Virus record (IMG/VR): IMGVR_UViG_3300042891_000811
Coordinates: 1 to 41,579 of that record
Strand: one strand, 5' to 3'
Source: a virus
DNA: 41,579 nucleotides
This document shows, piece by piece, positions 1 to 41,579 of the stretch. Both the position numbers and the translations under genes were made by a program. The notes under the pieces are model-generated. The model saw only the letters and a list, made by a program, of their open reading frames with translations. It was not told where the DNA came from and did not search any database. Each line of letters begins with the position of its first letter. The stretch's first letter is position 1.

Positions 1-240
1 CAGCACTTCTGGACGCTGTGCATTGGCCACAGAGTTTGCGGCAATACTACCACCAGCACCTGGCCGGGTTGCAAACACATAGGTGCGTTGTGTCTGTGTT
101 TTGTTGGCCAGTGCAGTGCCTTGTCGCAACACATTGGCTGTATTGCTACCGGGACTGAATCCCCATACCACTGAAACAGTTTCAGCACTGGCGGTCACTG
201 CCATCACACTCAAAATCAAAGTTAATAAAAATTTATTCAT
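1..240 (-). CDS. Bug/TctC-type periplasmic solute receptor (5' part, cut by window edge)
   Basis: The first 80 codons are present; the gene runs off the left edge. Residues 1-19 form a signal peptide (Lys at 3, hydrophobic core LLTLILSVMAV, cleavage probably after TASA). The mature start has the look of the Bug/TctC receptor family of tripartite tricarboxylate transporters: a beta-strand VVWGFSPGSNTANVLR followed about 25 residues later by FATRPGAGGSIAAN, which matches the family's hallmark 'ENRPGAGG.ig'. Such proteins bind organic acids in the periplasm. The ATG overlaps the stop of the 184-aa gene upstream by 8 bases, so translation is probably coupled. The ligand and the completeness of the gene cannot be judged. 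A receptor gene inside a phage operon suggests an auxiliary metabolic or surface role; this last point is inference. Confidence 0.7.
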   Translation of the reverse strand, partial: MNKFLLTLILSVMAVTASAETVSVVWGFSPGSNTANVLRQGTALANKTQTQRTYVFATRPGAGGSIAANSVANAQRPEVL

Positions 241-787
241 TGTCATTATTCTCCACAGGGATCCACCCCAATTTAAAAAAATCCTCTTGGATCTCGTCAG
301 TGACATGACCTTCGCCCACAAAGTGTTTGTCATACCACTCAATTCTTGCTCGTTGCTCACTAGTCAACTCCGCATCATCTGTTGCGGCACCACCACGTAT
401 GCCCGAACAATACCAGTCCATGTAGTCGCCTTGTTCACGCATGTCGGCCACAATACCCCCGGCGTAGCGCCACGAGCACGACCAAGTTTGGCCCTTCAAC
501 AATGGCCACACTGCGTTGCGTTGCCAGTCTTGATTGCACAAGGCCGCGTAGATGTTTTGTGCATACTCTTCTCGTGCTTTGGCCTTGGCACAGATCCACT
601 CGGTACTGCGTAGATCGTATTCAAGATTGTTTTTCTTCCACTCCTCGTCAGCGTCGCGGGCAAGATCATGTGCCTTGGCATCTTCGTACATGTTCAAGTA
701 ATCCTGATTGGGCTCCTCGCCAGTTTCTTCACAGCGTTTGATATAGTTTTCTGCTTGAAAGGTATGACGTTCTTTGCTACGATTCAT
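233..787 (-). CDS. conserved phage protein of unknown function, 184 aa
   Basis: Soluble, acidic, Trp/Tyr-rich protein with no signal peptide or membrane segment. The first 85 residues are strongly helical and charged. The second half carries a Trp-rich patch (WSCSWRYAGGIVADMR, then DYMDWYCSG) that I have the impression recurs in T4-like phages of aquatic bacteria, without a known function. The start at 787 lies 13 bases downstream of the tRNA-Leu gene and has no clear Shine-Dalgarno. The gene is probably co-transcribed with the tRNA and with the Bug-type receptor gene, whose ATG overlaps this stop codon. Confidence 0.75.
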   Translation of the reverse strand: MNRSKERHTFQAENYIKRCEETGEEPNQDYLNMYEDAKAHDLARDADEEWKKNNLEYDLRSTEWICAKAKAREEYAQNIYAALCNQDWQRNAVWPLLKGQTWSCSWRYAGGIVADMREQGDYMDWYCSGIRGGAATDDAELTSEQRARIEWYDKHFVGEGHVTDEIQEDFFKLGWIPVENNDNE

Positions 788-800
788 GTGTGTTTTTGTT

Positions 801-886
801 TGGTACCAGAGACGGGACTCGAACCCGTATGCCCTTGCGAGCGGCAGATTTTAAGTCTGCTGTGTATACCATTCCACCACTCTGGC
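801..886 (-). tRNA. tRNA-Leu (anticodon UAA)
   Basis: An 86-nt type II tRNA with an encoded CCA end at 801-803. The acceptor arm GCCAGAG pairs with CTCTGGT (one G:U). The anticodon stem GCAGA/TCTGC closes the loop CTTAAAA, giving anticodon TAA, which reads UUA. The variable arm is long, as expected for Leu, and the T-arm has GGTTCGAGTCCC. UUA decoding would help an AT-leaning phage in a GC-richer host. Confidence 0.95.
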
Positions 887-895
887 GAGTGTTTG

Positions 896-1072
896 TTAAC
901 CGCCTCGGCCGGCTGCTTTGCGAACTGGTTTACCTGCGGGTGCTAGCGGAGCAGAACGTTTGGCGGCCTTTTGCTGAGTCTTTGATAACTTTGCATCAGG
1001 ATGCGCAGAGGCATTCTTTCGATCTAGTGCTTGTTTCACTGCTGTGATAAAAGGTACTGGCGTTTTTGACAT
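896..1072 (-). CDS. small basic protein, 58 aa
   Basis: An ORF between the tRNA-Leu gene and the 77-aa gene. The ATG at 1072 is preceded by GGAG at 5-base spacing, a good ribosome-binding site. The protein is rich in Lys, Arg, Ala and Pro, especially in its second half (KTQQKAAKRSAPLAPAGK, ending RKAAGRGG), so it is strongly basic and probably disordered. This composition suits a nucleic-acid-binding or virion-internal peptide, but no family is recognised. Confidence 0.65.
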   Translation of the reverse strand: MSKTPVPFITAVKQALDRKNASAHPDAKLSKTQQKAAKRSAPLAPAGKPVRKAAGRGG

Positions 1073-1085
1073 TGTTGCTCCAAGT

Positions 1086-1319
1086 TTATTTAGCGGTCAG
1101 TTGTGCCCAGGCCAACCATTGCTTAAATGCATTATACACTGTTTCTGCTTCTTTGTCATCCACTGGCACTCGAACTCCACGTACATAGAATCCTTCTGGA
1201 GTGACCTTTATCATTTCATCTCCATCATTTAATGTCCATGAAATTGTATTGTTATGATACAAGCCTTCGGTACTGCCGCCCATGTCTACCTGTAGTGTCT
1301 GCGGTTTGATAGGTGTCAT
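1086..1319 (-). CDS. hypothetical protein, 77 aa
   Basis: The chosen ATG at 1319 (MTPIKPQTLQ) keeps the gene clear of the tRNA-Arg gene at 1329; an upstream ATG at 1343 would lie inside that tRNA. The sequence alternates short beta-type stretches (NTISWTLNDGDEMIKVTPEGFYVRGVRVP) and ends in an amphipathic helix (AETVYNAFKQWLAWAQL). The C-terminal pattern, a strand carrying 'GFYVRG..V' followed by a helix with a central Trp, is typical of small conserved phage proteins of unknown role. It sits among tRNAs in what looks like an early transcription unit. Confidence 0.7.
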   Translation of the reverse strand: MTPIKPQTLQVDMGGSTEGLYHNNTISWTLNDGDEMIKVTPEGFYVRGVRVPVDDKEAETVYNAFKQWLAWAQLTAK

Positions 1320-1328
1320 GCTAGTCCT

Positions 1329-1403
1329 TGGTCCGGCGTGCAAGAATCGAACTCACATTCAAGAGGTAGAAGCTCTTTGTATTATCCATTATACTAACGC
1401 CAG
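1329..1403 (-). tRNA. tRNA-Arg (anticodon UCU)
   Basis: 75 nt with encoded CCA (1329-1331). The acceptor stem CTGGCGT/ACGCCGG has one T:G pair. The anticodon stem AAGAG/CTCTT encloses the loop CTTCTAC, giving anticodon TCT (reads AGA, AGG by wobble). The T-arm is GTGAG-TTCGATT-CTTGC with two wobble pairs. AGA is used in neighbouring phage genes, so this tRNA probably supplements the host pool. Confidence 0.93.
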
Positions 1404-1405
1404 GT

Positions 1406-1480
1406 TGGTGGGACCACTTGGAATTGAACCAAGACTCAATCGATTATGAGTCGACTGCTTTACCATTAAGCTATGATCCC
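1406..1480 (-). tRNA. tRNA with CAU anticodon (elongator Met, or Ile2)
   Basis: 75 nt with encoded CCA (1406-1408), only 2 bases upstream of tRNA-Arg, so both come from one precursor. The acceptor is GGGATCA/TGGTCCC. The loop CTCATAA in stem GTCGA/TCGAT gives anticodon CAT. Position 1:72 is a normal G:C pair and the anticodon stem lacks the three G:C pairs of initiators, so this is not tRNA-fMet. Met versus lysidine-modified Ile2 cannot be settled by eye. Confidence 0.92.
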
Positions 1481-1489
1481 AATGATTGT

Positions 1490-1518
1490 ATTATAGCAGG
1501 AAAATTATTTAGTGTCAA
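1490..1518 (-). promoter_or_regulatory. consensus sigma70-type promoter for the tRNA genes
   Basis: On the minus strand TTGACA (1513-1518) and TATAAT (1490-1495) are separated by exactly 17 bases, a perfect match to the bacterial housekeeping consensus. The start point would fall about 1483, just before tRNA-Met. The -35 box overlaps the end of the 126-aa gene. Confidence 0.85.
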
Positions 1519-1885
1519 CAGTGCCGTCAGCCAGGTGGTCTTGCTTGATTTCAGTCACAGGGTGTCCCAGGATACGTGCAATTGAGTTTTTGTATGTGAT
1601 TCGCTTGTTGTTGTGATCACGTATGGCAATTGCCCTGCGCCCAATTTCTGCCAAACTAAGCATTTGTTCAACGCCGGATTTGAGTTGCCATTCTAAATCC
1701 CAGATGGCATGGTGGATGTCGGTCATGGCCTGGATGTCTGCATCCAGCTCAGGACTTTGTGGTAGCTGACGGTATTTGTCTTCATACCAATCAAGTTCTA
1801 CTTGGTTTGCACCATTGGTGCGTATGTGCTTTACTCTGGCAATGCAGAGTCGGTCTATTAGTTCAAGTGCGGGTAAAAATTCCAT
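1505..1885 (-). CDS. hypothetical protein, 126 aa
   Basis: No recognised domain. It is a helical, soluble protein. The N-terminal half (LELIDRLCIARVKHIRTNG, then VELDWYEDKYRQL) and the middle (IHHAIWDLEWQLKSG) look like a helical bundle with conserved Trp/Tyr. The C-terminal third (LAEIGRRAIAIRDHNNKR) is basic and could contact nucleic acid, which is inference. The ATG at 1885 follows AAAGGTGAACT, a good ribosome-binding site, and a consensus promoter lies immediately upstream. It is the first gene of its own transcription unit, followed by the tRNA promoter. Confidence 0.72.
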   Translation of the reverse strand: MEFLPALELIDRLCIARVKHIRTNGANQVELDWYEDKYRQLPQSPELDADIQAMTDIHHAIWDLEWQLKSGVEQMLSLAEIGRRAIAIRDHNNKRITYKNSIARILGHPVTEIKQDHLADGTVDTK

Positions 1886-1904
1886 AGTTCACCTTTAAAA
1901 ATTT

Positions 1905-1933
1905 ATTATAACACGTATGTCAACCAGTGTCAA
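1905..1933 (-). promoter_or_regulatory. consensus sigma70-type promoter with doubled -35 box
   Basis: On the minus strand TTGACA at 1928-1933 sits 17 bases from TATAAT at 1905-1910, a perfect consensus. A second TTGACA at 1918-1923 lies between them, only 7 bases from the -10 box, and could be an operator half or an evolutionary remnant. The promoter overlaps the stop of the 102-aa gene and would drive the 126-aa gene. Confidence 0.85.
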
Positions 1934-2238
1934 GCCTGTATCCAATTTACGCTGTCACGTTTTTCAATGCTTTCGTTGCCATCGTATTCGTTTACTTGAA
2001 ACTGTGTTCCTTCAGGGATCCACTCAATTTGTAAATCATGCATACCACCATTGTAGATATCTGGGTACTTGAGCACAAGAAACGCTCGTAACTCGTCCCA
2101 TTTTTCCTGTTCTACTAACTCAACTATGGCAGGATCAAACAAGATTTCTGGCCGGCTGGTATTCCAAGAGAACCATCCTGCACCATAGCCGGGCGAGTAT
2201 AACACTGCTACCTTGCCATCACGTATAACCTTGTCCAT
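1930..2238 (-). CDS. hypothetical protein, 102 aa
   Basis: A compact soluble protein: a beta-hairpin start (KVIRDGKVAVLYSPGYGAGW), a helical centre (VELVEQEKWDELRAFLVLKY) and a beta-rich end (LQIEWIPEGTQFQVNEYDG). The element 'KVAVLYSPGYGAGW' followed by 'ILFDP.iV.LV' looks like a small conserved phage family of unknown function. The start at 2238 is 2 bases after the stop of the 37-aa gene, so the two are probably translated together. No membrane segment or cysteine cluster is present. Confidence 0.75.
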   Translation of the reverse strand: MDKVIRDGKVAVLYSPGYGAGWFSWNTSRPEILFDPAIVELVEQEKWDELRAFLVLKYPDIYNGGMHDLQIEWIPEGTQFQVNEYDGNESIEKRDSVNWIQA

Positions 2239-2240
2239 TT

Positions 2241-2354
2241 TTATTTTGTCACAATTCTATATCTTGAATGAGGGTATTTTGCTTGCAACCACTCTAGCAA
2301 TCCAGGCTCGTACGGTAACTCAATGGTGTTGTTGTAGTTGGCAATGTATGTCAT
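2241..2354 (-). CDS. very small protein, 37 aa
   Basis: A short ORF beginning MTYIANYNNTIELPYEPG and ending SRYRIVTK. Its ATG overlaps the TGA of the 125-aa gene (ATGA) and is preceded by GGAG within the recurring junction element, and its stop is followed after 2 bases by the next ATG. This placement makes real translation likely. It resembles a small beta-strand/helix/strand unit with an aromatic N-terminus; no function can be given. Confidence 0.62.
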   Translation of the reverse strand: MTYIANYNNTIELPYEPGLLEWLQAKYPHSRYRIVTK

Positions 2355-2365
2355 TCTTCAACTCC
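2351..2365 (-). repeat. gene-junction element, copy 1
   Basis: Minus strand GGAGTTGAAGAATGA: Shine-Dalgarno (GGAG), spacer, ATG of the next gene and the overlapping TGA of the previous one in 15 bases. It is identical to the copy at 2725-2739. Confidence 0.7.
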
Positions 2366-2728
2366 TTCAACTTCCTCTACGGGTTGATTGGGAATGTTTT
2401 CTGTATCACCATCTTGTGCAACAACAAAGCCCATGCCTAACATTATTTCAGTTTCAAAAGGCGTGCAGTGAGGGCGAAACACAAACAGTCTACAAGTGAG
2501 ATTATCTTGGCTGTAGTAAATCCTGTATCTAACCGATTCTATGCCCAAAGTGTCAGCCAGTTCCTGCGATGAGAATGTTTCAGGCCAAGACTCGTTCACA
2601 CTGGCCCGGGTCTTTTCAAAGTAGAAGTCCTGCATACGTTGTACACCAGAACCCCTGCCCCAAAATGCATTTTGCTTGCACCATGCAATCTTGCGGTCTA
2701 GCATTTCTGTTGTGATTTCATTGATCAT
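2351..2728 (-). CDS. hypothetical protein, 125 aa
   Basis: The N-terminus is helical (TTEMLDRKIAWCKQNAFWGRG) and the central part has beta character (SVRYRIYYSQDNLTCRLFVFRPH, then EIMLGMGFVVAQ). The last 15 residues are very acidic and end EEVEGVEE, encoded by the junction repeat that also supplies the next gene's ribosome-binding site. The start at 2728 overlaps the stop of the 54-aa gene by ATGA. Function unknown. Confidence 0.72.
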   Translation of the reverse strand: MINEITTEMLDRKIAWCKQNAFWGRGSGVQRMQDFYFEKTRASVNESWPETFSSQELADTLGIESVRYRIYYSQDNLTCRLFVFRPHCTPFETEIMLGMGFVVAQDGDTENIPNQPVEEVEGVEE

Positions 2729-2739
2729 TCTTCAACTCC
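2725..2739 (-). repeat. gene-junction element, copy 2
   Basis: An exact second copy of GGAGTTGAAGAATGA, extended upstream by the shared CATTTC that encodes part of the C-terminal HFGVEE tail. Confidence 0.7.
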
Positions 2740-2889
2740 GAAATGTTCTTTGATCCTACGGTTAATCTCCGCTAATACCTCTTCGGTAACATCTTTGACC
2801 TCGCCTGTTGGAACACAAGGTTCACATTCCCAAGTGCAGATTGTTTTACTTTTTCCATCTTGCTCAACCACAACCGATAGTTTCATCAT
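2725..2889 (-). CDS. small protein with FGVEE tail, 53-54 aa
   Basis: Two adjacent ATG codons (2889 and 2886) both overlap the upstream TGA; either gives the same protein apart from one extra Met. The N-terminal strand LSVVVEQDGKSKTICTWECEP has two Cys as CxxxC with a third nearby (C-P-C context), and the C-terminal half is a helix (DVTEEVLAEINRRIKEHFG). The last residues, KEHFGVEE, are shared with the neighbouring 66-aa and 78-aa proteins. It reads like a fusion of a small beta-hairpin to the common C-terminal helix of this gene family. Function unknown. Confidence 0.68.
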   Translation of the reverse strand: MMKLSVVVEQDGKSKTICTWECEPCVPTGEVKDVTEEVLAEINRRIKEHFGVEE

Positions 2890-3086
2890 TCAACTCCGAA
2901 ATATTTTTTGATAGCATTCATATGATAATCTTCGTTGTAGCCACCGACATTTTTTACGGCCTGGATACATTCCCGCACAATCAACTCGGCAAACTTTGGT
3001 ACGTCAAAACTTTGATTGCGGTCATATATATCGGGATCGCTTCTAAAGCCGCATTGTTCAGCAAGTAGTTTGATTTGTTCATTCAT
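2886..3086 (-). CDS. small paralogous protein (MNEQIKLLAEQ... FGVE family), 66 aa
   Basis: A paralogue of the 78-aa protein at 3280-3516. Both begin MNE(Q/R)I..LA...G, have a central helix with KFAELIV and end in K.(H/Y)FGV.E. The pattern is a recurrent small family in T4-like phages, present here as a local duplication. The start at 3086 overlaps the upstream stop by ATGA. Probably a small helical protein; no function is known to me. Confidence 0.75.
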   Translation of the reverse strand: MNEQIKLLAEQCGFRSDPDIYDRNQSFDVPKFAELIVRECIQAVKNVGGYNEDYHMNAIKKYFGVE

Positions 3087-3283
3087 TTTGTAAACCTCGG
3101 CATGTTAGCAGTACCGCCAGCGTATTCAAAACTTGTCAACATGGGCAACAAACCCGCTAGATCCTCTGCAGGATGACGTTCAATCACAGTCATAGCATCA
3201 CCGTCTTTGAGCATAAAGTACAATTTCTCAGTACCTTCTTCAATTTGATTTTGAAATATATGTTCTAAATCTTCAATGGTCAT
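3083..3283 (-). CDS. hypothetical protein, 66 aa
   Basis: It starts MTIEDLEHIFQNQIEEG and continues with strands (KLYFMLKDGDAMTVIERHP) and a small helix/loop (AEDLAGLLPMLTSFEYAGG). The layout suggests a small alpha/beta fold. It lies between the two FGVE paralogues and is ATGA-coupled at both ends, so expression as a unit is expected. No family recognised. Confidence 0.72.
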   Translation of the reverse strand: MTIEDLEHIFQNQIEEGTEKLYFMLKDGDAMTVIERHPAEDLAGLLPMLTSFEYAGGTANMPRFTK

Positions 3284-3294
3284 TCTTTAACTCC
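3280..3294 (-). repeat. gene-junction element, copy 3 (one base different)
   Basis: Minus strand GGAGTTAAAGAATGA. Shorter relatives lie at 2886-2897 (GGAGTTGAATGA) and 4445-4456 (GGAGTTCAATGA). Confidence 0.65.
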
Positions 3295-3516
3295 GAAATG
3301 TTCTTTAACAAACAATTTAATTTCCTGAATTGGTAACTCGTCATCGTCACCATATCGTTTTATCATACTATGAATTAAATCTTGCACAATCAACTCGGCG
3401 AACTTTTTGTATGCTACTTCACATTCCTCGGCACTCATCCATTTAGGCCAAGGGTTACCATTAAGGTCCACATACATTCCTGCTTCTTGAGCAAGTTGTT
3501 GAATTCGTTCGTTCAT
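3280..3516 (-). CDS. small paralogous protein (MNERIQQLAQE... FGVKE family), 78 aa
   Basis: A longer paralogue of the 66-aa protein at 2886-3086. N-terminal MNERIQQLAQEAGMYV, an insertion (PWPKWMSAEECEVAYK), the shared core KKFAELIVQDLI, and the shared tail IKLFVKEHFGVKE. Its stop overlaps the next ATG inside the junction repeat. The start at 3516 overlaps the stop of the membrane-protein gene. Function unknown. Confidence 0.75.
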   Translation of the reverse strand: MNERIQQLAQEAGMYVDLNGNPWPKWMSAEECEVAYKKFAELIVQDLIHSMIKRYGDDDELPIQEIKLFVKEHFGVKE

Positions 3517-3782
3517 TACAAATCACCTTTGAGGGTGTGCCATACCTTGGGGTCACAACCCAAGTAGATGTGATACTTGACGTGATTGCGCCAGCGACTG
3601 AATCTATTTACTCGACCTTCAACCCAGTTGAACATACTGTCCCTGAACCATAGTGGGTTTACAATAGCAACTATCAGCAACACAGCCAAAAAGGGCATGC
3701 ACACAATTACTGTAACCCAGTGAAAGGTCATGGCCCGATAAAAGCGGCCGCCTTCGGGTGTGAGTGTAATTTCTTTGTTCAT
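3516..3782 (-). CDS. predicted single-pass membrane protein, 88 aa
   Basis: The start is set at 3782 (MNKEITLTPEGGRFYRAM) because earlier in-frame ATGs lie inside the upstream 145-aa gene. One clear hydrophobic segment, about residues 21-44 (WVTVIVCMPFLAVLLIVAIV), is followed by a Trp/Arg-rich tail (MFNWVEGRVNRFSRWRNHVKYH). The positive charge after the segment predicts a cytoplasmic C-terminus. It could act on the host inner membrane, as many small phage early proteins do; this is inference only. Confidence 0.72.
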   Translation of the reverse strand: MNKEITLTPEGGRFYRAMTFHWVTVIVCMPFLAVLLIVAIVNPLWFRDSMFNWVEGRVNRFSRWRNHVKYHIYLGCDPKVWHTLKGDL

Positions 3783-3783
3783 G

Positions 3784-4221
3784 TTATTCCTCTTCAAAAC
3801 AGTCGTATTCTTCTTCCTCTTCCTCGTCACCAGTTTCAATTTGAACATGCCCAAACATCAGCAGGCCTTGATCTGATGACACTTCAAAAGGTTCTGTAAA
3901 TTCAACAAACGCACCGAGTCCTTGCAAAAATTCTTTGGTGTATTCTGTGTCACGGATATCTTCAACACGGATGCAACCAATTGATCCAGAGTCCACATCG
4001 TGCATGGTGCCAACATTGGACCTGTAAGTACCGTCACCGTATGCAGTACCAAAGCTGGCAAAACAACGACCGTCCCGGAGTGTGAACTCGCCGTCAACCC
4101 CACGTCCAGGAGCACCCGGAGGGAAAAACAATTCGCAACATTCTTGCCATTCGGGGTGCATAACATAGCACAAGTCACCAATGTAGTATCGTCCTGCGGG
4201 CATAGTCATGTTTATCACCAT
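3784..4221 (-). CDS. conserved protein with GRYYIGDLCYV motif, 145 aa
   Basis: The N-terminal pattern GRYYIGDLCYVM followed by a Gly-rich loop (PPGAPGRGVDGEFTLRDG) and FASFGTAYGDGTYRS marks a small widespread phage/bacterial family whose members start 'G.YyiGDpcYv'. It is beta-rich with no membrane segment. The last 15 residues are almost all Glu/Asp. The start at 4221 overlaps the stop of the 77-aa gene; an alternative start is MTMPAG at 4209. Function is not established. Confidence 0.75.
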   Translation of the reverse strand: MVINMTMPAGRYYIGDLCYVMHPEWQECCELFFPPGAPGRGVDGEFTLRDGRCFASFGTAYGDGTYRSNVGTMHDVDSGSIGCIRVEDIRDTEYTKEFLQGLGAFVEFTEPFEVSSDQGLLMFGHVQIETGDEEEEEEYDCFEEE

Positions 4222-4448
4222 TCTTTCTTGTTGCCATTGGCTTCGTTGTCACGATAACCTGCGGTGTAGGCTACGATTTCATGTGCAGTCATCTGTGCCA
4301 ACTCAATCTTTGGTGAGTTGTAACTGTCACCTACAAAGTAGTGAGGATTGTACTCACGACCGTAGTAGCTGTCTGCTTGTCCGCGATCATAGGGACCTCC
4401 ATGGCGTTCAGTGTAGTAACCAGTTTGTGTGTGTTCTAACAACATCAT
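4215..4448 (-). CDS. hypothetical protein, 77 aa
   Basis: The start at 4448 (MMLLEHTQTGYYTERH) is preceded by AAGGAGTTCA, a strong ribosome-binding site. The protein is Tyr-rich and hydrophilic (GGPYDRGQADSYYGREY, then PHYFVGDSYN) and ends in a basic stretch NEANGNKKEW. The low hydrophobicity and many Tyr/Gly/Asp residues suggest a flexible protein. No family recognised. Confidence 0.65.
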   Translation of the reverse strand: MMLLEHTQTGYYTERHGGPYDRGQADSYYGREYNPHYFVGDSYNSPKIELAQMTAHEIVAYTAGYRDNEANGNKKEW

Positions 4449-4456
4449 TGAACTCC

Positions 4457-4828
4457 TTAAGCCGCTTTGCGGAAGTAACCATAGGGCAAGCCCTGGGTGA
4501 AACAAAAATATTCATGGTCGCCATTGGCGCCTTCGGCGTCTATGAGCCATGCAATCACACGCTCACGGTTGGTACCGGTGTGCATGAGACTGGTAACACG
4601 ATCTTCAAACTTCACAATGGCGTCAGCTTCAGCTACCTGACGATTGGCGTGTTCACGCTCGATCACAGAGCCCAGACTTGCAAACTCCATCTCAAATTCT
4701 GCAAGAGTCCAGGTGCTGGTATCAACACCGCGGGGACGAACGCCATAGGCATCCTTGTACATGTCCCAGTACTGGCAAGCATACTGCTCGAGAGTGCTCA
4801 TTTCTTCCCAGCTTTTGAACTCTTCCAT
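4457..4828 (-). CDS. hypothetical protein, 123 aa
   Basis: The start is placed at 4828 (MEEFKSWEEMSTLEQ), preceded by AAAGGAGCCAAAG and a good promoter at 4856-4884. The protein is acidic and helical (LEQYACQYWDMYKDAYG; WTLAEFEMEFASLGSVIEREH) with an Arg-containing motif TGTNRERVIAWLIDAEG that could be a small nucleic-acid contact. It heads the operon that runs leftward through the FGVE family. Function unknown. Confidence 0.72.
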   Translation of the reverse strand: MEEFKSWEEMSTLEQYACQYWDMYKDAYGVRPRGVDTSTWTLAEFEMEFASLGSVIEREHANRQVAEADAIVKFEDRVTSLMHTGTNRERVIAWLIDAEGANGDHEYFCFTQGLPYGYFRKAA

Positions 4829-4855
4829 CTTTGGCTCCTTTGTGTCTATGTGTGT

Positions 4856-4884
4856 ATTATAGCAGATTGGGATTAATTGGTCAA
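4856..4884 (-). promoter_or_regulatory. sigma70-type promoter
   Basis: TTGACC (4879-4884), 17-base spacer, TATAAT (4856-4861) on the minus strand. Expected start near 4849 gives a leader of about 20 bases that contains the ribosome-binding site of the 123-aa gene. Confidence 0.85.
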
Positions 4885-5216
4885 ACACCGCGAACATCTG
4901 TGTTCAAGTTGGGTCGGTGTGTGCGGATCAAGTCACGTTCAAATGTGTGTGCTTCAGTTTTACCGCGCATCACAGCCAAAACGTTCACAGTAAAACCGCC
5001 AGTGCCACGCTCACGCATGCACTCATACAGTGCCCAAGATTTGTCTTCGCTACGTGAGCGATACAAGTGCTTCATGCAACGAGTCATCACGCTCTTTTTC
5101 ACAGTGCTTGCAGTCTTGGCAGTTACGCCAATGTAAAAATCGCTACCGCTTGTGAGCATGTAAACAATGTGAGTACGATCTGTACGTTTTTTACGGGCTA
5201 CTGTTTTTGTGTTCAT
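4881..5216 (-). CDS. GIY-YIG family endonuclease-like protein, 111 aa
   Basis: Residues 16-34 (HIVYMLTSGSDFYIGVTAK) match the two-strand GIY-YIG core, with VYML in the first strand and FYIG in the second. An Arg lies about 12 residues later (TRCMKH). Near the end, TEAHTFERDLIRTHRP carries the metal-binding Glu, and NLNTDVRG the conserved Asn. The whole protein is a single minimal catalytic domain with a basic N-terminal tail (ARKKRTDR), like homing or nicking nucleases of phages. It could be a free-standing homing endonuclease or act in degradation or repair of DNA. The ATG lies where a transcript from the nearest promoter would begin, so the message may be leaderless. Confidence 0.8.
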   Translation of the reverse strand: MNTKTVARKKRTDRTHIVYMLTSGSDFYIGVTAKTASTVKKSVMTRCMKHLYRSRSEDKSWALYECMRERGTGGFTVNVLAVMRGKTEAHTFERDLIRTHRPNLNTDVRGV

Positions 5217-5222
5217 GTGTAT

Positions 5223-5251
5223 ATTATAACCGATCTTGCGTTTTTGGTCAA
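5223..5251 (-). promoter_or_regulatory. sigma70-type promoter, possibly giving a leaderless message
   Basis: TTGACC (5246-5251), 17-base spacer, TATAAT (5223-5228) on the minus strand. The ATG of the GIY-YIG gene (5216) begins only 7 bases after the -10 box, at the predicted transcription start. No Shine-Dalgarno precedes it. Confidence 0.82.
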
Positions 5252-5265
5252 CCAGTTTTCACATG

Positions 5266-5293
5266 AAAAGTAGTACTAAAAAGTACTACTTTT
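5266..5293. promoter_or_regulatory. perfect 12-bp hairpin between two tandem promoters
   Basis: AAAAGTAGTACT, loop AAAA, then AGTACTACTTTT. The stem is perfect and symmetric. It lies just downstream of the start point of the upstream minus-strand promoter and just upstream of the next one. It could be a terminator/attenuator or a repressor operator. It also forms on the plus strand, where it precedes the divergent gene. Confidence 0.6.
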
Positions 5294-5323
5294 TGGGGCT
5301 AAAAAGTGTTGTTTTTATGCTAC

Positions 5324-5352
5324 AGTATAAACGATCGGGGTATTTTGGTCAA
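5324..5352 (-). promoter_or_regulatory. sigma70-type promoter, upstream of tandem pair
   Basis: TTGACC (5347-5352), 17-base spacer, TATACT (5324-5329) on the minus strand. The -35 box lies in the loop of the hairpin at 5337-5363. Three promoters in this region share the unusual -35 variant TTGACC. Confidence 0.75.
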
Positions 5353-5363
5353 GTAAATACCCC
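5337..5363. promoter_or_regulatory. 9-bp inverted repeat between divergent genes
   Basis: GGGGTATTT, 9-base loop, AAATACCCC, ending one base before the plus-strand ATG at 5365. The right arm holds TAAATA (5354-5359), five bases before the ATG, a T4-late-like element. The repeat could act as an operator for both directions. Confidence 0.5.
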
Positions 5364-5364
5364 T

Positions 5365-6318
5365 ATGGATTACTCGGTTTTTATTGATCAAACATTGACC
5401 AAATATAACATTCCCTTTCATGCAGAGTTCAGTGCATATTACACAAACTTTCATCCTGACCGTGGTTGGCCCGTAAAAATGCCCGACATTGAGCCAGGCA
5501 AATTTTTGGTCTTGCACTTGCCCGACTACATTACTTGGAAAGGTCGTCGCATACTTGAGCTGGAACAAATTGAACAACGTTATGGTGCTGACGCCAACCG
5601 AGTGATTGTACACTATTGGAATCATGGCCTGAGCCGATACTACGCAGGGCCACTCAACATTATTGAGTTTAGCAATCACAATCATGGTACTGCAAACAGC
5701 CTGCGAGACATTTATCCCGAGTGGAAAGATATTCTAAATCCTCGACGCACAAGATGGCAATGTTTGAACGGTCGCTATTGTCAACATCGCAGACGTGCGG
5801 TGGATGTTCTACAGCACTGGCCTCATGGTGTTCTAAGTTATGGTACAGAAATACCACTACCGGACTGGGGGTATGATCACTACATGGGTTGTAACAATCA
5901 AGAAAACTTTTTAAAATTAAAGTGGGTTTATGAGTCAGCGGCAATCAACATTGTGACTGAAACCATGTATGATGATGCTCCGGGTATTGTGACTGAAAAA
6001 ACACAAATGGCTTTTGCCGCAGAACAAATACCCATTGTGATTGGCCACCAAGGTATTGTACAAGACTGTCGTGAACTGGGCTTTGATATGTTTGATGATT
6101 TGGTAGATACCAGTTACGATATGTTGCCCAATGATATACGAGTAGAAGAAGCCCTGCGCAGAAATCAAGACCTTATCTTGGGTCGCGTTGACCTTGAACC
6201 TTATCGTGCTAGACTACAGCGTAATAGAGTATTCTTGCTTGACGAGTTTCCTGAACGTTGCCGATACAATTATGACCGTCAAGTTGCGGCCCTGGCCATG
6301 CGTCTAGGTACGATTTAA
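5365..6318 (+). CDS. glycosyltransferase-like protein (GT10/exostosin-like C-terminal motif), 317 aa
   Basis: The start MDYSVFIDQT at 5365 is chosen over upstream in-frame ATGs because the earlier stretch covers promoters and hairpins. Residues about 205-260 hold the signature VTEKTQMAFAAEQIPIVIG, then LGFDMFDDLVDTSYD, which is the nucleotide-sugar-binding end typical of fucosyltransferase/exostosin-like enzymes ('sEKt.....agviPIv.G'). The N-terminal part is divergent. A paralogue with the same C-terminal layout lies at 33431-34513. It is transcribed alone against its neighbours, converging on the 121-aa gene with a 15-base overlap. It may glycosylate DNA, virion or host surface; the target is unknown. 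Confidence 0.65.
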   Translation: MDYSVFIDQTLTKYNIPFHAEFSAYYTNFHPDRGWPVKMPDIEPGKFLVLHLPDYITWKGRRILELEQIEQRYGADANRVIVHYWNHGLSRYYAGPLNIIEFSNHNHGTANSLRDIYPEWKDILNPRRTRWQCLNGRYCQHRRRAVDVLQHWPHGVLSYGTEIPLPDWGYDHYMGCNNQENFLKLKWVYESAAINIVTETMYDDAPGIVTEKTQMAFAAEQIPIVIGHQGIVQDCRELGFDMFDDLVDTSYDMLPNDIRVEEALRRNQDLILGRVDLEPYRARLQRNRVFLLDEFPERCRYNYDRQVAALAMRLGTI

Positions 6319-6669
6319 ATATCTCAAAAACTTTTCAAGATCGCCGTACAAGGAATACGTTGTGGCTTCCTTGCTACCAAACAATAATAGTTTGGGCTTC
6401 TTGCCAAGAAAGATGTAGTAAGGACAGGTGAGCTTGCGATCAAATGTTAGCAGTTGGCCTGGCAATGCAGGCATACTAGCAGGAATATCAAACTCGTAGT
6501 GTGCAATTTCTAACTGACTAAAAACAAAAAAGCCCTCGGCAGTTAAGCGTAAGCCTGCATGTTCGTCGGGATTTTTCCACCACTCTTGTAGTGCTTGATC
6601 TAATGTGGGATTGATCTCCCACTTGAGCTGATCTAATATCTGTTGAGTTAGAGAGATCTTATTGAACAT
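6304..6669 (-). CDS. conserved phage protein, 121 aa
   Basis: A soluble alpha/beta protein: N-terminal helix (LTQQILDQLKWEINPTLDQALQEWW), a strand region (LRLTAEGFFVFSQLEIAHYEFDIP) and a basic segment LGKKPKLLLFGSKEATTYSLYGDLEKFLRYL. 'Lr.T.eGf..f' followed by 'pyyi..kk...lf....A....Ygdl..fl..l' is a pattern I associate with T4-like phages without known role. It overlaps the upstream gene by 11 bases and converges with the plus-strand gene. Confidence 0.75.
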   Translation of the reverse strand: MFNKISLTQQILDQLKWEINPTLDQALQEWWKNPDEHAGLRLTAEGFFVFSQLEIAHYEFDIPASMPALPGQLLTFDRKLTCPYYIFLGKKPKLLLFGSKEATTYSLYGDLEKFLRYLNRT

Positions 6670-6955
6670 TGGGGTACACTTGCGCCCCTTGCGTCAAGAG
6701 CACAACTGTGAATTTGTCGGTCTTGAACTGTGTGTTGAGTTTCTTGGCCAGGTTCTTGGCATGCCCTGGATTTGAAAAGCTGACCTTTTTGTACTTGGGG
6801 CCAGGATATTGAGTCAGTAGATTTGACGTCTTGAGGTTGATGGGTTTGGAATCGTAGAACACCGCCCACACACCTTCTGAAGCCAGTACTTGCTCAGTCT
6901 TGTATGTTTGTTTGTCAGTGTGCTCAACCAGCACTAATGGCTTGGGTCTACTCAT
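6659..6955 (-). CDS. hypothetical protein, 98 aa
   Basis: It starts MSRPKPLVLVEHTDKQTYKTEQVLAS with ribosome-binding site ACGGAG at good spacing. Strand-rich at the start (LVLVEHTD, VWAVFYDSKPINLK) and end (FTVVLLTQGAQVYP), with a basic central helix NPGHAKNLAKKLNTQFKTDK. The positive charge and small alpha/beta shape could fit a nucleic-acid-associated accessory protein, but no family is recognised. An upstream element GATAAATA (6971-6978) resembles a T4 late promoter. Confidence 0.7.
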   Translation of the reverse strand: MSRPKPLVLVEHTDKQTYKTEQVLASEGVWAVFYDSKPINLKTSNLLTQYPGPKYKKVSFSNPGHAKNLAKKLNTQFKTDKFTVVLLTQGAQVYPNVQ

Positions 6956-6965
6956 CGTTATCTCC

Positions 6966-6990
6966 GTAGTTTATTTATCTCAAAAACTAC
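6966..6990 (-). promoter_or_regulatory. possible late-type promoter inside a short inverted repeat
   Basis: GTAGTTT (6966-6972) and AAACTAC (6984-6990) form a 7-bp stem. TAAATA (minus strand, 6972-6977) lies at the edge of the loop, 16 bases before the ATG at 6955. The hairpin overlaps the end of the 70-aa gene and may instead be a weak terminator. Confidence 0.35.
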
Positions 6991-7199
6991 GTGCTTTTGA
7001 AACTCCCACCCACAAGTTCAATCTCAACAACTTCTTCTTTGGCGGCTGGAATTCCACGCAAGATTTCCAAGGTCAGCAACAATTTGGTAATGTCACTGTG
7101 TAAATCCTTGGCATCTCGCAAGGTCATTGTTAAATCGCGTTGATTGCGACTCTCTGCGGCTTTGATAGCGTCAACAAATCGATTTATATGCAAGCTCAT
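6987..7199 (-). CDS. hypothetical protein, 70 aa
   Basis: A small, mostly helical protein (MSLHINRFVDAIKAAESR; DLTMTLRDAKDLHSDITKLLLTLEIL) followed by a short acidic tail (EEVVEIELVGG). The heptad-like spacing of Leu/Ile in residues 23-46 suggests a coiled coil, so it may oligomerise. The start overlaps the stop of the MazG-like gene by 4 bases (ATGA). No assigned function. Confidence 0.72.
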   Translation of the reverse strand: MSLHINRFVDAIKAAESRNQRDLTMTLRDAKDLHSDITKLLLTLEILRGIPAAKEEVVEIELVGGSFKST

Positions 7200-7588
7200 T
7201 TTGTTTGCAAGTATGGATCATTTTTGTGAAGATGTGGTTTCAAGTCCGGTGCTGTCCAGCCCACAGGCTTGAGTACCTTGCCATCTTCGCGCTTGCGAAC
7301 TTTGCCAGTTTCTCGATCAATCTTGGCAAAGTTAGTGCGCATGACTTCTTTCCAGCCACCTTCAGCGTCCATGCCTGCTGAGTGGATGGCACCAATTGTC
7401 ACAACAAGAATATCCAGCAAGGCATCTAAGATTTCTTCATCGTTGTTGTCAACTAGAGCTTGTTTGAGTTCTTTGTGTTCTTCTTCAATCAAGGAACAGT
7501 ACATGTCAAACTGTGTGCCATTGAACTTTTCAACCGACTGGTCGCAGGCCCGCATGAATTTTTCTTGATCACGAAACGGATTGGTCAT
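7196..7588 (-). CDS. MazG-like nucleotide pyrophosphohydrolase, 130 aa
   Basis: All-alpha NTP-PPase fold. The key motif is LIEEEHKELKQAL (E-E-x-x-E, about residues 27-39), followed by EILDALLDILVVTIGAIHSAGMD (E-x-x-D type, about 46-68) and GWKEVMRTNFAKI, the usual MazG/PRA-PH layout with acidic residues that bind Mg2+. Such enzymes hydrolyse NTPs or dNTPs to NMP and pyrophosphate, and in phages may clean the nucleotide pool or lower (p)ppGpp. The start at 7588 (MTNPFRDQEKFM) is preferred over ATG 7732, which would lie deep inside the upstream gene. Length is typical for single-domain MazG. Confidence 0.82.
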   Translation of the reverse strand: MTNPFRDQEKFMRACDQSVEKFNGTQFDMYCSLIEEEHKELKQALVDNNDEEILDALLDILVVTIGAIHSAGMDAEGGWKEVMRTNFAKIDRETGKVRKREDGKVLKPVGWTAPDLKPHLHKNDPYLQTK

Positions 7589-8021
7589 TTGCTTCTTCTT
7601 TGGTATGGAAAGGACCTGCATACTTGTAGCGTTGCAAGGTAATGAGCTTGGGGTGCTGTATAGTCTTCCAAGTTCGATGTTGTTTAACACTATACCAACC
7701 TGCCGCATACCAGCTCTTGCTTTTGTTGTCACGAGTGAACAATGGTAACTTTAACTGTACATTCCACAAGGGATTGTACACTTGTCCAGTAACTTCAAAG
7801 CCATGAACAATGTTGGCCGGTACTGGGTGAGATTCTACTAAAGGTTCAAACTCAATATTGGCCGCTTGACGGGCCATTTTGATAGTTTTGTATTGTGCTA
7901 CGCTATCGTTAATTCGTATGGTGCAGTTACCATTCTCGGCTACTTCAAGTTGACCAACCTTGCGGTTATCCTGCTTGAGTATCCAAAACTGGTTCTCTAC
8001 TACGGGTTTGGCTAATATCAT
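7569..8021 (-). CDS. conserved phage protein, 150 aa
   Basis: The protein opens MILAKPVVENQFWILKQDNRK and has an alternating strand pattern (VGQLEVAENGNCTIRIND), then a helix with basic residues (YKTIKMARQAANIEFE) and an aromatic C-terminal half (WYAAGWYSVKQHRTWKTI). A protein of this appearance next to the FEN-type exonuclease recurs in T4-like phages, to my recollection, but its role is not known. Its first 56 bases overlap the exonuclease gene in another frame, an unusually long overlap. Confidence 0.75.
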   Translation of the reverse strand: MILAKPVVENQFWILKQDNRKVGQLEVAENGNCTIRINDSVAQYKTIKMARQAANIEFEPLVESHPVPANIVHGFEVTGQVYNPLWNVQLKLPLFTRDNKSKSWYAAGWYSVKQHRTWKTIQHPKLITLQRYKYAGPFHTKEEANDQSVS

Positions 8022-9015
8022 CTAGTACTCCTTTATATGTTTCGTTGAGCCAACGACTAACTTGATCTGCATTGTCACTAAGTTTGGTCAGCTCGTATTT
8101 GCCACAGAACTTTAGAAAGTGTGCGCCTACCATGCCTACATCCTTGTGTGAAATTTGTTCATGGATGCAAGAATCCACTGTGGCTTTGATATCTGCAGGT
8201 TGTGCTGTAAGATCAACCAAGGTACAATTACGCTCGTAGTCATCCAACACACGATGTTCTTCACCATTGTGGTCAGTCCAACGTTGCAACATTAGATTGT
8301 TCCACGAGTAGCCTTTTTTGTCTCGATCCCCATAGGCTTCCTCGAGACCAACTTTATTCTTTGTGCCTTTAGTACGTACTCCCGGATATGCAGAAAAGAC
8401 ATTGTCGGATGTGTCTCCACGCATACACTTCTCAAATAACAGCCAGGATGGATCCGGAATCGTTTTTGGCTGTTTAGTTTTCTTATCATTGACACGGTTA
8501 CCTTTAGCATCAAATATGCCCTCCAGAGTAAGTAGTTCATCTGAGATACCATTGTACTGCGTGACATTGGCGGCCAATAACTGTACAAAGTCAGTGTCTG
8601 AGCTTACGATTGTGTGTTCATCTTGGGGGTGTAATGCAATCCAACGTGCTATGATATCATCTGCTTCAGCAGTGGCACAACGGATAACGCTACAATTTGT
8701 TTTTGCAGACAAGTATTTAGTCAGCTCATCATACGTTTCCCAGAACAGCTTGTCCTCTTCTGCTTCTGTTTCAGTCATTGCACCACGTGCTACTGCTCGG
8801 TTTGCTTTGTAAGGCTTGTAAAAATCCTTGCGCCAGCTACGACCTTCCAGTGCGAATACAACATGGTCTGCTTGAAAACGCTTGGCCACTTTGTTGGCAG
8901 CCATGATTGTGACATGCAGGGCAAAGCCCAGTTTGGTCCATGTGTCGCTGGCACGATGTGCGCTGTGGCGAGCACGAAAAAACATGTTGGCAGTGTCAAT
9001 CAGTAGGTATTTCAT
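7966..9015 (-). CDS. rnh: 5'-3' exonuclease / flap nuclease (T4 RNase H type), 349 aa
   Basis: FEN-family architecture. N-terminal LLIDTANMFFRARHS carries the first metal Asp; VVFALEGRSWRKDFYKPYKANR is the arginine-rich flap-contact region (cf. 'D....WR...yp.YKanR'); ATAEADDIIARWI is the acidic motif (E, D, D); IVSSDTDFVQLL is the second acidic motif (SSDTDF); and CMRGDTSDNV is the helix-hairpin-helix Asp motif. In T4 this enzyme removes RNA primers from lagging-strand fragments. Length is close to the 305 aa of T4 RNase H plus extensions. The C-terminal 18 residues overlap the next gene. The gene belongs to the replication set with polymerase and clamp further right. Confidence 0.9.
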   Translation of the reverse strand: MKYLLIDTANMFFRARHSAHRASDTWTKLGFALHVTIMAANKVAKRFQADHVVFALEGRSWRKDFYKPYKANRAVARGAMTETEAEEDKLFWETYDELTKYLSAKTNCSVIRCATAEADDIIARWIALHPQDEHTIVSSDTDFVQLLAANVTQYNGISDELLTLEGIFDAKGNRVNDKKTKQPKTIPDPSWLLFEKCMRGDTSDNVFSAYPGVRTKGTKNKVGLEEAYGDRDKKGYSWNNLMLQRWTDHNGEEHRVLDDYERNCTLVDLTAQPADIKATVDSCIHEQISHKDVGMVGAHFLKFCGKYELTKLSDNADQVSRWLNETYKGVLDDISQTRSREPVLDTQAG

Positions 9016-9724
9016 TTGTGGAAATCAAGTTGTTATCGTTGATGTATTGTAACACATAATCAGCCCAAAGTCTATGACTTTTGGCATCAAAGTGATAACT
9101 TGCGGCATTTGCGTATGTGCCACCGTTGTTTATTAGCCAATTATGGTAGGATTCTTCCCGAATATATGGGTGCATATAATTCTTACCCCAATTATAGTGA
9201 TTTTGGATATCACTGAATGTACTATGCCCGTTAAAGAACAAGTGGCGTATACCTTGTTCTTTAAGATATTGGTGCATGGTCCAAATCTTGTTGTGTGCCT
9301 CGGGAGTCTTGATATTCCAATCTACACTAATCACAAAGTGTTTATAACGTTCTTGTAACTCATCTGGTACAGTATCTATGCCCGATGCATTGACCTGATA
9401 CCACTTTCCATTGTGAAGCCATTCTTCACGTTCCCATGTAGTCCACTGCAACACCATAAAGGTGTCTTGAAGTTTATCAGGGTTGTTTTCTATCCAGTTT
9501 AGTGTAGTTCGGATTGTGCGGTCATTACTACCACCCGAGCTGGCTTCACAAACTAATTCAGCACTTAACTTGTCAGCAACACGCTTACCATAACTGACTG
9601 CTAGATTAGCAGGATGTGGTTCGGTGCCCATCTTCCATAGTTGTCCATCATCGCAAGCCCATGCATGAGGAACAGCGGCTTCGGCCCCCGCAGAGTGACT
9701 GCAACCATTCACATACAGTATCAT
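8996..9724 (-). CDS. SGNH/GDSL-like hydrolase, phage type, 242 aa
   Basis: Block I is the N-terminal strand VNGCSHSAG, with the Ser in a GCSxS context. Block III is represented by SSGGSNDRTIRTTL (G-x-N-D). The C-terminal block FDAKSHRLWADYVLQYI supplies the Asp and His (D-x-x-S-H). This is the first of three SGNH-like genes in 4 kb (the others at 10619 and 12177). Known SGNH enzymes are esterases or acyltransferases, and phage members often act on glycans or virion sugars. The catalytic role here is inferred from motifs only. The ATG overlaps the stop of the cytidylyltransferase gene as expected for coupled expression. Confidence 0.7.
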   Translation of the reverse strand: MILYVNGCSHSAGAEAAVPHAWACDDGQLWKMGTEPHPANLAVSYGKRVADKLSAELVCEASSGGSNDRTIRTTLNWIENNPDKLQDTFMVLQWTTWEREEWLHNGKWYQVNASGIDTVPDELQERYKHFVISVDWNIKTPEAHNKIWTMHQYLKEQGIRHLFFNGHSTFSDIQNHYNWGKNYMHPYIREESYHNWLINNGGTYANAASYHFDAKSHRLWADYVLQYINDNNLISTNEIPTD

Positions 9725-10197
9725 TTTTGTGGTGATACTTTTTCAGACTCTGCGGCAACCACACGTTTGCGCAGGCTTGAGCTTGAAAAACTATGATCAC
9801 GCTTGTTGTAAACGTGTTCAATTTGACGTCCGTGTCCTTCGCTACGACCAGTAAAGTTGGTATCTTCGTATTCTTCTCCAAGGATCCGCACATCAAGTGG
9901 CAGTGTAAGGATCAAGTCGATCAAATCTTGTTCTGTGGTGTACACAACAATTTCATCTACAAAACGGCAAGCACTCAATTGAATCTGACGCTCGATGATA
10001 CTTTGCACCGGGGGATTTTTAACACCCGGGCGATCAATTGATGCATCAGTTTGCAGGCCTGCAATCAAGTAATCACAATGATTCTTGGCTTCTGCTAACA
10101 TAGCAATATGCCCTGCATGTAGCATGTCAAATTGACTGAATGTGATGCCGATTTTTTTACCCTCGGCTTTGAGTTCTTTGATGTGATTGAATATCAT
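9721..10197 (-). CDS. cytidylyltransferase-family nucleotidyltransferase (TagD/RfaE2-like), 158 aa
   Basis: The Rossmann-like start KIGITFSQFDMLHAGHIAMLAEAK has the HxGH active site (residues about 27-30), and the strand DYLIAGLQTD with the following R-rich helix IIERQIQLSACRFVDEIVVY matches the TagD/RfaE2 group. SFSSSSLRKRV near the C-terminus corresponds to the ISTT/SSS.(I/L)..RI signature. Such enzymes make CDP-glycerol, ADP-heptose or similar activated alcohols and sugars. The substrate cannot be read from the sequence. Its position between two SGNH-like genes, and the GalE, aminotransferase and glycosyltransferases elsewhere, suggest that the phage makes or edits a glycan. Confidence 0.82.
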   Translation of the reverse strand: MIFNHIKELKAEGKKIGITFSQFDMLHAGHIAMLAEAKNHCDYLIAGLQTDASIDRPGVKNPPVQSIIERQIQLSACRFVDEIVVYTTEQDLIDLILTLPLDVRILGEEYEDTNFTGRSEGHGRQIEHVYNKRDHSFSSSSLRKRVVAAESEKVSPQK

Positions 10198-10583
10198 GAT
10201 ACTTCACTCCGTCCGTTACCAATATCTGTAGTCTTAACATATATGCCCGATTGTCGCATGGCTTGCTCTTGTTCCCAAGTTTCCATTACAACGTGTCTAC
10301 ACACATTTTGGAACCAACGATCTACAATCTCTCCGTCGGTGTCTGTAGGCTTCATCATGTAGCCGGCTTTGACCAAGCGAGCCACAAAGATTTCATTCCA
10401 GTCTAGTTCAAATGCACCTTGATGCAAGTTGTTTGGATCCACATCCATACTCAGCACAGCTACATAAGGTTCACCTTTTTCGGTAGCAATCTGCTTGGCA
10501 GACTTTTCAGTTGCCTTAGTTACTCGTGGTGTTTTTTCTGTACGCACTGGCGGCGGTGCAACTTTTTTCTTTAACCAATCAAA
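10194..10583 (-). CDS. conserved phage protein, 129 aa
   Basis: Start chosen at 10583 (MFDWLKKKVAPPP) because ATGGAGCATTTGAA just upstream places GGAG at 8 bases; an ATG at 10610 would add 9 residues. After a Lys/Thr-rich linker the core GEPYVAVLSMDVDPNNLHQ and AFELDWNEIFVARLVKAGY is very distinctive, followed by GEIVDRWFQNVCRHVVMETWEQEQ. I recognise this as a protein often seen in T4-like aquatic phages, without known function. It is soluble, with no catalytic motif. Its stop overlaps the cytidylyltransferase start. Confidence 0.78.
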   Translation of the reverse strand, partial: FDWLKKKVAPPPVRTEKTPRVTKATEKSAKQIATEKGEPYVAVLSMDVDPNNLHQGAFELDWNEIFVARLVKAGYMMKPTDTDGEIVDRWFQNVCRHVVMETWEQEQAMRQSGIYVKTTDIGNGRSEVS

Positions 10584-10618
10584 CATTTCAAATGCTCCAT
10601 CCAAATACATTATTCAAT

Positions 10619-11335
10619 TTACCCATTTAATGGGTGTATCCAATCTTTCAACATTACAGCAAAATTTTTATGCCCTTGCTCACTTAAATGTCCAGTAACT
10701 GGATGACTGGCTGCATCGTTTTGTTGAGCCCATTGTAACATACAAAAATCATGTAACTGATGAATATTTTTGTTTTCAGAACACCACTTGACTTGGTGCA
10801 ATGATTCAATATAAGGAAAACTCTGTATAGGTATTTCGATATTTTTAGCTGCCGAAAAACAAAAAAACTCACAACCCAATGACTTGATAGTGTGTGCCAG
10901 CATGTACAAATCTGTATAAAAATCTGTCAGTTGCTTGTGAACAAACAGATCTTCAGATATCAAACACTTTTGTTCTATAGTAGCTTCTCCTAACGAAGTA
11001 AGAACATCTAACGTTACTAACTTTGGCTGAAGATGATCCGGAGCAGAAGTACGATCTGGAATTCGTCCTATAACTCGTGGATTATTACCGTAATACCATA
11101 CTTCGATCCGTCTAATAAAACTCCATCCTATAATAACTAGTGGATTTGAAAAAGTTTTTTTTAATTCTAATAAATTTTCAAGAGTGCTTCTTACAATCCG
11201 TTTGTTATTACTACCGGCTTTTGCAATATTAATAATTGGTATAGCTAAACTCTCAGCTAAAAATTCACTGTACACTCTGTGTTCAGGAGTTAATTGACTG
11301 TAACTATCACCGTTTACTAACACGCAATCAAACAT
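10619..11335 (-). CDS. SGNH/GDSL-like protein, AT-rich gene, 238 aa
   Basis: The start at 11335 (MFDCVLVNGDSYSQL) overlaps the QueE stop by one base (TGATG). Block I is VNGDSYS, block III AKAGSNNKRIVRSTL, and the C-terminal block TGHLSEQGHKNFAVML provides the His. It is only loosely similar to the two other SGNH-like genes nearby. By eye the gene is richer in A and T than its neighbours, with many runs of T and AATAAT, which may reflect recent transfer. Function is inferred from motifs only. Confidence 0.65.
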   Translation of the reverse strand: MFDCVLVNGDSYSQLTPEHRVYSEFLAESLAIPIINIAKAGSNNKRIVRSTLENLLELKKTFSNPLVIIGWSFIRRIEVWYYGNNPRVIGRIPDRTSAPDHLQPKLVTLDVLTSLGEATIEQKCLISEDLFVHKQLTDFYTDLYMLAHTIKSLGCEFFCFSAAKNIEIPIQSFPYIESLHQVKWCSENKNIHQLHDFCMLQWAQQNDAASHPVTGHLSEQGHKNFAVMLKDWIHPLNG

Positions 11336-12180
11336 CACTTGCCCCAGCCGTTGCCCCAAAGATCAACGTGCAGTCGGGGACTGTACCAGTAACCACGTTT
11401 GAGTGCTTCGTCAGCAACGTTGATACGATTACCATCATACACTGACACCACACCGCCCACAGGCATCACAAACACAGGACCAGCAAAGTCACGCAAGCGA
11501 TATTCATCCACGGCACGATCCAACTCGTCAAAGTCTTCCATCTTTTCAACCACAAATTTAAGATATGTGACACCTGAGGTTTCGTAGTCCCACACAATCT
11601 CGGGCTTGATAGCATCTTCCCAGGTCTCACCACTGACACTGAGCTTGGGGCTAACTGAAAATGTAATTTCACCATGCCAGCCACGCAGATACTCTTTGAA
11701 GTCTCTATGAAGTTCTTGGGTGCCGTTGGTTTCAAAAGTGATGTGTCGCAGTCCATTACGATGCAACACATCCAACAACTCTGGATAGGCTTTTTGCCAG
11801 CCCAACAGCGGCTCACCGCCAGTGATCACAAGATGCACAGGATTGCCATTGGGTTGCAACCAATGCTGGTGCGGCAACAATGCTGTGATTTTTTCAACTA
11901 GTTCTTCAACTTTGTAGGTGGGGCTTAGATGTTTGAATGCTGGATGCCATGAAGCATAGCTGTCACAGCCAGTGTTTACCAGCGGAAGTTCTTCAAACGT
12001 CTTGTACAGACTCACAGTCTTTGCAACTTCGTCCGCTTCGGGACTCTTCTTACCGGGCTTGCAGCCAAACCCCGAGCAGGTAAAGTTGCATCCAAACATA
12101 CGCAAGAACACGCTGGGAACACCAACATAGCGTCCTTCGCCTTGTGCTGAATAAAATAATTCGCTTACTTTAAATTTCAT
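11335..12180 (-). CDS. queE: 7-carboxy-7-deazaguanine synthase QueE (radical SAM), 281 aa
   Basis: QueE converts 6-carboxy-5,6,7,8-tetrahydropterin to 7-carboxy-7-deazaguanine. The start SELFYSAQGEGRYVGVPSVFLRMFG is the family signature (substrate loop 'QGEG', then 'FxRxxGCN'). The cluster Cys are C31 and C35 (CNFTC). The third, normally in WCDT/S, appears to be C72 in TGCDSYASW, after an insertion of about 36 residues, although C40 is an alternative. Further hallmarks are VITGGEPLL, ITFETNGT and FSVSPKLSVSG. This long-insertion form is the one I associate with phage and some bacterial QueE. It belongs with FolE, QueD and the DpdA-like enzyme to the same pathway. Its ATG overlaps the upstream stop (ATGA). 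Confidence 0.93.
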   Translation of the reverse strand: MKFKVSELFYSAQGEGRYVGVPSVFLRMFGCNFTCSGFGCKPGKKSPEADEVAKTVSLYKTFEELPLVNTGCDSYASWHPAFKHLSPTYKVEELVEKITALLPHQHWLQPNGNPVHLVITGGEPLLGWQKAYPELLDVLHRNGLRHITFETNGTQELHRDFKEYLRGWHGEITFSVSPKLSVSGETWEDAIKPEIVWDYETSGVTYLKFVVEKMEDFDELDRAVDEYRLRDFAGPVFVMPVGGVVSVYDGNRINVADEALKRGYWYSPRLHVDLWGNGWGK

Positions 12181-12836
12181 AGTCTTGTTACCTTTGTCAT
12201 TCCCGACTTGCGGGGATCTTTATTTAGATTGATACTCTCTTCATGCATTATAACACGAGTAGATTGTTTTGTCACCCAGCCAGGCAATACTGCATCCAAA
12301 TAGGCCAAATGCTCCGCAGGGCTGGGATGTGGATCACCGTTTCTGTTGGGCCAACTGTTTTGAAACATCACGTTTTGATAGCTAGGCAAAATGCAATCTA
12401 CAACATCTTGATAGATATTTAGAGAATTGAAATGATCCATGGATAAAAATTTCCATTGCACTTGCCGGGTTTCTAACAATGTTTTTACTGCTTTGATATA
12501 AGCTAGGGTTTTTATTAACAGGCCTCTCTCATCAACGTGTGACGCAAGGTAGTCTTTGTTGTATATCGGGCAACTAAACATATTGCCTAATGTGTGCCAG
12601 CGGTCGTTAACATATCTATCTTCTCGTGTGGCAGTAGTCCAACATACTATCACAGTATCTTGCGGGCCAAATTGCTGACGCTGATCGGCTTCCATCACGC
12701 TGTTGAATATAAATTCGTTGCCTGCCCCGCTCTGTCCCCAGTTTTCAAAATAATCAAATTCTGGGGCAAGGCAGTCGGCCCAGGTGCTCCAACGATAGTT
12801 AGTAAAACTGCAACCAAATGCAAACAGTCTTTGCAT
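12177..12836 (-). CDS. SGNH/GDSL-like protein, 219 aa
   Basis: Third SGNH-like gene. Block I is the N-terminal FAFGCSFTNYRWSTWAD, block II/III WGQSGAGNEFIFNSV (Gly and Asn oxyanion residues), and block V GDPHPSPAEHLAYLD with a clear D-P-H-P-S, matching the catalytic Asp-His of SGNH enzymes. Of the three genes this has the most intact motif set. The start lies 3 bases after the PRTase stop. The C-terminal tail (NLNKDPRKSGMTKVTRL) is basic. Substrate unknown; sugar acyl chemistry is an inference from context. Confidence 0.72.
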   Translation of the reverse strand: MQRLFAFGCSFTNYRWSTWADCLAPEFDYFENWGQSGAGNEFIFNSVMEADQRQQFGPQDTVIVCWTTATREDRYVNDRWHTLGNMFSCPIYNKDYLASHVDERGLLIKTLAYIKAVKTLLETRQVQWKFLSMDHFNSLNIYQDVVDCILPSYQNVMFQNSWPNRNGDPHPSPAEHLAYLDAVLPGWVTKQSTRVIMHEESINLNKDPRKSGMTKVTRL

Positions 12837-12839
12837 GTA

Positions 12840-13367
12840 TCAATTGTTCCACCAGTTTTCCCAGGGAAACACTATCCACTCATCACGTTCACGTTTGTTG
12901 ATCTGTTTGGCATGGTAGTTGACTCTGGTCATAGAGTTGCTGGCAGCGTTGTTGTATAAACAAGCAACTCGAACATTGTGACCCCAGATACTGTTCCAGT
13001 CTGGGTCATTTGGCATGCAACCACTGGGCCAATCCTCGCGGATCCAGTTTAGGGTTGCCCCACTGTCATTGATGTCATCTACAATTAAAATATTTTTTCT
13101 AAGCTCGGGCACACTCTTGCCATCTTGGTAGCCAAATGCATCCTCGGCCATCCAAAGATTACTTTCACACTCGCCGCCATCACGCAGGCTAATTTTGAGT
13201 GTTTCCATTCTGCAATGTAGATAGTGCGCTATCATAGTAGCGGGCACTAGGCCGCCTTTGGTTATCCCAACAATATAATCAGGATACCACTGATCCGAGT
13301 GCAGTTCCCTGCACAAGGTTTGTACCTGTTGTTCCACGTCTTGCCATGTTAGATGCGTTTGTATCAT
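12840..13367 (-). CDS. phosphoribosyltransferase-like protein (PRTase type I), 175 aa
   Basis: The PRPP-binding signature ILIVDDINDSGATL (about residues 94-107) is the canonical type I PRTase loop (V-D-D-x-x-x-T/S-G), preceded by YIVGITKGGLVPATMIAHYL, the usual 'G.s.GG..pA..ia..l'. Length fits xanthine/hypoxanthine-type PRTases and related phage proteins. Such enzymes join a base to ribose-5-phosphate. It could act in salvage of bases released by host DNA breakdown or of a deazapurine; the second idea is inference. The first 89 bases overlap the C-terminus of the upstream radical SAM gene in another frame, and the conserved N-terminal helix shows the start is right. Confidence 0.8.
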   Translation of the reverse strand: MIQTHLTWQDVEQQVQTLCRELHSDQWYPDYIVGITKGGLVPATMIAHYLHCRMETLKISLRDGGECESNLWMAEDAFGYQDGKSVPELRKNILIVDDINDSGATLNWIREDWPSGCMPNDPDWNSIWGHNVRVACLYNNAASNSMTRVNYHAKQINKRERDEWIVFPWENWWNN

Positions 13368-15288
13368 TGCCCATTCTTTCTACAGTTGATTTACCAAAAT
13401 TTCTTCGTCTAGCAAAGTAAAACAGTTCCAGGAACTTGGGAAAGCTCATGGCCTTGTCCTCGGGAAAGTCCAGTTCGTATGTCACTTGATTTTTTTCCAA
13501 GGGACGATCAAATGTCAAGTACTCCCAGATGTTGTAGTCTAGCTCTAACTTCTGTGGATACTCAGCAACAGCATCATACGCAATCAAATACTTGCGCTGA
13601 AACTTCATGGCGCTTTCCAACAAGTCTTCAGGCAGGTCGTATCTCAACATAAACTGCCTTAGCCGGTCGAACATGTTATTATACTGCTTTTCTACATGCA
13701 AGTTCAAGATAGTTCGGTGAATTAAGTTCCATCCGTGTATCTCAATTCCGCCAATGTTGGGGTGGCGAATCTGTCCTTGCGTCATCCAATTGGAAAAATA
13801 CTGGCGCACTTCAGTTTGTTCTTTGACAAACCAAGGATCCTTTTGCAAGTATTCAAACAGGTCTTCATAGAACTCACTGTAGTCAACTTCACAGTACTTG
13901 TTGACCAATCTGCTGAGCAAGGTGCTAACACCATTGATGTGGAATGTGTTGATGTACCAAGAGAAAATCTCAGCATCCAACATAGTTTCAAAAGGCAAGT
14001 CCTTGGTTGACGTAATAATGTCAATGCCTTCTTCAATGTGTTCGTTTGAGTATGATCCTGAGAAATAGTCAGTCACACGTTGTGATCCAATTTTGAACAA
14101 TTTTTTCTGGAGCAGATTCATCTCTGCATTTTCCAACAACTGTGCTTGGAACACTGTAAGGCCTGTGTGGTTGCCCATGCGGAACAGTTTCCAAAAATTG
14201 TCTTTCCAACTTTGCAAACTTTCGCCAGGTAATCCTAGAATCAGTTCTGTATAAGTTGGAATGTTACGTTGTTCGCACAGCTCAAACACTTCTTCCAACT
14301 TGTTCATTTCCATGTTTTTTCTACGGATATTTTCCAAGACGTCAACATCAAGACTCTGTACTGATAACGTAAGACCTTGGTTGAATCCTGGAGCATCAAG
14401 AAGTTTCTTGACAATGTCCACAACTTCTTTCTTTTGGTTCTTTGCCCACGCCACACTGAAAGTTTTTGGGTAGCCGTACTTGCTTTGTATTTCAATAATC
14501 TTGTCTGCAATAAGGTTATCACGCTGGGGGAACATACCAAAGTTTGCATCAGTGATACTGATAAACCCACACCGGTGTGTTGCCATCCATTCCAGTTCAT
14601 CATAAACTCTTTGTGCATCAAAGTGTTTGACTTTGTTGTAGGTCAAACTGCCCCAGTCACAGAATGTACATGCAAACGGACAACCACGATTGGTTTCCAA
14701 TGTACCGTTCCATTCAACGTCGGGATTTTCAGCAACAATCTTGTCAAACACGCCTGACAAGTAAGGGCTGGGAATGTCTTCCAGGGCTTCGATACGTTTG
14801 GCATCACCAGTGTTGACTGCTTCACCATCTCGATTGACCAGCAGGCCAGGAATTTCTTCCCAGTTCTTGTCTTCAAACGCTCGGATAACTTTGCGGAATG
14901 TGATTTCGCCTTCAAAGCAAATCACAAGATCCATGTAGGATTCTTTACGGAACAGATCTTTGTCGGTGACGGCAGGTTCGGGCCCACCAAATACAATCAA
15001 ACAGTTGGGGTTGCGTTCCTTGACCAGTCGAGCCAAGGTATAGTTGTACTGATGGTTCCACACATAGGTACTAAATGCCACAACATCGTTTTGCGCAAGT
15101 TTTTCAGCCAAGGGCTCCACAGCGTCTCTGCGCCATACTATATCAGTACACTCAAAGTTTTCTTTGACCCAGGGATCGGTTAGCGCATAACTCCAAATTA
15201 CTCCTGCCGAATAGGGCAGATAATGAGCGTTGAGCTCTTTGGGGCCTTGTTGAAAGTTGGGTTGTACCCATGCAATTTTGTATGTCAT
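13279..15288 (-). CDS. cobalamin-binding radical SAM protein, 669 aa
   Basis: The N-terminal 150 residues form a B12-binding-like Rossmann domain (DVVAFSTYVWN, then CLIVFGGPEPAV; 'GGP' is typical), though the classical DxHxxG is not obvious. Next comes ETNRGCPFACTFCDWG with the CxxxCxxC cluster motif (about 203-210), then ITDANFGMF and ELILGLPGES, all standard for B12-dependent radical SAM enzymes. The C-terminal 250 residues are a long helical extension. Family members carry out methyl transfers and other radical reactions on unactivated carbon; the substrate is unknown. A TAAATA element lies 4 bases before the ATG with no Shine-Dalgarno, so it may use a late promoter directly. Confidence 0.85.
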   Translation of the reverse strand: MTYKIAWVQPNFQQGPKELNAHYLPYSAGVIWSYALTDPWVKENFECTDIVWRRDAVEPLAEKLAQNDVVAFSTYVWNHQYNYTLARLVKERNPNCLIVFGGPEPAVTDKDLFRKESYMDLVICFEGEITFRKVIRAFEDKNWEEIPGLLVNRDGEAVNTGDAKRIEALEDIPSPYLSGVFDKIVAENPDVEWNGTLETNRGCPFACTFCDWGSLTYNKVKHFDAQRVYDELEWMATHRCGFISITDANFGMFPQRDNLIADKIIEIQSKYGYPKTFSVAWAKNQKKEVVDIVKKLLDAPGFNQGLTLSVQSLDVDVLENIRRKNMEMNKLEEVFELCEQRNIPTYTELILGLPGESLQSWKDNFWKLFRMGNHTGLTVFQAQLLENAEMNLLQKKLFKIGSQRVTDYFSGSYSNEHIEEGIDIITSTKDLPFETMLDAEIFSWYINTFHINGVSTLLSRLVNKYCEVDYSEFYEDLFEYLQKDPWFVKEQTEVRQYFSNWMTQGQIRHPNIGGIEIHGWNLIHRTILNLHVEKQYNNMFDRLRQFMLRYDLPEDLLESAMKFQRKYLIAYDAVAEYPQKLELDYNIWEYLTFDRPLEKNQVTYELDFPEDKAMSFPKFLELFYFARRRNFGKSTVERMGNDTNASNMARRGTTGTNLVQGTALGSVVS

Positions 15289-15292
15289 CAGC

Positions 15293-15298
15293 TATTTA
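15293..15298 (-). promoter_or_regulatory. TAAATA late-type element 4 bases before an ATG
   Basis: Minus strand GCGTAAATAGCTGATG. The TAA is also the stop codon of the GT2 gene. There is no Shine-Dalgarno between it and the ATG of the radical SAM gene. Confidence 0.4.
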
Positions 15299-16129
15299 CG
15301 CTTTTGTTTTGTGTGGGTTGGCAAACTGCACCATTTGGCTATTAACGTCGTTTTCGGCTAATCTTTGCCAGGGATCTTGTGTGCCTTTAAAAATGTTTTC
15401 AAAGAATTCTATGCTTATACCAACTGAACGCATGTATGTGGCCAGTTTGGCACAGTCTCGGTGCCGCAAATCAATTTGTTGCACACTGTGGAAATCTCTA
15501 GGATCATCAGGCTTGCCTTCCAGCATGGGACGATTTTGAAAGATTTCGTCCCCGTTGTTGCCAGTAAGATCAAAGCGATCATGCAACACTTCAACGTTGA
15601 TACGTTGATAGATGTCCAGCATGTAAGCGGTTTGACTAACCCAACCATCCTGTGTGGGATGTGGGCTGATGTAACCAAGAATATCGTACCACTTGCGCGG
15701 TACAATAGGAAAGATGCTGTAAGGGTGCATGCGATGAGTTTTGAAGCTCAACAGTTTGAACTGCCCTTCATAATTCATGATGGTAGTATCCCATCCTTTG
15801 CTTTCCATTACAGCATCATCATTCCAGATAACCAACCAACGACTGCTACTACCCTTGGCCATGGCATTGTTGTACTTGTGCAGATTCACATAGCCCATGC
15901 GCTTGAAACGCATGGCTGTGTAGTTGACATCACGTGCGTCCATCCAAGGCTGAAGTTCATCCTTGAAATACTTGAATCCAACTTCGTCATCATCGTCAAA
16001 CGCAAACATCAACTGAACACGACTGGGGTTGTCTGCCAGTTCAATCAAACTGCGAATACTGCGCCCAAGAATTTCTGTGCGACCACGTGTGGCCAACAGC
16101 ATAGCAATATCGTATTTTGGTTCACTCAT
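15296..16129 (-). CDS. glycosyltransferase family 2-like protein, 277 aa
   Basis: GT-A fold pattern: IAMLLATRGRTEILGRSIRSL (strand, loop and first helix), LMFAFDDDDEVG (nucleotide contact), NNAMAKGSSSRWLVIWNDDAVMESKGWD, where the DDA/DxD-like motif binds the metal and the UDP- or GDP-sugar. The middle and C-terminal parts have the acceptor-side features seen in phage family 2 transferases (HPTQDGWVSQTAYMLD). It is the gene upstream of the B12 radical SAM protein and downstream of QueD, with 11 bases between. It would transfer a sugar to an unknown acceptor. Confidence 0.8.
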   Translation of the reverse strand: MSEPKYDIAMLLATRGRTEILGRSIRSLIELADNPSRVQLMFAFDDDDEVGFKYFKDELQPWMDARDVNYTAMRFKRMGYVNLHKYNNAMAKGSSSRWLVIWNDDAVMESKGWDTTIMNYEGQFKLLSFKTHRMHPYSIFPIVPRKWYDILGYISPHPTQDGWVSQTAYMLDIYQRINVEVLHDRFDLTGNNGDEIFQNRPMLEGKPDDPRDFHSVQQIDLRHRDCAKLATYMRSVGISIEFFENIFKGTQDPWQRLAENDVNSQMVQFANPHKTKA

Positions 16130-16140
16130 CTAAAACTCCA

Positions 16141-16638
16141 TTATGCAAATAAATCTTCATTCCACTCACGGTGGCCTTCACGGAAAGCCATGTTAGCCTG
16201 CGTCTCACGTACTTCCACACGATAGCACCACAAACGTTCTGCTTCGCCTGGCCCCCACAGTTCAGGAATGTAAACACCATTCACATACTTGTACAGCATG
16301 TCAGCAAGACCTTCGCAACCCAATCGAGGTAATACTACCACTTTGGCCATGTTCCGCTCTTGAAGCAGTTTGTATGTAGCCATTTCTGGATCATCTTGTG
16401 CCACAATAAGTGTATGGTCAAACTGATCTTCCAAGGTCTTCTTGAGTTCTTTTAAACCACCATAGTCGGCAGCCCAGTTGCGCACATCTAGGTCATTGGT
16501 ACCAAAGTAAAACTTCATACTGAATGAATATCCATGGATCAAATTACAATGACTGTCTGCCCTCCACTGTCTATACGCACATGGAAATGCGTCGTGATAC
16601 TCTTTGGTTGAGGTATATTTGTAAACTACTGGTTGCAT
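16141..16638 (-). CDS. queD: 6-carboxytetrahydropterin synthase QueD-like protein, 165 aa
   Basis: T-fold (6-pyruvoyl-tetrahydropterin synthase) enzyme, acting after FolE in 7-deazaguanine synthesis. Seen: DSHCNLIHGYSFSMKFYF (catalytic Cys C31, His H30 and H35), FDHTLIVA (catalytic Asp74-His75), CEGLADMLY and VEVRETQANMAFR (pterin-anchoring Glu145). The usual zinc motif C-x3-HGH here reads HGY, so the third zinc ligand is replaced by Tyr or supplied by another His (H15 or H30). This change may define the phage-type QueD. It has its own sigma70-type promoter and an AGGAGAAACAGC ribosome-binding site, so it heads a transcription unit. Confidence 0.88.
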   Translation of the reverse strand: MQPVVYKYTSTKEYHDAFPCAYRQWRADSHCNLIHGYSFSMKFYFGTNDLDVRNWAADYGGLKELKKTLEDQFDHTLIVAQDDPEMATYKLLQERNMAKVVVLPRLGCEGLADMLYKYVNGVYIPELWGPGEAERLWCYRVEVRETQANMAFREGHREWNEDLFA

Positions 16639-16656
16639 GCTGTTTCTCCTATGTTA

Positions 16657-16686
16657 ATTATAGCATAGGCTGGCAGAGTTTGTAAA
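16657..16686 (-). promoter_or_regulatory. sigma70-type promoter for queD
   Basis: TTTACA (16681-16686), 18-base spacer, TATAAT (16657-16662) on the minus strand, in the 83-base gap between the PP-loop gene and queD. The expected start near 16650 gives a 12-base leader that contains the ribosome-binding site. Confidence 0.78.
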
Positions 16687-16721
16687 GCGGGATGAAGCCA
16701 AAGACCGCTGTAAAGAACTAT

Positions 16722-17585
16722 TTACCCAAGTAATTGTGCAAGCAGTTGTTCTCTAGAGCCCAACAACGCACAATCTCTAGTTCCCCAATATTGCTTGCAT
16801 TGGTCTCGAATTTTTTTAATATTTGGTTCAAACACATCTCGATGGTACATGTATTTTGGTCTATGCACTGTGCCGTAAATTTTGGCTTTGTTTTCTTGCA
16901 TGGTTAGGGCAGTATCCCATTCTGATACAAAACTGGCCATGATCTCAGCGTTCCAATAATAAAATGCCCAGGGATGTTGGTTTGGCACCAAGGTCTCTAC
17001 ATAGAGGTCAGCTTCTTCCATAACAAAGCCATTGTAGTTGCCCAACACTGGTCTAAGATATTCCATCTGTTCGTGGTCAGGATAGTATTCAAGTTGAAAG
17101 CCAGACACTATGTGTCCACCTAGCTTCTGCACAGTATCCAAGATTAAACCATGCGTCACTGTGCCATAACCAAGTCGCGGTTTAATAATCGAAGTATATT
17201 GTTTTTCTGTTTTACTGTTGGCATAGTTACCCACGTCAACCACAAGAGGTTTTATGTTGTTTTTCTTGCACCATTGTTGCGCCCACCACATTTCTAATTT
17301 TTGATCATTGTGGCGAGTTGCATCGTATGTTATCAAGATTGGGGTAAACGGAATACCCATGCGCAAAAACGTGTTGGCAACGTTTTCACTGTCACTGCCA
17401 CCACTCATGGTAATGTATAAATTTTTATGTGTGCTATATATTTCTTCGGCCACGCGGTCGCAAGCAGTGTTAAAGGGCAAGAGCTCTTTGGCCCGGCTGT
17501 TGATTTTGACTGCAATGTTTTCAGGACCTTGTCTAGTAGGTAGTCCGTCCCAGGATAAATCAATCCAGGAATCTTTACAGAGCAT
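16722..17585 (-). CDS. PP-loop ATP pyrophosphatase family protein, 287 aa
   Basis: The N-type ATP-PPase motif NLYITMSGGSDSENVANTFL (SGGxDS with Glu) lies near residue 60 and is followed by a strand with ITYDATRHND and a helix EMWWAQQWCKKNNIKPLVVDV, as in QueC, NAD synthetase and PAPS reductase relatives. The enzyme would adenylate an acid or carbonyl substrate. QueC would be the expected partner of QueD/QueE, but its C-terminal Zn cluster (C-x8-CxxCxxC) is absent; only two Cys (Q-C-K, D-C-A) lie near the end. It may be a divergent QueC analogue or a different ligase. It overlaps the Rieske stop by 11 bases. Confidence 0.75.
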   Translation of the reverse strand: MLCKDSWIDLSWDGLPTRQGPENIAVKINSRAKELLPFNTACDRVAEEIYSTHKNLYITMSGGSDSENVANTFLRMGIPFTPILITYDATRHNDQKLEMWWAQQWCKKNNIKPLVVDVGNYANSKTEKQYTSIIKPRLGYGTVTHGLILDTVQKLGGHIVSGFQLEYYPDHEQMEYLRPVLGNYNGFVMEEADLYVETLVPNQHPWAFYYWNAEIMASFVSEWDTALTMQENKAKIYGTVHRPKYMYHRDVFEPNIKKIRDQCKQYWGTRDCALLGSREQLLAQLLG

Positions 17586-18396
17586 TACGCATCCAATCTC
17601 TGTGATGTTGTTTTAATTCGTCAATGTTATCGGTAGCTGGTGCTAGAATATTTTTGGCCAACGCACGATCTTGTTCCCACGCTGTTTCCCAAACAATACT
17701 GTTGTTGCTCCAGTCCAGCATACTGTATCTGGTGTCACGATATTTGTACACCTGCACTCGGCTACCTTGTGGATCGGGCAGTGCTACTGTTACAAACAAT
17801 GCACCTGGTTGCCACTCAATCATGGTACCTGGATAAACTGCCATCCAACAAGCCGACATATTGTATTTTAAGTCATCTTCGTGAAGGTATTGATTGTCTT
17901 GCACTGGTACAATTTGCAAACTGCCATTGCTGAACAGGCTCCAGTGCAACTCTTCAACAGTGGTAATACCAATCTTGTCATACACACCCGGATGTGCTAC
18001 TGGAATGTGCTCGATGTCCAAGAACACATCCATTACAACGTTGGGTGCGGCTTGCACAATGTCTTCACGCTGTTGCATCAACTGCATGTGCTGGGTGTCA
18101 ATGGGAAACACACAGTCAACATGCTGGTCAAACAACATGGTTTGATTTGCATAACACGGCAAAGTTTCTAACTCAAGCTCATGATCAATACCTTTACCGG
18201 CTAATGAGTATTCAAGACCATGATAAGGACATTTTAAATGCTGTGTTGGCTCACAGGCAATGCGACTGTTTTGATGTGGGCAAACATTGCTGATCATGTA
18301 AAATTGATCAACATGAGCAAGACAGAGATTTTTATTGTGTTGCTCTAACGGCTTTACAGTATGATTGGCAACATCTTGTTTGAGCGCAAGAAACAT
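17575..18396 (-). CDS. Rieske non-heme iron oxygenase-like protein, 273 aa
   Basis: The start MFLALKQDVANHTV at 18396 begins one base after the HIT stop. The Rieske [2Fe-2S] motifs are C39-P-H41 in SNVCPHQNSRIACEP and C56-PY-H59 in LKCPYHGLEY, with 14 residues between. The catalytic domain has DVFLDIEHIPVAHPGVYD, i.e. D127-x2-H130-x4-H135, the 2-His-1-carboxylate iron site of ring-hydroxylating oxygenases, and a C-terminal acidic candidate in WEQDRALAKN. The size is at the short end for the alpha subunit. Such enzymes hydroxylate, demethylate or otherwise oxidise organic substrates and need an electron donor from the host. Co-location with queD and folE makes a modified base or pterin a possible substrate (inference). 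Confidence 0.87.
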   Translation of the reverse strand: MFLALKQDVANHTVKPLEQHNKNLCLAHVDQFYMISNVCPHQNSRIACEPTQHLKCPYHGLEYSLAGKGIDHELELETLPCYANQTMLFDQHVDCVFPIDTQHMQLMQQREDIVQAAPNVVMDVFLDIEHIPVAHPGVYDKIGITTVEELHWSLFSNGSLQIVPVQDNQYLHEDDLKYNMSACWMAVYPGTMIEWQPGALFVTVALPDPQGSRVQVYKYRDTRYSMLDWSNNSIVWETAWEQDRALAKNILAPATDNIDELKQHHRDWMRNAL

Positions 18397-18397
18397 A

Positions 18398-18799
18398 TTA
18401 GGGTTGTTGGTATCCAGGTTTGTGATAGTTGGCCTGACCAGCAACGACCCCACGAACGCCGCCTACGGGATCTGCACAATCGCCCGCACGTCTTGGAATA
18501 AGATGCACATGCGGGTACATCACTGTTTGTCCAGCCACTTCACCTATATTTACACCAACGTTGAAGCCTTGGCATTGTCCAGTTTCTACCAGTTTGCGTC
18601 CAATAAGCCAAGCATTGCCCATGGCTACTAAAATATGTTCGTCGCTGTTTTCTCGTGGCACAAACAACAAGTGGCCCTGTGTGACTGGATAACGATCCTG
18701 ATACACCATGATGTGTTCGTTACACAGTTCGTCAACTGCAAAGTCCCAAGGCGCTACGCCATTGGCCTGTGCCATTTTTAAGTTAGCATATCTTATCAT
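18398..18799 (-). CDS. HIT-family nucleotide hydrolase/transferase-like protein, 133 aa
   Basis: The HIT signature appears as VAGQTVMYPHVHLIPRRAGD near residue 90. The second and third His of the motif are present (H-V-H), with the middle (catalytic) His kept, while the first is Tyr. Upstream VYQDRYPVTQGHLLFVPRENSDE corresponds to the usual 'd.yPvspGH.Lvip..H' strand. HIT enzymes hydrolyse or transfer AMP from Ap4A, AMP-lysine, ADP-sulfate and similar adducts. Here it might remove AMP intermediates formed by the adjacent PP-loop enzyme, an inference from the overlapping gene order. The start overlaps the upstream stop (ATGA) with CCGGAGAAATTC as ribosome-binding site. Confidence 0.85.
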   Translation of the reverse strand: MIRYANLKMAQANGVAPWDFAVDELCNEHIMVYQDRYPVTQGHLLFVPRENSDEHILVAMGNAWLIGRKLVETGQCQGFNVGVNIGEVAGQTVMYPHVHLIPRRAGDCADPVGGVRGVVAGQANYHKPGYQQP

Positions 18800-19473
18800 G
18801 AATTTCTCCGGTATATGGGTAAACAGTATTTAGAGTCATTAAAAACTGTGTGTTTAATTCTAAGTTCCATCCTGGTTTTGCCTTTGTAGATTTTGATATC
18901 CACAAGAGCAGGATCAGCTATGCTGGTCACCTGCATGCTTTCACGATTGAATTTACAAGACTCTGCTAGATAACCAACAGGTGTGTCTTGCACTTGAAAT
19001 CCAGCAATAGAACATTCCAGAGTGTCTTTGTTTCTAAATATCACCAACAAATAATAGTTTTTAATTGTCCGTGCCTTAGCGAGCCAGCCATCCACAAACA
19101 TCTGCCACAGCGCCAGCTTGTCTTGTGTTCGAAAATATTCAGCCACACGCTCAACCTGCAAGTATTGATACATGCTGGCTTCTGTGGTTGACCGTACACC
19201 CATCTGCACACTCTTGACATCAAATCCAATGTCTTCGCCGACCTGCACATCAATAATACTTTTGCCAGCACCACACCAAGTGGCACCGTCAATACTGTCA
19301 GCCACAGCATATTCCCAAAGCTCTTTGCCTAGGCTCAGTGGGCGACCTTGATCTAGATATTTTTTCAATGGCTGCAACACTGCATCCATTTCTTGTTGAA
19401 ACCTAGCTACAAAGTCCTTGCCCAAGATCTGTTGTGTTTGTTCAACAGTCATTGGCACAAGACAGTAGGTCAT
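18796..19473 (-). CDS. possible PD-(D/E)XK nuclease-like protein, 225 aa
   Basis: No family is certain. Residues 48-60 (LGKELWEYAVADS) could be the first helix with its Glu, followed by GATWCGAGKSIIDVQVGEDIGFDVKSVQ, i.e. D75 and D85-V-K87, spaced as in the PD-(D/E)XK restriction-enzyme core (Asp, about 9 residues, D/E-x-K). The rest has strands and helices (YYLLVIFRNKD, AGFQVQDTP) in keeping with a restriction-type fold. It could be a restriction-like nuclease that spares modified DNA, or a repair enzyme. The gene is ATGA-coupled to FolE upstream and HIT downstream. The active-site assignment is inference. Confidence 0.5.
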   Translation of the reverse strand: MTYCLVPMTVEQTQQILGKDFVARFQQEMDAVLQPLKKYLDQGRPLSLGKELWEYAVADSIDGATWCGAGKSIIDVQVGEDIGFDVKSVQMGVRSTTEASMYQYLQVERVAEYFRTQDKLALWQMFVDGWLAKARTIKNYYLLVIFRNKDTLECSIAGFQVQDTPVGYLAESCKFNRESMQVTSIADPALVDIKIYKGKTRMELRIKHTVFNDSKYCLPIYRRNS

Positions 19474-20213
19474 CGTGGTGCAAAGTCCTGTTGTAGTTTG
19501 ATATTGTCAAAGAATTCCTTCTTTACACTTTGGTCAGTTTTAAATAACCCACGGAGTACTGTTGTTTGGGTAAGACTACTGTGAGCCATAATACCACGAT
19601 TCTCGCAACATCCATGGGTAGCCTGAATATAAACTGCCACATCCTTTGATCCGGTTGCAAATTCAATCTCACGAGCAATGTCCATACAGAGTTCTTCTTG
19701 TAGTGTTCCTCGTCTTGCGCACCACTGCGCGATCCGAGTGTACTTGGATAAACCAATGAGTTTGGGGCCAGCAATGATTCCAATATAAGCCACACCCGCA
19801 ACAGGTTGGTGATGATGGCTACACATGCTCTTAAGCTCTGAACGCACCACAAGCATACCGTCGTATGCTCCGTCCGTATCGTTCGGGAAAGCCGTAGCAT
19901 TAGGGCTCGTCTCATAACGGCCAGACATGATTTCGTTGAAGTACATTTTAGCAAGACGCCGGGCCGTGCCTTGTGAGTTTGGGTCATTTTCTCTGTCAAT
20001 TAGTAGTGCGTCAAGTACACCTTCAAACGCTGTTGTGGCTTCATTGATTAGTTGCTCTTTCATTGACTCGTCAATGTACTCGCTAACGTTATCGCCAGCC
20101 CAGAATCTTTTTCCATCACGTTTGAACTTAAAGCGAAGGTGATCGCAAACTTTGCCTAGGCCGTAGCCACCGTCTCCAGCCATTGCGTCTAGTGCTGTTT
20201 CTTTATTTGTCAT
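19470..20213 (-). CDS. folE: GTP cyclohydrolase I (FolE), 247 aa
   Basis: The enzyme converts GTP to 7,8-dihydroneopterin triphosphate, the first step of both folate and 7-deazaguanine synthesis. Seen: LKSMCSHHHQPVAGVAYIGII (zinc C131 and H133/H134), IGLSKYTRIAQWCARR (the 'GLSK.aRi...y.rR' signature), LQEELCMDIA, and VYIQATHGCCENRGIMAHSS with the third zinc Cys (C202/C203). All catalytic motifs are intact. Length is close to bacterial FolE (222 aa) with an N-terminal extension. It starts 1 base after the DegT gene stop. With QueD and QueE it completes the first three steps to 7-carboxy-7-deazaguanine. Confidence 0.95.
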   Translation of the reverse strand: MTNKETALDAMAGDGGYGLGKVCDHLRFKFKRDGKRFWAGDNVSEYIDESMKEQLINEATTAFEGVLDALLIDRENDPNSQGTARRLAKMYFNEIMSGRYETSPNATAFPNDTDGAYDGMLVVRSELKSMCSHHHQPVAGVAYIGIIAGPKLIGLSKYTRIAQWCARRGTLQEELCMDIAREIEFATGSKDVAVYIQATHGCCENRGIMAHSSLTQTTVLRGLFKTDQSVKKEFFDNIKLQQDFAPR

Positions 20214-20214
20214 G

Positions 20215-20802
20215 TTAGTCCTTGATAGTGATTGTTCTTAAATCTGGATAGTTAACTTGTCGAGGTGACGGGCAGTGTTCTTTAAGTCCTTCCAGCATTG
20301 CAATACCTTGTATAGCTTCTTCTGGTGTGGGCTTGTAGTGATAGCCAACTCTAAATTCTTTTTGACTAATCCAGGGTTTGATATTTAGATCACGCCCATC
20401 ATACCGCATACGAATAATTGCATCGTATGCTGCCTTGTCATCTAACAGTATAGCACCTCCACGGCCTATATGTAAAGGCTTGTCATGCCCAAAACTCAGG
20501 CATTGTATCTGTCCCAGTCGATACATATTCTTTTCTAGCCTACGAGCACTATCCCAGATACGTGTGCCATGAAGACGGTACTCGCCTGTCCATTCTTCCT
20601 CTTTGTAGTAATACTTGATTCCCAATTTGTGCATGGTCATAGCAATGCTCAAATATGTGTAAGGAGTCATCACAACTTCTTTCACCCGGTCATGCCGCAA
20701 ACACAGCTCAATAGCATGTGTACAGCAATCGGTCATGACGGCATAAGGGGCACCAGTAAACTCTGCCAGTGCGTCTTCAAACTGTTTGATTTTTTCGAAC
20801 AT
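20215..20802 (-). CDS. short DegT/DnrJ/EryC1-type PLP aminotransferase-like protein, 195 aa
   Basis: The N-terminal FTGAPYAVMTDCCTHAIELCLR corresponds to 'ALAVSNGTaALhLAL', EVVMTPYTYLSIAMTMHKLG to 'VI.P.fTF.ATa.ai...G', and IQCLSFGHDKPLHIGRGGAILLDD to the Schiff-base lysine motif ('FSFh.tK.lt.GeGGAi'; K108). The usual C-terminal domain of these about 370-aa sugar aminotransferases is missing, so it is a short form; it may be a truncated or specialised phage version. If active it could aminate a nucleotide-linked keto sugar, in line with the adjacent GalE. It overlaps the GalE stop by 26 bases. Confidence 0.75.
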   Translation of the reverse strand: MFEKIKQFEDALAEFTGAPYAVMTDCCTHAIELCLRHDRVKEVVMTPYTYLSIAMTMHKLGIKYYYKEEEWTGEYRLHGTRIWDSARRLEKNMYRLGQIQCLSFGHDKPLHIGRGGAILLDDKAAYDAIIRMRYDGRDLNIKPWISQKEFRVGYHYKPTPEEAIQGIAMLEGLKEHCPSPRQVNYPDLRTITIKD

Positions 20803-21736
20803 ACCAATTCCATGCGTGTTGTATCATGTCATCAAGCTCAAAGTTACGCCAATGAACCAGTTTGTTAAATTTGTCTGCACAGGCAGTGAGAACAGGGGGA
20901 TCGCCTTCGCGACGAGCTTCTACACCAATGTAAGGCGTTTTGCCGATGATAGTTTTTGCCTGCTTCATTACTTGTATAACACTGAACCCCTGATTTGATC
21001 CAAGGTTATAGATGCCTGCAGGAACAGTTGGAGACAATGCCAAAACGTGTGCTTGAGCAATATCTGCAACATGTACATAATCCCTGATGCAAGTACCATC
21101 AGCAGTAGGATAGTTATCACCATATACTCTAAATTGTCCATCGTCTCTTGTGGCTTCTAAAAACCGAGCAATCAAGTGTGTGGCACCCGGTTCTTGTCCG
21201 TGCCTACCTTTGGGGTCAGCACCACAGGCATTGAAGTAGCGAAAGCTAACATAGTTTAGATTATATGCTTGGCGATAAGACTCCAACATCATATCAATCA
21301 TCAACTTGCTCTCACCATAGGGACTGATAGGCAAGCAAGGATCAACTTCGTTGCAGGCATCTAGCACAGGATTGCCATAAGTTGCGGCACTGGAACTAAA
21401 AATAACTTTGCAACGTGGCAAACTACGACGTACAACGTCCAGCAGTCGCAACGTCTTGACCACATTGTTGTTGTAGTATTCTGCAGGATCCTGCATTGAC
21501 GGCCCAACAAGGCTGGTGCCAGCACAGTGGATAATAGCATTGGGTTGTTTGCTGATAATCCAACTTAATGCCGCATCGCTAGCAAAATCTTCACGCAAGA
21601 ATCCATCACAAACATCTGCCAAGTGTCGTGGCGGTGACCTACGATCAATGCCGTACACCGAGTGCCCCGAATCTTTCAATAACAGAGCAGTTTGTCCACC
21701 AATGTATCCAGCCGAGCCGGTGACAATTACATTCAT
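20777..21736 (-). CDS. galE: UDP-glucose 4-epimerase-like SDR (GalE), 319 aa
   Basis: An extended short-chain dehydrogenase. The start MNVIVTGSAGYIGG at 21736 gives the NAD-binding TGxxGYIG at once and overlaps the upstream stop (ATGA). IIHCAGTSLVGPSMQDP, SSSAATYGNP and PISPYGESKLMID (YxxxK active site) are typical, followed by SFRYFNACGADP and GTCIRDYVHVADIAQAH, both GalE hallmarks. Length (about 320-340 aa) is normal. It interconverts UDP-Glc and UDP-Gal or similar. The glycosyltransferases in the window are plausible users of its product. Confidence 0.92.
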   Translation of the reverse strand: MNVIVTGSAGYIGGQTALLLKDSGHSVYGIDRRSPPRHLADVCDGFLREDFASDAALSWIISKQPNAIIHCAGTSLVGPSMQDPAEYYNNNVVKTLRLLDVVRRSLPRCKVIFSSSAATYGNPVLDACNEVDPCLPISPYGESKLMIDMMLESYRQAYNLNYVSFRYFNACGADPKGRHGQEPGATHLIARFLEATRDDGQFRVYGDNYPTADGTCIRDYVHVADIAQAHVLALSPTVPAGIYNLGSNQGFSVIQVMKQAKTIIGKTPYIGVEARREGDPPVLTACADKFNKLVHWRNFELDDMIQHAWNWYVRKNQTV

Positions 21737-21930
21737 CCTTGTTTCCTTTGTGGATAATAGTAGTGGCATTCATGACGATAAGGATACCAATCTCCTGCCA
21801 TGCCACCCAAGTGTTGTAACGCACACCGAGCTCGATCTTCTGTCTCATTCATTTTGGCAATCCAAGGCGTTGCTTTTTGAGCCACAATATACTGCTTGAG
21901 ATAGCTAAAACTTTGTTCACGAGGCAACAT
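21733..21930 (-). CDS. hypothetical protein, 65 aa
   Basis: The start at 21930 (MLPREQSFSYLKQYIV) is chosen because AAGG stands upstream and it overlaps the previous gene only slightly. The protein is soluble, with a helical first half and a Tyr/His/Cys-rich end (GDWYPYRHECHYYYPQRKQG) that could bind a metal, though no standard motif is formed. Function unknown. Confidence 0.6.
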   Translation of the reverse strand: MLPREQSFSYLKQYIVAQKATPWIAKMNETEDRARCALQHLGGMAGDWYPYRHECHYYYPQRKQG

Positions 21931-22054
21931 ATCTGCCTTGACTCCTACGCCACACAACATCAAATGTATTGGGATTTAACATGACTTCCCAACCTTGAGG
22001 AATGTGCTCAGGGAACAGACTTGTTTTGCCGTTGCTGTGTTTGTATAGTTTCAT
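21917..22054 (-). CDS. very small protein, 45 aa
   Basis: It opens MKLYKHSNGKTSLFPEHIPQG and ends SQGRYVAS. The ATG overlaps the TGA of the glycosyltransferase gene (ATGA), and the stop lies inside the next gene's first codons, so it sits in a fully coupled run. The sequence 'LFPEHIPQGWEVMLNPNTFDV' looks like a real folded peptide. No function known. Confidence 0.6.
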   Translation of the reverse strand: MKLYKHSNGKTSLFPEHIPQGWEVMLNPNTFDVVWRRSQGRYVAS

Positions 22055-23265
22055 TCTTCGATCTTTACAACATGATATTTAGGTTCGGCAACATGGTCAC
22101 GGTAACGGTTGCCTGCGCGGTTATATTGCTCACCATTTCCAGAAATGATATCAACAACCCGGTCAATACATCTGTTATTCCAATCACTAATGAGACCCAT
22201 GTTGTGATGAGGTGCTCTAAGAAGGTTTTGTAGTTTGTGATAGGCATCGTCTATGCTCCATGGTACGTAAAGCCGATTAGGGTCATTTGCAAAAGTTTCA
22301 GGGAAACTGCGATAAGCAGGATATAGAACGTTGGCTCCGAGGGTATCTGCTTCACTGACAGTGTTTGAGACCCAATCTTGTAGAGCACAATTAAACAACA
22401 CACGAGTATTGTTAAGGTGAGCATAGTATTCGTTCTTTGTGATGTTATCGTAGATTTTTAGTTTGCCTTCCGCCTCCATACGGCGGGCACGTTCAATATA
22501 CTCTGGGTTATTGGATCGTAGAGGTCCGCCACTGTATATTGCAAACTCACACGGCTCGCTGGTGAGCTCACTATACATTTCAATAAGATCCATGAAGAAG
22601 CCAGGTTGCTTTTCCTGATCAAAACGAGCCGCGAAGCCGACTCTACGGGCACGTTGAACAAAGGGCGTGATGTTTTCCACGCCACCGATCCGCTCCAGTA
22701 CTTCTGATTTGCCAAATGCAAGACCGGAAATGTTGTAAATCGGAGCAGTCCATCCAGCAATGCGCATGTGCGCGACCATTTCCTCATTGGTTGCCAGTAC
22801 TGCACCCCCCGAGAAAGCCACCATCTCATTGACCATTTGTTCATACAGTCCCATCCACTTCTGTAGACCCCACACATGCACAAAGTCATCAGGGTCAATG
22901 GCCTGTGCCAAACAACGTACATAGATACGTGGACATTGTTCACGGGGAATCTGGTTCATGATGTAACCAAGACTTTCAAAGCCCGGCTGAAACATGTCTT
23001 CAAAGTAGATCACATCTTGACTAGTTACGTCGCCGTTCTTCATCATCTGAACCAAGTTCATCATCTGGCTCATGGCAAAGTAACTGCGGCCATGTGCGTC
23101 TAGTACTTGGCCTACCGAGATAGCTTGTGTGTTGTCAATTGTGGTGCCAGGAACATACACAACATCTAGGCCTCGACGTTCAAACACCCGTCGATTCCAC
23201 TCAGTTAGCTGTAGTGTGTAACGGGCTTCGTAACTTTCCAAGCCCATGTAGTATAGTTTTCTCAT
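22051..23265 (-). CDS. glycosyltransferase, GT4/GT-B-like, 404 aa
   Basis: GT-B type with two Rossmann-like halves. In the N-terminal half, DVIYFEDMFQPGFESLGYI and RIYVRCLAQAID are typical of a donor/acceptor cleft. In the second half, RVGFAARFDQEKQPGFFMDLI (the 'gR...eKG...li' motif), EFAIYSGGPLRSNNP, and NNTRVLFNCALQDWVSNTVSEADTLGANVLYP (the conserved 'E...aG.pvv' nucleotide-sugar site) point to family 4. The acceptor is unknown. A neighbouring GalE could supply UDP-sugar. It overlaps the 73-aa gene upstream by 1 base. Confidence 0.78.
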   Translation of the reverse strand: MRKLYYMGLESYEARYTLQLTEWNRRVFERRGLDVVYVPGTTIDNTQAISVGQVLDAHGRSYFAMSQMMNLVQMMKNGDVTSQDVIYFEDMFQPGFESLGYIMNQIPREQCPRIYVRCLAQAIDPDDFVHVWGLQKWMGLYEQMVNEMVAFSGGAVLATNEEMVAHMRIAGWTAPIYNISGLAFGKSEVLERIGGVENITPFVQRARRVGFAARFDQEKQPGFFMDLIEMYSELTSEPCEFAIYSGGPLRSNNPEYIERARRMEAEGKLKIYDNITKNEYYAHLNNTRVLFNCALQDWVSNTVSEADTLGANVLYPAYRSFPETFANDPNRLYVPWSIDDAYHKLQNLLRAPHHNMGLISDWNNRCIDRVVDIISGNGEQYNRAGNRYRDHVAEPKYHVVKIEE

Positions 23266-23486
23266 TAAAATCTACCCGCCAATCTGCGAGTATCTTCGTC
23301 CCACATGTTCTTGGCATTCTTGTTTTGTGAATATTTGTTATACTGTTGCCAAGCATAACTCTTGAAGTTGTACAAGTCAGCCTCGTTGTAACGATAACCG
23401 TAGTCTTGACAGAACTCTCGGTACTGCTCGAGATGCTCAAAGATCTCAGCCACACGGGGATTAGAGCGGAGTGTGGGTTTTCCCAT
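23265..23486 (-). CDS. conserved small phage protein, 73 aa
   Basis: Helical and highly charged: RVAEIFEHLEQYREFCQDYGYRYNEADLYNFKSYAWQQYNK. Tyr- and Asn-rich, without a membrane segment. It resembles a small protein I associate with T4-like aquatic phages, without known function. The ATG at 23486 has AAAGGAAAAT just upstream. Confidence 0.72.
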   Translation of the reverse strand: MGKPTLRSNPRVAEIFEHLEQYREFCQDYGYRYNEADLYNFKSYAWQQYNKYSQNKNAKNMWDEDTRRLAGRF

Positions 23487-23497
23487 TTTATTTTCCT

Positions 23498-23950
23498 TTA
23501 GATTTTAACTGACATACTAGGGTGAGAAATTTCATATTTGATCAAGGCACCGTTCTCACCATCTTCGGCAACCTCAATCCAGACTGCGCGGTCAGGATAC
23601 CTTTCGGCAATCTGCAAGTACAGATCGTCTGAGATCATTTCACAACTTTTAAAATCTAGTTGCAGGATGTCTCTGTTATATAGACCTTCCAACCAGCGTT
23701 TAAACTGAATAAATTCAATGTCTCGATCGTTGTGAAATACATCAATCCAAACACGGAAGTGAAAGATATGTCTATGTGCATTGGCTAGGAAGCTAACATC
23801 ATACTCGCCTGCTGTGCATAGATTAGGATCTGTAGCGGCAGCAGGGTACTTGTGTATTCCTTCCTTGCGGAAAGTGACCCAGATTTTACGTTCTGCTCGG
23901 CTCATGATTCTCTCACGCTGTTCTGCTAGTGCTTGATCTCGTTGATTCAT
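23498..23950 (-). CDS. second PTPS/QueD-fold protein, 150 aa
   Basis: Beyond an N-terminal helix (residues 1-25), the order matches the T-fold of QueD: a strand with NAHRHIFHFRVWIDV (H59, H61, H64, cf. the 'HGHnY' strand), DIEFIQFKRWLE (cf. 'DfgdLK'), FKSCEMISDDLYLQI (Cys103; cf. 'sCE.ladwl') and AVWIEVAEDGENGALIKY (Glu126/Glu129; cf. 'v.v.E.....aeY'). The catalytic Asp-His pair of QueD is not evident. It may be an inactive or altered T-fold enzyme, or a QueF-like enzyme of the same fold; preQ0 reduction (QueF) would need a Cys placed like C103. It lies beside the DpdA-like gene. Confidence 0.6.
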   Translation of the reverse strand: MNQRDQALAEQRERIMSRAERKIWVTFRKEGIHKYPAAATDPNLCTAGEYDVSFLANAHRHIFHFRVWIDVFHNDRDIEFIQFKRWLEGLYNRDILQLDFKSCEMISDDLYLQIAERYPDRAVWIEVAEDGENGALIKYEISHPSMSVKI

Positions 23951-24450
23951 AATTTTTGATCCTGTTTATAATCATCCCACGAAGTAAATGTTCTACGGCT
24001 CATTAAGCTATGTAGACTATGACACCAGACCCCAGGATTGGTTGCCGCAAAGTCTTTGTCATCTATTTTTAACATTGTATTATAATTCCACAGCTTTGTA
24101 TACGGTACACTTACTCGAATTTGTGGAATAAAATTTTGATAGTCGCAAAGAGGACCATCGTTAAACTCTTCCACGTGCGTGATTGGGATATCCAAACTGC
24201 ACAAGTGGCCGTCACGCAAGAATGGCTCGATCATGCTTTCCCAATGTTGCCATTCTGATCTGTCAACAGGATGAAAACTGTGGTTAGCACCAAAGAAAAT
24301 GTGTTCACACTGTTCATTGGCTAGATGCTGTTTGATTTCAGTATAAGATTGAACTCCAACTACAAACAGTGTCTTTTTACCAAATGCTGGTGTGCGTTCA
24401 ACTTCAGTGCCTACAAAAAAGTTGACGTTGTCGTGACCTTCGCGGTTCAT
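23947..24450 (-). CDS. conserved protein of unknown function linked to the deazaguanine genes, 167 aa
   Basis: It starts MNREGHDNVNFFVGTEVERTP and continues AFGKKTLFVVGVQSYTEI, CEHIFFGANHSFHP, GHLCSLDIPITHVEE and CDYQNFIPQIRVSVPYT, ending with a region NPGVWCHSLHSL. Strand/helix repeats and short Cys/His stretches suggest an alpha/beta fold. It is sandwiched, with ATGA overlaps, between the T-fold protein and the DpdA-like gene, so a role in the same pathway is likely. 'FFVGTEVE.TPA.G.KTLFVVG' looks like a well-defined family, which I cannot name. Confidence 0.72.
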   Translation of the reverse strand: MNREGHDNVNFFVGTEVERTPAFGKKTLFVVGVQSYTEIKQHLANEQCEHIFFGANHSFHPVDRSEWQHWESMIEPFLRDGHLCSLDIPITHVEEFNDGPLCDYQNFIPQIRVSVPYTKLWNYNTMLKIDDKDFAATNPGVWCHSLHSLMSRRTFTSWDDYKQDQKL

Positions 24451-26060
24451 TGTGTTGCTTCTAATTGATCAAGTTTATCGGTATCCAGATCCTCGGGTTC
24501 GGTCTCTGGCTCTTCAAAGCTAAACAATGCATTAAATTGTGTACGTGCGTTCATGGTCTTCTTGCCTTTAAACCCACGTGTGCCCACAATCTGCATCCAG
24601 TAGCCACTGTACAATTGTATGATATCTTCGGCAGTTTGTCTATCCGGTGCGGCAAAAATAGCTTCCACAATGTCTTCAAAACGAGCATAGTCTCCCCCAT
24701 CTCTGCGCATCATGGCCGGATGTTCTCCACGATCAAAACGCTGATTGGCTTCTTGTACCGCAGTTAGGTGCATCCAAACATTGTGTCCCATGAGCAGAGC
24801 ATAGCTAAAACTATCCCAGGATGTTTTGCCCCACTTGCCGTTTTTGTTAACATCAGGCAACACATCATACAATGCAGGGTCTTGAAAGTTTGCTGGGGTA
24901 AGAGTAACGCCGGGTTTTGGAACGCCCGACTTGTAGATACAAATATCCTTCATGGTCAACATGTCACTTATAGGACTGTCAGTCCAGTTAGGATAGATAC
25001 CGTCTGCAACAACGCCAGTGCTCCACTTGCGAGTGTCTGTGCTGTACTTTTTGTCATCGGCTGAAGGAGCCATACGATAACTCCACTTTGAATCATGTTC
25101 AAATACATTTTCGTAGTATACTTGTCCATTGGCTGTGGCAAGGAATGGGCTGGCACAATCAAAGGAAATAGTAAAAGCCGGGTTAACGTATTTTCTAACT
25201 GCCCTTTGAATCACGGTGAGTAGCACAGCCCATTCCAACTTTGATGTTCCCAAAAAGTGCATCCAGTCATGTTTGCCCTCTTGTAACAAATTATCGTAGC
25301 GCAAGGCAACTAGTCGGCGTAACACCAGGTGAACGTCGCACATGTTCTGACCACCCATGCTCCACCCATTGAAGTGAGTGTCTGGATACTTTACTGGGTC
25401 ACAATATTCCTTCATGATCTCATACCATTCGTCTGCACTGGTATGATTGTCACCTTGCAGTACATTTAGAATCTTGGTGCCACCATTGGCAACACCTTTA
25501 CGATGCTTCATGAAGTATTCGTTGTTGAACTTGGTGGCATCCACTGCTTCTTGCAGTGTGGAGATTTGACAGGCCTTGCTTGCTGTCTTGTCATGAATAA
25601 CCCAAGTCGGAATATCCAGTGTCATGCAGTAATCAGAAACGTTGTCTAGCCAGTTAAGAACTAACTCACGTTTCTTTTGAGCCTTGGCACACCCCGAGTT
25701 GGCTCGCCAATCACCTTCCCACAAGCCCTTGGCAATCTGGAAACCGCCTGAATCTCCCAAGAGAAACGTGCCTGGCTCACGGTTCCGTACCATGTCTTCT
25801 GACCAATCTTGTTTGTTAAGATCAAGATTAGCATGGCCCCCAGATGCAAGTGACCAACGATAAGGAAACAACGCCTTGTTGGAATTAAGCCAGTTAAGCT
25901 GTTCTATATCAGCAAGTCCCTGAGGGAATCGTGCTGGATCCACATAGTGTTCGTTCCTTTGCCGTCCCACAAATGTGGCATAGAATCCCGAGATGGCTGG
26001 AAGGAACACAGCGTAGTCTGATTGTTTGGCGGTGAGATTGTCTTGAGTTGGTTCTGTCAT
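24447..26060 (-). CDS. dpdA: DpdA-like tRNA-guanine-transglycosylase homologue (DNA 7-deazaguanine transglycosylase), 537 aa
   Basis: Phage DpdA proteins exchange guanine in DNA for a 7-deazaguanine. The sequence matches the TGT superfamily at every landmark: FLLGDSGGFQIAKG (D103, the general 'DSGGFQ' motif), TKILNVLQGDNH (cf. 'IVQGG'), HFNGWSMGGQ (cf. 'gyaiGGl.vge'), HFLGTSKLEWAVL (cf. 'lmGvgtpedll') and AFTISFDCASPFLAT (D301, the nucleophile motif 'FDCv.PTR'). The zinc CxCxxC+H site of tRNA enzymes is not clear. At 537 aa it is longer than bacterial TGT (about 375 aa). With FolE, QueD and QueE on the same strand, DNA modification is the obvious role; tRNA as target is less likely. Confidence 0.85.
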   Translation of the reverse strand: MTEPTQDNLTAKQSDYAVFLPAISGFYATFVGRQRNEHYVDPARFPQGLADIEQLNWLNSNKALFPYRWSLASGGHANLDLNKQDWSEDMVRNREPGTFLLGDSGGFQIAKGLWEGDWRANSGCAKAQKKRELVLNWLDNVSDYCMTLDIPTWVIHDKTASKACQISTLQEAVDATKFNNEYFMKHRKGVANGGTKILNVLQGDNHTSADEWYEIMKEYCDPVKYPDTHFNGWSMGGQNMCDVHLVLRRLVALRYDNLLQEGKHDWMHFLGTSKLEWAVLLTVIQRAVRKYVNPAFTISFDCASPFLATANGQVYYENVFEHDSKWSYRMAPSADDKKYSTDTRKWSTGVVADGIYPNWTDSPISDMLTMKDICIYKSGVPKPGVTLTPANFQDPALYDVLPDVNKNGKWGKTSWDSFSYALLMGHNVWMHLTAVQEANQRFDRGEHPAMMRRDGGDYARFEDIVEAIFAAPDRQTAEDIIQLYSGYWMQIVGTRGFKGKKTMNARTQFNALFSFEEPETEPEDLDTDKLDQLEATQ

Positions 26061-26410
26061 GTTACTAAGTGCTGTGCTAATACCATACAGCTAATCCAAA
26101 CCCATATAGTGTTAAATCCTACCAAGGTTGGTAATAGTTTTTTCTCACTAGCCCAGATAAGTGTTAGGCTTGTTGCTAGAGTAAAGAAATATAACCACCA
26201 AAGGCTAATACCAAATATCAAACCAGGAATAATGATAACAGCCTTGGCTGTCCAACTAGCAAACTCTACAGTATTGTAGTCAGTCCAGTATTCCTTTGTA
26301 AACCACATGCCATAGCATTCTTTAATCTTATCAAACCCAATGTGGCGATATACAGCACCACACAGAACCAAGAACGCTAAACAAGCGGATAATATTTGTA
26401 CGTTATTCAT
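26057..26410 (-). CDS. predicted multi-pass membrane protein, 117 aa
   Basis: Three or four hydrophobic segments: about residues 5-22 (ILSACLAFLVLCGAVY), 55-70 and 70-86 (AVIIIPGLIFGISLWWLYFF, then TLATSLTLIWA) and 93-113 (LVGFNTIWVWISCMVLA). No signal peptide or catalytic motif. The ATG overlaps the clamp stop as TAATG, a tight coupling. It may act on the host membrane or as a lysis accessory; nothing decides this. Confidence 0.75.
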   Translation of the reverse strand: MNNVQILSACLAFLVLCGAVYRHIGFDKIKECYGMWFTKEYWTDYNTVEFASWTAKAVIIIPGLIFGISLWWLYFFTLATSLTLIWASEKKLLPTLVGFNTIWVWISCMVLAQHLVT

Positions 26411-27132
26411 TATTTAGATTGCGCCGGAAGGATGTAATTGTAAACAGCCAAGCCAGAATCCACAGTGATCTGTGCGGCACCGTCATCGCTGATGCGCACA
26501 ACTTTGTCACCAGTCAAGTCCATGATGCTGACAAACTGTTTGGCAGGCCATGACCATGTGCGCTTCAATGCACCATTCACTCCGGGATGGAACACAAAGT
26601 TACCTGAGTGCGTTGAATGGTCACCAAAGAAAAATTTCAAGTCGCTGTTTTCAGTCTTGGCTTGAAAGTTGGGCTCTTCAGCGTTGGCGCTCATCTGCCA
26701 CTTCAGTCGCTGAATAGCGGCATTGGTGGGTTCAAATTCAATGTGCCAAGGCACAGCTCGCATCTTGGCAGTTTTCAACTTGTCATTCACAATGCCAGCT
26801 GACATAAAACGATAGTTGTTTTTGAAGTCGCCCACTTTGTTTTCAAAGCTGATGCCGTCAGGATCACCACTTGATCCGCGTGTGATAGCAAGTGTGGCAT
26901 TTTCTTTGTATTCTTGCAAGTTCAACAAAGTTTTAAGTTTGCTCAAGTTAGGCATACCAAATGTGCCAATAAAGTCTGCTACAGGGTTTTTAAATTCAGC
27001 CTGCACAACCACGCTGAGGTCTTCAGCTAAGCCGCTGACAGTGGTGGTATTTGTATCTCCAACAATTTTGATCAGGTCAATGCAACCAAGATCAAAAGTG
27101 TGTTCAACCAAGTCTAATAGATAATCTTTCAT
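26410..27132 (-). CDS. sliding clamp (T4 gp45-like), 240 aa
   Basis: Two genes from the family-B polymerase, with its own promoter. The fold pattern fits a small processivity clamp: DLIKIVGDTNTTTVSGLAEDLSVVVQAE, then DFIGTFGMPNLSKLKTLLNL (cf. 'dlngfLg.l.l' in gp45), FKNNYRFMSAGIVNDKL, and a repeated second half (FVSIMDLTGDKVVRISDDGAAQITVDSGLAVYNYILPA). Length equals T4 gp45 (228 aa). Overall similarity to the T4 protein is low, so the assignment rests on length, secondary-structure pattern and position. Clamps tether the polymerase and, in T4, activate late transcription, which would suit the late-type promoters here. Confidence 0.72.
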   Translation of the reverse strand: MKDYLLDLVEHTFDLGCIDLIKIVGDTNTTTVSGLAEDLSVVVQAEFKNPVADFIGTFGMPNLSKLKTLLNLQEYKENATLAITRGSSGDPDGISFENKVGDFKNNYRFMSAGIVNDKLKTAKMRAVPWHIEFEPTNAAIQRLKWQMSANAEEPNFQAKTENSDLKFFFGDHSTHSGNFVFHPGVNGALKRTWSWPAKQFVSIMDLTGDKVVRISDDGAAQITVDSGLAVYNYILPAQSK

Positions 27133-27151
27133 ACAGTTCTCCTAAGTGTGT

Positions 27152-27180
27152 AGTATAAGGGTTTTATTTGGTTTTTGCAA
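27152..27180 (-). promoter_or_regulatory. sigma70-type promoter for the clamp operon
   Basis: TTGCAA (27175-27180), 17-base spacer, TATACT (27152-27157) on the minus strand. The leader of about 13 bases contains TTAGGAGAAC before the ATG of the clamp gene at 27132. Confidence 0.7.
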
Positions 27181-28108
27181 CCAGTTTGGCTAATGCTTGC
27201 CCGCCTTTGAGGCTGGTAAGTTCGCCAGGCTTTCGAAATTCAATCCAACTGACATCGCCAGCGCCGTCATGTGAATAAACATATTCCCAACCAATTCGGT
27301 CAGCATGCTGTCTAATATAACGCTGTGGTGTGTAGCACATAAAAAATCTTTCACTTAGTCCAGCGCCTTGCTCTCGGTCAGCATTGTTGTAAGTAAAGAT
27401 CACATGGCCGCCGGGTCTGCATTTTACAAACAGCTCATTGAGATAACGTTCAATAACAGACATAGGTTTGTAGTTGAAGAAGTTGTAGGCAAATACCAAG
27501 CCAAACGAGTTGTTGGGCAAGTCATCTAAAATGTTGGCTTCTCGACGATCATCAATGATATATTGTCTTAGGCGGCGTTGATACTCTGGCGTGAACTGTT
27601 GCACAGCAGGATCCAATAGCTCTTGATGATGATCCACCACGTACAGTGGATCCAGTGGCACTAGTTCTTCAATGTAGTTTTCTCGGCCTGGCCTAAAAAT
27701 CAATCCTGGATGGTGCCAGTCTGCTAGATTGCGCAAGTGACTGCGCAGAATCATGTTGCTGTCGGGATCAATACTTAGTCTACGATCCAGGATGTACTGA
27801 TTGGTTTCAAACGGCATCTCATGATCAAAAATGCGCTGACTTTCTCTAAAGTATTCGCCTTCCATGTCTGCACGTTGATTGTACAGACGCTCGTGCAAGG
27901 TGTTTAGAGTGCGACCATAGACATCAATAGAGGCCAACACGTCTTGATAGTTACGCTCTAGTTCTTTGGCAGTAACTCCTATTTGTATAGGATGAGTGGT
28001 TACTCTTTCAAGCACAGCTTCAAGATTGCGCATGGCAGGGCGACACGCAACATCAGCTTTGATGCTGTCTAACAAATTTAAATATGCAACAATTTCACTT
28101 AACTTCAT
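27164..28108 (-). CDS. methyltransferase-like protein, 314 aa
   Basis: The C-terminal half follows the class I SAM-dependent methyltransferase fold: LIFRPGRENYIEELVPLDPLYVVDHHQELLD (a degenerate motif I/II), LDDLPNNSFGLVFAYNFFNYKPMSVIERYL (motif IV region), and VKCRPGGHVIFTYNNADREQG (motif V/VI). The classical GxGxG is replaced by RPGREN, so SAM binding is uncertain. The first 110 residues are helical and unrelated to a known domain. It overlaps the polymerase gene by 4 bases (ATGA) and is upstream of the clamp, so a replication-linked function is likely. Confidence 0.7.
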   Translation of the reverse strand: MKLSEIVAYLNLLDSIKADVACRPAMRNLEAVLERVTTHPIQIGVTAKELERNYQDVLASIDVYGRTLNTLHERLYNQRADMEGEYFRESQRIFDHEMPFETNQYILDRRLSIDPDSNMILRSHLRNLADWHHPGLIFRPGRENYIEELVPLDPLYVVDHHQELLDPAVQQFTPEYQRRLRQYIIDDRREANILDDLPNNSFGLVFAYNFFNYKPMSVIERYLNELFVKCRPGGHVIFTYNNADREQGAGLSERFFMCYTPQRYIRQHADRIGWEYVYSHDGAGDVSWIEFRKPGELTSLKGGQALAKLVAKTK

Positions 28109-30765
28109 TCGAAACTAAACAGACTAGTAAATGTATTTTCTGTGTTGGTTGCAGACGCAAGTTCCCAATCCAACACACCCAGCAAGTTGTCAATCTTTTG
28201 ATCCACAACAGTTGCTTCCATCAAGCCATCATCAAACGGCAATTCTGTAAACCACGCAGGCAGTCGTTGCTCATCAGTGGGGTATCCAATTGAAGTCCAC
28301 CCAAGAGCGTTGCTTTTAAGTTTGCATACAATGGTTTTCATACCATCAACAATTTGCATACTGTAGTTGTCGCTGTTCATCTTGCGCATGTTATTCCAGT
28401 TGATTGCGGCTCGCACATGACCCGGCATGTTTGCTTTGCCCAGTCGTGTTTCTTCTGCCGCATACTTGGTCAAGTTGTTCACACGCTTGGGTGAACCTTT
28501 CTCCCAACCTGGCCGCTCCATAAACTCATACTTGAATTCACGTATGCGTTCCACAATCTCATCTTTACCTGCACCAGCAAGTAGTTTATTTAGAATTTCC
28601 AACAAGAAGTCTTGAATTACTTTGGGAGTGTCACTGCGTTTTAGATCCAATCCTGTGGCCTTGGTCTTGCCAATTTTGCCTTCTACGTCCAGCCGCTTGC
28701 CTTCAATGTCAATGGCATTCACAGCATAACGCTTCTTGGTGATAAACAAACCACGATCTGCCACAGTCTCACGACCACACTTGATCAATGCGCCCATGTC
28801 TCGGGGGCAGTGAAAAGCCTGTTCCATGAAGCCAGGGAAACTTTCGTTGACTTGGTCAGCAAGGTTGTCATACAGTTGAATACAAGTTTCTTTCGACCAG
28901 GCCATCCTGCCTTCCTCAACTTCCTTCTTGAGTACCGGCCAAGCGGAGAAATAACAAGAGTCTGTGTCCCCGTAAATGATTGCTTTACCCACATGGTCGT
29001 ATTCGCCTGTAATAAGTTCATTGAGGTGGGCATCCATGTGCCTGGCAATACTTCTACCAGTGAGCGTAGTGGACTGCCCAATACGCTTGTCAAAGAACCT
29101 ACAGCCCGGGTTAAGAATAGCCCCGTAGAGACTGTTGAGGTTAATCTTTTTAACCAGTTGTCGCTTGTCCCAGAATGCAATTTCTTTAGCATCTTTTGCG
29201 TCCTTCTTCTTGGCTTGCAGTTCTTTACGTTCTTCATACCAACGCTCTAGCAAGCCGGGAATGATACCCTTTTTCTCAAATGTAAGGATAGTACCATTGG
29301 CAGTGAGGATCCAAGGTTGGTTAGAGTCAAAGATAATCGTCCAAATCTCGGCAGCTGAGTGTACTGACTCTTCGCCGTTCTCCCAGTCAATGGTAATCTC
29401 TGTGCCACGTTGTTGTTCCATCACAGCAGTGTATTCCAGGCTGGCAAAGATACCTTCCCATGCGCCTGCAAAACTCTGTCCCTTGGCCATGTTGGCTTTG
29501 ATCAAATGATCTGTCATGGTCTGGCGCAGTTGTCCTACCACCGTCTCTGGTCCCATGTTCATGGCACGAATTGCTGATGGATACAGTGAGTTAATGTCAA
29601 CTGATCCAATCCACTCATGCACACCCTTCTTGGGATACGCAACATACGCACCAGCGGCCTGTGTGTCTTCGTCTGTAAGCCGTTGCTTGCGGTTGGGCAC
29701 AACCATGCCACGTTCATGAGCTTCATTGATAATAGCTTGCTCAGTCACTGCCACAGCACCCATTGTGGTTTGTAGCAACACAGTATTGGCATGGGCAAGT
29801 TCGTTAGCAAGATCAAGAAACCGCAATTTTTTATCTAATCTTGCAATCAGCATTGTATCTTGACGGTTGTATTCAATAAACTTTTTAAAGTGTTGGTTAT
29901 ACAAAGCATCCAAGGTGCCTTCAAACTGTGTTTTGCGCTCGCCCAGTTCGTGTTCACCAATGGCATCCAGGCTATACGAGTGACGCTCCTCGTATGTGTA
30001 CTTGCGATACAGTTGCATATAGTCCATATGCACACGACCAATCAAGTCATAAGTTTCGTTTTCAGCACCAAAGCGTTCAAACACACGCTTCTTGGGCAAC
30101 TGACCCCACAAGCAGAATTTACGTGTATCATCTTTGCTGAGTACCCGCACACATCTGTTGACAGTGTAGGGAATGTCATAGCCTTCAGAGTTCCAGCCTG
30201 TTAGAATGTCAGCGTCGTCAATTAGATCCAGGAAGGTCTTGATCATCTCTGATTCTTCAGTAAACAGGATTGTATTTTCAAAGTCCTTGACCAAGTCTTG
30301 CGCTGTTTCCCAACTCATGTGTGCTGGCGGCACTGCTAGTGTGACTATCTGATCCAACCAGTCTAGGTAGACTGAAATAGCAGTGATAGGATTGAACGGA
30401 TCCGACACAGGACTAAATCCACGCTCCTTGTCAAACGCCACCTCAATGTCAAAAAACGCTGTGTGTAGTTCAGGCGCATTTTGATCTTTGTAGTTTTCTT
30501 CAAGGCATCTAAATATGGGATTGATGTCGCTCTCATAAAGTTGCTTGCCGCTTTGGATACGTACTTCTTTGCGGAACTCTTTGTTGTTGCGTGTACTAAA
30601 TCTTGATACAGGTGTGCCGTAGATACTTTGGAATTTGCCACGAGCATCGTCGTAGTAAAAAATGTAATTTGCTGGATACTCTCGGTAGACTCTTACACCG
30701 TCTCGGCGTTCTACAGTATGAATGCGATCGTGTTCACGATCAAAAAGTGCGTCAATATAACTCAT
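28105..30765 (-). CDS. family-B DNA polymerase (T4 gp43-like), 886 aa
   Basis: Replicative polymerase with 3'-5' exonuclease. Exo I is FFDIEVAF (D106, E108), Exo II ADILTGWNSEGYDIPY (about 186-200), Exo III EYNRQDTMLI (Y299, D303). Polymerase motif A is SVDINSLYPSAIRAMN (D390), motif B KKINLNSLYGAILNP (about 539-553), and motif C IIYGDTDSCYFS (about 597-607). KKRYA follows as the template-binding loop. Length matches T4 gp43 (898 aa). The start MSYIDALFDRE is preceded by ACGGAGAACA. It anchors the classification of the window as T4-like. Confidence 0.97.
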   Translation of the reverse strand: MSYIDALFDREHDRIHTVERRDGVRVYREYPANYIFYYDDARGKFQSIYGTPVSRFSTRNNKEFRKEVRIQSGKQLYESDINPIFRCLEENYKDQNAPELHTAFFDIEVAFDKERGFSPVSDPFNPITAISVYLDWLDQIVTLAVPPAHMSWETAQDLVKDFENTILFTEESEMIKTFLDLIDDADILTGWNSEGYDIPYTVNRCVRVLSKDDTRKFCLWGQLPKKRVFERFGAENETYDLIGRVHMDYMQLYRKYTYEERHSYSLDAIGEHELGERKTQFEGTLDALYNQHFKKFIEYNRQDTMLIARLDKKLRFLDLANELAHANTVLLQTTMGAVAVTEQAIINEAHERGMVVPNRKQRLTDEDTQAAGAYVAYPKKGVHEWIGSVDINSLYPSAIRAMNMGPETVVGQLRQTMTDHLIKANMAKGQSFAGAWEGIFASLEYTAVMEQQRGTEITIDWENGEESVHSAAEIWTIIFDSNQPWILTANGTILTFEKKGIIPGLLERWYEERKELQAKKKDAKDAKEIAFWDKRQLVKKINLNSLYGAILNPGCRFFDKRIGQSTTLTGRSIARHMDAHLNELITGEYDHVGKAIIYGDTDSCYFSAWPVLKKEVEEGRMAWSKETCIQLYDNLADQVNESFPGFMEQAFHCPRDMGALIKCGRETVADRGLFITKKRYAVNAIDIEGKRLDVEGKIGKTKATGLDLKRSDTPKVIQDFLLEILNKLLAGAGKDEIVERIREFKYEFMERPGWEKGSPKRVNNLTKYAAEETRLGKANMPGHVRAAINWNNMRKMNSDNYSMQIVDGMKTIVCKLKSNALGWTSIGYPTDEQRLPAWFTELPFDDGLMEATVVDQKIDNLLGVLDWELASATNTENTFTSLFSFE

Positions 30766-30825
30766 TGTTCTCCGTTTGTGGCCGGGTGGGCCTTGCTACA
30801 TGCTCGTAATGTGAGCGACTCTTTG

Positions 30826-31923
30826 TTACTTATCAGTGTCAACAAAGTAATTGTTAATTTTGCCTTGGCGATTCAAATCATTGGTTATGCAGTGTATGCC
30901 AGCGTCCCAGAAGTATCGATGACGGAAATTAGAAACATGTACTTCAATACCATGTCTGGCACAAGCCTGTTCGACTTGATCGTTGTGTGAACTTACCACA
31001 ATGTTCTTTTGATCTATCACAAGTATGTTAACATCAAAAACAGTTTCGCTTGCGTTGCCGACCCAGGACTCAAAGTAGTGTTCTACTATATGCACAAGAT
31101 CAGGATCTGATTCAAAGCCCGGAATGTTCCAACGTCCACGATTGTGCTTCATGCTGGATCTAAATTCAGCAGTGTCGGCATAGGTAGACGCTGGAAGATA
31201 CACCACCTCCCAGTCAGGAAATGTATCCGAATAAGTAGGAACGTCACGTAAACTTATGATCAGACCCGGCGTCACTGGACAATAGGTGCTATCGCCGTGA
31301 CCGCCGGCGTTGACAATTTTGTTGCGGGTATTGGGAAACTGTTGATTGATACGTGTCAACATCATGCTTTGATCTTCATCATAACTTTGTGTGGCAAAGT
31401 ATAAGTCTTGTCCAATTCTGCTGACAAAACATCCAGACACCACATCAAGATCAGTGTATCGCACTTGATTGCCCTGATCATGAACGTCTTGAAAAATATT
31501 TTGATAACATGCCAATTTAGACCGATGCTGATCTAGGTCACGTGCCTGGAATGTAGCTAAGTCTAGCTCAGACTGATTGGAAAAAACCCGGTGTGCATGA
31601 CTACTATTGGGACTTCTTGGAATCCACAACTGATCATGAATCATAACAAAGTAATCCCTGGGTGTCACAGGTGGGGCATTCCAGCGTCCATGACATTTTA
31701 AACTATTGGAATCAGCAGGTATTTCGGGACGCAGGACTTGAATGCCAAATTGCCCTTGTAATAATTGTATCAACGACTGAAAGTCTTGTTCAGTTTCATC
31801 TGCCAACTGTTCAAAATGCCGTCGTGTGTTGGCATTTTGTATCCACGAATAGAATTCTGGAGGATAACTTTTGCCTACCACACATACTTGCAGTGGATCC
31901 CAATGCTGAAACACCGAATACAT
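30826..31923 (-). CDS. amidinotransferase-like protein (GATM/ADI superfamily), 365 aa
   Basis: Motifs in order: PPVTPRDYFVMIHDQLWIPR (cf. 'tPRD....ig..lie'), AGGHGDSTY (His and Asp of the catalytic triad) and WDAGIHCITNDLNRQGKIN at the C-terminus (Cys nucleophile in 'GGiHC.t.di.R'). This is the guanidino-group-modifying fold of glycine amidinotransferase and arginine deiminase. Such enzymes move an amidine group from arginine to an amine acceptor. It sits directly downstream of the DsbA gene (TAATG coupling) and upstream of the polymerase. The acceptor is unknown; a modified base, polyamine or host metabolite are possible. Confidence 0.82.
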   Translation of the reverse strand: MYSVFQHWDPLQVCVVGKSYPPEFYSWIQNANTRRHFEQLADETEQDFQSLIQLLQGQFGIQVLRPEIPADSNSLKCHGRWNAPPVTPRDYFVMIHDQLWIPRSPNSSHAHRVFSNQSELDLATFQARDLDQHRSKLACYQNIFQDVHDQGNQVRYTDLDVVSGCFVSRIGQDLYFATQSYDEDQSMMLTRINQQFPNTRNKIVNAGGHGDSTYCPVTPGLIISLRDVPTYSDTFPDWEVVYLPASTYADTAEFRSSMKHNRGRWNIPGFESDPDLVHIVEHYFESWVGNASETVFDVNILVIDQKNIVVSSHNDQVEQACARHGIEVHVSNFRHRYFWDAGIHCITNDLNRQGKINNYFVDTDK

Positions 31924-32180
31924 TAGAGAGTTTTGCCCACAGTCTCAAGAATTGTTTCTAATAGTTCGTGATCTTGTTTGGCTTTACCAAACTCAGCTTT
32001 GTGTGCCAGCTTGATAGCCTTCTTCAACACGCCCGGTTTAATTTCAAGCTCTTCAGCAATGGCCTTGACTGTATCATTCAGGCCGCCAGTTAGAGTCTCA
32101 ATTTCCTGAGTCACTTGCATTCCTTCGTTGATAAGTTGGGTGAGTTTGATCTTTTGATCACCATTAAATGTTTTAATCAT
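31923..32180 (-). CDS. dsbA: DsbA-like dsDNA-binding protein, 85 aa
   Basis: A small helical protein opening MIKTFNGDQKIKLTQLINEGMQVTQEI with a central helix-turn-helix-like section (GGLNDTVKAIAEELEIKPGVLKKAIKLAHKAEFGK). It agrees closely in length and pattern with the double-stranded DNA-binding protein DsbA of T4-like phages (89 aa in T4), which helps late transcription. A good promoter lies just upstream, and the ribosome-binding site AAAGGAATAAACT precedes the ATG. Its stop overlaps the amidinotransferase start. Confidence 0.85.
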   Translation of the reverse strand: MIKTFNGDQKIKLTQLINEGMQVTQEIETLTGGLNDTVKAIAEELEIKPGVLKKAIKLAHKAEFGKAKQDHELLETILETVGKTL

Positions 32181-32234
32181 AGTTTATTCCTTTGTTAAGT
32201 TTTTGATCACATCTGCTTTGAGTGTGCAACATGC

Positions 32235-32264
32235 AGTATAACAGACTTTGCCCAGCGTTGTCAA
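32235..32264 (-). promoter_or_regulatory. sigma70-type promoter for dsbA
   Basis: TTGACA (32259-32264), 18-base spacer, TATACT (32235-32240) on the minus strand. The start would be near 32228, giving a leader of about 48 bases. The 130-base intergenic region to 32310 is divergent: a weak plus-strand candidate TTGCCC (32248) with TAGAAT (32272), 18 bases apart, could serve the gene at 32311. Confidence 0.75.
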
Positions 32265-32310
32265 GTCCCTTTAGAATATTTTTTCCTTAAGTACTCGCAC
32301 TACATACAAC

Positions 32311-32958
32311 ATGGACATTGTGGTAAACGACTATCTAACGTGGGAACGAGCAGAACAAGCAGATTTGGCTCCTGCACCTGTGTCGTGTGCTGTGCATTTT
32401 CCCGAATGGTGGAAAAATCTACGTGGTGATCTGCGTGAATATTTACCGGCCAGTGGAGACCACAGAAATCACACTGCAAGATTATGTTTGGGGCTACGCG
32501 GGGCAAGTCAATTGGGATGGACTATTCCATTGGATGCTGTGTTGCATAATGGTATCACAGCCGGTGCCTGGCGGTATGGACATTTGCTACAAGAAATGTT
32601 GCATGGAACCGTCTGGGCTCAAAAGGTTGCCGGCGAATATGTGTGGGATAGGCCAATGATTTTGGCTTGGCCCTGGCGAGCCAAAATGGCACCCGGCTGG
32701 AGATTGTTAATGAATGACTATCCGCTGGACTGGCATCAAGATTTTCATTGTTTTACTGGATACGTGGATGCCAACCATGGATCAGGATTTTGGGGATGGG
32801 CTCAGGAAATGCACAAAGAATTCAACTACTACAATGTAGAAACTGTGGTAATAATGAAAAAACAAGCTCGCATCAACACAGGGTCAGCAGTGTTTTCAAT
32901 GGTACCAGTATACGAACCAACCCATGTGCCTAAACCATTCACTGGGTATCCATTTTAA
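32311..32958 (+). CDS. phage protein with EWW/IPL pattern (DUF6065-like), 215 aa
   Basis: The protein carries VSCAVHFPEWWKNLRGDLREYLP, then ARLCLGLRGASQLGWTIPLDAVLHN, ending in an aromatic, His/Trp-rich half (WRLLMNDYPLDWHQDFHCFTGYVD). 'FPEWWK.L ... C......GwtIPL' resembles a group of phage proteins (DUF6065-like) that I know only by pattern, so the family name is tentative. The gene is on the plus strand and lacks a Shine-Dalgarno. It ends with a 4-base convergent overlap with the 147-aa gene. Confidence 0.6.
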   Translation: MDIVVNDYLTWERAEQADLAPAPVSCAVHFPEWWKNLRGDLREYLPASGDHRNHTARLCLGLRGASQLGWTIPLDAVLHNGITAGAWRYGHLLQEMLHGTVWAQKVAGEYVWDRPMILAWPWRAKMAPGWRLLMNDYPLDWHQDFHCFTGYVDANHGSGFWGWAQEMHKEFNYYNVETVVIMKKQARINTGSAVFSMVPVYEPTHVPKPFTGYPF

Positions 32959-33398
32959 GGCGTTGTCGGACTTGGTTGGATTGTGAGTGTGCCTTTAAAT
33001 CTTACCGTTTGTCCGTTGAGTATTTGTAAACTGCCGGGACCGGTGTATGATGGATCATCACCGGTATGGCCAGAAATATCATAGGGCTGCCAGCCCAGAG
33101 TATCCCACACTGGCTGAGTAGAAATATTAAAATTCCCCAGGGTACAAGTATATCCGCAAATCAATATATCAGTATTCTCGGCCTTGATTTCAAAATCAAA
33201 ATCCTTGATCTCAAAGATATTACTTGACACCGGCAAATTGATCAAAATTTCACGAGAATCTTGCGTGGACGAACTAGGCACCCAGTTTATTGTTGGCACC
33301 AGACTGAACTGTTGAGAAGTGCTGTCAAGCACAATTGTGACCAGCGCACTGGTATCTGGTTTGACATGGCAATTTAATGTCAGAATGGACGTATACAT
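32955..33398 (-). CDS. hypothetical beta-rich protein, 147 aa
   Basis: Thr/Ser/Asn-rich with alternating beta-strands (ALVTIVLDSTSQQFSLV; IFEIKDFDFEIKAENTDILICGYTCTLG) and few charges or Lys. It looks like a virion or adhesion-type beta-sandwich or jelly-roll protein. The C-terminal tail is Thr/Pro-rich. A GAAAGAAAGA stretch precedes the ATG as a possible ribosome-binding site. No named domain. Confidence 0.65.
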   Translation of the reverse strand: MYTSILTLNCHVKPDTSALVTIVLDSTSQQFSLVPTINWVPSSSTQDSREILINLPVSSNIFEIKDFDFEIKAENTDILICGYTCTLGNFNISTQPVWDTLGWQPYDISGHTGDDPSYTGPGSLQILNGQTVRFKGTLTIQPSPTTP

Positions 33399-33430
33399 AT
33401 TTTATCTTTCTTTCCACACAAGTTAACTGG

Positions 33431-34513
33431 CTATTTCATCGCCAATGCAATCAGACGTTGTTTATTGTGGCTACAGATTTGTCTGCTCTTTTGGTACAAT
33501 TCAAGTTGTTGATTTACAGGCATACCAGCAACTTGTTGCACTATATTTATAATTTTTTGATATCTATCAGGACCTTCTAGTTGATCATAACTTTCGTCCC
33601 ATAAATTATCAAAAGTTTTAAACCCCAACAATTGCATCTGTTGCAAAAAATTCTTGGGAGCATACACCACCATGGGCTTTTGGGCCACCATGGTTCTTAT
33701 GGTCTTCTCACTGGGAGTAAATGTAGTTCCCCTGGTCATAGTTTCAAATGTGATTTCAAAAAGATATTTCCCACTAATATCAATTAAATTTTTAGTAGGG
33801 ACAGCATTTCGATTTTCGCCACAGTTGGCATTGGTGTATTGGTCAATAGCATTGTATCCATCTATGGAGTGAACCGGCATGTCAAAACAAAAATTACGAA
33901 AGTGTTGGTGCGCGGATATTTTCTCAACAGGATCAACAACTGGCATCCAATCACTCAATTGATCATGTATCATGTGGCTGTGATCAAACGGTTGTGATGT
34001 AGGAGGCTCTGTTTCGTTCATCTTGCTGAGCAAGCAGGCTTGCTTCAGTGCCGGGTCATGCCAAATATCATACAAGGCCAGCAATCTGGGAGTAGTTCGT
34101 CTTCCTACAAACAATGCCCATGGTTTCCAGTTTGACTCTAGGTGTGTATCTGCATCATCCCAGTATGCACGACATCTGCTAAATTCGTCACTGACTGTGA
34201 ACTGTTTCCAAAAGAGATTTGTCCAAGGTGCATCAGTTGACAATGCATTTGGGCTAAAGATAAAAACAGAATCTGCTGATCTTTCAGTTTCTTTCATGAC
34301 CTTGTCAACTGCTGACACTACCCCGGCTGTTGATAGACTCAACCCTTCAAAGCGCACATGAATTACCACATGGTCTGACAACGGTGCATTTCTAAAAGCA
34401 TTGCAAAATTCTTGTTGGTTGATCCAGTAGTCCCCATCAACCTGTAAATATACCACAGTGACATTGTGCCGCCCGGCCAATCTTTTCATCTGCTCAAGGT
34501 CAAAATCTGTCAT
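33431..34513 (-). CDS. glycosyltransferase-like protein, paralogue of the 317-aa gene, 360 aa
   Basis: The last 100 residues repeat the pattern of the gene at 5365: SEKTIRTMVAQKPMVVYAPKNF, then LGFKTFDNLWDESYDQLEG, the nucleotide-sugar side of GT10/exostosin-like enzymes. The N-terminal 200 residues (VTVVYLQVDGDYWIN; VVIHVRFEGLSLS; VFIFSPNALST) are a separate strand-rich domain not seen in the paralogue, though the helix-strand scheme is similar. It is coupled (ATGA) to the radical SAM gene upstream, so the two may act on the same substrate. Confidence 0.65.
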   Translation of the reverse strand: MTDFDLEQMKRLAGRHNVTVVYLQVDGDYWINQQEFCNAFRNAPLSDHVVIHVRFEGLSLSTAGVVSAVDKVMKETERSADSVFIFSPNALSTDAPWTNLFWKQFTVSDEFSRCRAYWDDADTHLESNWKPWALFVGRRTTPRLLALYDIWHDPALKQACLLSKMNETEPPTSQPFDHSHMIHDQLSDWMPVVDPVEKISAHQHFRNFCFDMPVHSIDGYNAIDQYTNANCGENRNAVPTKNLIDISGKYLFEITFETMTRGTTFTPSEKTIRTMVAQKPMVVYAPKNFLQQMQLLGFKTFDNLWDESYDQLEGPDRYQKIINIVQQVAGMPVNQQLELYQKSRQICSHNKQRLIALAMK

Positions 34514-35352
34514 CTTTGTATCACATTAACACGATGTTCAATTACAGAATTGGTATCCGCGGCAGTGGGACACTGTTTGCATATGGCATGCACATGCCCA
34601 AAATTTTTGGCAAAATGGTTGATTACCACAGGGTCAGATTGCAAGTCAATACTGCCATTGGTTGCATGATCAAAGTATTCTTTCCAGGCTGCCTCATTGG
34701 CACCGCCGTGGGCTGACCATGCTTCTTGAACAAGAGCCGACGTTGAGCATTTGTAGATTTTGCCTTTCCATAGCATGGGGCATGTGGCTTGATGACAATT
34801 AGCATAGGCCCTGTCAGGATCAGACTGCCAGGGTTGCATGTTGGTGTAAGTGCCCTGAAATGTTTGTGTAAATTTTGTAGGTGTGTTTATCTGTAATCGT
34901 AGGCCAGTGTCGGTTATCCATCGATCTAGTCCATACTCATGTATAGGTGTCCATGTATAACTGCTACGCAATCGAGTCAGCACTGAATCAATATTGCCAG
35001 TATGGTCAGTAATTTTAAGAACAGCATTGCCATCTTGATACAACCATTCTACAACTTTCCAGTGTTTTTCGAGCAACAATCCATTGGTAGGAAAACGTAT
35101 ACGACTATCAGGAAGCAATTCGCGAACACCGTTTAACCAGGTCAACACATGAGGATTGATCAAGGGCTCTCCTCCCATGAATCCAATATCTTCAATTGAA
35201 ATTTTTTCTAACCACTGTTGTAACCAGTGTTGAGTTGTGGACCAGTCTGCGTAGCCTTGGTGGCGATAATCACTGTAGGTACTACAGCCGTGACAACTTA
35301 GATTGCAGACCTGTGTCAACATTATTTCTAAAAAAGGCAATACAGGTTTCAT
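34510..35352 (-). CDS. radical SAM protein with C-terminal Cys cluster (SPASM-like), 280 aa
   Basis: The N-terminal EIMLTQVCNLSCHGCSTYSDYR holds the CxxxCxxC cluster motif; GFMGGEPLINPHVLTWL is the SAM-binding GGEP strand, and FPTNGLLL the next. The C-terminal part has further Cys (NCHQATCPMLWKGKIYKCST, and ICKQCP), as in SPASM/twitch domains with auxiliary Fe-S clusters. Enzymes of this group modify peptides or small substrates. Its stop overlaps the glycosyltransferase-like gene's ATG. The stretch upstream (35353-35460) holds the candidate ORF at 35355-35501. Confidence 0.85.
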   Translation of the reverse strand: MKPVLPFLEIMLTQVCNLSCHGCSTYSDYRHQGYADWSTTQHWLQQWLEKISIEDIGFMGGEPLINPHVLTWLNGVRELLPDSRIRFPTNGLLLEKHWKVVEWLYQDGNAVLKITDHTGNIDSVLTRLRSSYTWTPIHEYGLDRWITDTGLRLQINTPTKFTQTFQGTYTNMQPWQSDPDRAYANCHQATCPMLWKGKIYKCSTSALVQEAWSAHGGANEAAWKEYFDHATNGSIDLQSDPVVINHFAKNFGHVHAICKQCPTAADTNSVIEHRVNVIQR

Positions 35353-35354
35353 TA

Positions 35355-35501
35355 CTAGATGTAGGTGCTCACTTTAGGGTACGCAGTAGCGAATTGTTTC
35401 CCCAAGGCAGCAGCCGCCTCACACTTACGGTAACAAGTACCGGTCCTAAGGTGTGTTGGTTTAGCCCCGGCGAGCAAACTCTCTGCGGCGTTGTGCGCCA
35501 A
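35355..35501 (-). CDS. possible 48-aa ORF or +1 frame extension of the LysM protein
   Basis: Downstream of the stop of the 877-aa gene the +1 frame stays open and reads GTCYRKCEAAAALGKQFATA then YPKVSTYI, which has the balance of a real protein. It begins in the last 41 bases of the LysM gene and has only a TTG start (35501). It could be a separate small gene, the true C-terminus reached by a +1 shift, or the product of a one-base sequence error. Confidence 0.35.
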   Translation of the reverse strand: MAHNAAESLLAGAKPTHLRTGTCYRKCEAAAALGKQFATAYPKVSTYI

Positions 35502-38094
35502 CTTGTGTCACGTGTTCAATCAGTCGATTGCGTACAGCAAAAGCTGATTCAGTTACAGCACCGTACTTGACAAACGTTTGGTCAATAAACTGTTTGATCT
35601 TGGCAACGTCTTCTTTGGTTTCAACCATGTTGAGCATTTCTGCTACGGGTTTCTTCAATGCATTAAACACACGACTCTCAGGCATGGCAGGAGCACCAAT
35701 GCGTCTAATGTACTCATCCTTACTTAACTGTCCTGGTTGTGCGGCAGCTTTTACGCCAGCGCCACCACCTGCAGGTAGATTGAGGTTGTATTTGACACCA
35801 GGTGCCTTGGGCGCCGAAGGAGCCGCTGGTGCTGTGGGAGCCTTCATTCCTGGAATACCAGTCATGGGCTTGACACTCATAGTAGTCTTGCCATAGCCTG
35901 TGGGGCCACTTGCAAAACTAGCAGGCTTGGCTGGAGCAGGTGCCTTGGCATACTTTTCCATACCAGGCAAGTTCATTACGTTAGTAGCATTGAAACCAGG
36001 TTGTGCAGTTGTAGCAGTCTTGGCGGCTGTGGTAGATGTAGTAGCGGCTGGTGCTGGTGCTGGTGCTGGTGTTGTGCCAGCTTGTGACTTGGCCTGCAAC
36101 TCATCATAAGTCCAGGGTTTCTTGGTGGCTGGATTGGTACCATAGAACGGCATAGATTTTTGTGCGCCACCAGCAGTGGTTGCTTGTGGTTCAGCGGCTT
36201 GTGCCTTGGCTGGGTCAGCCTGCGGGGTATAAGGAATACCCATCTTGCCATACACGCTGGTAACAACTTCTTGTGGTACGCCCTGTTTGGCCAACCAAGC
36301 AGCCAATTGATCTGAATCACTGGGCTTGCCAGCCTGGTGCCAGTTCATCTTGAGTTTTTCTTTTGTGACGTTGGTAGTAAACTGATGTCCAAAATTGCTC
36401 AGTGCACCGCCTACTTTTTTAACGCCTCGATCTAGTGCATTAAGACCACGACCAATTAGGCCAGGCTTTTTGTCTGGTTTCGTTGGAGCATCCATCATGT
36501 CTGGACGATAGTATTCTGGGCGTGTACTTCCAGGAACACCCTTGAGTTCCATGATGGCTTTGCGATAACGGTCAACGTTCTCAAACACTGTGTATGTGCC
36601 AACCGTGGTTAAATTAAAACTAGTGCTCCGGCGACCAACACTTTCGTTCAAGGCCCAACTCATCACAGTGCTCTTTTGATCAATCAGTTTGTCAGCTGGC
36701 AGCTTGAGCAACCGTACAGCAGGCAACCAACTTTCCTGTACTGGGTTTGAAAATTCTTGTGGGTTAAAATTCTTGATGTAGGCTTTGTCGCCTCTGATAT
36801 AAGCAGTTACGTCTTGGCCAGCATAGTTTACTTGAACTGCTTCGCTGCCAGGGCCAATTCTTGGCTGTATACCACCTTCAGGGAAAGCATAGGCCTGCAC
36901 TTCTCTTCCGTCTGGAAGAGTCAATGTACCACTGGTGCCACCGTCAGGGAAAGACAATGAAGGTCCTGAGGGTGTTGTGGCACCAGCAAAATTGGCAGCA
37001 TCTGGACTACCCAGTTGTTCTGGCCCTTGTGAAGCAGGAGCAACTCCTGGTGCGCTTGTATCTGTACCTTGCCACACACTTCCTGTGTTTGGTCCACTTG
37101 GTGGCAGTTGTAGTTCTGTGCCCACAGGCAATTTGGTCCAGTCGGTAATATCTGGATTCATTGCTTGAAGATCTTTAAACGGAACTCCTTGCGCTTGGGC
37201 AATAAATCCGCCTTGATCACCTTGCATCACAGTGTATGTGCCACCACCCACAGGATCTGTAGCGGCAGCAAAGTTATCAGCAGGAACTGTTGGATCACCT
37301 GAGCCGCCAAATATTTTTCCTGCGGCCCAGGCTGTGGCTGCCGCTCCGCCAGCTTTGAGTGCAATGTCTGACAGTTTATCGCCTTTGATAGATGAATCTA
37401 AGCCGTATACCAGAGCTGCCACAGCAGGCAGTCCAGCACCACCTGTGGCTAAACCAGCAATACCAACCAAGGCCGCTTTGGCCAGGCCAGAGGTCTTGGG
37501 ATACTGTTTGGCCAGCATGCGATACTTCTTGATGGCCTGCATCACTGCACCTTTTTGCCCGCCAGACAGTTTGGCCAGCGCATCAGTGGCTTGGTCATAG
37601 GCCGCGTCCAATGCGTCCACAGGCACTGAATTTTGTATTCCGGCCCACACGCCTTTAAGGGCATCAGCTACGCCGCCAGCAAAGTCCATGGTGGTATCTT
37701 TGCCACGACCCAGCATGGTACGATTGGCTCCGGTGCCTTTATCGGTCATGCCTGCTTCGGCATCAGCAAACACTTGTAAGATTTCTTTTTCGCTCATGCG
37801 GCGTTCAGCAATGTACTGACCCACACGCTTGAAGTTGCGATAAACAGGGTCTTCCATTAGACGAGCTTCGTTGAGCCGGCTTTCGCCTAGTCCTCTAGAT
37901 CTCAAACTCTTTTCGTAGTAGGACTCTTCGTCGTTGGGCGGATCATAATCGTCGTCTTCAGGTGGATCCACATCGTCGTCTTCGGGGTCTTCAGCGTCAC
38001 GATCGTTATAGTAATCTACATCGCTGTCATAGTTGCGAGGATCAATCTCGTTGAGTTTTTTCTTGTCGTCTTCAAATAGTTGGTCTAGTATCAT
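35461..38094 (-). CDS. large LysM-domain protein, probably virion-associated, 877 aa
   Basis: The start MILDQLFEDDKKKLNEIDP at 38094 follows the upstream stop (TGATATG); an earlier ATG would run through the 254-aa gene. Residues 1-70 are extremely acidic (Asp/Glu/Pro/Tyr). A Gly/Ala-rich region around residues 200-265 (AALVGIAGLATGGAGLPAVAALVYG) is hydrophobic. YTVMQGDQGGFIAQAQGVPF with PVGTELQLPP is one LysM module, which binds peptidoglycan-type glycans. Residues about 620-790 are Ala/Pro/Thr-rich, low complexity. The C-terminus is helical and basic. A peptidoglycan-binding structural or injected protein is likely. Confidence 0.75.
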   Translation of the reverse strand: MILDQLFEDDKKKLNEIDPRNYDSDVDYYNDRDAEDPEDDDVDPPEDDDYDPPNDEESYYEKSLRSRGLGESRLNEARLMEDPVYRNFKRVGQYIAERRMSEKEILQVFADAEAGMTDKGTGANRTMLGRGKDTTMDFAGGVADALKGVWAGIQNSVPVDALDAAYDQATDALAKLSGGQKGAVMQAIKKYRMLAKQYPKTSGLAKAALVGIAGLATGGAGLPAVAALVYGLDSSIKGDKLSDIALKAGGAAATAWAAGKIFGGSGDPTVPADNFAAATDPVGGGTYTVMQGDQGGFIAQAQGVPFKDLQAMNPDITDWTKLPVGTELQLPPSGPNTGSVWQGTDTSAPGVAPASQGPEQLGSPDAANFAGATTPSGPSLSFPDGGTSGTLTLPDGREVQAYAFPEGGIQPRIGPGSEAVQVNYAGQDVTAYIRGDKAYIKNFNPQEFSNPVQESWLPAVRLLKLPADKLIDQKSTVMSWALNESVGRRSTSFNLTTVGTYTVFENVDRYRKAIMELKGVPGSTRPEYYRPDMMDAPTKPDKKPGLIGRGLNALDRGVKKVGGALSNFGHQFTTNVTKEKLKMNWHQAGKPSDSDQLAAWLAKQGVPQEVVTSVYGKMGIPYTPQADPAKAQAAEPQATTAGGAQKSMPFYGTNPATKKPWTYDELQAKSQAGTTPAPAPAPAATTSTTAAKTATTAQPGFNATNVMNLPGMEKYAKAPAPAKPASFASGPTGYGKTTMSVKPMTGIPGMKAPTAPAAPSAPKAPGVKYNLNLPAGGGAGVKAAAQPGQLSKDEYIRRIGAPAMPESRVFNALKKPVAEMLNMVETKEDVAKIKQFIDQTFVKYGAVTESAFAVRNRLIEHVTQVGAQRRREFARRG

Positions 38095-38095
38095 A

Positions 38096-38860
38096 TCAAC
38101 GTTCTTCCAGATAATCTTGATTGGCGTCCTGTTGCGCGGCCTCCCTGCGCTTTTGGAACAAACGCATGGCCATGTCTGCATGACCCAAGCGCGGGAAACG
38201 TGTAGCCAACTTGCGATCGCCACGACGTAGTTCATATCCTTGAGTGTCATCGCCCCAGCATTCTACGCTGGTGCCGTCAGTCATTTCATACACACGAGCA
38301 GGACTGCCGACGGCCTTGCTCAAAATTTCTACACCACGATCAGTGTCAGTTAAGTTTTCGCCTACAGGTGCAGTGGGCTGACTCATGGCCTGTGCCACAT
38401 GGTCTTCAATGCCGTGTGCAGTTTCTGTGTCTGCGGCATCCTCAGGACCAGAAACAGGTGCTACATCTGCGTCCCAGGTGGCAGCTTCTTCAGTCTGTGG
38501 ATCATCGTCAATGTTGAGCTCAGCCTTGGCCTTGCGTATTAGACGCTGATCAATTTTGTTTTTCTTTTCCAGCGTTTCAAGATAGTCAGCAAAGCGACCC
38601 TTGACCTTGCTGATCATGTCTTCTTCAACTTCTTGCATGGCTTCGGCCAGAGCATTTTCGCCTACCATGTAGCCATCCATGGGATGAGCCTGATAGGGCT
38701 TTTTCTTTAGTGTGGGGCTGATGTCACGGGGCTTGAACAAGGCCGGCAACTGCGGCACACGTTCTTGCTGACCAGTCATGCTGCCGCGAGGGCTGACCGG
38801 TACAGTCCTGCCTTCAACCAGAGCCAGGCGCTCTAGTATGCTTCTAATGTCATTGCTCAT
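38096..38860 (-). CDS. phage protein, probably structural or assembly, 254 aa
   Basis: It starts MSNDIRSILERLALVEGRTVP and has a long helix around residue 75-115 (EVEEDMISKVKGRFADYLETLEKKNK), an acidic Pro/Ala/Thr-rich linker, and a C-terminal compact domain (SPARVYEMTDGTSVECWGDDTQGYELRRGDRKLATRFPRLGHADMAM). The start overlaps the Dps gene stop (ATGA), and the gene abuts the LysM gene, so the three are probably expressed together late. No family name can be given with confidence. Confidence 0.68.
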   Translation of the reverse strand: MSNDIRSILERLALVEGRTVPVSPRGSMTGQQERVPQLPALFKPRDISPTLKKKPYQAHPMDGYMVGENALAEAMQEVEEDMISKVKGRFADYLETLEKKNKIDQRLIRKAKAELNIDDDPQTEEAATWDADVAPVSGPEDAADTETAHGIEDHVAQAMSQPTAPVGENLTDTDRGVEILSKAVGSPARVYEMTDGTSVECWGDDTQGYELRRGDRKLATRFPRLGHADMAMRLFQKRREAAQQDANQDYLEER

Positions 38861-39300
38861 GCTCTATCTTCTTTCAAGAAACTTCTCAGCATCCAGCCGT
38901 GCTTTTGATGAGCATCAATGCGTTCTGCTATAAAATTTACAATGCCTTGCTGATTCTCTTGTTCAGCGGTGGCAAATGTTTCGTTGAGTAGATCAAGCAT
39001 TTGACCATTGTTGGCCAAGAGCTCTTCAATCATGAGTCGGGCACGTGGAATCTTTGTTTGCCCTTTGATAGTGGTGAGTTCACTAAAGCGTTCATAACTG
39101 CCGGGTGCATAGTCGCCCAGAGCACGAACGTATTCTGCTGTTCGGTCTATACTGTTGTTGTAGACTTCTTCGTACAAGTTACCAAAAAACTCATGCAACT
39201 GAGCAAAGTCAGGTCCTTCCACGTTCCAGTGAAACTGCTGAGCCTTGAGACTGAAAGCATATTCAGTTGCTAGGAGAATTTTTAAACTGTCCGCGAGCAT
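38857..39300 (-). CDS. Dps-like ferritin superfamily protein, 147 aa
   Basis: A four-helix bundle pattern with the Dps iron site: LKAQQFHWNVEGPDFAQLHEFFGNLYEEVYNNSIDRTAEYVRALG closely follows 'HWN(v/i).G..F..lH....e.y.el.....iAER.raLG'. H24 and the D/E residues of NSIDRTAEY form the ferroxidase-type site. It is close to the usual length (about 150-165 aa) but lacks the basic N-terminal tail used by some Dps for DNA binding. It could protect phage DNA from iron-driven oxidation or be packaged; both are inference. Ribosome-binding site AAAGGAAC precedes the ATG. Confidence 0.85.
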   Translation of the reverse strand: MLADSLKILLATEYAFSLKAQQFHWNVEGPDFAQLHEFFGNLYEEVYNNSIDRTAEYVRALGDYAPGSYERFSELTTIKGQTKIPRARLMIEELLANNGQMLDLLNETFATAEQENQQGIVNFIAERIDAHQKHGWMLRSFLKEDRA

Positions 39301-39472
39301 GTTTGTTCCTTTTGTATTCTTTTGGGGTGTTCGGTGTAGGATCAGAGCCCGTTACATATTTACCTGTCAACATTGATCCGCCATTTCTAGAAATGGCACC
39401 ACCCAGGGGCATGGCCACTGTGGCTACCGAGCCAGATGTGGTGGTTTCTAAAATGAATTCATTGGCTCTCAT
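39263..39472 (-). CDS. conserved phage protein (MRANEFI family), 69 aa
   Basis: It starts MRANEFILETTTSGSVATVAMPLGGA and ends PNTPKEYKRNKHARGQF. 'MRAnEFi.E...GSiAtVampLG' followed by 'PNTPKEYKR' is a pattern I recognise from T4-like phage structural regions, function unknown. Gly- and Ser-rich, probably flexible. CCGGAGACACGCA precedes the ATG. The last 38 bases overlap the Dps gene in another frame. Confidence 0.78.
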   Translation of the reverse strand: MRANEFILETTTSGSVATVAMPLGGAISRNGGSMLTGKYVTGSDPTPNTPKEYKRNKHARGQFKNSPSN

Positions 39473-39770
39473 TGCGTGTCTCCGGTGTATATATTTGGAT
39501 TTCTCCGGCCTTGGTTATTATGGCTGGACCAGTTTCAATACGCAAGTCGCCAATGCGCAATCGAGCATGCTCAGGATCAAGGCATTCATAACGCACTTCG
39601 TATTTGCCCGGCGGAGCTTCAATCTGTATTGATTCATCAATGTAAAAATCATGCCAGATCCAAGTGCGCTCGGCAAACAATTCCCCGCCAACCCAGAGTC
39701 TATAACGTGGATGCGGGCCAGTCCAACGCATGTCAACATTGGCTCGTGCTATAACAAATTCGTTTTGCAT
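39459..39770 (-). CDS. hypothetical beta-sandwich-like protein, 103 aa
   Basis: Alternating strands (FVIARANVDMRWTGPHPRYRLWVGGELFAE; IQIEAPPGKYEVRYECLDP; HARLRIGDLRIETGP) suggest an immunoglobulin-like or carbohydrate-binding fold. Trp/Tyr/Arg-rich surface. The ATG at 39770 is preceded at 6 bases by TAAATA and no Shine-Dalgarno, part of a divergent late-promoter pair. The function is unknown; a virion adhesin or decoration protein is one possibility. Confidence 0.7.
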   Translation of the reverse strand: MQNEFVIARANVDMRWTGPHPRYRLWVGGELFAERTWIWHDFYIDESIQIEAPPGKYEVRYECLDPEHARLRIGDLRIETGPAIITKAGEIQIYTPETRNESQ

Positions 39771-39776
39771 AAATGA

Positions 39777-39804
39777 TATTTAGCGTAATAGACGTCTATA
39801 AATA
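39777..39804. promoter_or_regulatory. divergent late-type promoter pair around a 12-bp palindrome
   Basis: Plus strand TATAAATA (39797-39804) is the exact T4 late -10 element, 5 bases before the ATG at 39810. Minus strand GCTAAATA (TAAATA at 39777-39782) ends 6 bases before the ATG at 39770. Between them is the perfect palindrome ATAGACGTCTAT (39788-39799), which overlaps the plus-strand element. T4 late transcripts begin about 6 bases after the element, so both messages may be leaderless. Confidence 0.6.
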
Positions 39805-39809
39805 TTGCT

Positions 39810-40802
39810 ATGTTAAAATCAACGGATATTCGCCGTGTACATATAGAATTGACCACTCGTTGCAATGCACGTTGTCCCATGTGTATGCGCAACTATCGAG
39901 GCAGTGACTACAATTCTGGTTATCCTGACACAGAATTAAGTCTGGACCATATTCAAAAGATATTTCAGCCTGCCTTTTTGGCCCAATTAGAACGAGTTAA
40001 TTTTAATGGCAATCTAGGTGATTTTGCCCTGGCCCGTGACGCCAGAGAAATAGTGCAATTCTTTTTGGCTGCAGGGGTGCAAGTAGACATCAATACCAAT
40101 GGTAGTTTGCGATCTGAATCATGGTGGGCTAGTCTAGCACAGCCTGGAGTGTCAGTGGGCTGGGCCATTGACGGCTTGGCAGATACACATGCCCTGTACA
40201 GACAAGACACAGACTGGCTCAAGGTCACTGCCAATGCTCGAGCCTTTATTGAGGCCGGGGGTCGTGCCACCTGGCGCTTTATTCCGTTTGAACACAATCA
40301 ACATCAGCAAGCAGAATGTGAACAACTCAGTCGTGACTGGGGCTTTTGGCGCTTTGAAAACATCTGGGACGGACGTGATCGCGGACCTGTGTACACACGT
40401 GGGGGAGACTTTAGTCACGATATTGGCAAGCCCTATGAGTCAACTCCCACTAGAGTAGAGCCGCTACGTGAAAGTCACATCACCTGGTACAATGCACAAA
40501 CTGTGCAACACGAACGTGACAGTGACAAATTAAATCTTTTCTGTGTACACAAAAAGAATCAAGAAATATATCTAGCCGCAGATGGCACAGTGTATCCCTG
40601 TTGCTATTTGGGGTTCTATCCTGATTCCATGCATCATCCCGGCAATGTCGAACTGCGTGAGCTAGTGACAGAAAATAACGCATTGGACTACCCACTGGAG
40701 CATTGCTTGAACTGGTTTGACTCAGTAGAATCAAGCTGGGATCAACCCTCCATTGCTCAAGGACGCACCTATCAGTGTGTGGCCAGTTGTAACAGACCAT
40801 GA
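39810..40802 (+). CDS. radical SAM/SPASM-like protein, 330 aa
   Basis: The N-terminal VHIELTTRCNARCPMCMRNYRG carries the CxxxCxxC cluster (C18, C22, C25). NFNGNLGDFALARDA and VDINTNGSLR follow the radical SAM barrel. C-terminal KLNLFCVHKKNQEIYLAADGTVYPCCYLGFYP, HCLNW and YQCVASCN provide the auxiliary-cluster Cys of a SPASM-like domain. Such enzymes often crosslink or modify peptides. It is coupled by ATGA to a DUF6492-like glycosyltransferase downstream. This radical SAM plus transferase pairing mirrors the pair at 33431-35352. Confidence 0.85.
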   Translation: MLKSTDIRRVHIELTTRCNARCPMCMRNYRGSDYNSGYPDTELSLDHIQKIFQPAFLAQLERVNFNGNLGDFALARDAREIVQFFLAAGVQVDINTNGSLRSESWWASLAQPGVSVGWAIDGLADTHALYRQDTDWLKVTANARAFIEAGGRATWRFIPFEHNQHQQAECEQLSRDWGFWRFENIWDGRDRGPVYTRGGDFSHDIGKPYESTPTRVEPLRESHITWYNAQTVQHERDSDKLNLFCVHKKNQEIYLAADGTVYPCCYLGFYPDSMHHPGNVELRELVTENNALDYPLEHCLNWFDSVESSWDQPSIAQGRTYQCVASCNRP

Positions 40803-41579
40803 CCACACGAATTCTTTTTTTAGCACGTTATAGAATACCGCATGCTTGCTTTAGCCTGCAATGGGATCACAACCTAGTGGATGTTGATCGCACCATTATT
40901 GCCAGCCCTGTGCCACAGGCAGAAATATGGCAGGCATTTCACGCACACGGCATTGACTGTAGTCAATTTGAGTACATAAATGACGCAGTAATATTTTCTC
41001 AGTATCCTGAAGTTGAAAACTGGGTATTTGCCGATGACTATCGTGGCTGGTGGTTGCGCCAACAAGCAATCAAATTGGCCTACCTGGATCTAATCAATGC
41101 AGACGTCATGCTCATGCACGATCCTGACACGTTTCAGATACAGCCTTACAGTGCTGTGCAAGCAGACTGTTTGAATCTGCTGGCCATAAAAGACACTGAA
41201 CAAGGCAGTTACCGCGGAGTATTTGAAGCCATTACAGGTATACCACACCCCAGCCCACACTGCTATGTAACAGAATTGTGTGCTGTGCGCGGTGCGGACT
41301 TTCAAGCCCTAAAGAGTCATTTACTGAATCGTTGGCCAGAAAAGAAATGGCTGGATGCCATTATTCAAGCAGTGCCCGGCATGCCCACAGTACCGCCCTG
41401 GGGTACAGGCAACATTATCAAATGGTTCTCAGAATATGAACTGCTGGGTAACTGGGCTGTGACACAAGGTTCTGTTGAACATCAGTGGCAGATTCGACAC
41501 GAGTATGATAGCTTAAATAAGCTAGCAGACTTTACTAATGAACACACAGCCGTATGCGATGCTGTGCCAGACTTGAGCT
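40799..41579 (+). CDS. DUF6492-like glycosyltransferase (cut by window edge), at least 260 aa
   Basis: The ATG overlaps the radical SAM stop (ATGA). The first 260 codons are present and open to the window end. The pattern GWWLRQQAIKLAYLDLINADVMLMHDPDTFQIQP has the features of DUF6492-type transferases ('gy..QqllKl.a...i..d.yl.lD.D..f'): a Gln-Gln-x-x-Lys helix followed by a metal-type D-x-D (DPD). Later, PWGTGNIIKWFSEYELLGNW resembles the acceptor-side helix. It probably transfers a sugar to the target of the neighbouring radical SAM enzyme or to another glycan. The 3' end lies outside the window. Confidence 0.7.
   Translation, partial: MTTRILFLARYRIPHACFSLQWDHNLVDVDRTIIASPVPQAEIWQAFHAHGIDCSQFEYINDAVIFSQYPEVENWVFADDYRGWWLRQQAIKLAYLDLINADVMLMHDPDTFQIQPYSAVQADCLNLLAIKDTEQGSYRGVFEAITGIPHPSPHCYVTELCAVRGADFQALKSHLLNRWPEKKWLDAIIQAVPGMPTVPPWGTGNIIKWFSEYELLGNWAVTQGSVEHQWQIRHEYDSLNKLADFTNEHTAVCDAVPDLS

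Follow-up and report, generated by a model that had tools for sequence, protein, structure and literature searches.

The stretch of viral DNA analysed, referred to as the window, comprises positions 1 to 41,579 of the IMG/VR record IMGVR_UViG_3300042891_000811. Between folE and queD, on the minus strand, it contains four codirectional genes, which overlap or abut and encode a nuclease-like, a HIT, a Rieske and a PP-loop protein. The features of this region are the following:

24447..26060, minus strand: putative divergent DpdA-like guanine transglycosylase, 537 aa (motifs and hhalign)
20777..21769, minus strand: GalE-like nucleotide-sugar epimerase (PF01370, E 5e-51), a backbone gene
20215..20802, minus strand: short DegT/DnrJ aminotransferase-like protein (PF01041, E 1e-18), a backbone gene
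19470..20213, minus strand: FolE, GTP cyclohydrolase I (PF01227, E 2e-39, over the Pfam cut-off)
18796..19473, minus strand: PD-(D/E)XK-like nuclease candidate, 225 aa (conserved motif columns), an accessory gene
18398..18799, minus strand: HIT protein (PF01230, E 7e-8), a backbone gene of the folE-queD region
17575..18396, minus strand: Rieske non-heme iron oxygenase, 273 aa (PF00355, E 5e-8, over the cut-off); the open frame reaches 18453
16722..17585, minus strand: PP-loop (N-type ATP pyrophosphatase) protein, 287 aa, asparagine-synthetase-like (SGGxDS, predicted fold)
16639..16721, minus strand: conserved element 5′ of QueD (hairpin, promoter-like sequence, palindrome)
16141..16638, minus strand: QueD, 6-carboxytetrahydropterin synthase (PF01242, E 2e-15, over the cut-off; PHROG 2389, E 6e-36)
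15296..16129, minus strand: glycosyltransferase-like protein (PHROG 14945, E 1e-9; no Pfam match)
13279..15288, minus strand: B12-dependent radical SAM enzyme, KedN5-like (NF033712, E 1.7e-79, 268 bits, below the cut-off of 700)
12840..13367, minus strand: xanthine/guanine-type phosphoribosyltransferase (PF00156, E 1.5e-13), a recurrent accessory of que operons
11335..12180, minus strand: QueE-like radical SAM enzyme (PHROG 2076, E 1e-52; NCBIfam QueE models, E 1e-14, below the cut-off)

From FolE to the PP-loop gene the open reading frames, as listed, overlap by 4, 4, 56 and 11 nt, and an 83-nt gap separates the PP-loop and QueD frames. The listed Rieske frame (17575-18453) opens with a GTG at 18453, which is probably not the true start; since the homologues begin with MFL, the start is placed at the ATG at 18396, 1 nt past the HIT stop. 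The set of four overlapping or abutting genes between queD and folE that a sequence-only reading had singled out is confirmed by these coordinates. The arrangement is not due to chance: the order FolE-(HIT)-Rieske-PP-loop-QueD is found again in divergent contigs with approximately 50-60% identity in the Rieske and 50-56% in the PP-loop protein (90% for the PP-loop protein of L006 and L007).

The expected product of the QueE-like enzyme is 7-carboxy-7-deazaguanine (CDG), and a homologue of the phosphoribosyltransferase is part of the folE-queD-queE cluster of phage BUCT-ZZ01. The protein encoded at 24447..26060 has no match in Pfam, PHROG or NCBIfam; PF01702 finds no DpdA-like protein in any of four contigs at E 0.1, nor did the protein align to the single 9g DpdA. 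It contains the motifs DSGGFQ, QGDN, GGQ, LGTS and SFDCASP, which we take to be of the DpdA/TGT catalytic type, and hhalign against the phage queuine-transglycosylase family gives a probability of 95.3% (E 2.4e-8, 198 columns). As judged from its sequence, it is a divergent DpdA-like transglycosylase, with base exchange as its putative activity.

The assignment of the Rieske oxygenase, already made from the sequence, is borne out by intact metal-ligand motifs and by the fold. DxxHxxxxH plus a distal Asp is the mononuclear iron motif of Rieske oxygenases, and these residues (D127, H130, H135 and D243), as well as the [2Fe-2S] ligands CxH and CxxH (C39, H41, C56 and H59), are invariant in 20 of 20 aligned sequences. 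The predicted structure (pLDDT 92) has the alpha-subunit fold and matches terephthalate dioxygenase 7q06 (Z 22.8, rmsd 2.9, 267 residues), which leads the fold matches together with CntA; SxtDIOX, SxtT, CntA and NdmA lead the sequence-profile matches. Metal ligands and fold are shared with SxtT/GxtA, NdmA, CntA and terephthalate dioxygenase, from which the phage protein is set apart by its length of 273 residues and by the absence of a PF00111-type ferredoxin from the phage contigs (10 of 10, mostly fragments), the host being a possible source of electrons. One pattern-based genome scan yielded no full-length cellular relative.

The PP-loop protein, in which approximately 35 residues precede the PP-loop domain and the N-terminus reads Met-Leu-Cys, carries an SGGxDS pyrophosphatase loop that is invariant in all 26 aligned homologues. 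Pfam returns ATP_bind_3 alone, at 0.027 and below the cut-off, and the finer assignment is not unanimous across methods. The best VIA-align match of the model (pLDDT 81) is human asparagine synthetase 9b6c (Z 13.9, rmsd 4.2, 252 residues, 12% identity), and asparagine, beta-lactam and carbapenam synthetases lead the fold ranking at Z 12.2-13.9 (e.g. 1mc1, Z 13.3; 1q19, Z 12.8), while NAD synthetase, NcsA and LarE score Z 10.8 or less. Foldseek alone places TtuA first, with MnmA also at the top (TM-scores below 0.45); by sequence profile, NAD synthetase (E 2e-8) and the TtuA/NcsA thiolases come first; NCBIfam gives a weak TilS match, and PF00733 appears only at E 0.036, for one relative (L152). 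A synthetase domain of the asparagine-synthetase type is the best fit to the model of the protein, and the adenylating type that had been proposed for it agrees with this fold match of a predicted structure. It is not a glutamine-dependent asparagine synthetase of the AsnB type, as the N-terminal Cys1 glutaminase domain is missing. Nor is it QueC, being absent from the PF06508 matches over the cut-off and devoid of the C(x)8CxxCxxC zinc motif (no CxxC occurs in the sequence).

How far the four genes belong together was assessed in 29 loci chosen via the conserved upstream DpdA-like gene, each showing both folE and queD. Between the latter two, a HIT gene is found in 27 loci, a PP-loop gene in 6 and a Rieske gene in 3, one of them being this phage, so that the majority of the sampled operons do without the cassette (23 lack the PP-loop gene and 26 the Rieske gene). 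The proposal that the four genes form one system is, therefore, not sustained: HIT is a backbone gene, the nuclease-like gene a separate accessory and the Rieske-PP-loop pair an optional cassette. HIT proteins had been thought to clear AMP adducts left by the PP-loop enzyme; as 21 of the 27 HIT-bearing loci have no PP-loop gene, they are not present just for that purpose. The full triad of HIT proteins is HxHxH; here, despite a PF01230 score of 33.5 bits against a cut-off of 21.5, it reads YxHxH, the first His being a Tyr, in 8 of 8 aligned sequences.

The hallmark of PD-(D/E)XK proteins is a set of conserved acidic residues with a (D/E)xK, and the 225-aa protein displays it in the GKELWE, DV and DVKS columns: GKELWEYAV and DV..DVKS are conserved in the 16 members aligned out of a family from 23 viral contigs. 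The PD-(D/E)XK-like call, accordingly worded as that of a candidate nuclease, stands beside the absence of any Pfam match and a PDB sequence search with one unrelated match (E 1.4). The gene lies between FolE and HIT with Rieske absent in L236, L237 and L240, and no Rieske gene was found beside the family (up to 4 kb per side) in the 21 loci, out of 23, that do not belong to this phage; it appears to be independent of the Rieske-PP-loop pair.

Within the pair, the PP-loop gene lies directly downstream of the Rieske gene, on the same strand and with an overlap of 4-17 nt, in 28 of 30 contigs with a complete Rieske gene. Its members are not strictly co-travelling, since in L006 the PP-loop protein is 90% and the Rieske protein 55% identical to that of the window. 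In all contigs of the scan for a second PP-loop subtype (16 of 16), QueD follows the PP-loop gene, either immediately or at a distance of one to two genes. An aminotransferase-like partner shares this stretch in 14 of them and is the direct neighbour in 10; the remaining two contigs are truncated on the side concerned. The element at 16639..16721 comprises a hairpin (AGCGG..CCCGCT), a promoter-like TTTACA-18-TATAAT (16686-16657), which is among the two best sigma-70 matches in positions 10000-28000 (11 of 12 positions), and a palindrome (CCTATG..CATAGG); it is conserved, in varying form, in 8 filled loci and in 10 of 15 HIT-only loci. The putative insertion point of the cassette is just before this promoter-like element of queD. 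Gene order, families, folds and conserved motifs, together with the optional and swappable nature of the pair, are direct results of the computation.

Our tentative interpretation, rated somewhat below even, is that the Rieske and PP-loop proteins are an optional tailoring cassette, found in some large uncultured phages, on a 7-deazaguanine DNA-modification operon that probably exchanges DNA guanines for 7-deazaguanines; the ligase would amidate CDG and the Rieske enzyme oxidise it, as a hypermodification of the bases that the DpdA-like protein installs. We infer the substrate, the order of the steps, DNA as the final location and the product as follows: (i) FolE, QueD and the QueE-like enzyme would produce CDG; (ii) the DpdA-like protein would insert CDG, or a compound derived from it, into phage DNA in place of guanine; (iii) the PP-loop protein would adenylate the free CDG carboxylate with ATP and ligate an amine to yield an amide, taking over the carboxylate with QueC not detected in this phage's contigs; and (iv) the Rieske enzyme, with electrons supplied by the host, would then oxygenate the amide, the side chain or the base. 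Related phages have the aminotransferase-like enzyme and its own PP-loop subtype in the same interval, which would lead to different final bases from one handle. The general form of this scheme, with CDG as a carboxylate handle on DNA and interchangeable cassettes of an asparagine-synthetase-like ligase and a partner (Rieske or aminotransferase-like) giving different amide hypermodifications, the synthesis of one such DNA base then involving a Rieske oxygenase, is conceivable but less likely than not. The supposed link to deazaguanine DNA modification is supported by the presence of a DpdA-like gene within the run of genes that includes the cassette and by the constant place of the second PP-loop subtype upstream of queD.

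The neighbourhood of the Rieske gene supports the link in part. In 24 of 32 Rieske contigs folE and/or queD adjoin the gene; in the other 8 (L069-L076) it lies outside the que operon, and FolE, QueD and QueE were not found in flanks of approximately 1-10 kb per side. The sequence-only reading had named occurrence of the four genes in many phages without FolE, QueD or DpdA as evidence against itself, and the 8 contigs make this half the case, although 4 of them hold QueD elsewhere and 2 hold a DpdA-like gene and FolE. One of the 8, G007 (73 kb), has the pair and a syntenic DNA polymerase-to-exonuclease stretch without DpdA-like gene, FolE, QueD or QueE. Furthermore, in G009, G011 and G012 QueD is 86-93% identical to that of this phage and of G003, and Rieske 33-37%, so that co-occurrence with QueD partly reflects shared ancestry. 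Where annotated, the neighbours in the 8 contigs include genes for fatty-acid (FA) desaturase, FabA, ACP, ketoacyl synthase and AMP-ligase: FA-desaturase, FabA, ACP and ketoacyl synthase in L074; FA-desaturase, cupin and ketoacyl synthase in L070; FA-desaturase in L069; and an AMP-binding ligase in L075. With such fatty-acid/polyketide-like genes near the pair, and with GalE, DegT and glycosyltransferase genes on the flanks of folE/queD in most of the loci that extend far enough, the pair might be a phage small-molecule module, which forms an amide bond on and oxygenates an acyl or sugar-linked compound (a virion glycan, a lipid or a secreted metabolite) and sits in the que operon merely by position, beside GalE, DegT and glycosyltransferase genes possibly of the same pathway. 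This is a serious competitor, although less probable than the tailoring cassette. Against it, the scan for the second PP-loop subtype gave que-operon loci only (16 of 16), and the Rieske protein is at least 44% identical to that of the window in operon loci against at most 41% outside, which fits a change of role.

That PP-loop enzymes have no place in preQ0 synthesis, as had been stated, is wrong, QueC being one according to PMC13329287, where its C-terminal zinc motif CxxCxxC is also given. The PP-loop protein could replace QueC and convert CDG and ammonia to 7-amido-7-deazaguanine or preQ0, with the Rieske reaction as an extra step. Its gene is placed between those for FolE and QueD in phages where QueC is not detected: QueC exceeds the cut-off in 0 of 4 contigs from this phage and its closest relatives, and in 1 of 14 from a wider set, two contigs being common to both. 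G012, the sole positive contig, keeps its Rieske-PP-loop pair elsewhere. However, the zinc motif as described in PMC13329287 is missing, the best fold matches are of the asparagine-synthetase type and the 9g Gat-QueC aligns at the PP-loop stretch alone, with 18% probability. Moreover, the sampled operons devoid of the PP-loop gene contain no QueC-like SGGxDS ORF of at least 150 aa, except for one of 398 aa in L199, so that a QueC-type step seems unneeded for the backbone; replacement of QueC is, on these grounds, quite improbable. Still less credit is given to an insertion hotspot, where accessory genes unconnected with deazaguanine land ahead of the promoter element of queD: the FolE-QueD interval elsewhere does hold methyltransferase-like proteins (L152, L179), a 790-aa ORF (L196) and, by eye, an FG-GAP-like repeat protein (L189) and a peptidase-like protein (L199), but it repeatedly holds two different PP-loop subtypes, whose partners mostly differ, and the scan for the second subtype located it at no other place. 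Conjugation of CDG to protein for phage-host control, in the fashion of the PP-loop relatives QatC and Cap9, which ligate CDG to partner proteins as outlined in PMC13329287, is least probable of all; it is favoured by Cap9 as a weak sequence match (E 0.21), and the DpdA-like transglycosylase encoded in the same run of genes speaks against it.

The tailoring-cassette reading may be set against systems already described. FolE, QueD, QueE and a DpdA-like protein share one phage region, as in the FolE-QueD-QueE-QueC/Gat-QueC-DpdA system outlined by Hutinet 2019 (PMC6884629); here QueC/Gat-QueC is not detected, the DpdA-like protein is too divergent for PF01702, and Rieske, asparagine-synthetase-like ligase, HIT, GalE and DegT set the locus apart from that system as described. 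CmoY, an asparagine-synthetase homologue, is described as amidating a carboxylated DNA base, 5-carboxymethylcytosine, in the CmoA-CmoX-CmoY system of 5-glycylcarboxymethylcytosine (PMC12783734). By that description, CmoY is a precedent for the phage asparagine-synthetase-like ligase, likewise proposed to act on a carboxylated base; the handle would here be CDG, an oxygenase is added and, unlike in the CmoA-CmoX-CmoY setting, a C5 DNA methylase (PF00145) is absent from 11 of 11 contigs. The QueC superfamily, including QatC and Cap9, is presented in PMC13329287 as acting on the carboxylate of CDG by the ATP chemistry of an SGGxDS PP-loop, as proposed for the phage protein, which differs in lacking the zinc motif and a PF06508 match over the cut-off and in having asparagine synthetase as its nearest fold.

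If correct, the scheme would bring oxygenase and amide-ligase reactions into the modification of DNA with deazaguanines, and would suggest that phages vary one base by exchanging cassettes of two genes at a constant position ahead of a promoter element. In Cui et al. 2023, dCDG is reportedly found in phage DNA and transglycosylases are said to accompany such bases (DpdA3, DpdL/M/N); to our knowledge, that work describes neither a Rieske enzyme nor an amide ligase. As the DpdA-like family (at least 583 of at least 599 pattern-matched stretches in IMG/VR) is missed by the profile libraries used, jumbo phages may have deazaguanine DNA more often than current counts show. Homologues annotated as hypothetical only are present in Pseudomonas jumbo phages (e.g. 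PA5oct and Paride), and in such cultured phages the transglycosylase part of the scheme is directly testable.

The window is a virus record of 41.6 kb from IMG/VR. On its minus strand, it carries a dense run of genes of the same direction extending from GalE (21769) to an exo gene (7966). Inspection of the ORFs and of the sequence confirmed that the four genes noticed between queD and folE in the sequence-only reading are real and overlap or abut, with the start of the Rieske gene probably to be shifted to 18396, since its homologues begin at MFL. The features concerned are:

24447-26060, DpdA-like gene
19470-20213, minus strand, FolE
18796-19473, minus strand, PD-(D/E)XK-like (nuclease-like) protein of 225 aa
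18398-18799, minus strand, HIT protein
17575-18396, minus strand, Rieske oxygenase
16722-17585, minus strand, PP-loop protein
16141-16638, minus strand, QueD

The DNA polymerase of the window is nearest, among cultured phages, to those of Sinorhizobium phage Phosso and Agrobacterium phage Atu_ph07, followed by other jumbo phages such as 121Q and, therefore, the window probably derives from a large-genome phage. Three tRNA genes (Leu TAA, Arg TCT and Met CAT) lie within 0.7 kb at 801-1480 on the minus strand.

The proposal that this phage has no DpdA (PF01702, 0/4 contigs) was dropped, as a divergent 537-aa protein was found at 24447-26060. It was picked by a search for the DSGG motif, its alignment displays the expected series of conserved blocks, and its profile matches the phage queuine-transglycosylase family with 95.3% probability (E 2.4e-8, 198 columns), the control, an unrelated PP-loop profile, reaching 0.2%. 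The protein could not be aligned with the single 9g DpdA and has no Pfam, PHROGs or NCBIfam match; the transglycosylase of Synechococcus phage BUCT-ZZ01 as query found nothing in eight contigs, and neither this protein nor the DpdA-like profile had a match in a PDB sequence search. The DpdA-like protein is highly conserved, and its family makes up at least 583 of 599 pattern-matched stretches in IMG/VR. Eleven records of Pseudomonas jumbo phages, such as PA5oct and Paride, contain homologues of 37% identity that are labelled hypothetical, as is the one in Phosso; in PA5oct the gene lies six genes before QueE.

Of at least 583 contigs with a DpdA-like protein, the 80 whose version comes closest to that of the window were examined. 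FolE and QueD are both visible in 29 of them; the fetched stretches of the other 51 do not include the two genes together. Between FolE and QueD of these 29 anchored loci, a HIT gene is found in 27, a PP-loop gene in six and a Rieske gene in three, one of which belongs to the window's own phage. Thus, HIT is part of a backbone, DpdA-GalE-DegT-FolE-HIT-QueD, and the Rieske-PP-loop pair is optional. On the same counts, the idea that HIT is a dedicated partner of the PP-loop protein was rejected; together with the occurrence of the nuclease-like family without Rieske, they also led to rejection of the four genes as one operon-specific system. The family of the 225-aa protein, with PD-(D/E)XK-like columns, is found in 23 contigs. 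In three of these (L236, L237 and L240) it lies between FolE and HIT with no Rieske gene; in several more it is close to exo and QueE. The HIT motif is YxHxH, rather than HxHxH, in all eight aligned sequences.

The pair itself recurs. Viral contigs matched by the PP-loop protein numbered 13 in a single-sequence scan and 20 in an alignment scan, and those matched by the Rieske protein 2 and 32, respectively. The gene families were called with profiles derived from window sequences and related ones, so that very distant versions may escape. The 18 contigs nearest the window, like L064-L067, keep the order (FolE), Rieske, PP-loop, QueD over whatever length is available, usually with HIT before Rieske. 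The Rieske stop and the PP-loop start overlap by 11 or 17 nt; HIT is absent from L006/L007 and was not recognised in L065-L067. The folE and/or queD genes stand beside the pair in 24 of the 32 Rieske contigs, a count that takes in L068 and L077, where FolE-HIT-Rieske is visible and the contig stops inside Rieske, L048 and L049, whose fetched stretch is protein-identical to the window, and contigs showing QueD alone or FolE alone (e.g. L011, L042, L044 and L047). Rieske is complete in 30 contigs, and in 28 of them a PP-loop gene comes next on the same strand; the nearest PP-loop-like genes of L069 and L071 have the opposite orientation, and in L075 the PP-loop match is weak (E 2e-4) with SGGxDS retained. 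The presence of QueD in 7/11 Rieske contigs is weak evidence of association, since the phages concerned conserve QueD far better than Rieske. Across 14 loci, Rieske and PP-loop distances are only moderately correlated (r 0.65), and L006 shows an exchange. No match to Rieske or to either PP-loop subtype was obtained by tblastn against INPHARED, and an alignment scan of genomes with Rieske matched only stretches within residues 3-115, at 17 bacterial loci. In the open-licence literature searched, no paper was found on Rieske proteins in phage genomes or auxiliary metabolism, phage DNA modification or jumbo phages; the GATOR-GC preprint contains no occurrence of Rieske.

A swap of partners, two lineages with different partners sharing one interval, is taken as the strongest sign that the PP-loop proteins act in deazaguanine metabolism. 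The three anchored loci with PP-loop and no Rieske (L152, L155 and L171) encode a protein of 301-307 aa that overlaps the PP-loop gene by 4-11 nt, carries an SLSK..RIG stretch and weakly matches class I/II aminotransferases in Pfam (E 7e-5 in L152 and 2e-4 in L171); its counterpart in L065 has no Pfam match. A scan with this second PP-loop subtype retrieved 16 contigs of about eight lineages (near-identical groups being L247/L248, L249/L250, L251/L252, L254-L257 and L258/L259). QueD lies directly or one to two genes downstream in all 16. Of these, 14 also have the aminotransferase-like gene within the stretch (adjacent in 10), the remaining two being cut on the side in question. Both subtypes and both partners coexist in L254-L256 (the contigs L065-L067). 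The scan, for which three of four query sequences came from que operons, returned no locus outside the que operon.

The cassette is placed between the HIT stop and an element of about 80 bp before queD (16639-16721 in the window), consisting of a hairpin, a promoter-like hexamer pair and a palindrome. In the loci aligned, comprising 10 of the 15 HIT-only loci and eight filled ones, the element is kept with variations; L193 deviates and L041 is shortened by the called start. The promoter-like site of the window is among the two best sigma-70 matches in 18 kb, such matches being about as frequent in the region (38) as in shuffled sequence (mean 34.8).

With regard to the proteins, the Rieske ligands (C39xH41, C56xxH59, D127xxH130xxxxH135 and D243) are kept in 20/20 sequences. 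Fold matches of the model (pLDDT 92, one model) are alpha subunits, terephthalate dioxygenase and CntA among them, at Z 21-23, and the top solved relatives of the sequence profile are SxtDIOX, SxtT, CntA and NdmA. Several of these enzymes act on nitrogen-rich small molecules, which is no more than a hint. The PP-loop model (pLDDT 81, one model) resembles asparagine, beta-lactam and carbapenam synthetases (Z 12.2-13.9) and then NAD synthetase, NcsA and LarE (Z about 9-11) among the best 50 matches, QueC and Cap9 falling outside these and not being thereby excluded. With Foldseek alone, TtuA and MnmA came out on top at TM-scores below 0.45, and the sequence profile ranked NAD synthetase first. 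A 5-carboxymethylcytosine system was rejected (PF00145 in 0/11 contigs), as were identification with glutamine-dependent AsnB, there being no glutaminase domain, and with QueC, there being neither a CxxC zinc motif nor a PF06508 match over cut-off. An amine-using ligase such as CmoY might likewise do without the glutaminase domain. The same phages encode additional PP-loop proteins with SGGxDS (380-443 aa), some of which match the PP-loop profile weakly, and, by eye, an SGGIDSS protein resembling NAD synthetase; in the contigs G001 and G003 they lie at:

G001 25518-26723, 119949-121280 and 122887-124071, further SGGxDS PP-loop proteins
G003 197952-199229, 199210-200400 and 204223-205365, further SGGxDS PP-loop proteins
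G001 22373-23251 and G003 105502-106386, SGGIDSS protein

QueC over cut-off was found in none of four contigs from this phage and close relatives, and in one of 14 from a wider set; that one is G012, in which the Rieske-PP-loop pair lies outside the que operon. In the 80 anchored loci, SGGxDS proteins of at least 150 aa comprise only the PP-loops and one 398-aa protein (L199). Since the records are mostly fragments, the absence of QueC may be only apparent; if it holds, the backbone of most of these phages would stop at 7-carboxy-7-deazaguanine (CDG), the carboxylate of which would be free for a ligase.

From the families, folds and gene order observed, we infer the substrates, step order and product of a pathway in which FolE, QueD and QueE would lead to CDG; the DpdA-like enzyme would put a deazaguanine in the place of guanine in DNA; the PP-loop enzyme would adenylate and then amidate the carboxylate, before or after insertion; and the Rieske enzyme would oxidize the amidated product with electrons from host donors. 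PF00111 ferredoxin was found in 0/10 contigs. Published relatives are the FolE-QueD-QueE-QueC-DpdA phage pathways (PMC6884629) and the CmoX/CmoY system (PMC12783734); QatC and Cap9 are known examples of PP-loop enzymes that ligate CDG (PMC13329287). The locus is filed as a variant of phage 7-deazaguanine modification, its most novel step being a proposed one.

A xanthine/guanine-type phosphoribosyltransferase, perhaps a nucleotide-level entry of the deazaguanine base, is found at varying positions in que operons (window 12840-13367, L125 11303-11764, L115 640-1233 and L199 18598-19179), also in that of the cultured phage BUCT-ZZ01. In the window, a KedN5-like B12 radical SAM protein (13279-15288) lies between glycosyltransferase and phosphoribosyltransferase genes; relatives of this protein are found both in cassette-bearing loci and in cassette-free ones.

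Against the deazaguanine reading, the Rieske-PP-loop module can probably also work outside the que operon, since Rieske is away from que genes in eight of the 32 contigs (L069-L076, of which L074 and L076 are apparently the same phage) and the 73-kb contig G007 holds the pair with the DpdA-like gene, FolE, QueD and QueE absent, syntenic place included. Neighbours in the eight contigs include FA-desaturase-like, FabA, ACP, ketoacyl synthase and AMP-ligase genes; QueD is found elsewhere in four of them, and FolE with the DpdA-like gene in two. Rieske identity to the window is at least 44% in the operon and at most 41% outside, a split that would fit, without showing, a change of substrate. G007 47219-62418 (mostly in L070), with ketoacyl synthase, cupin, Rieske and PP-loop genes and eight ORFs like one FA-desaturase-like protein of G003 (BLAST; two confirmed by Pfam), looks like a phage region for polyketide- or polyyne-like biosynthesis. 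In L074 (8260-13744), from a 364-kb phage contig, FA-desaturase, Rieske, PP-loop, FabA-like, ACP and ketoacyl synthase genes are clustered.
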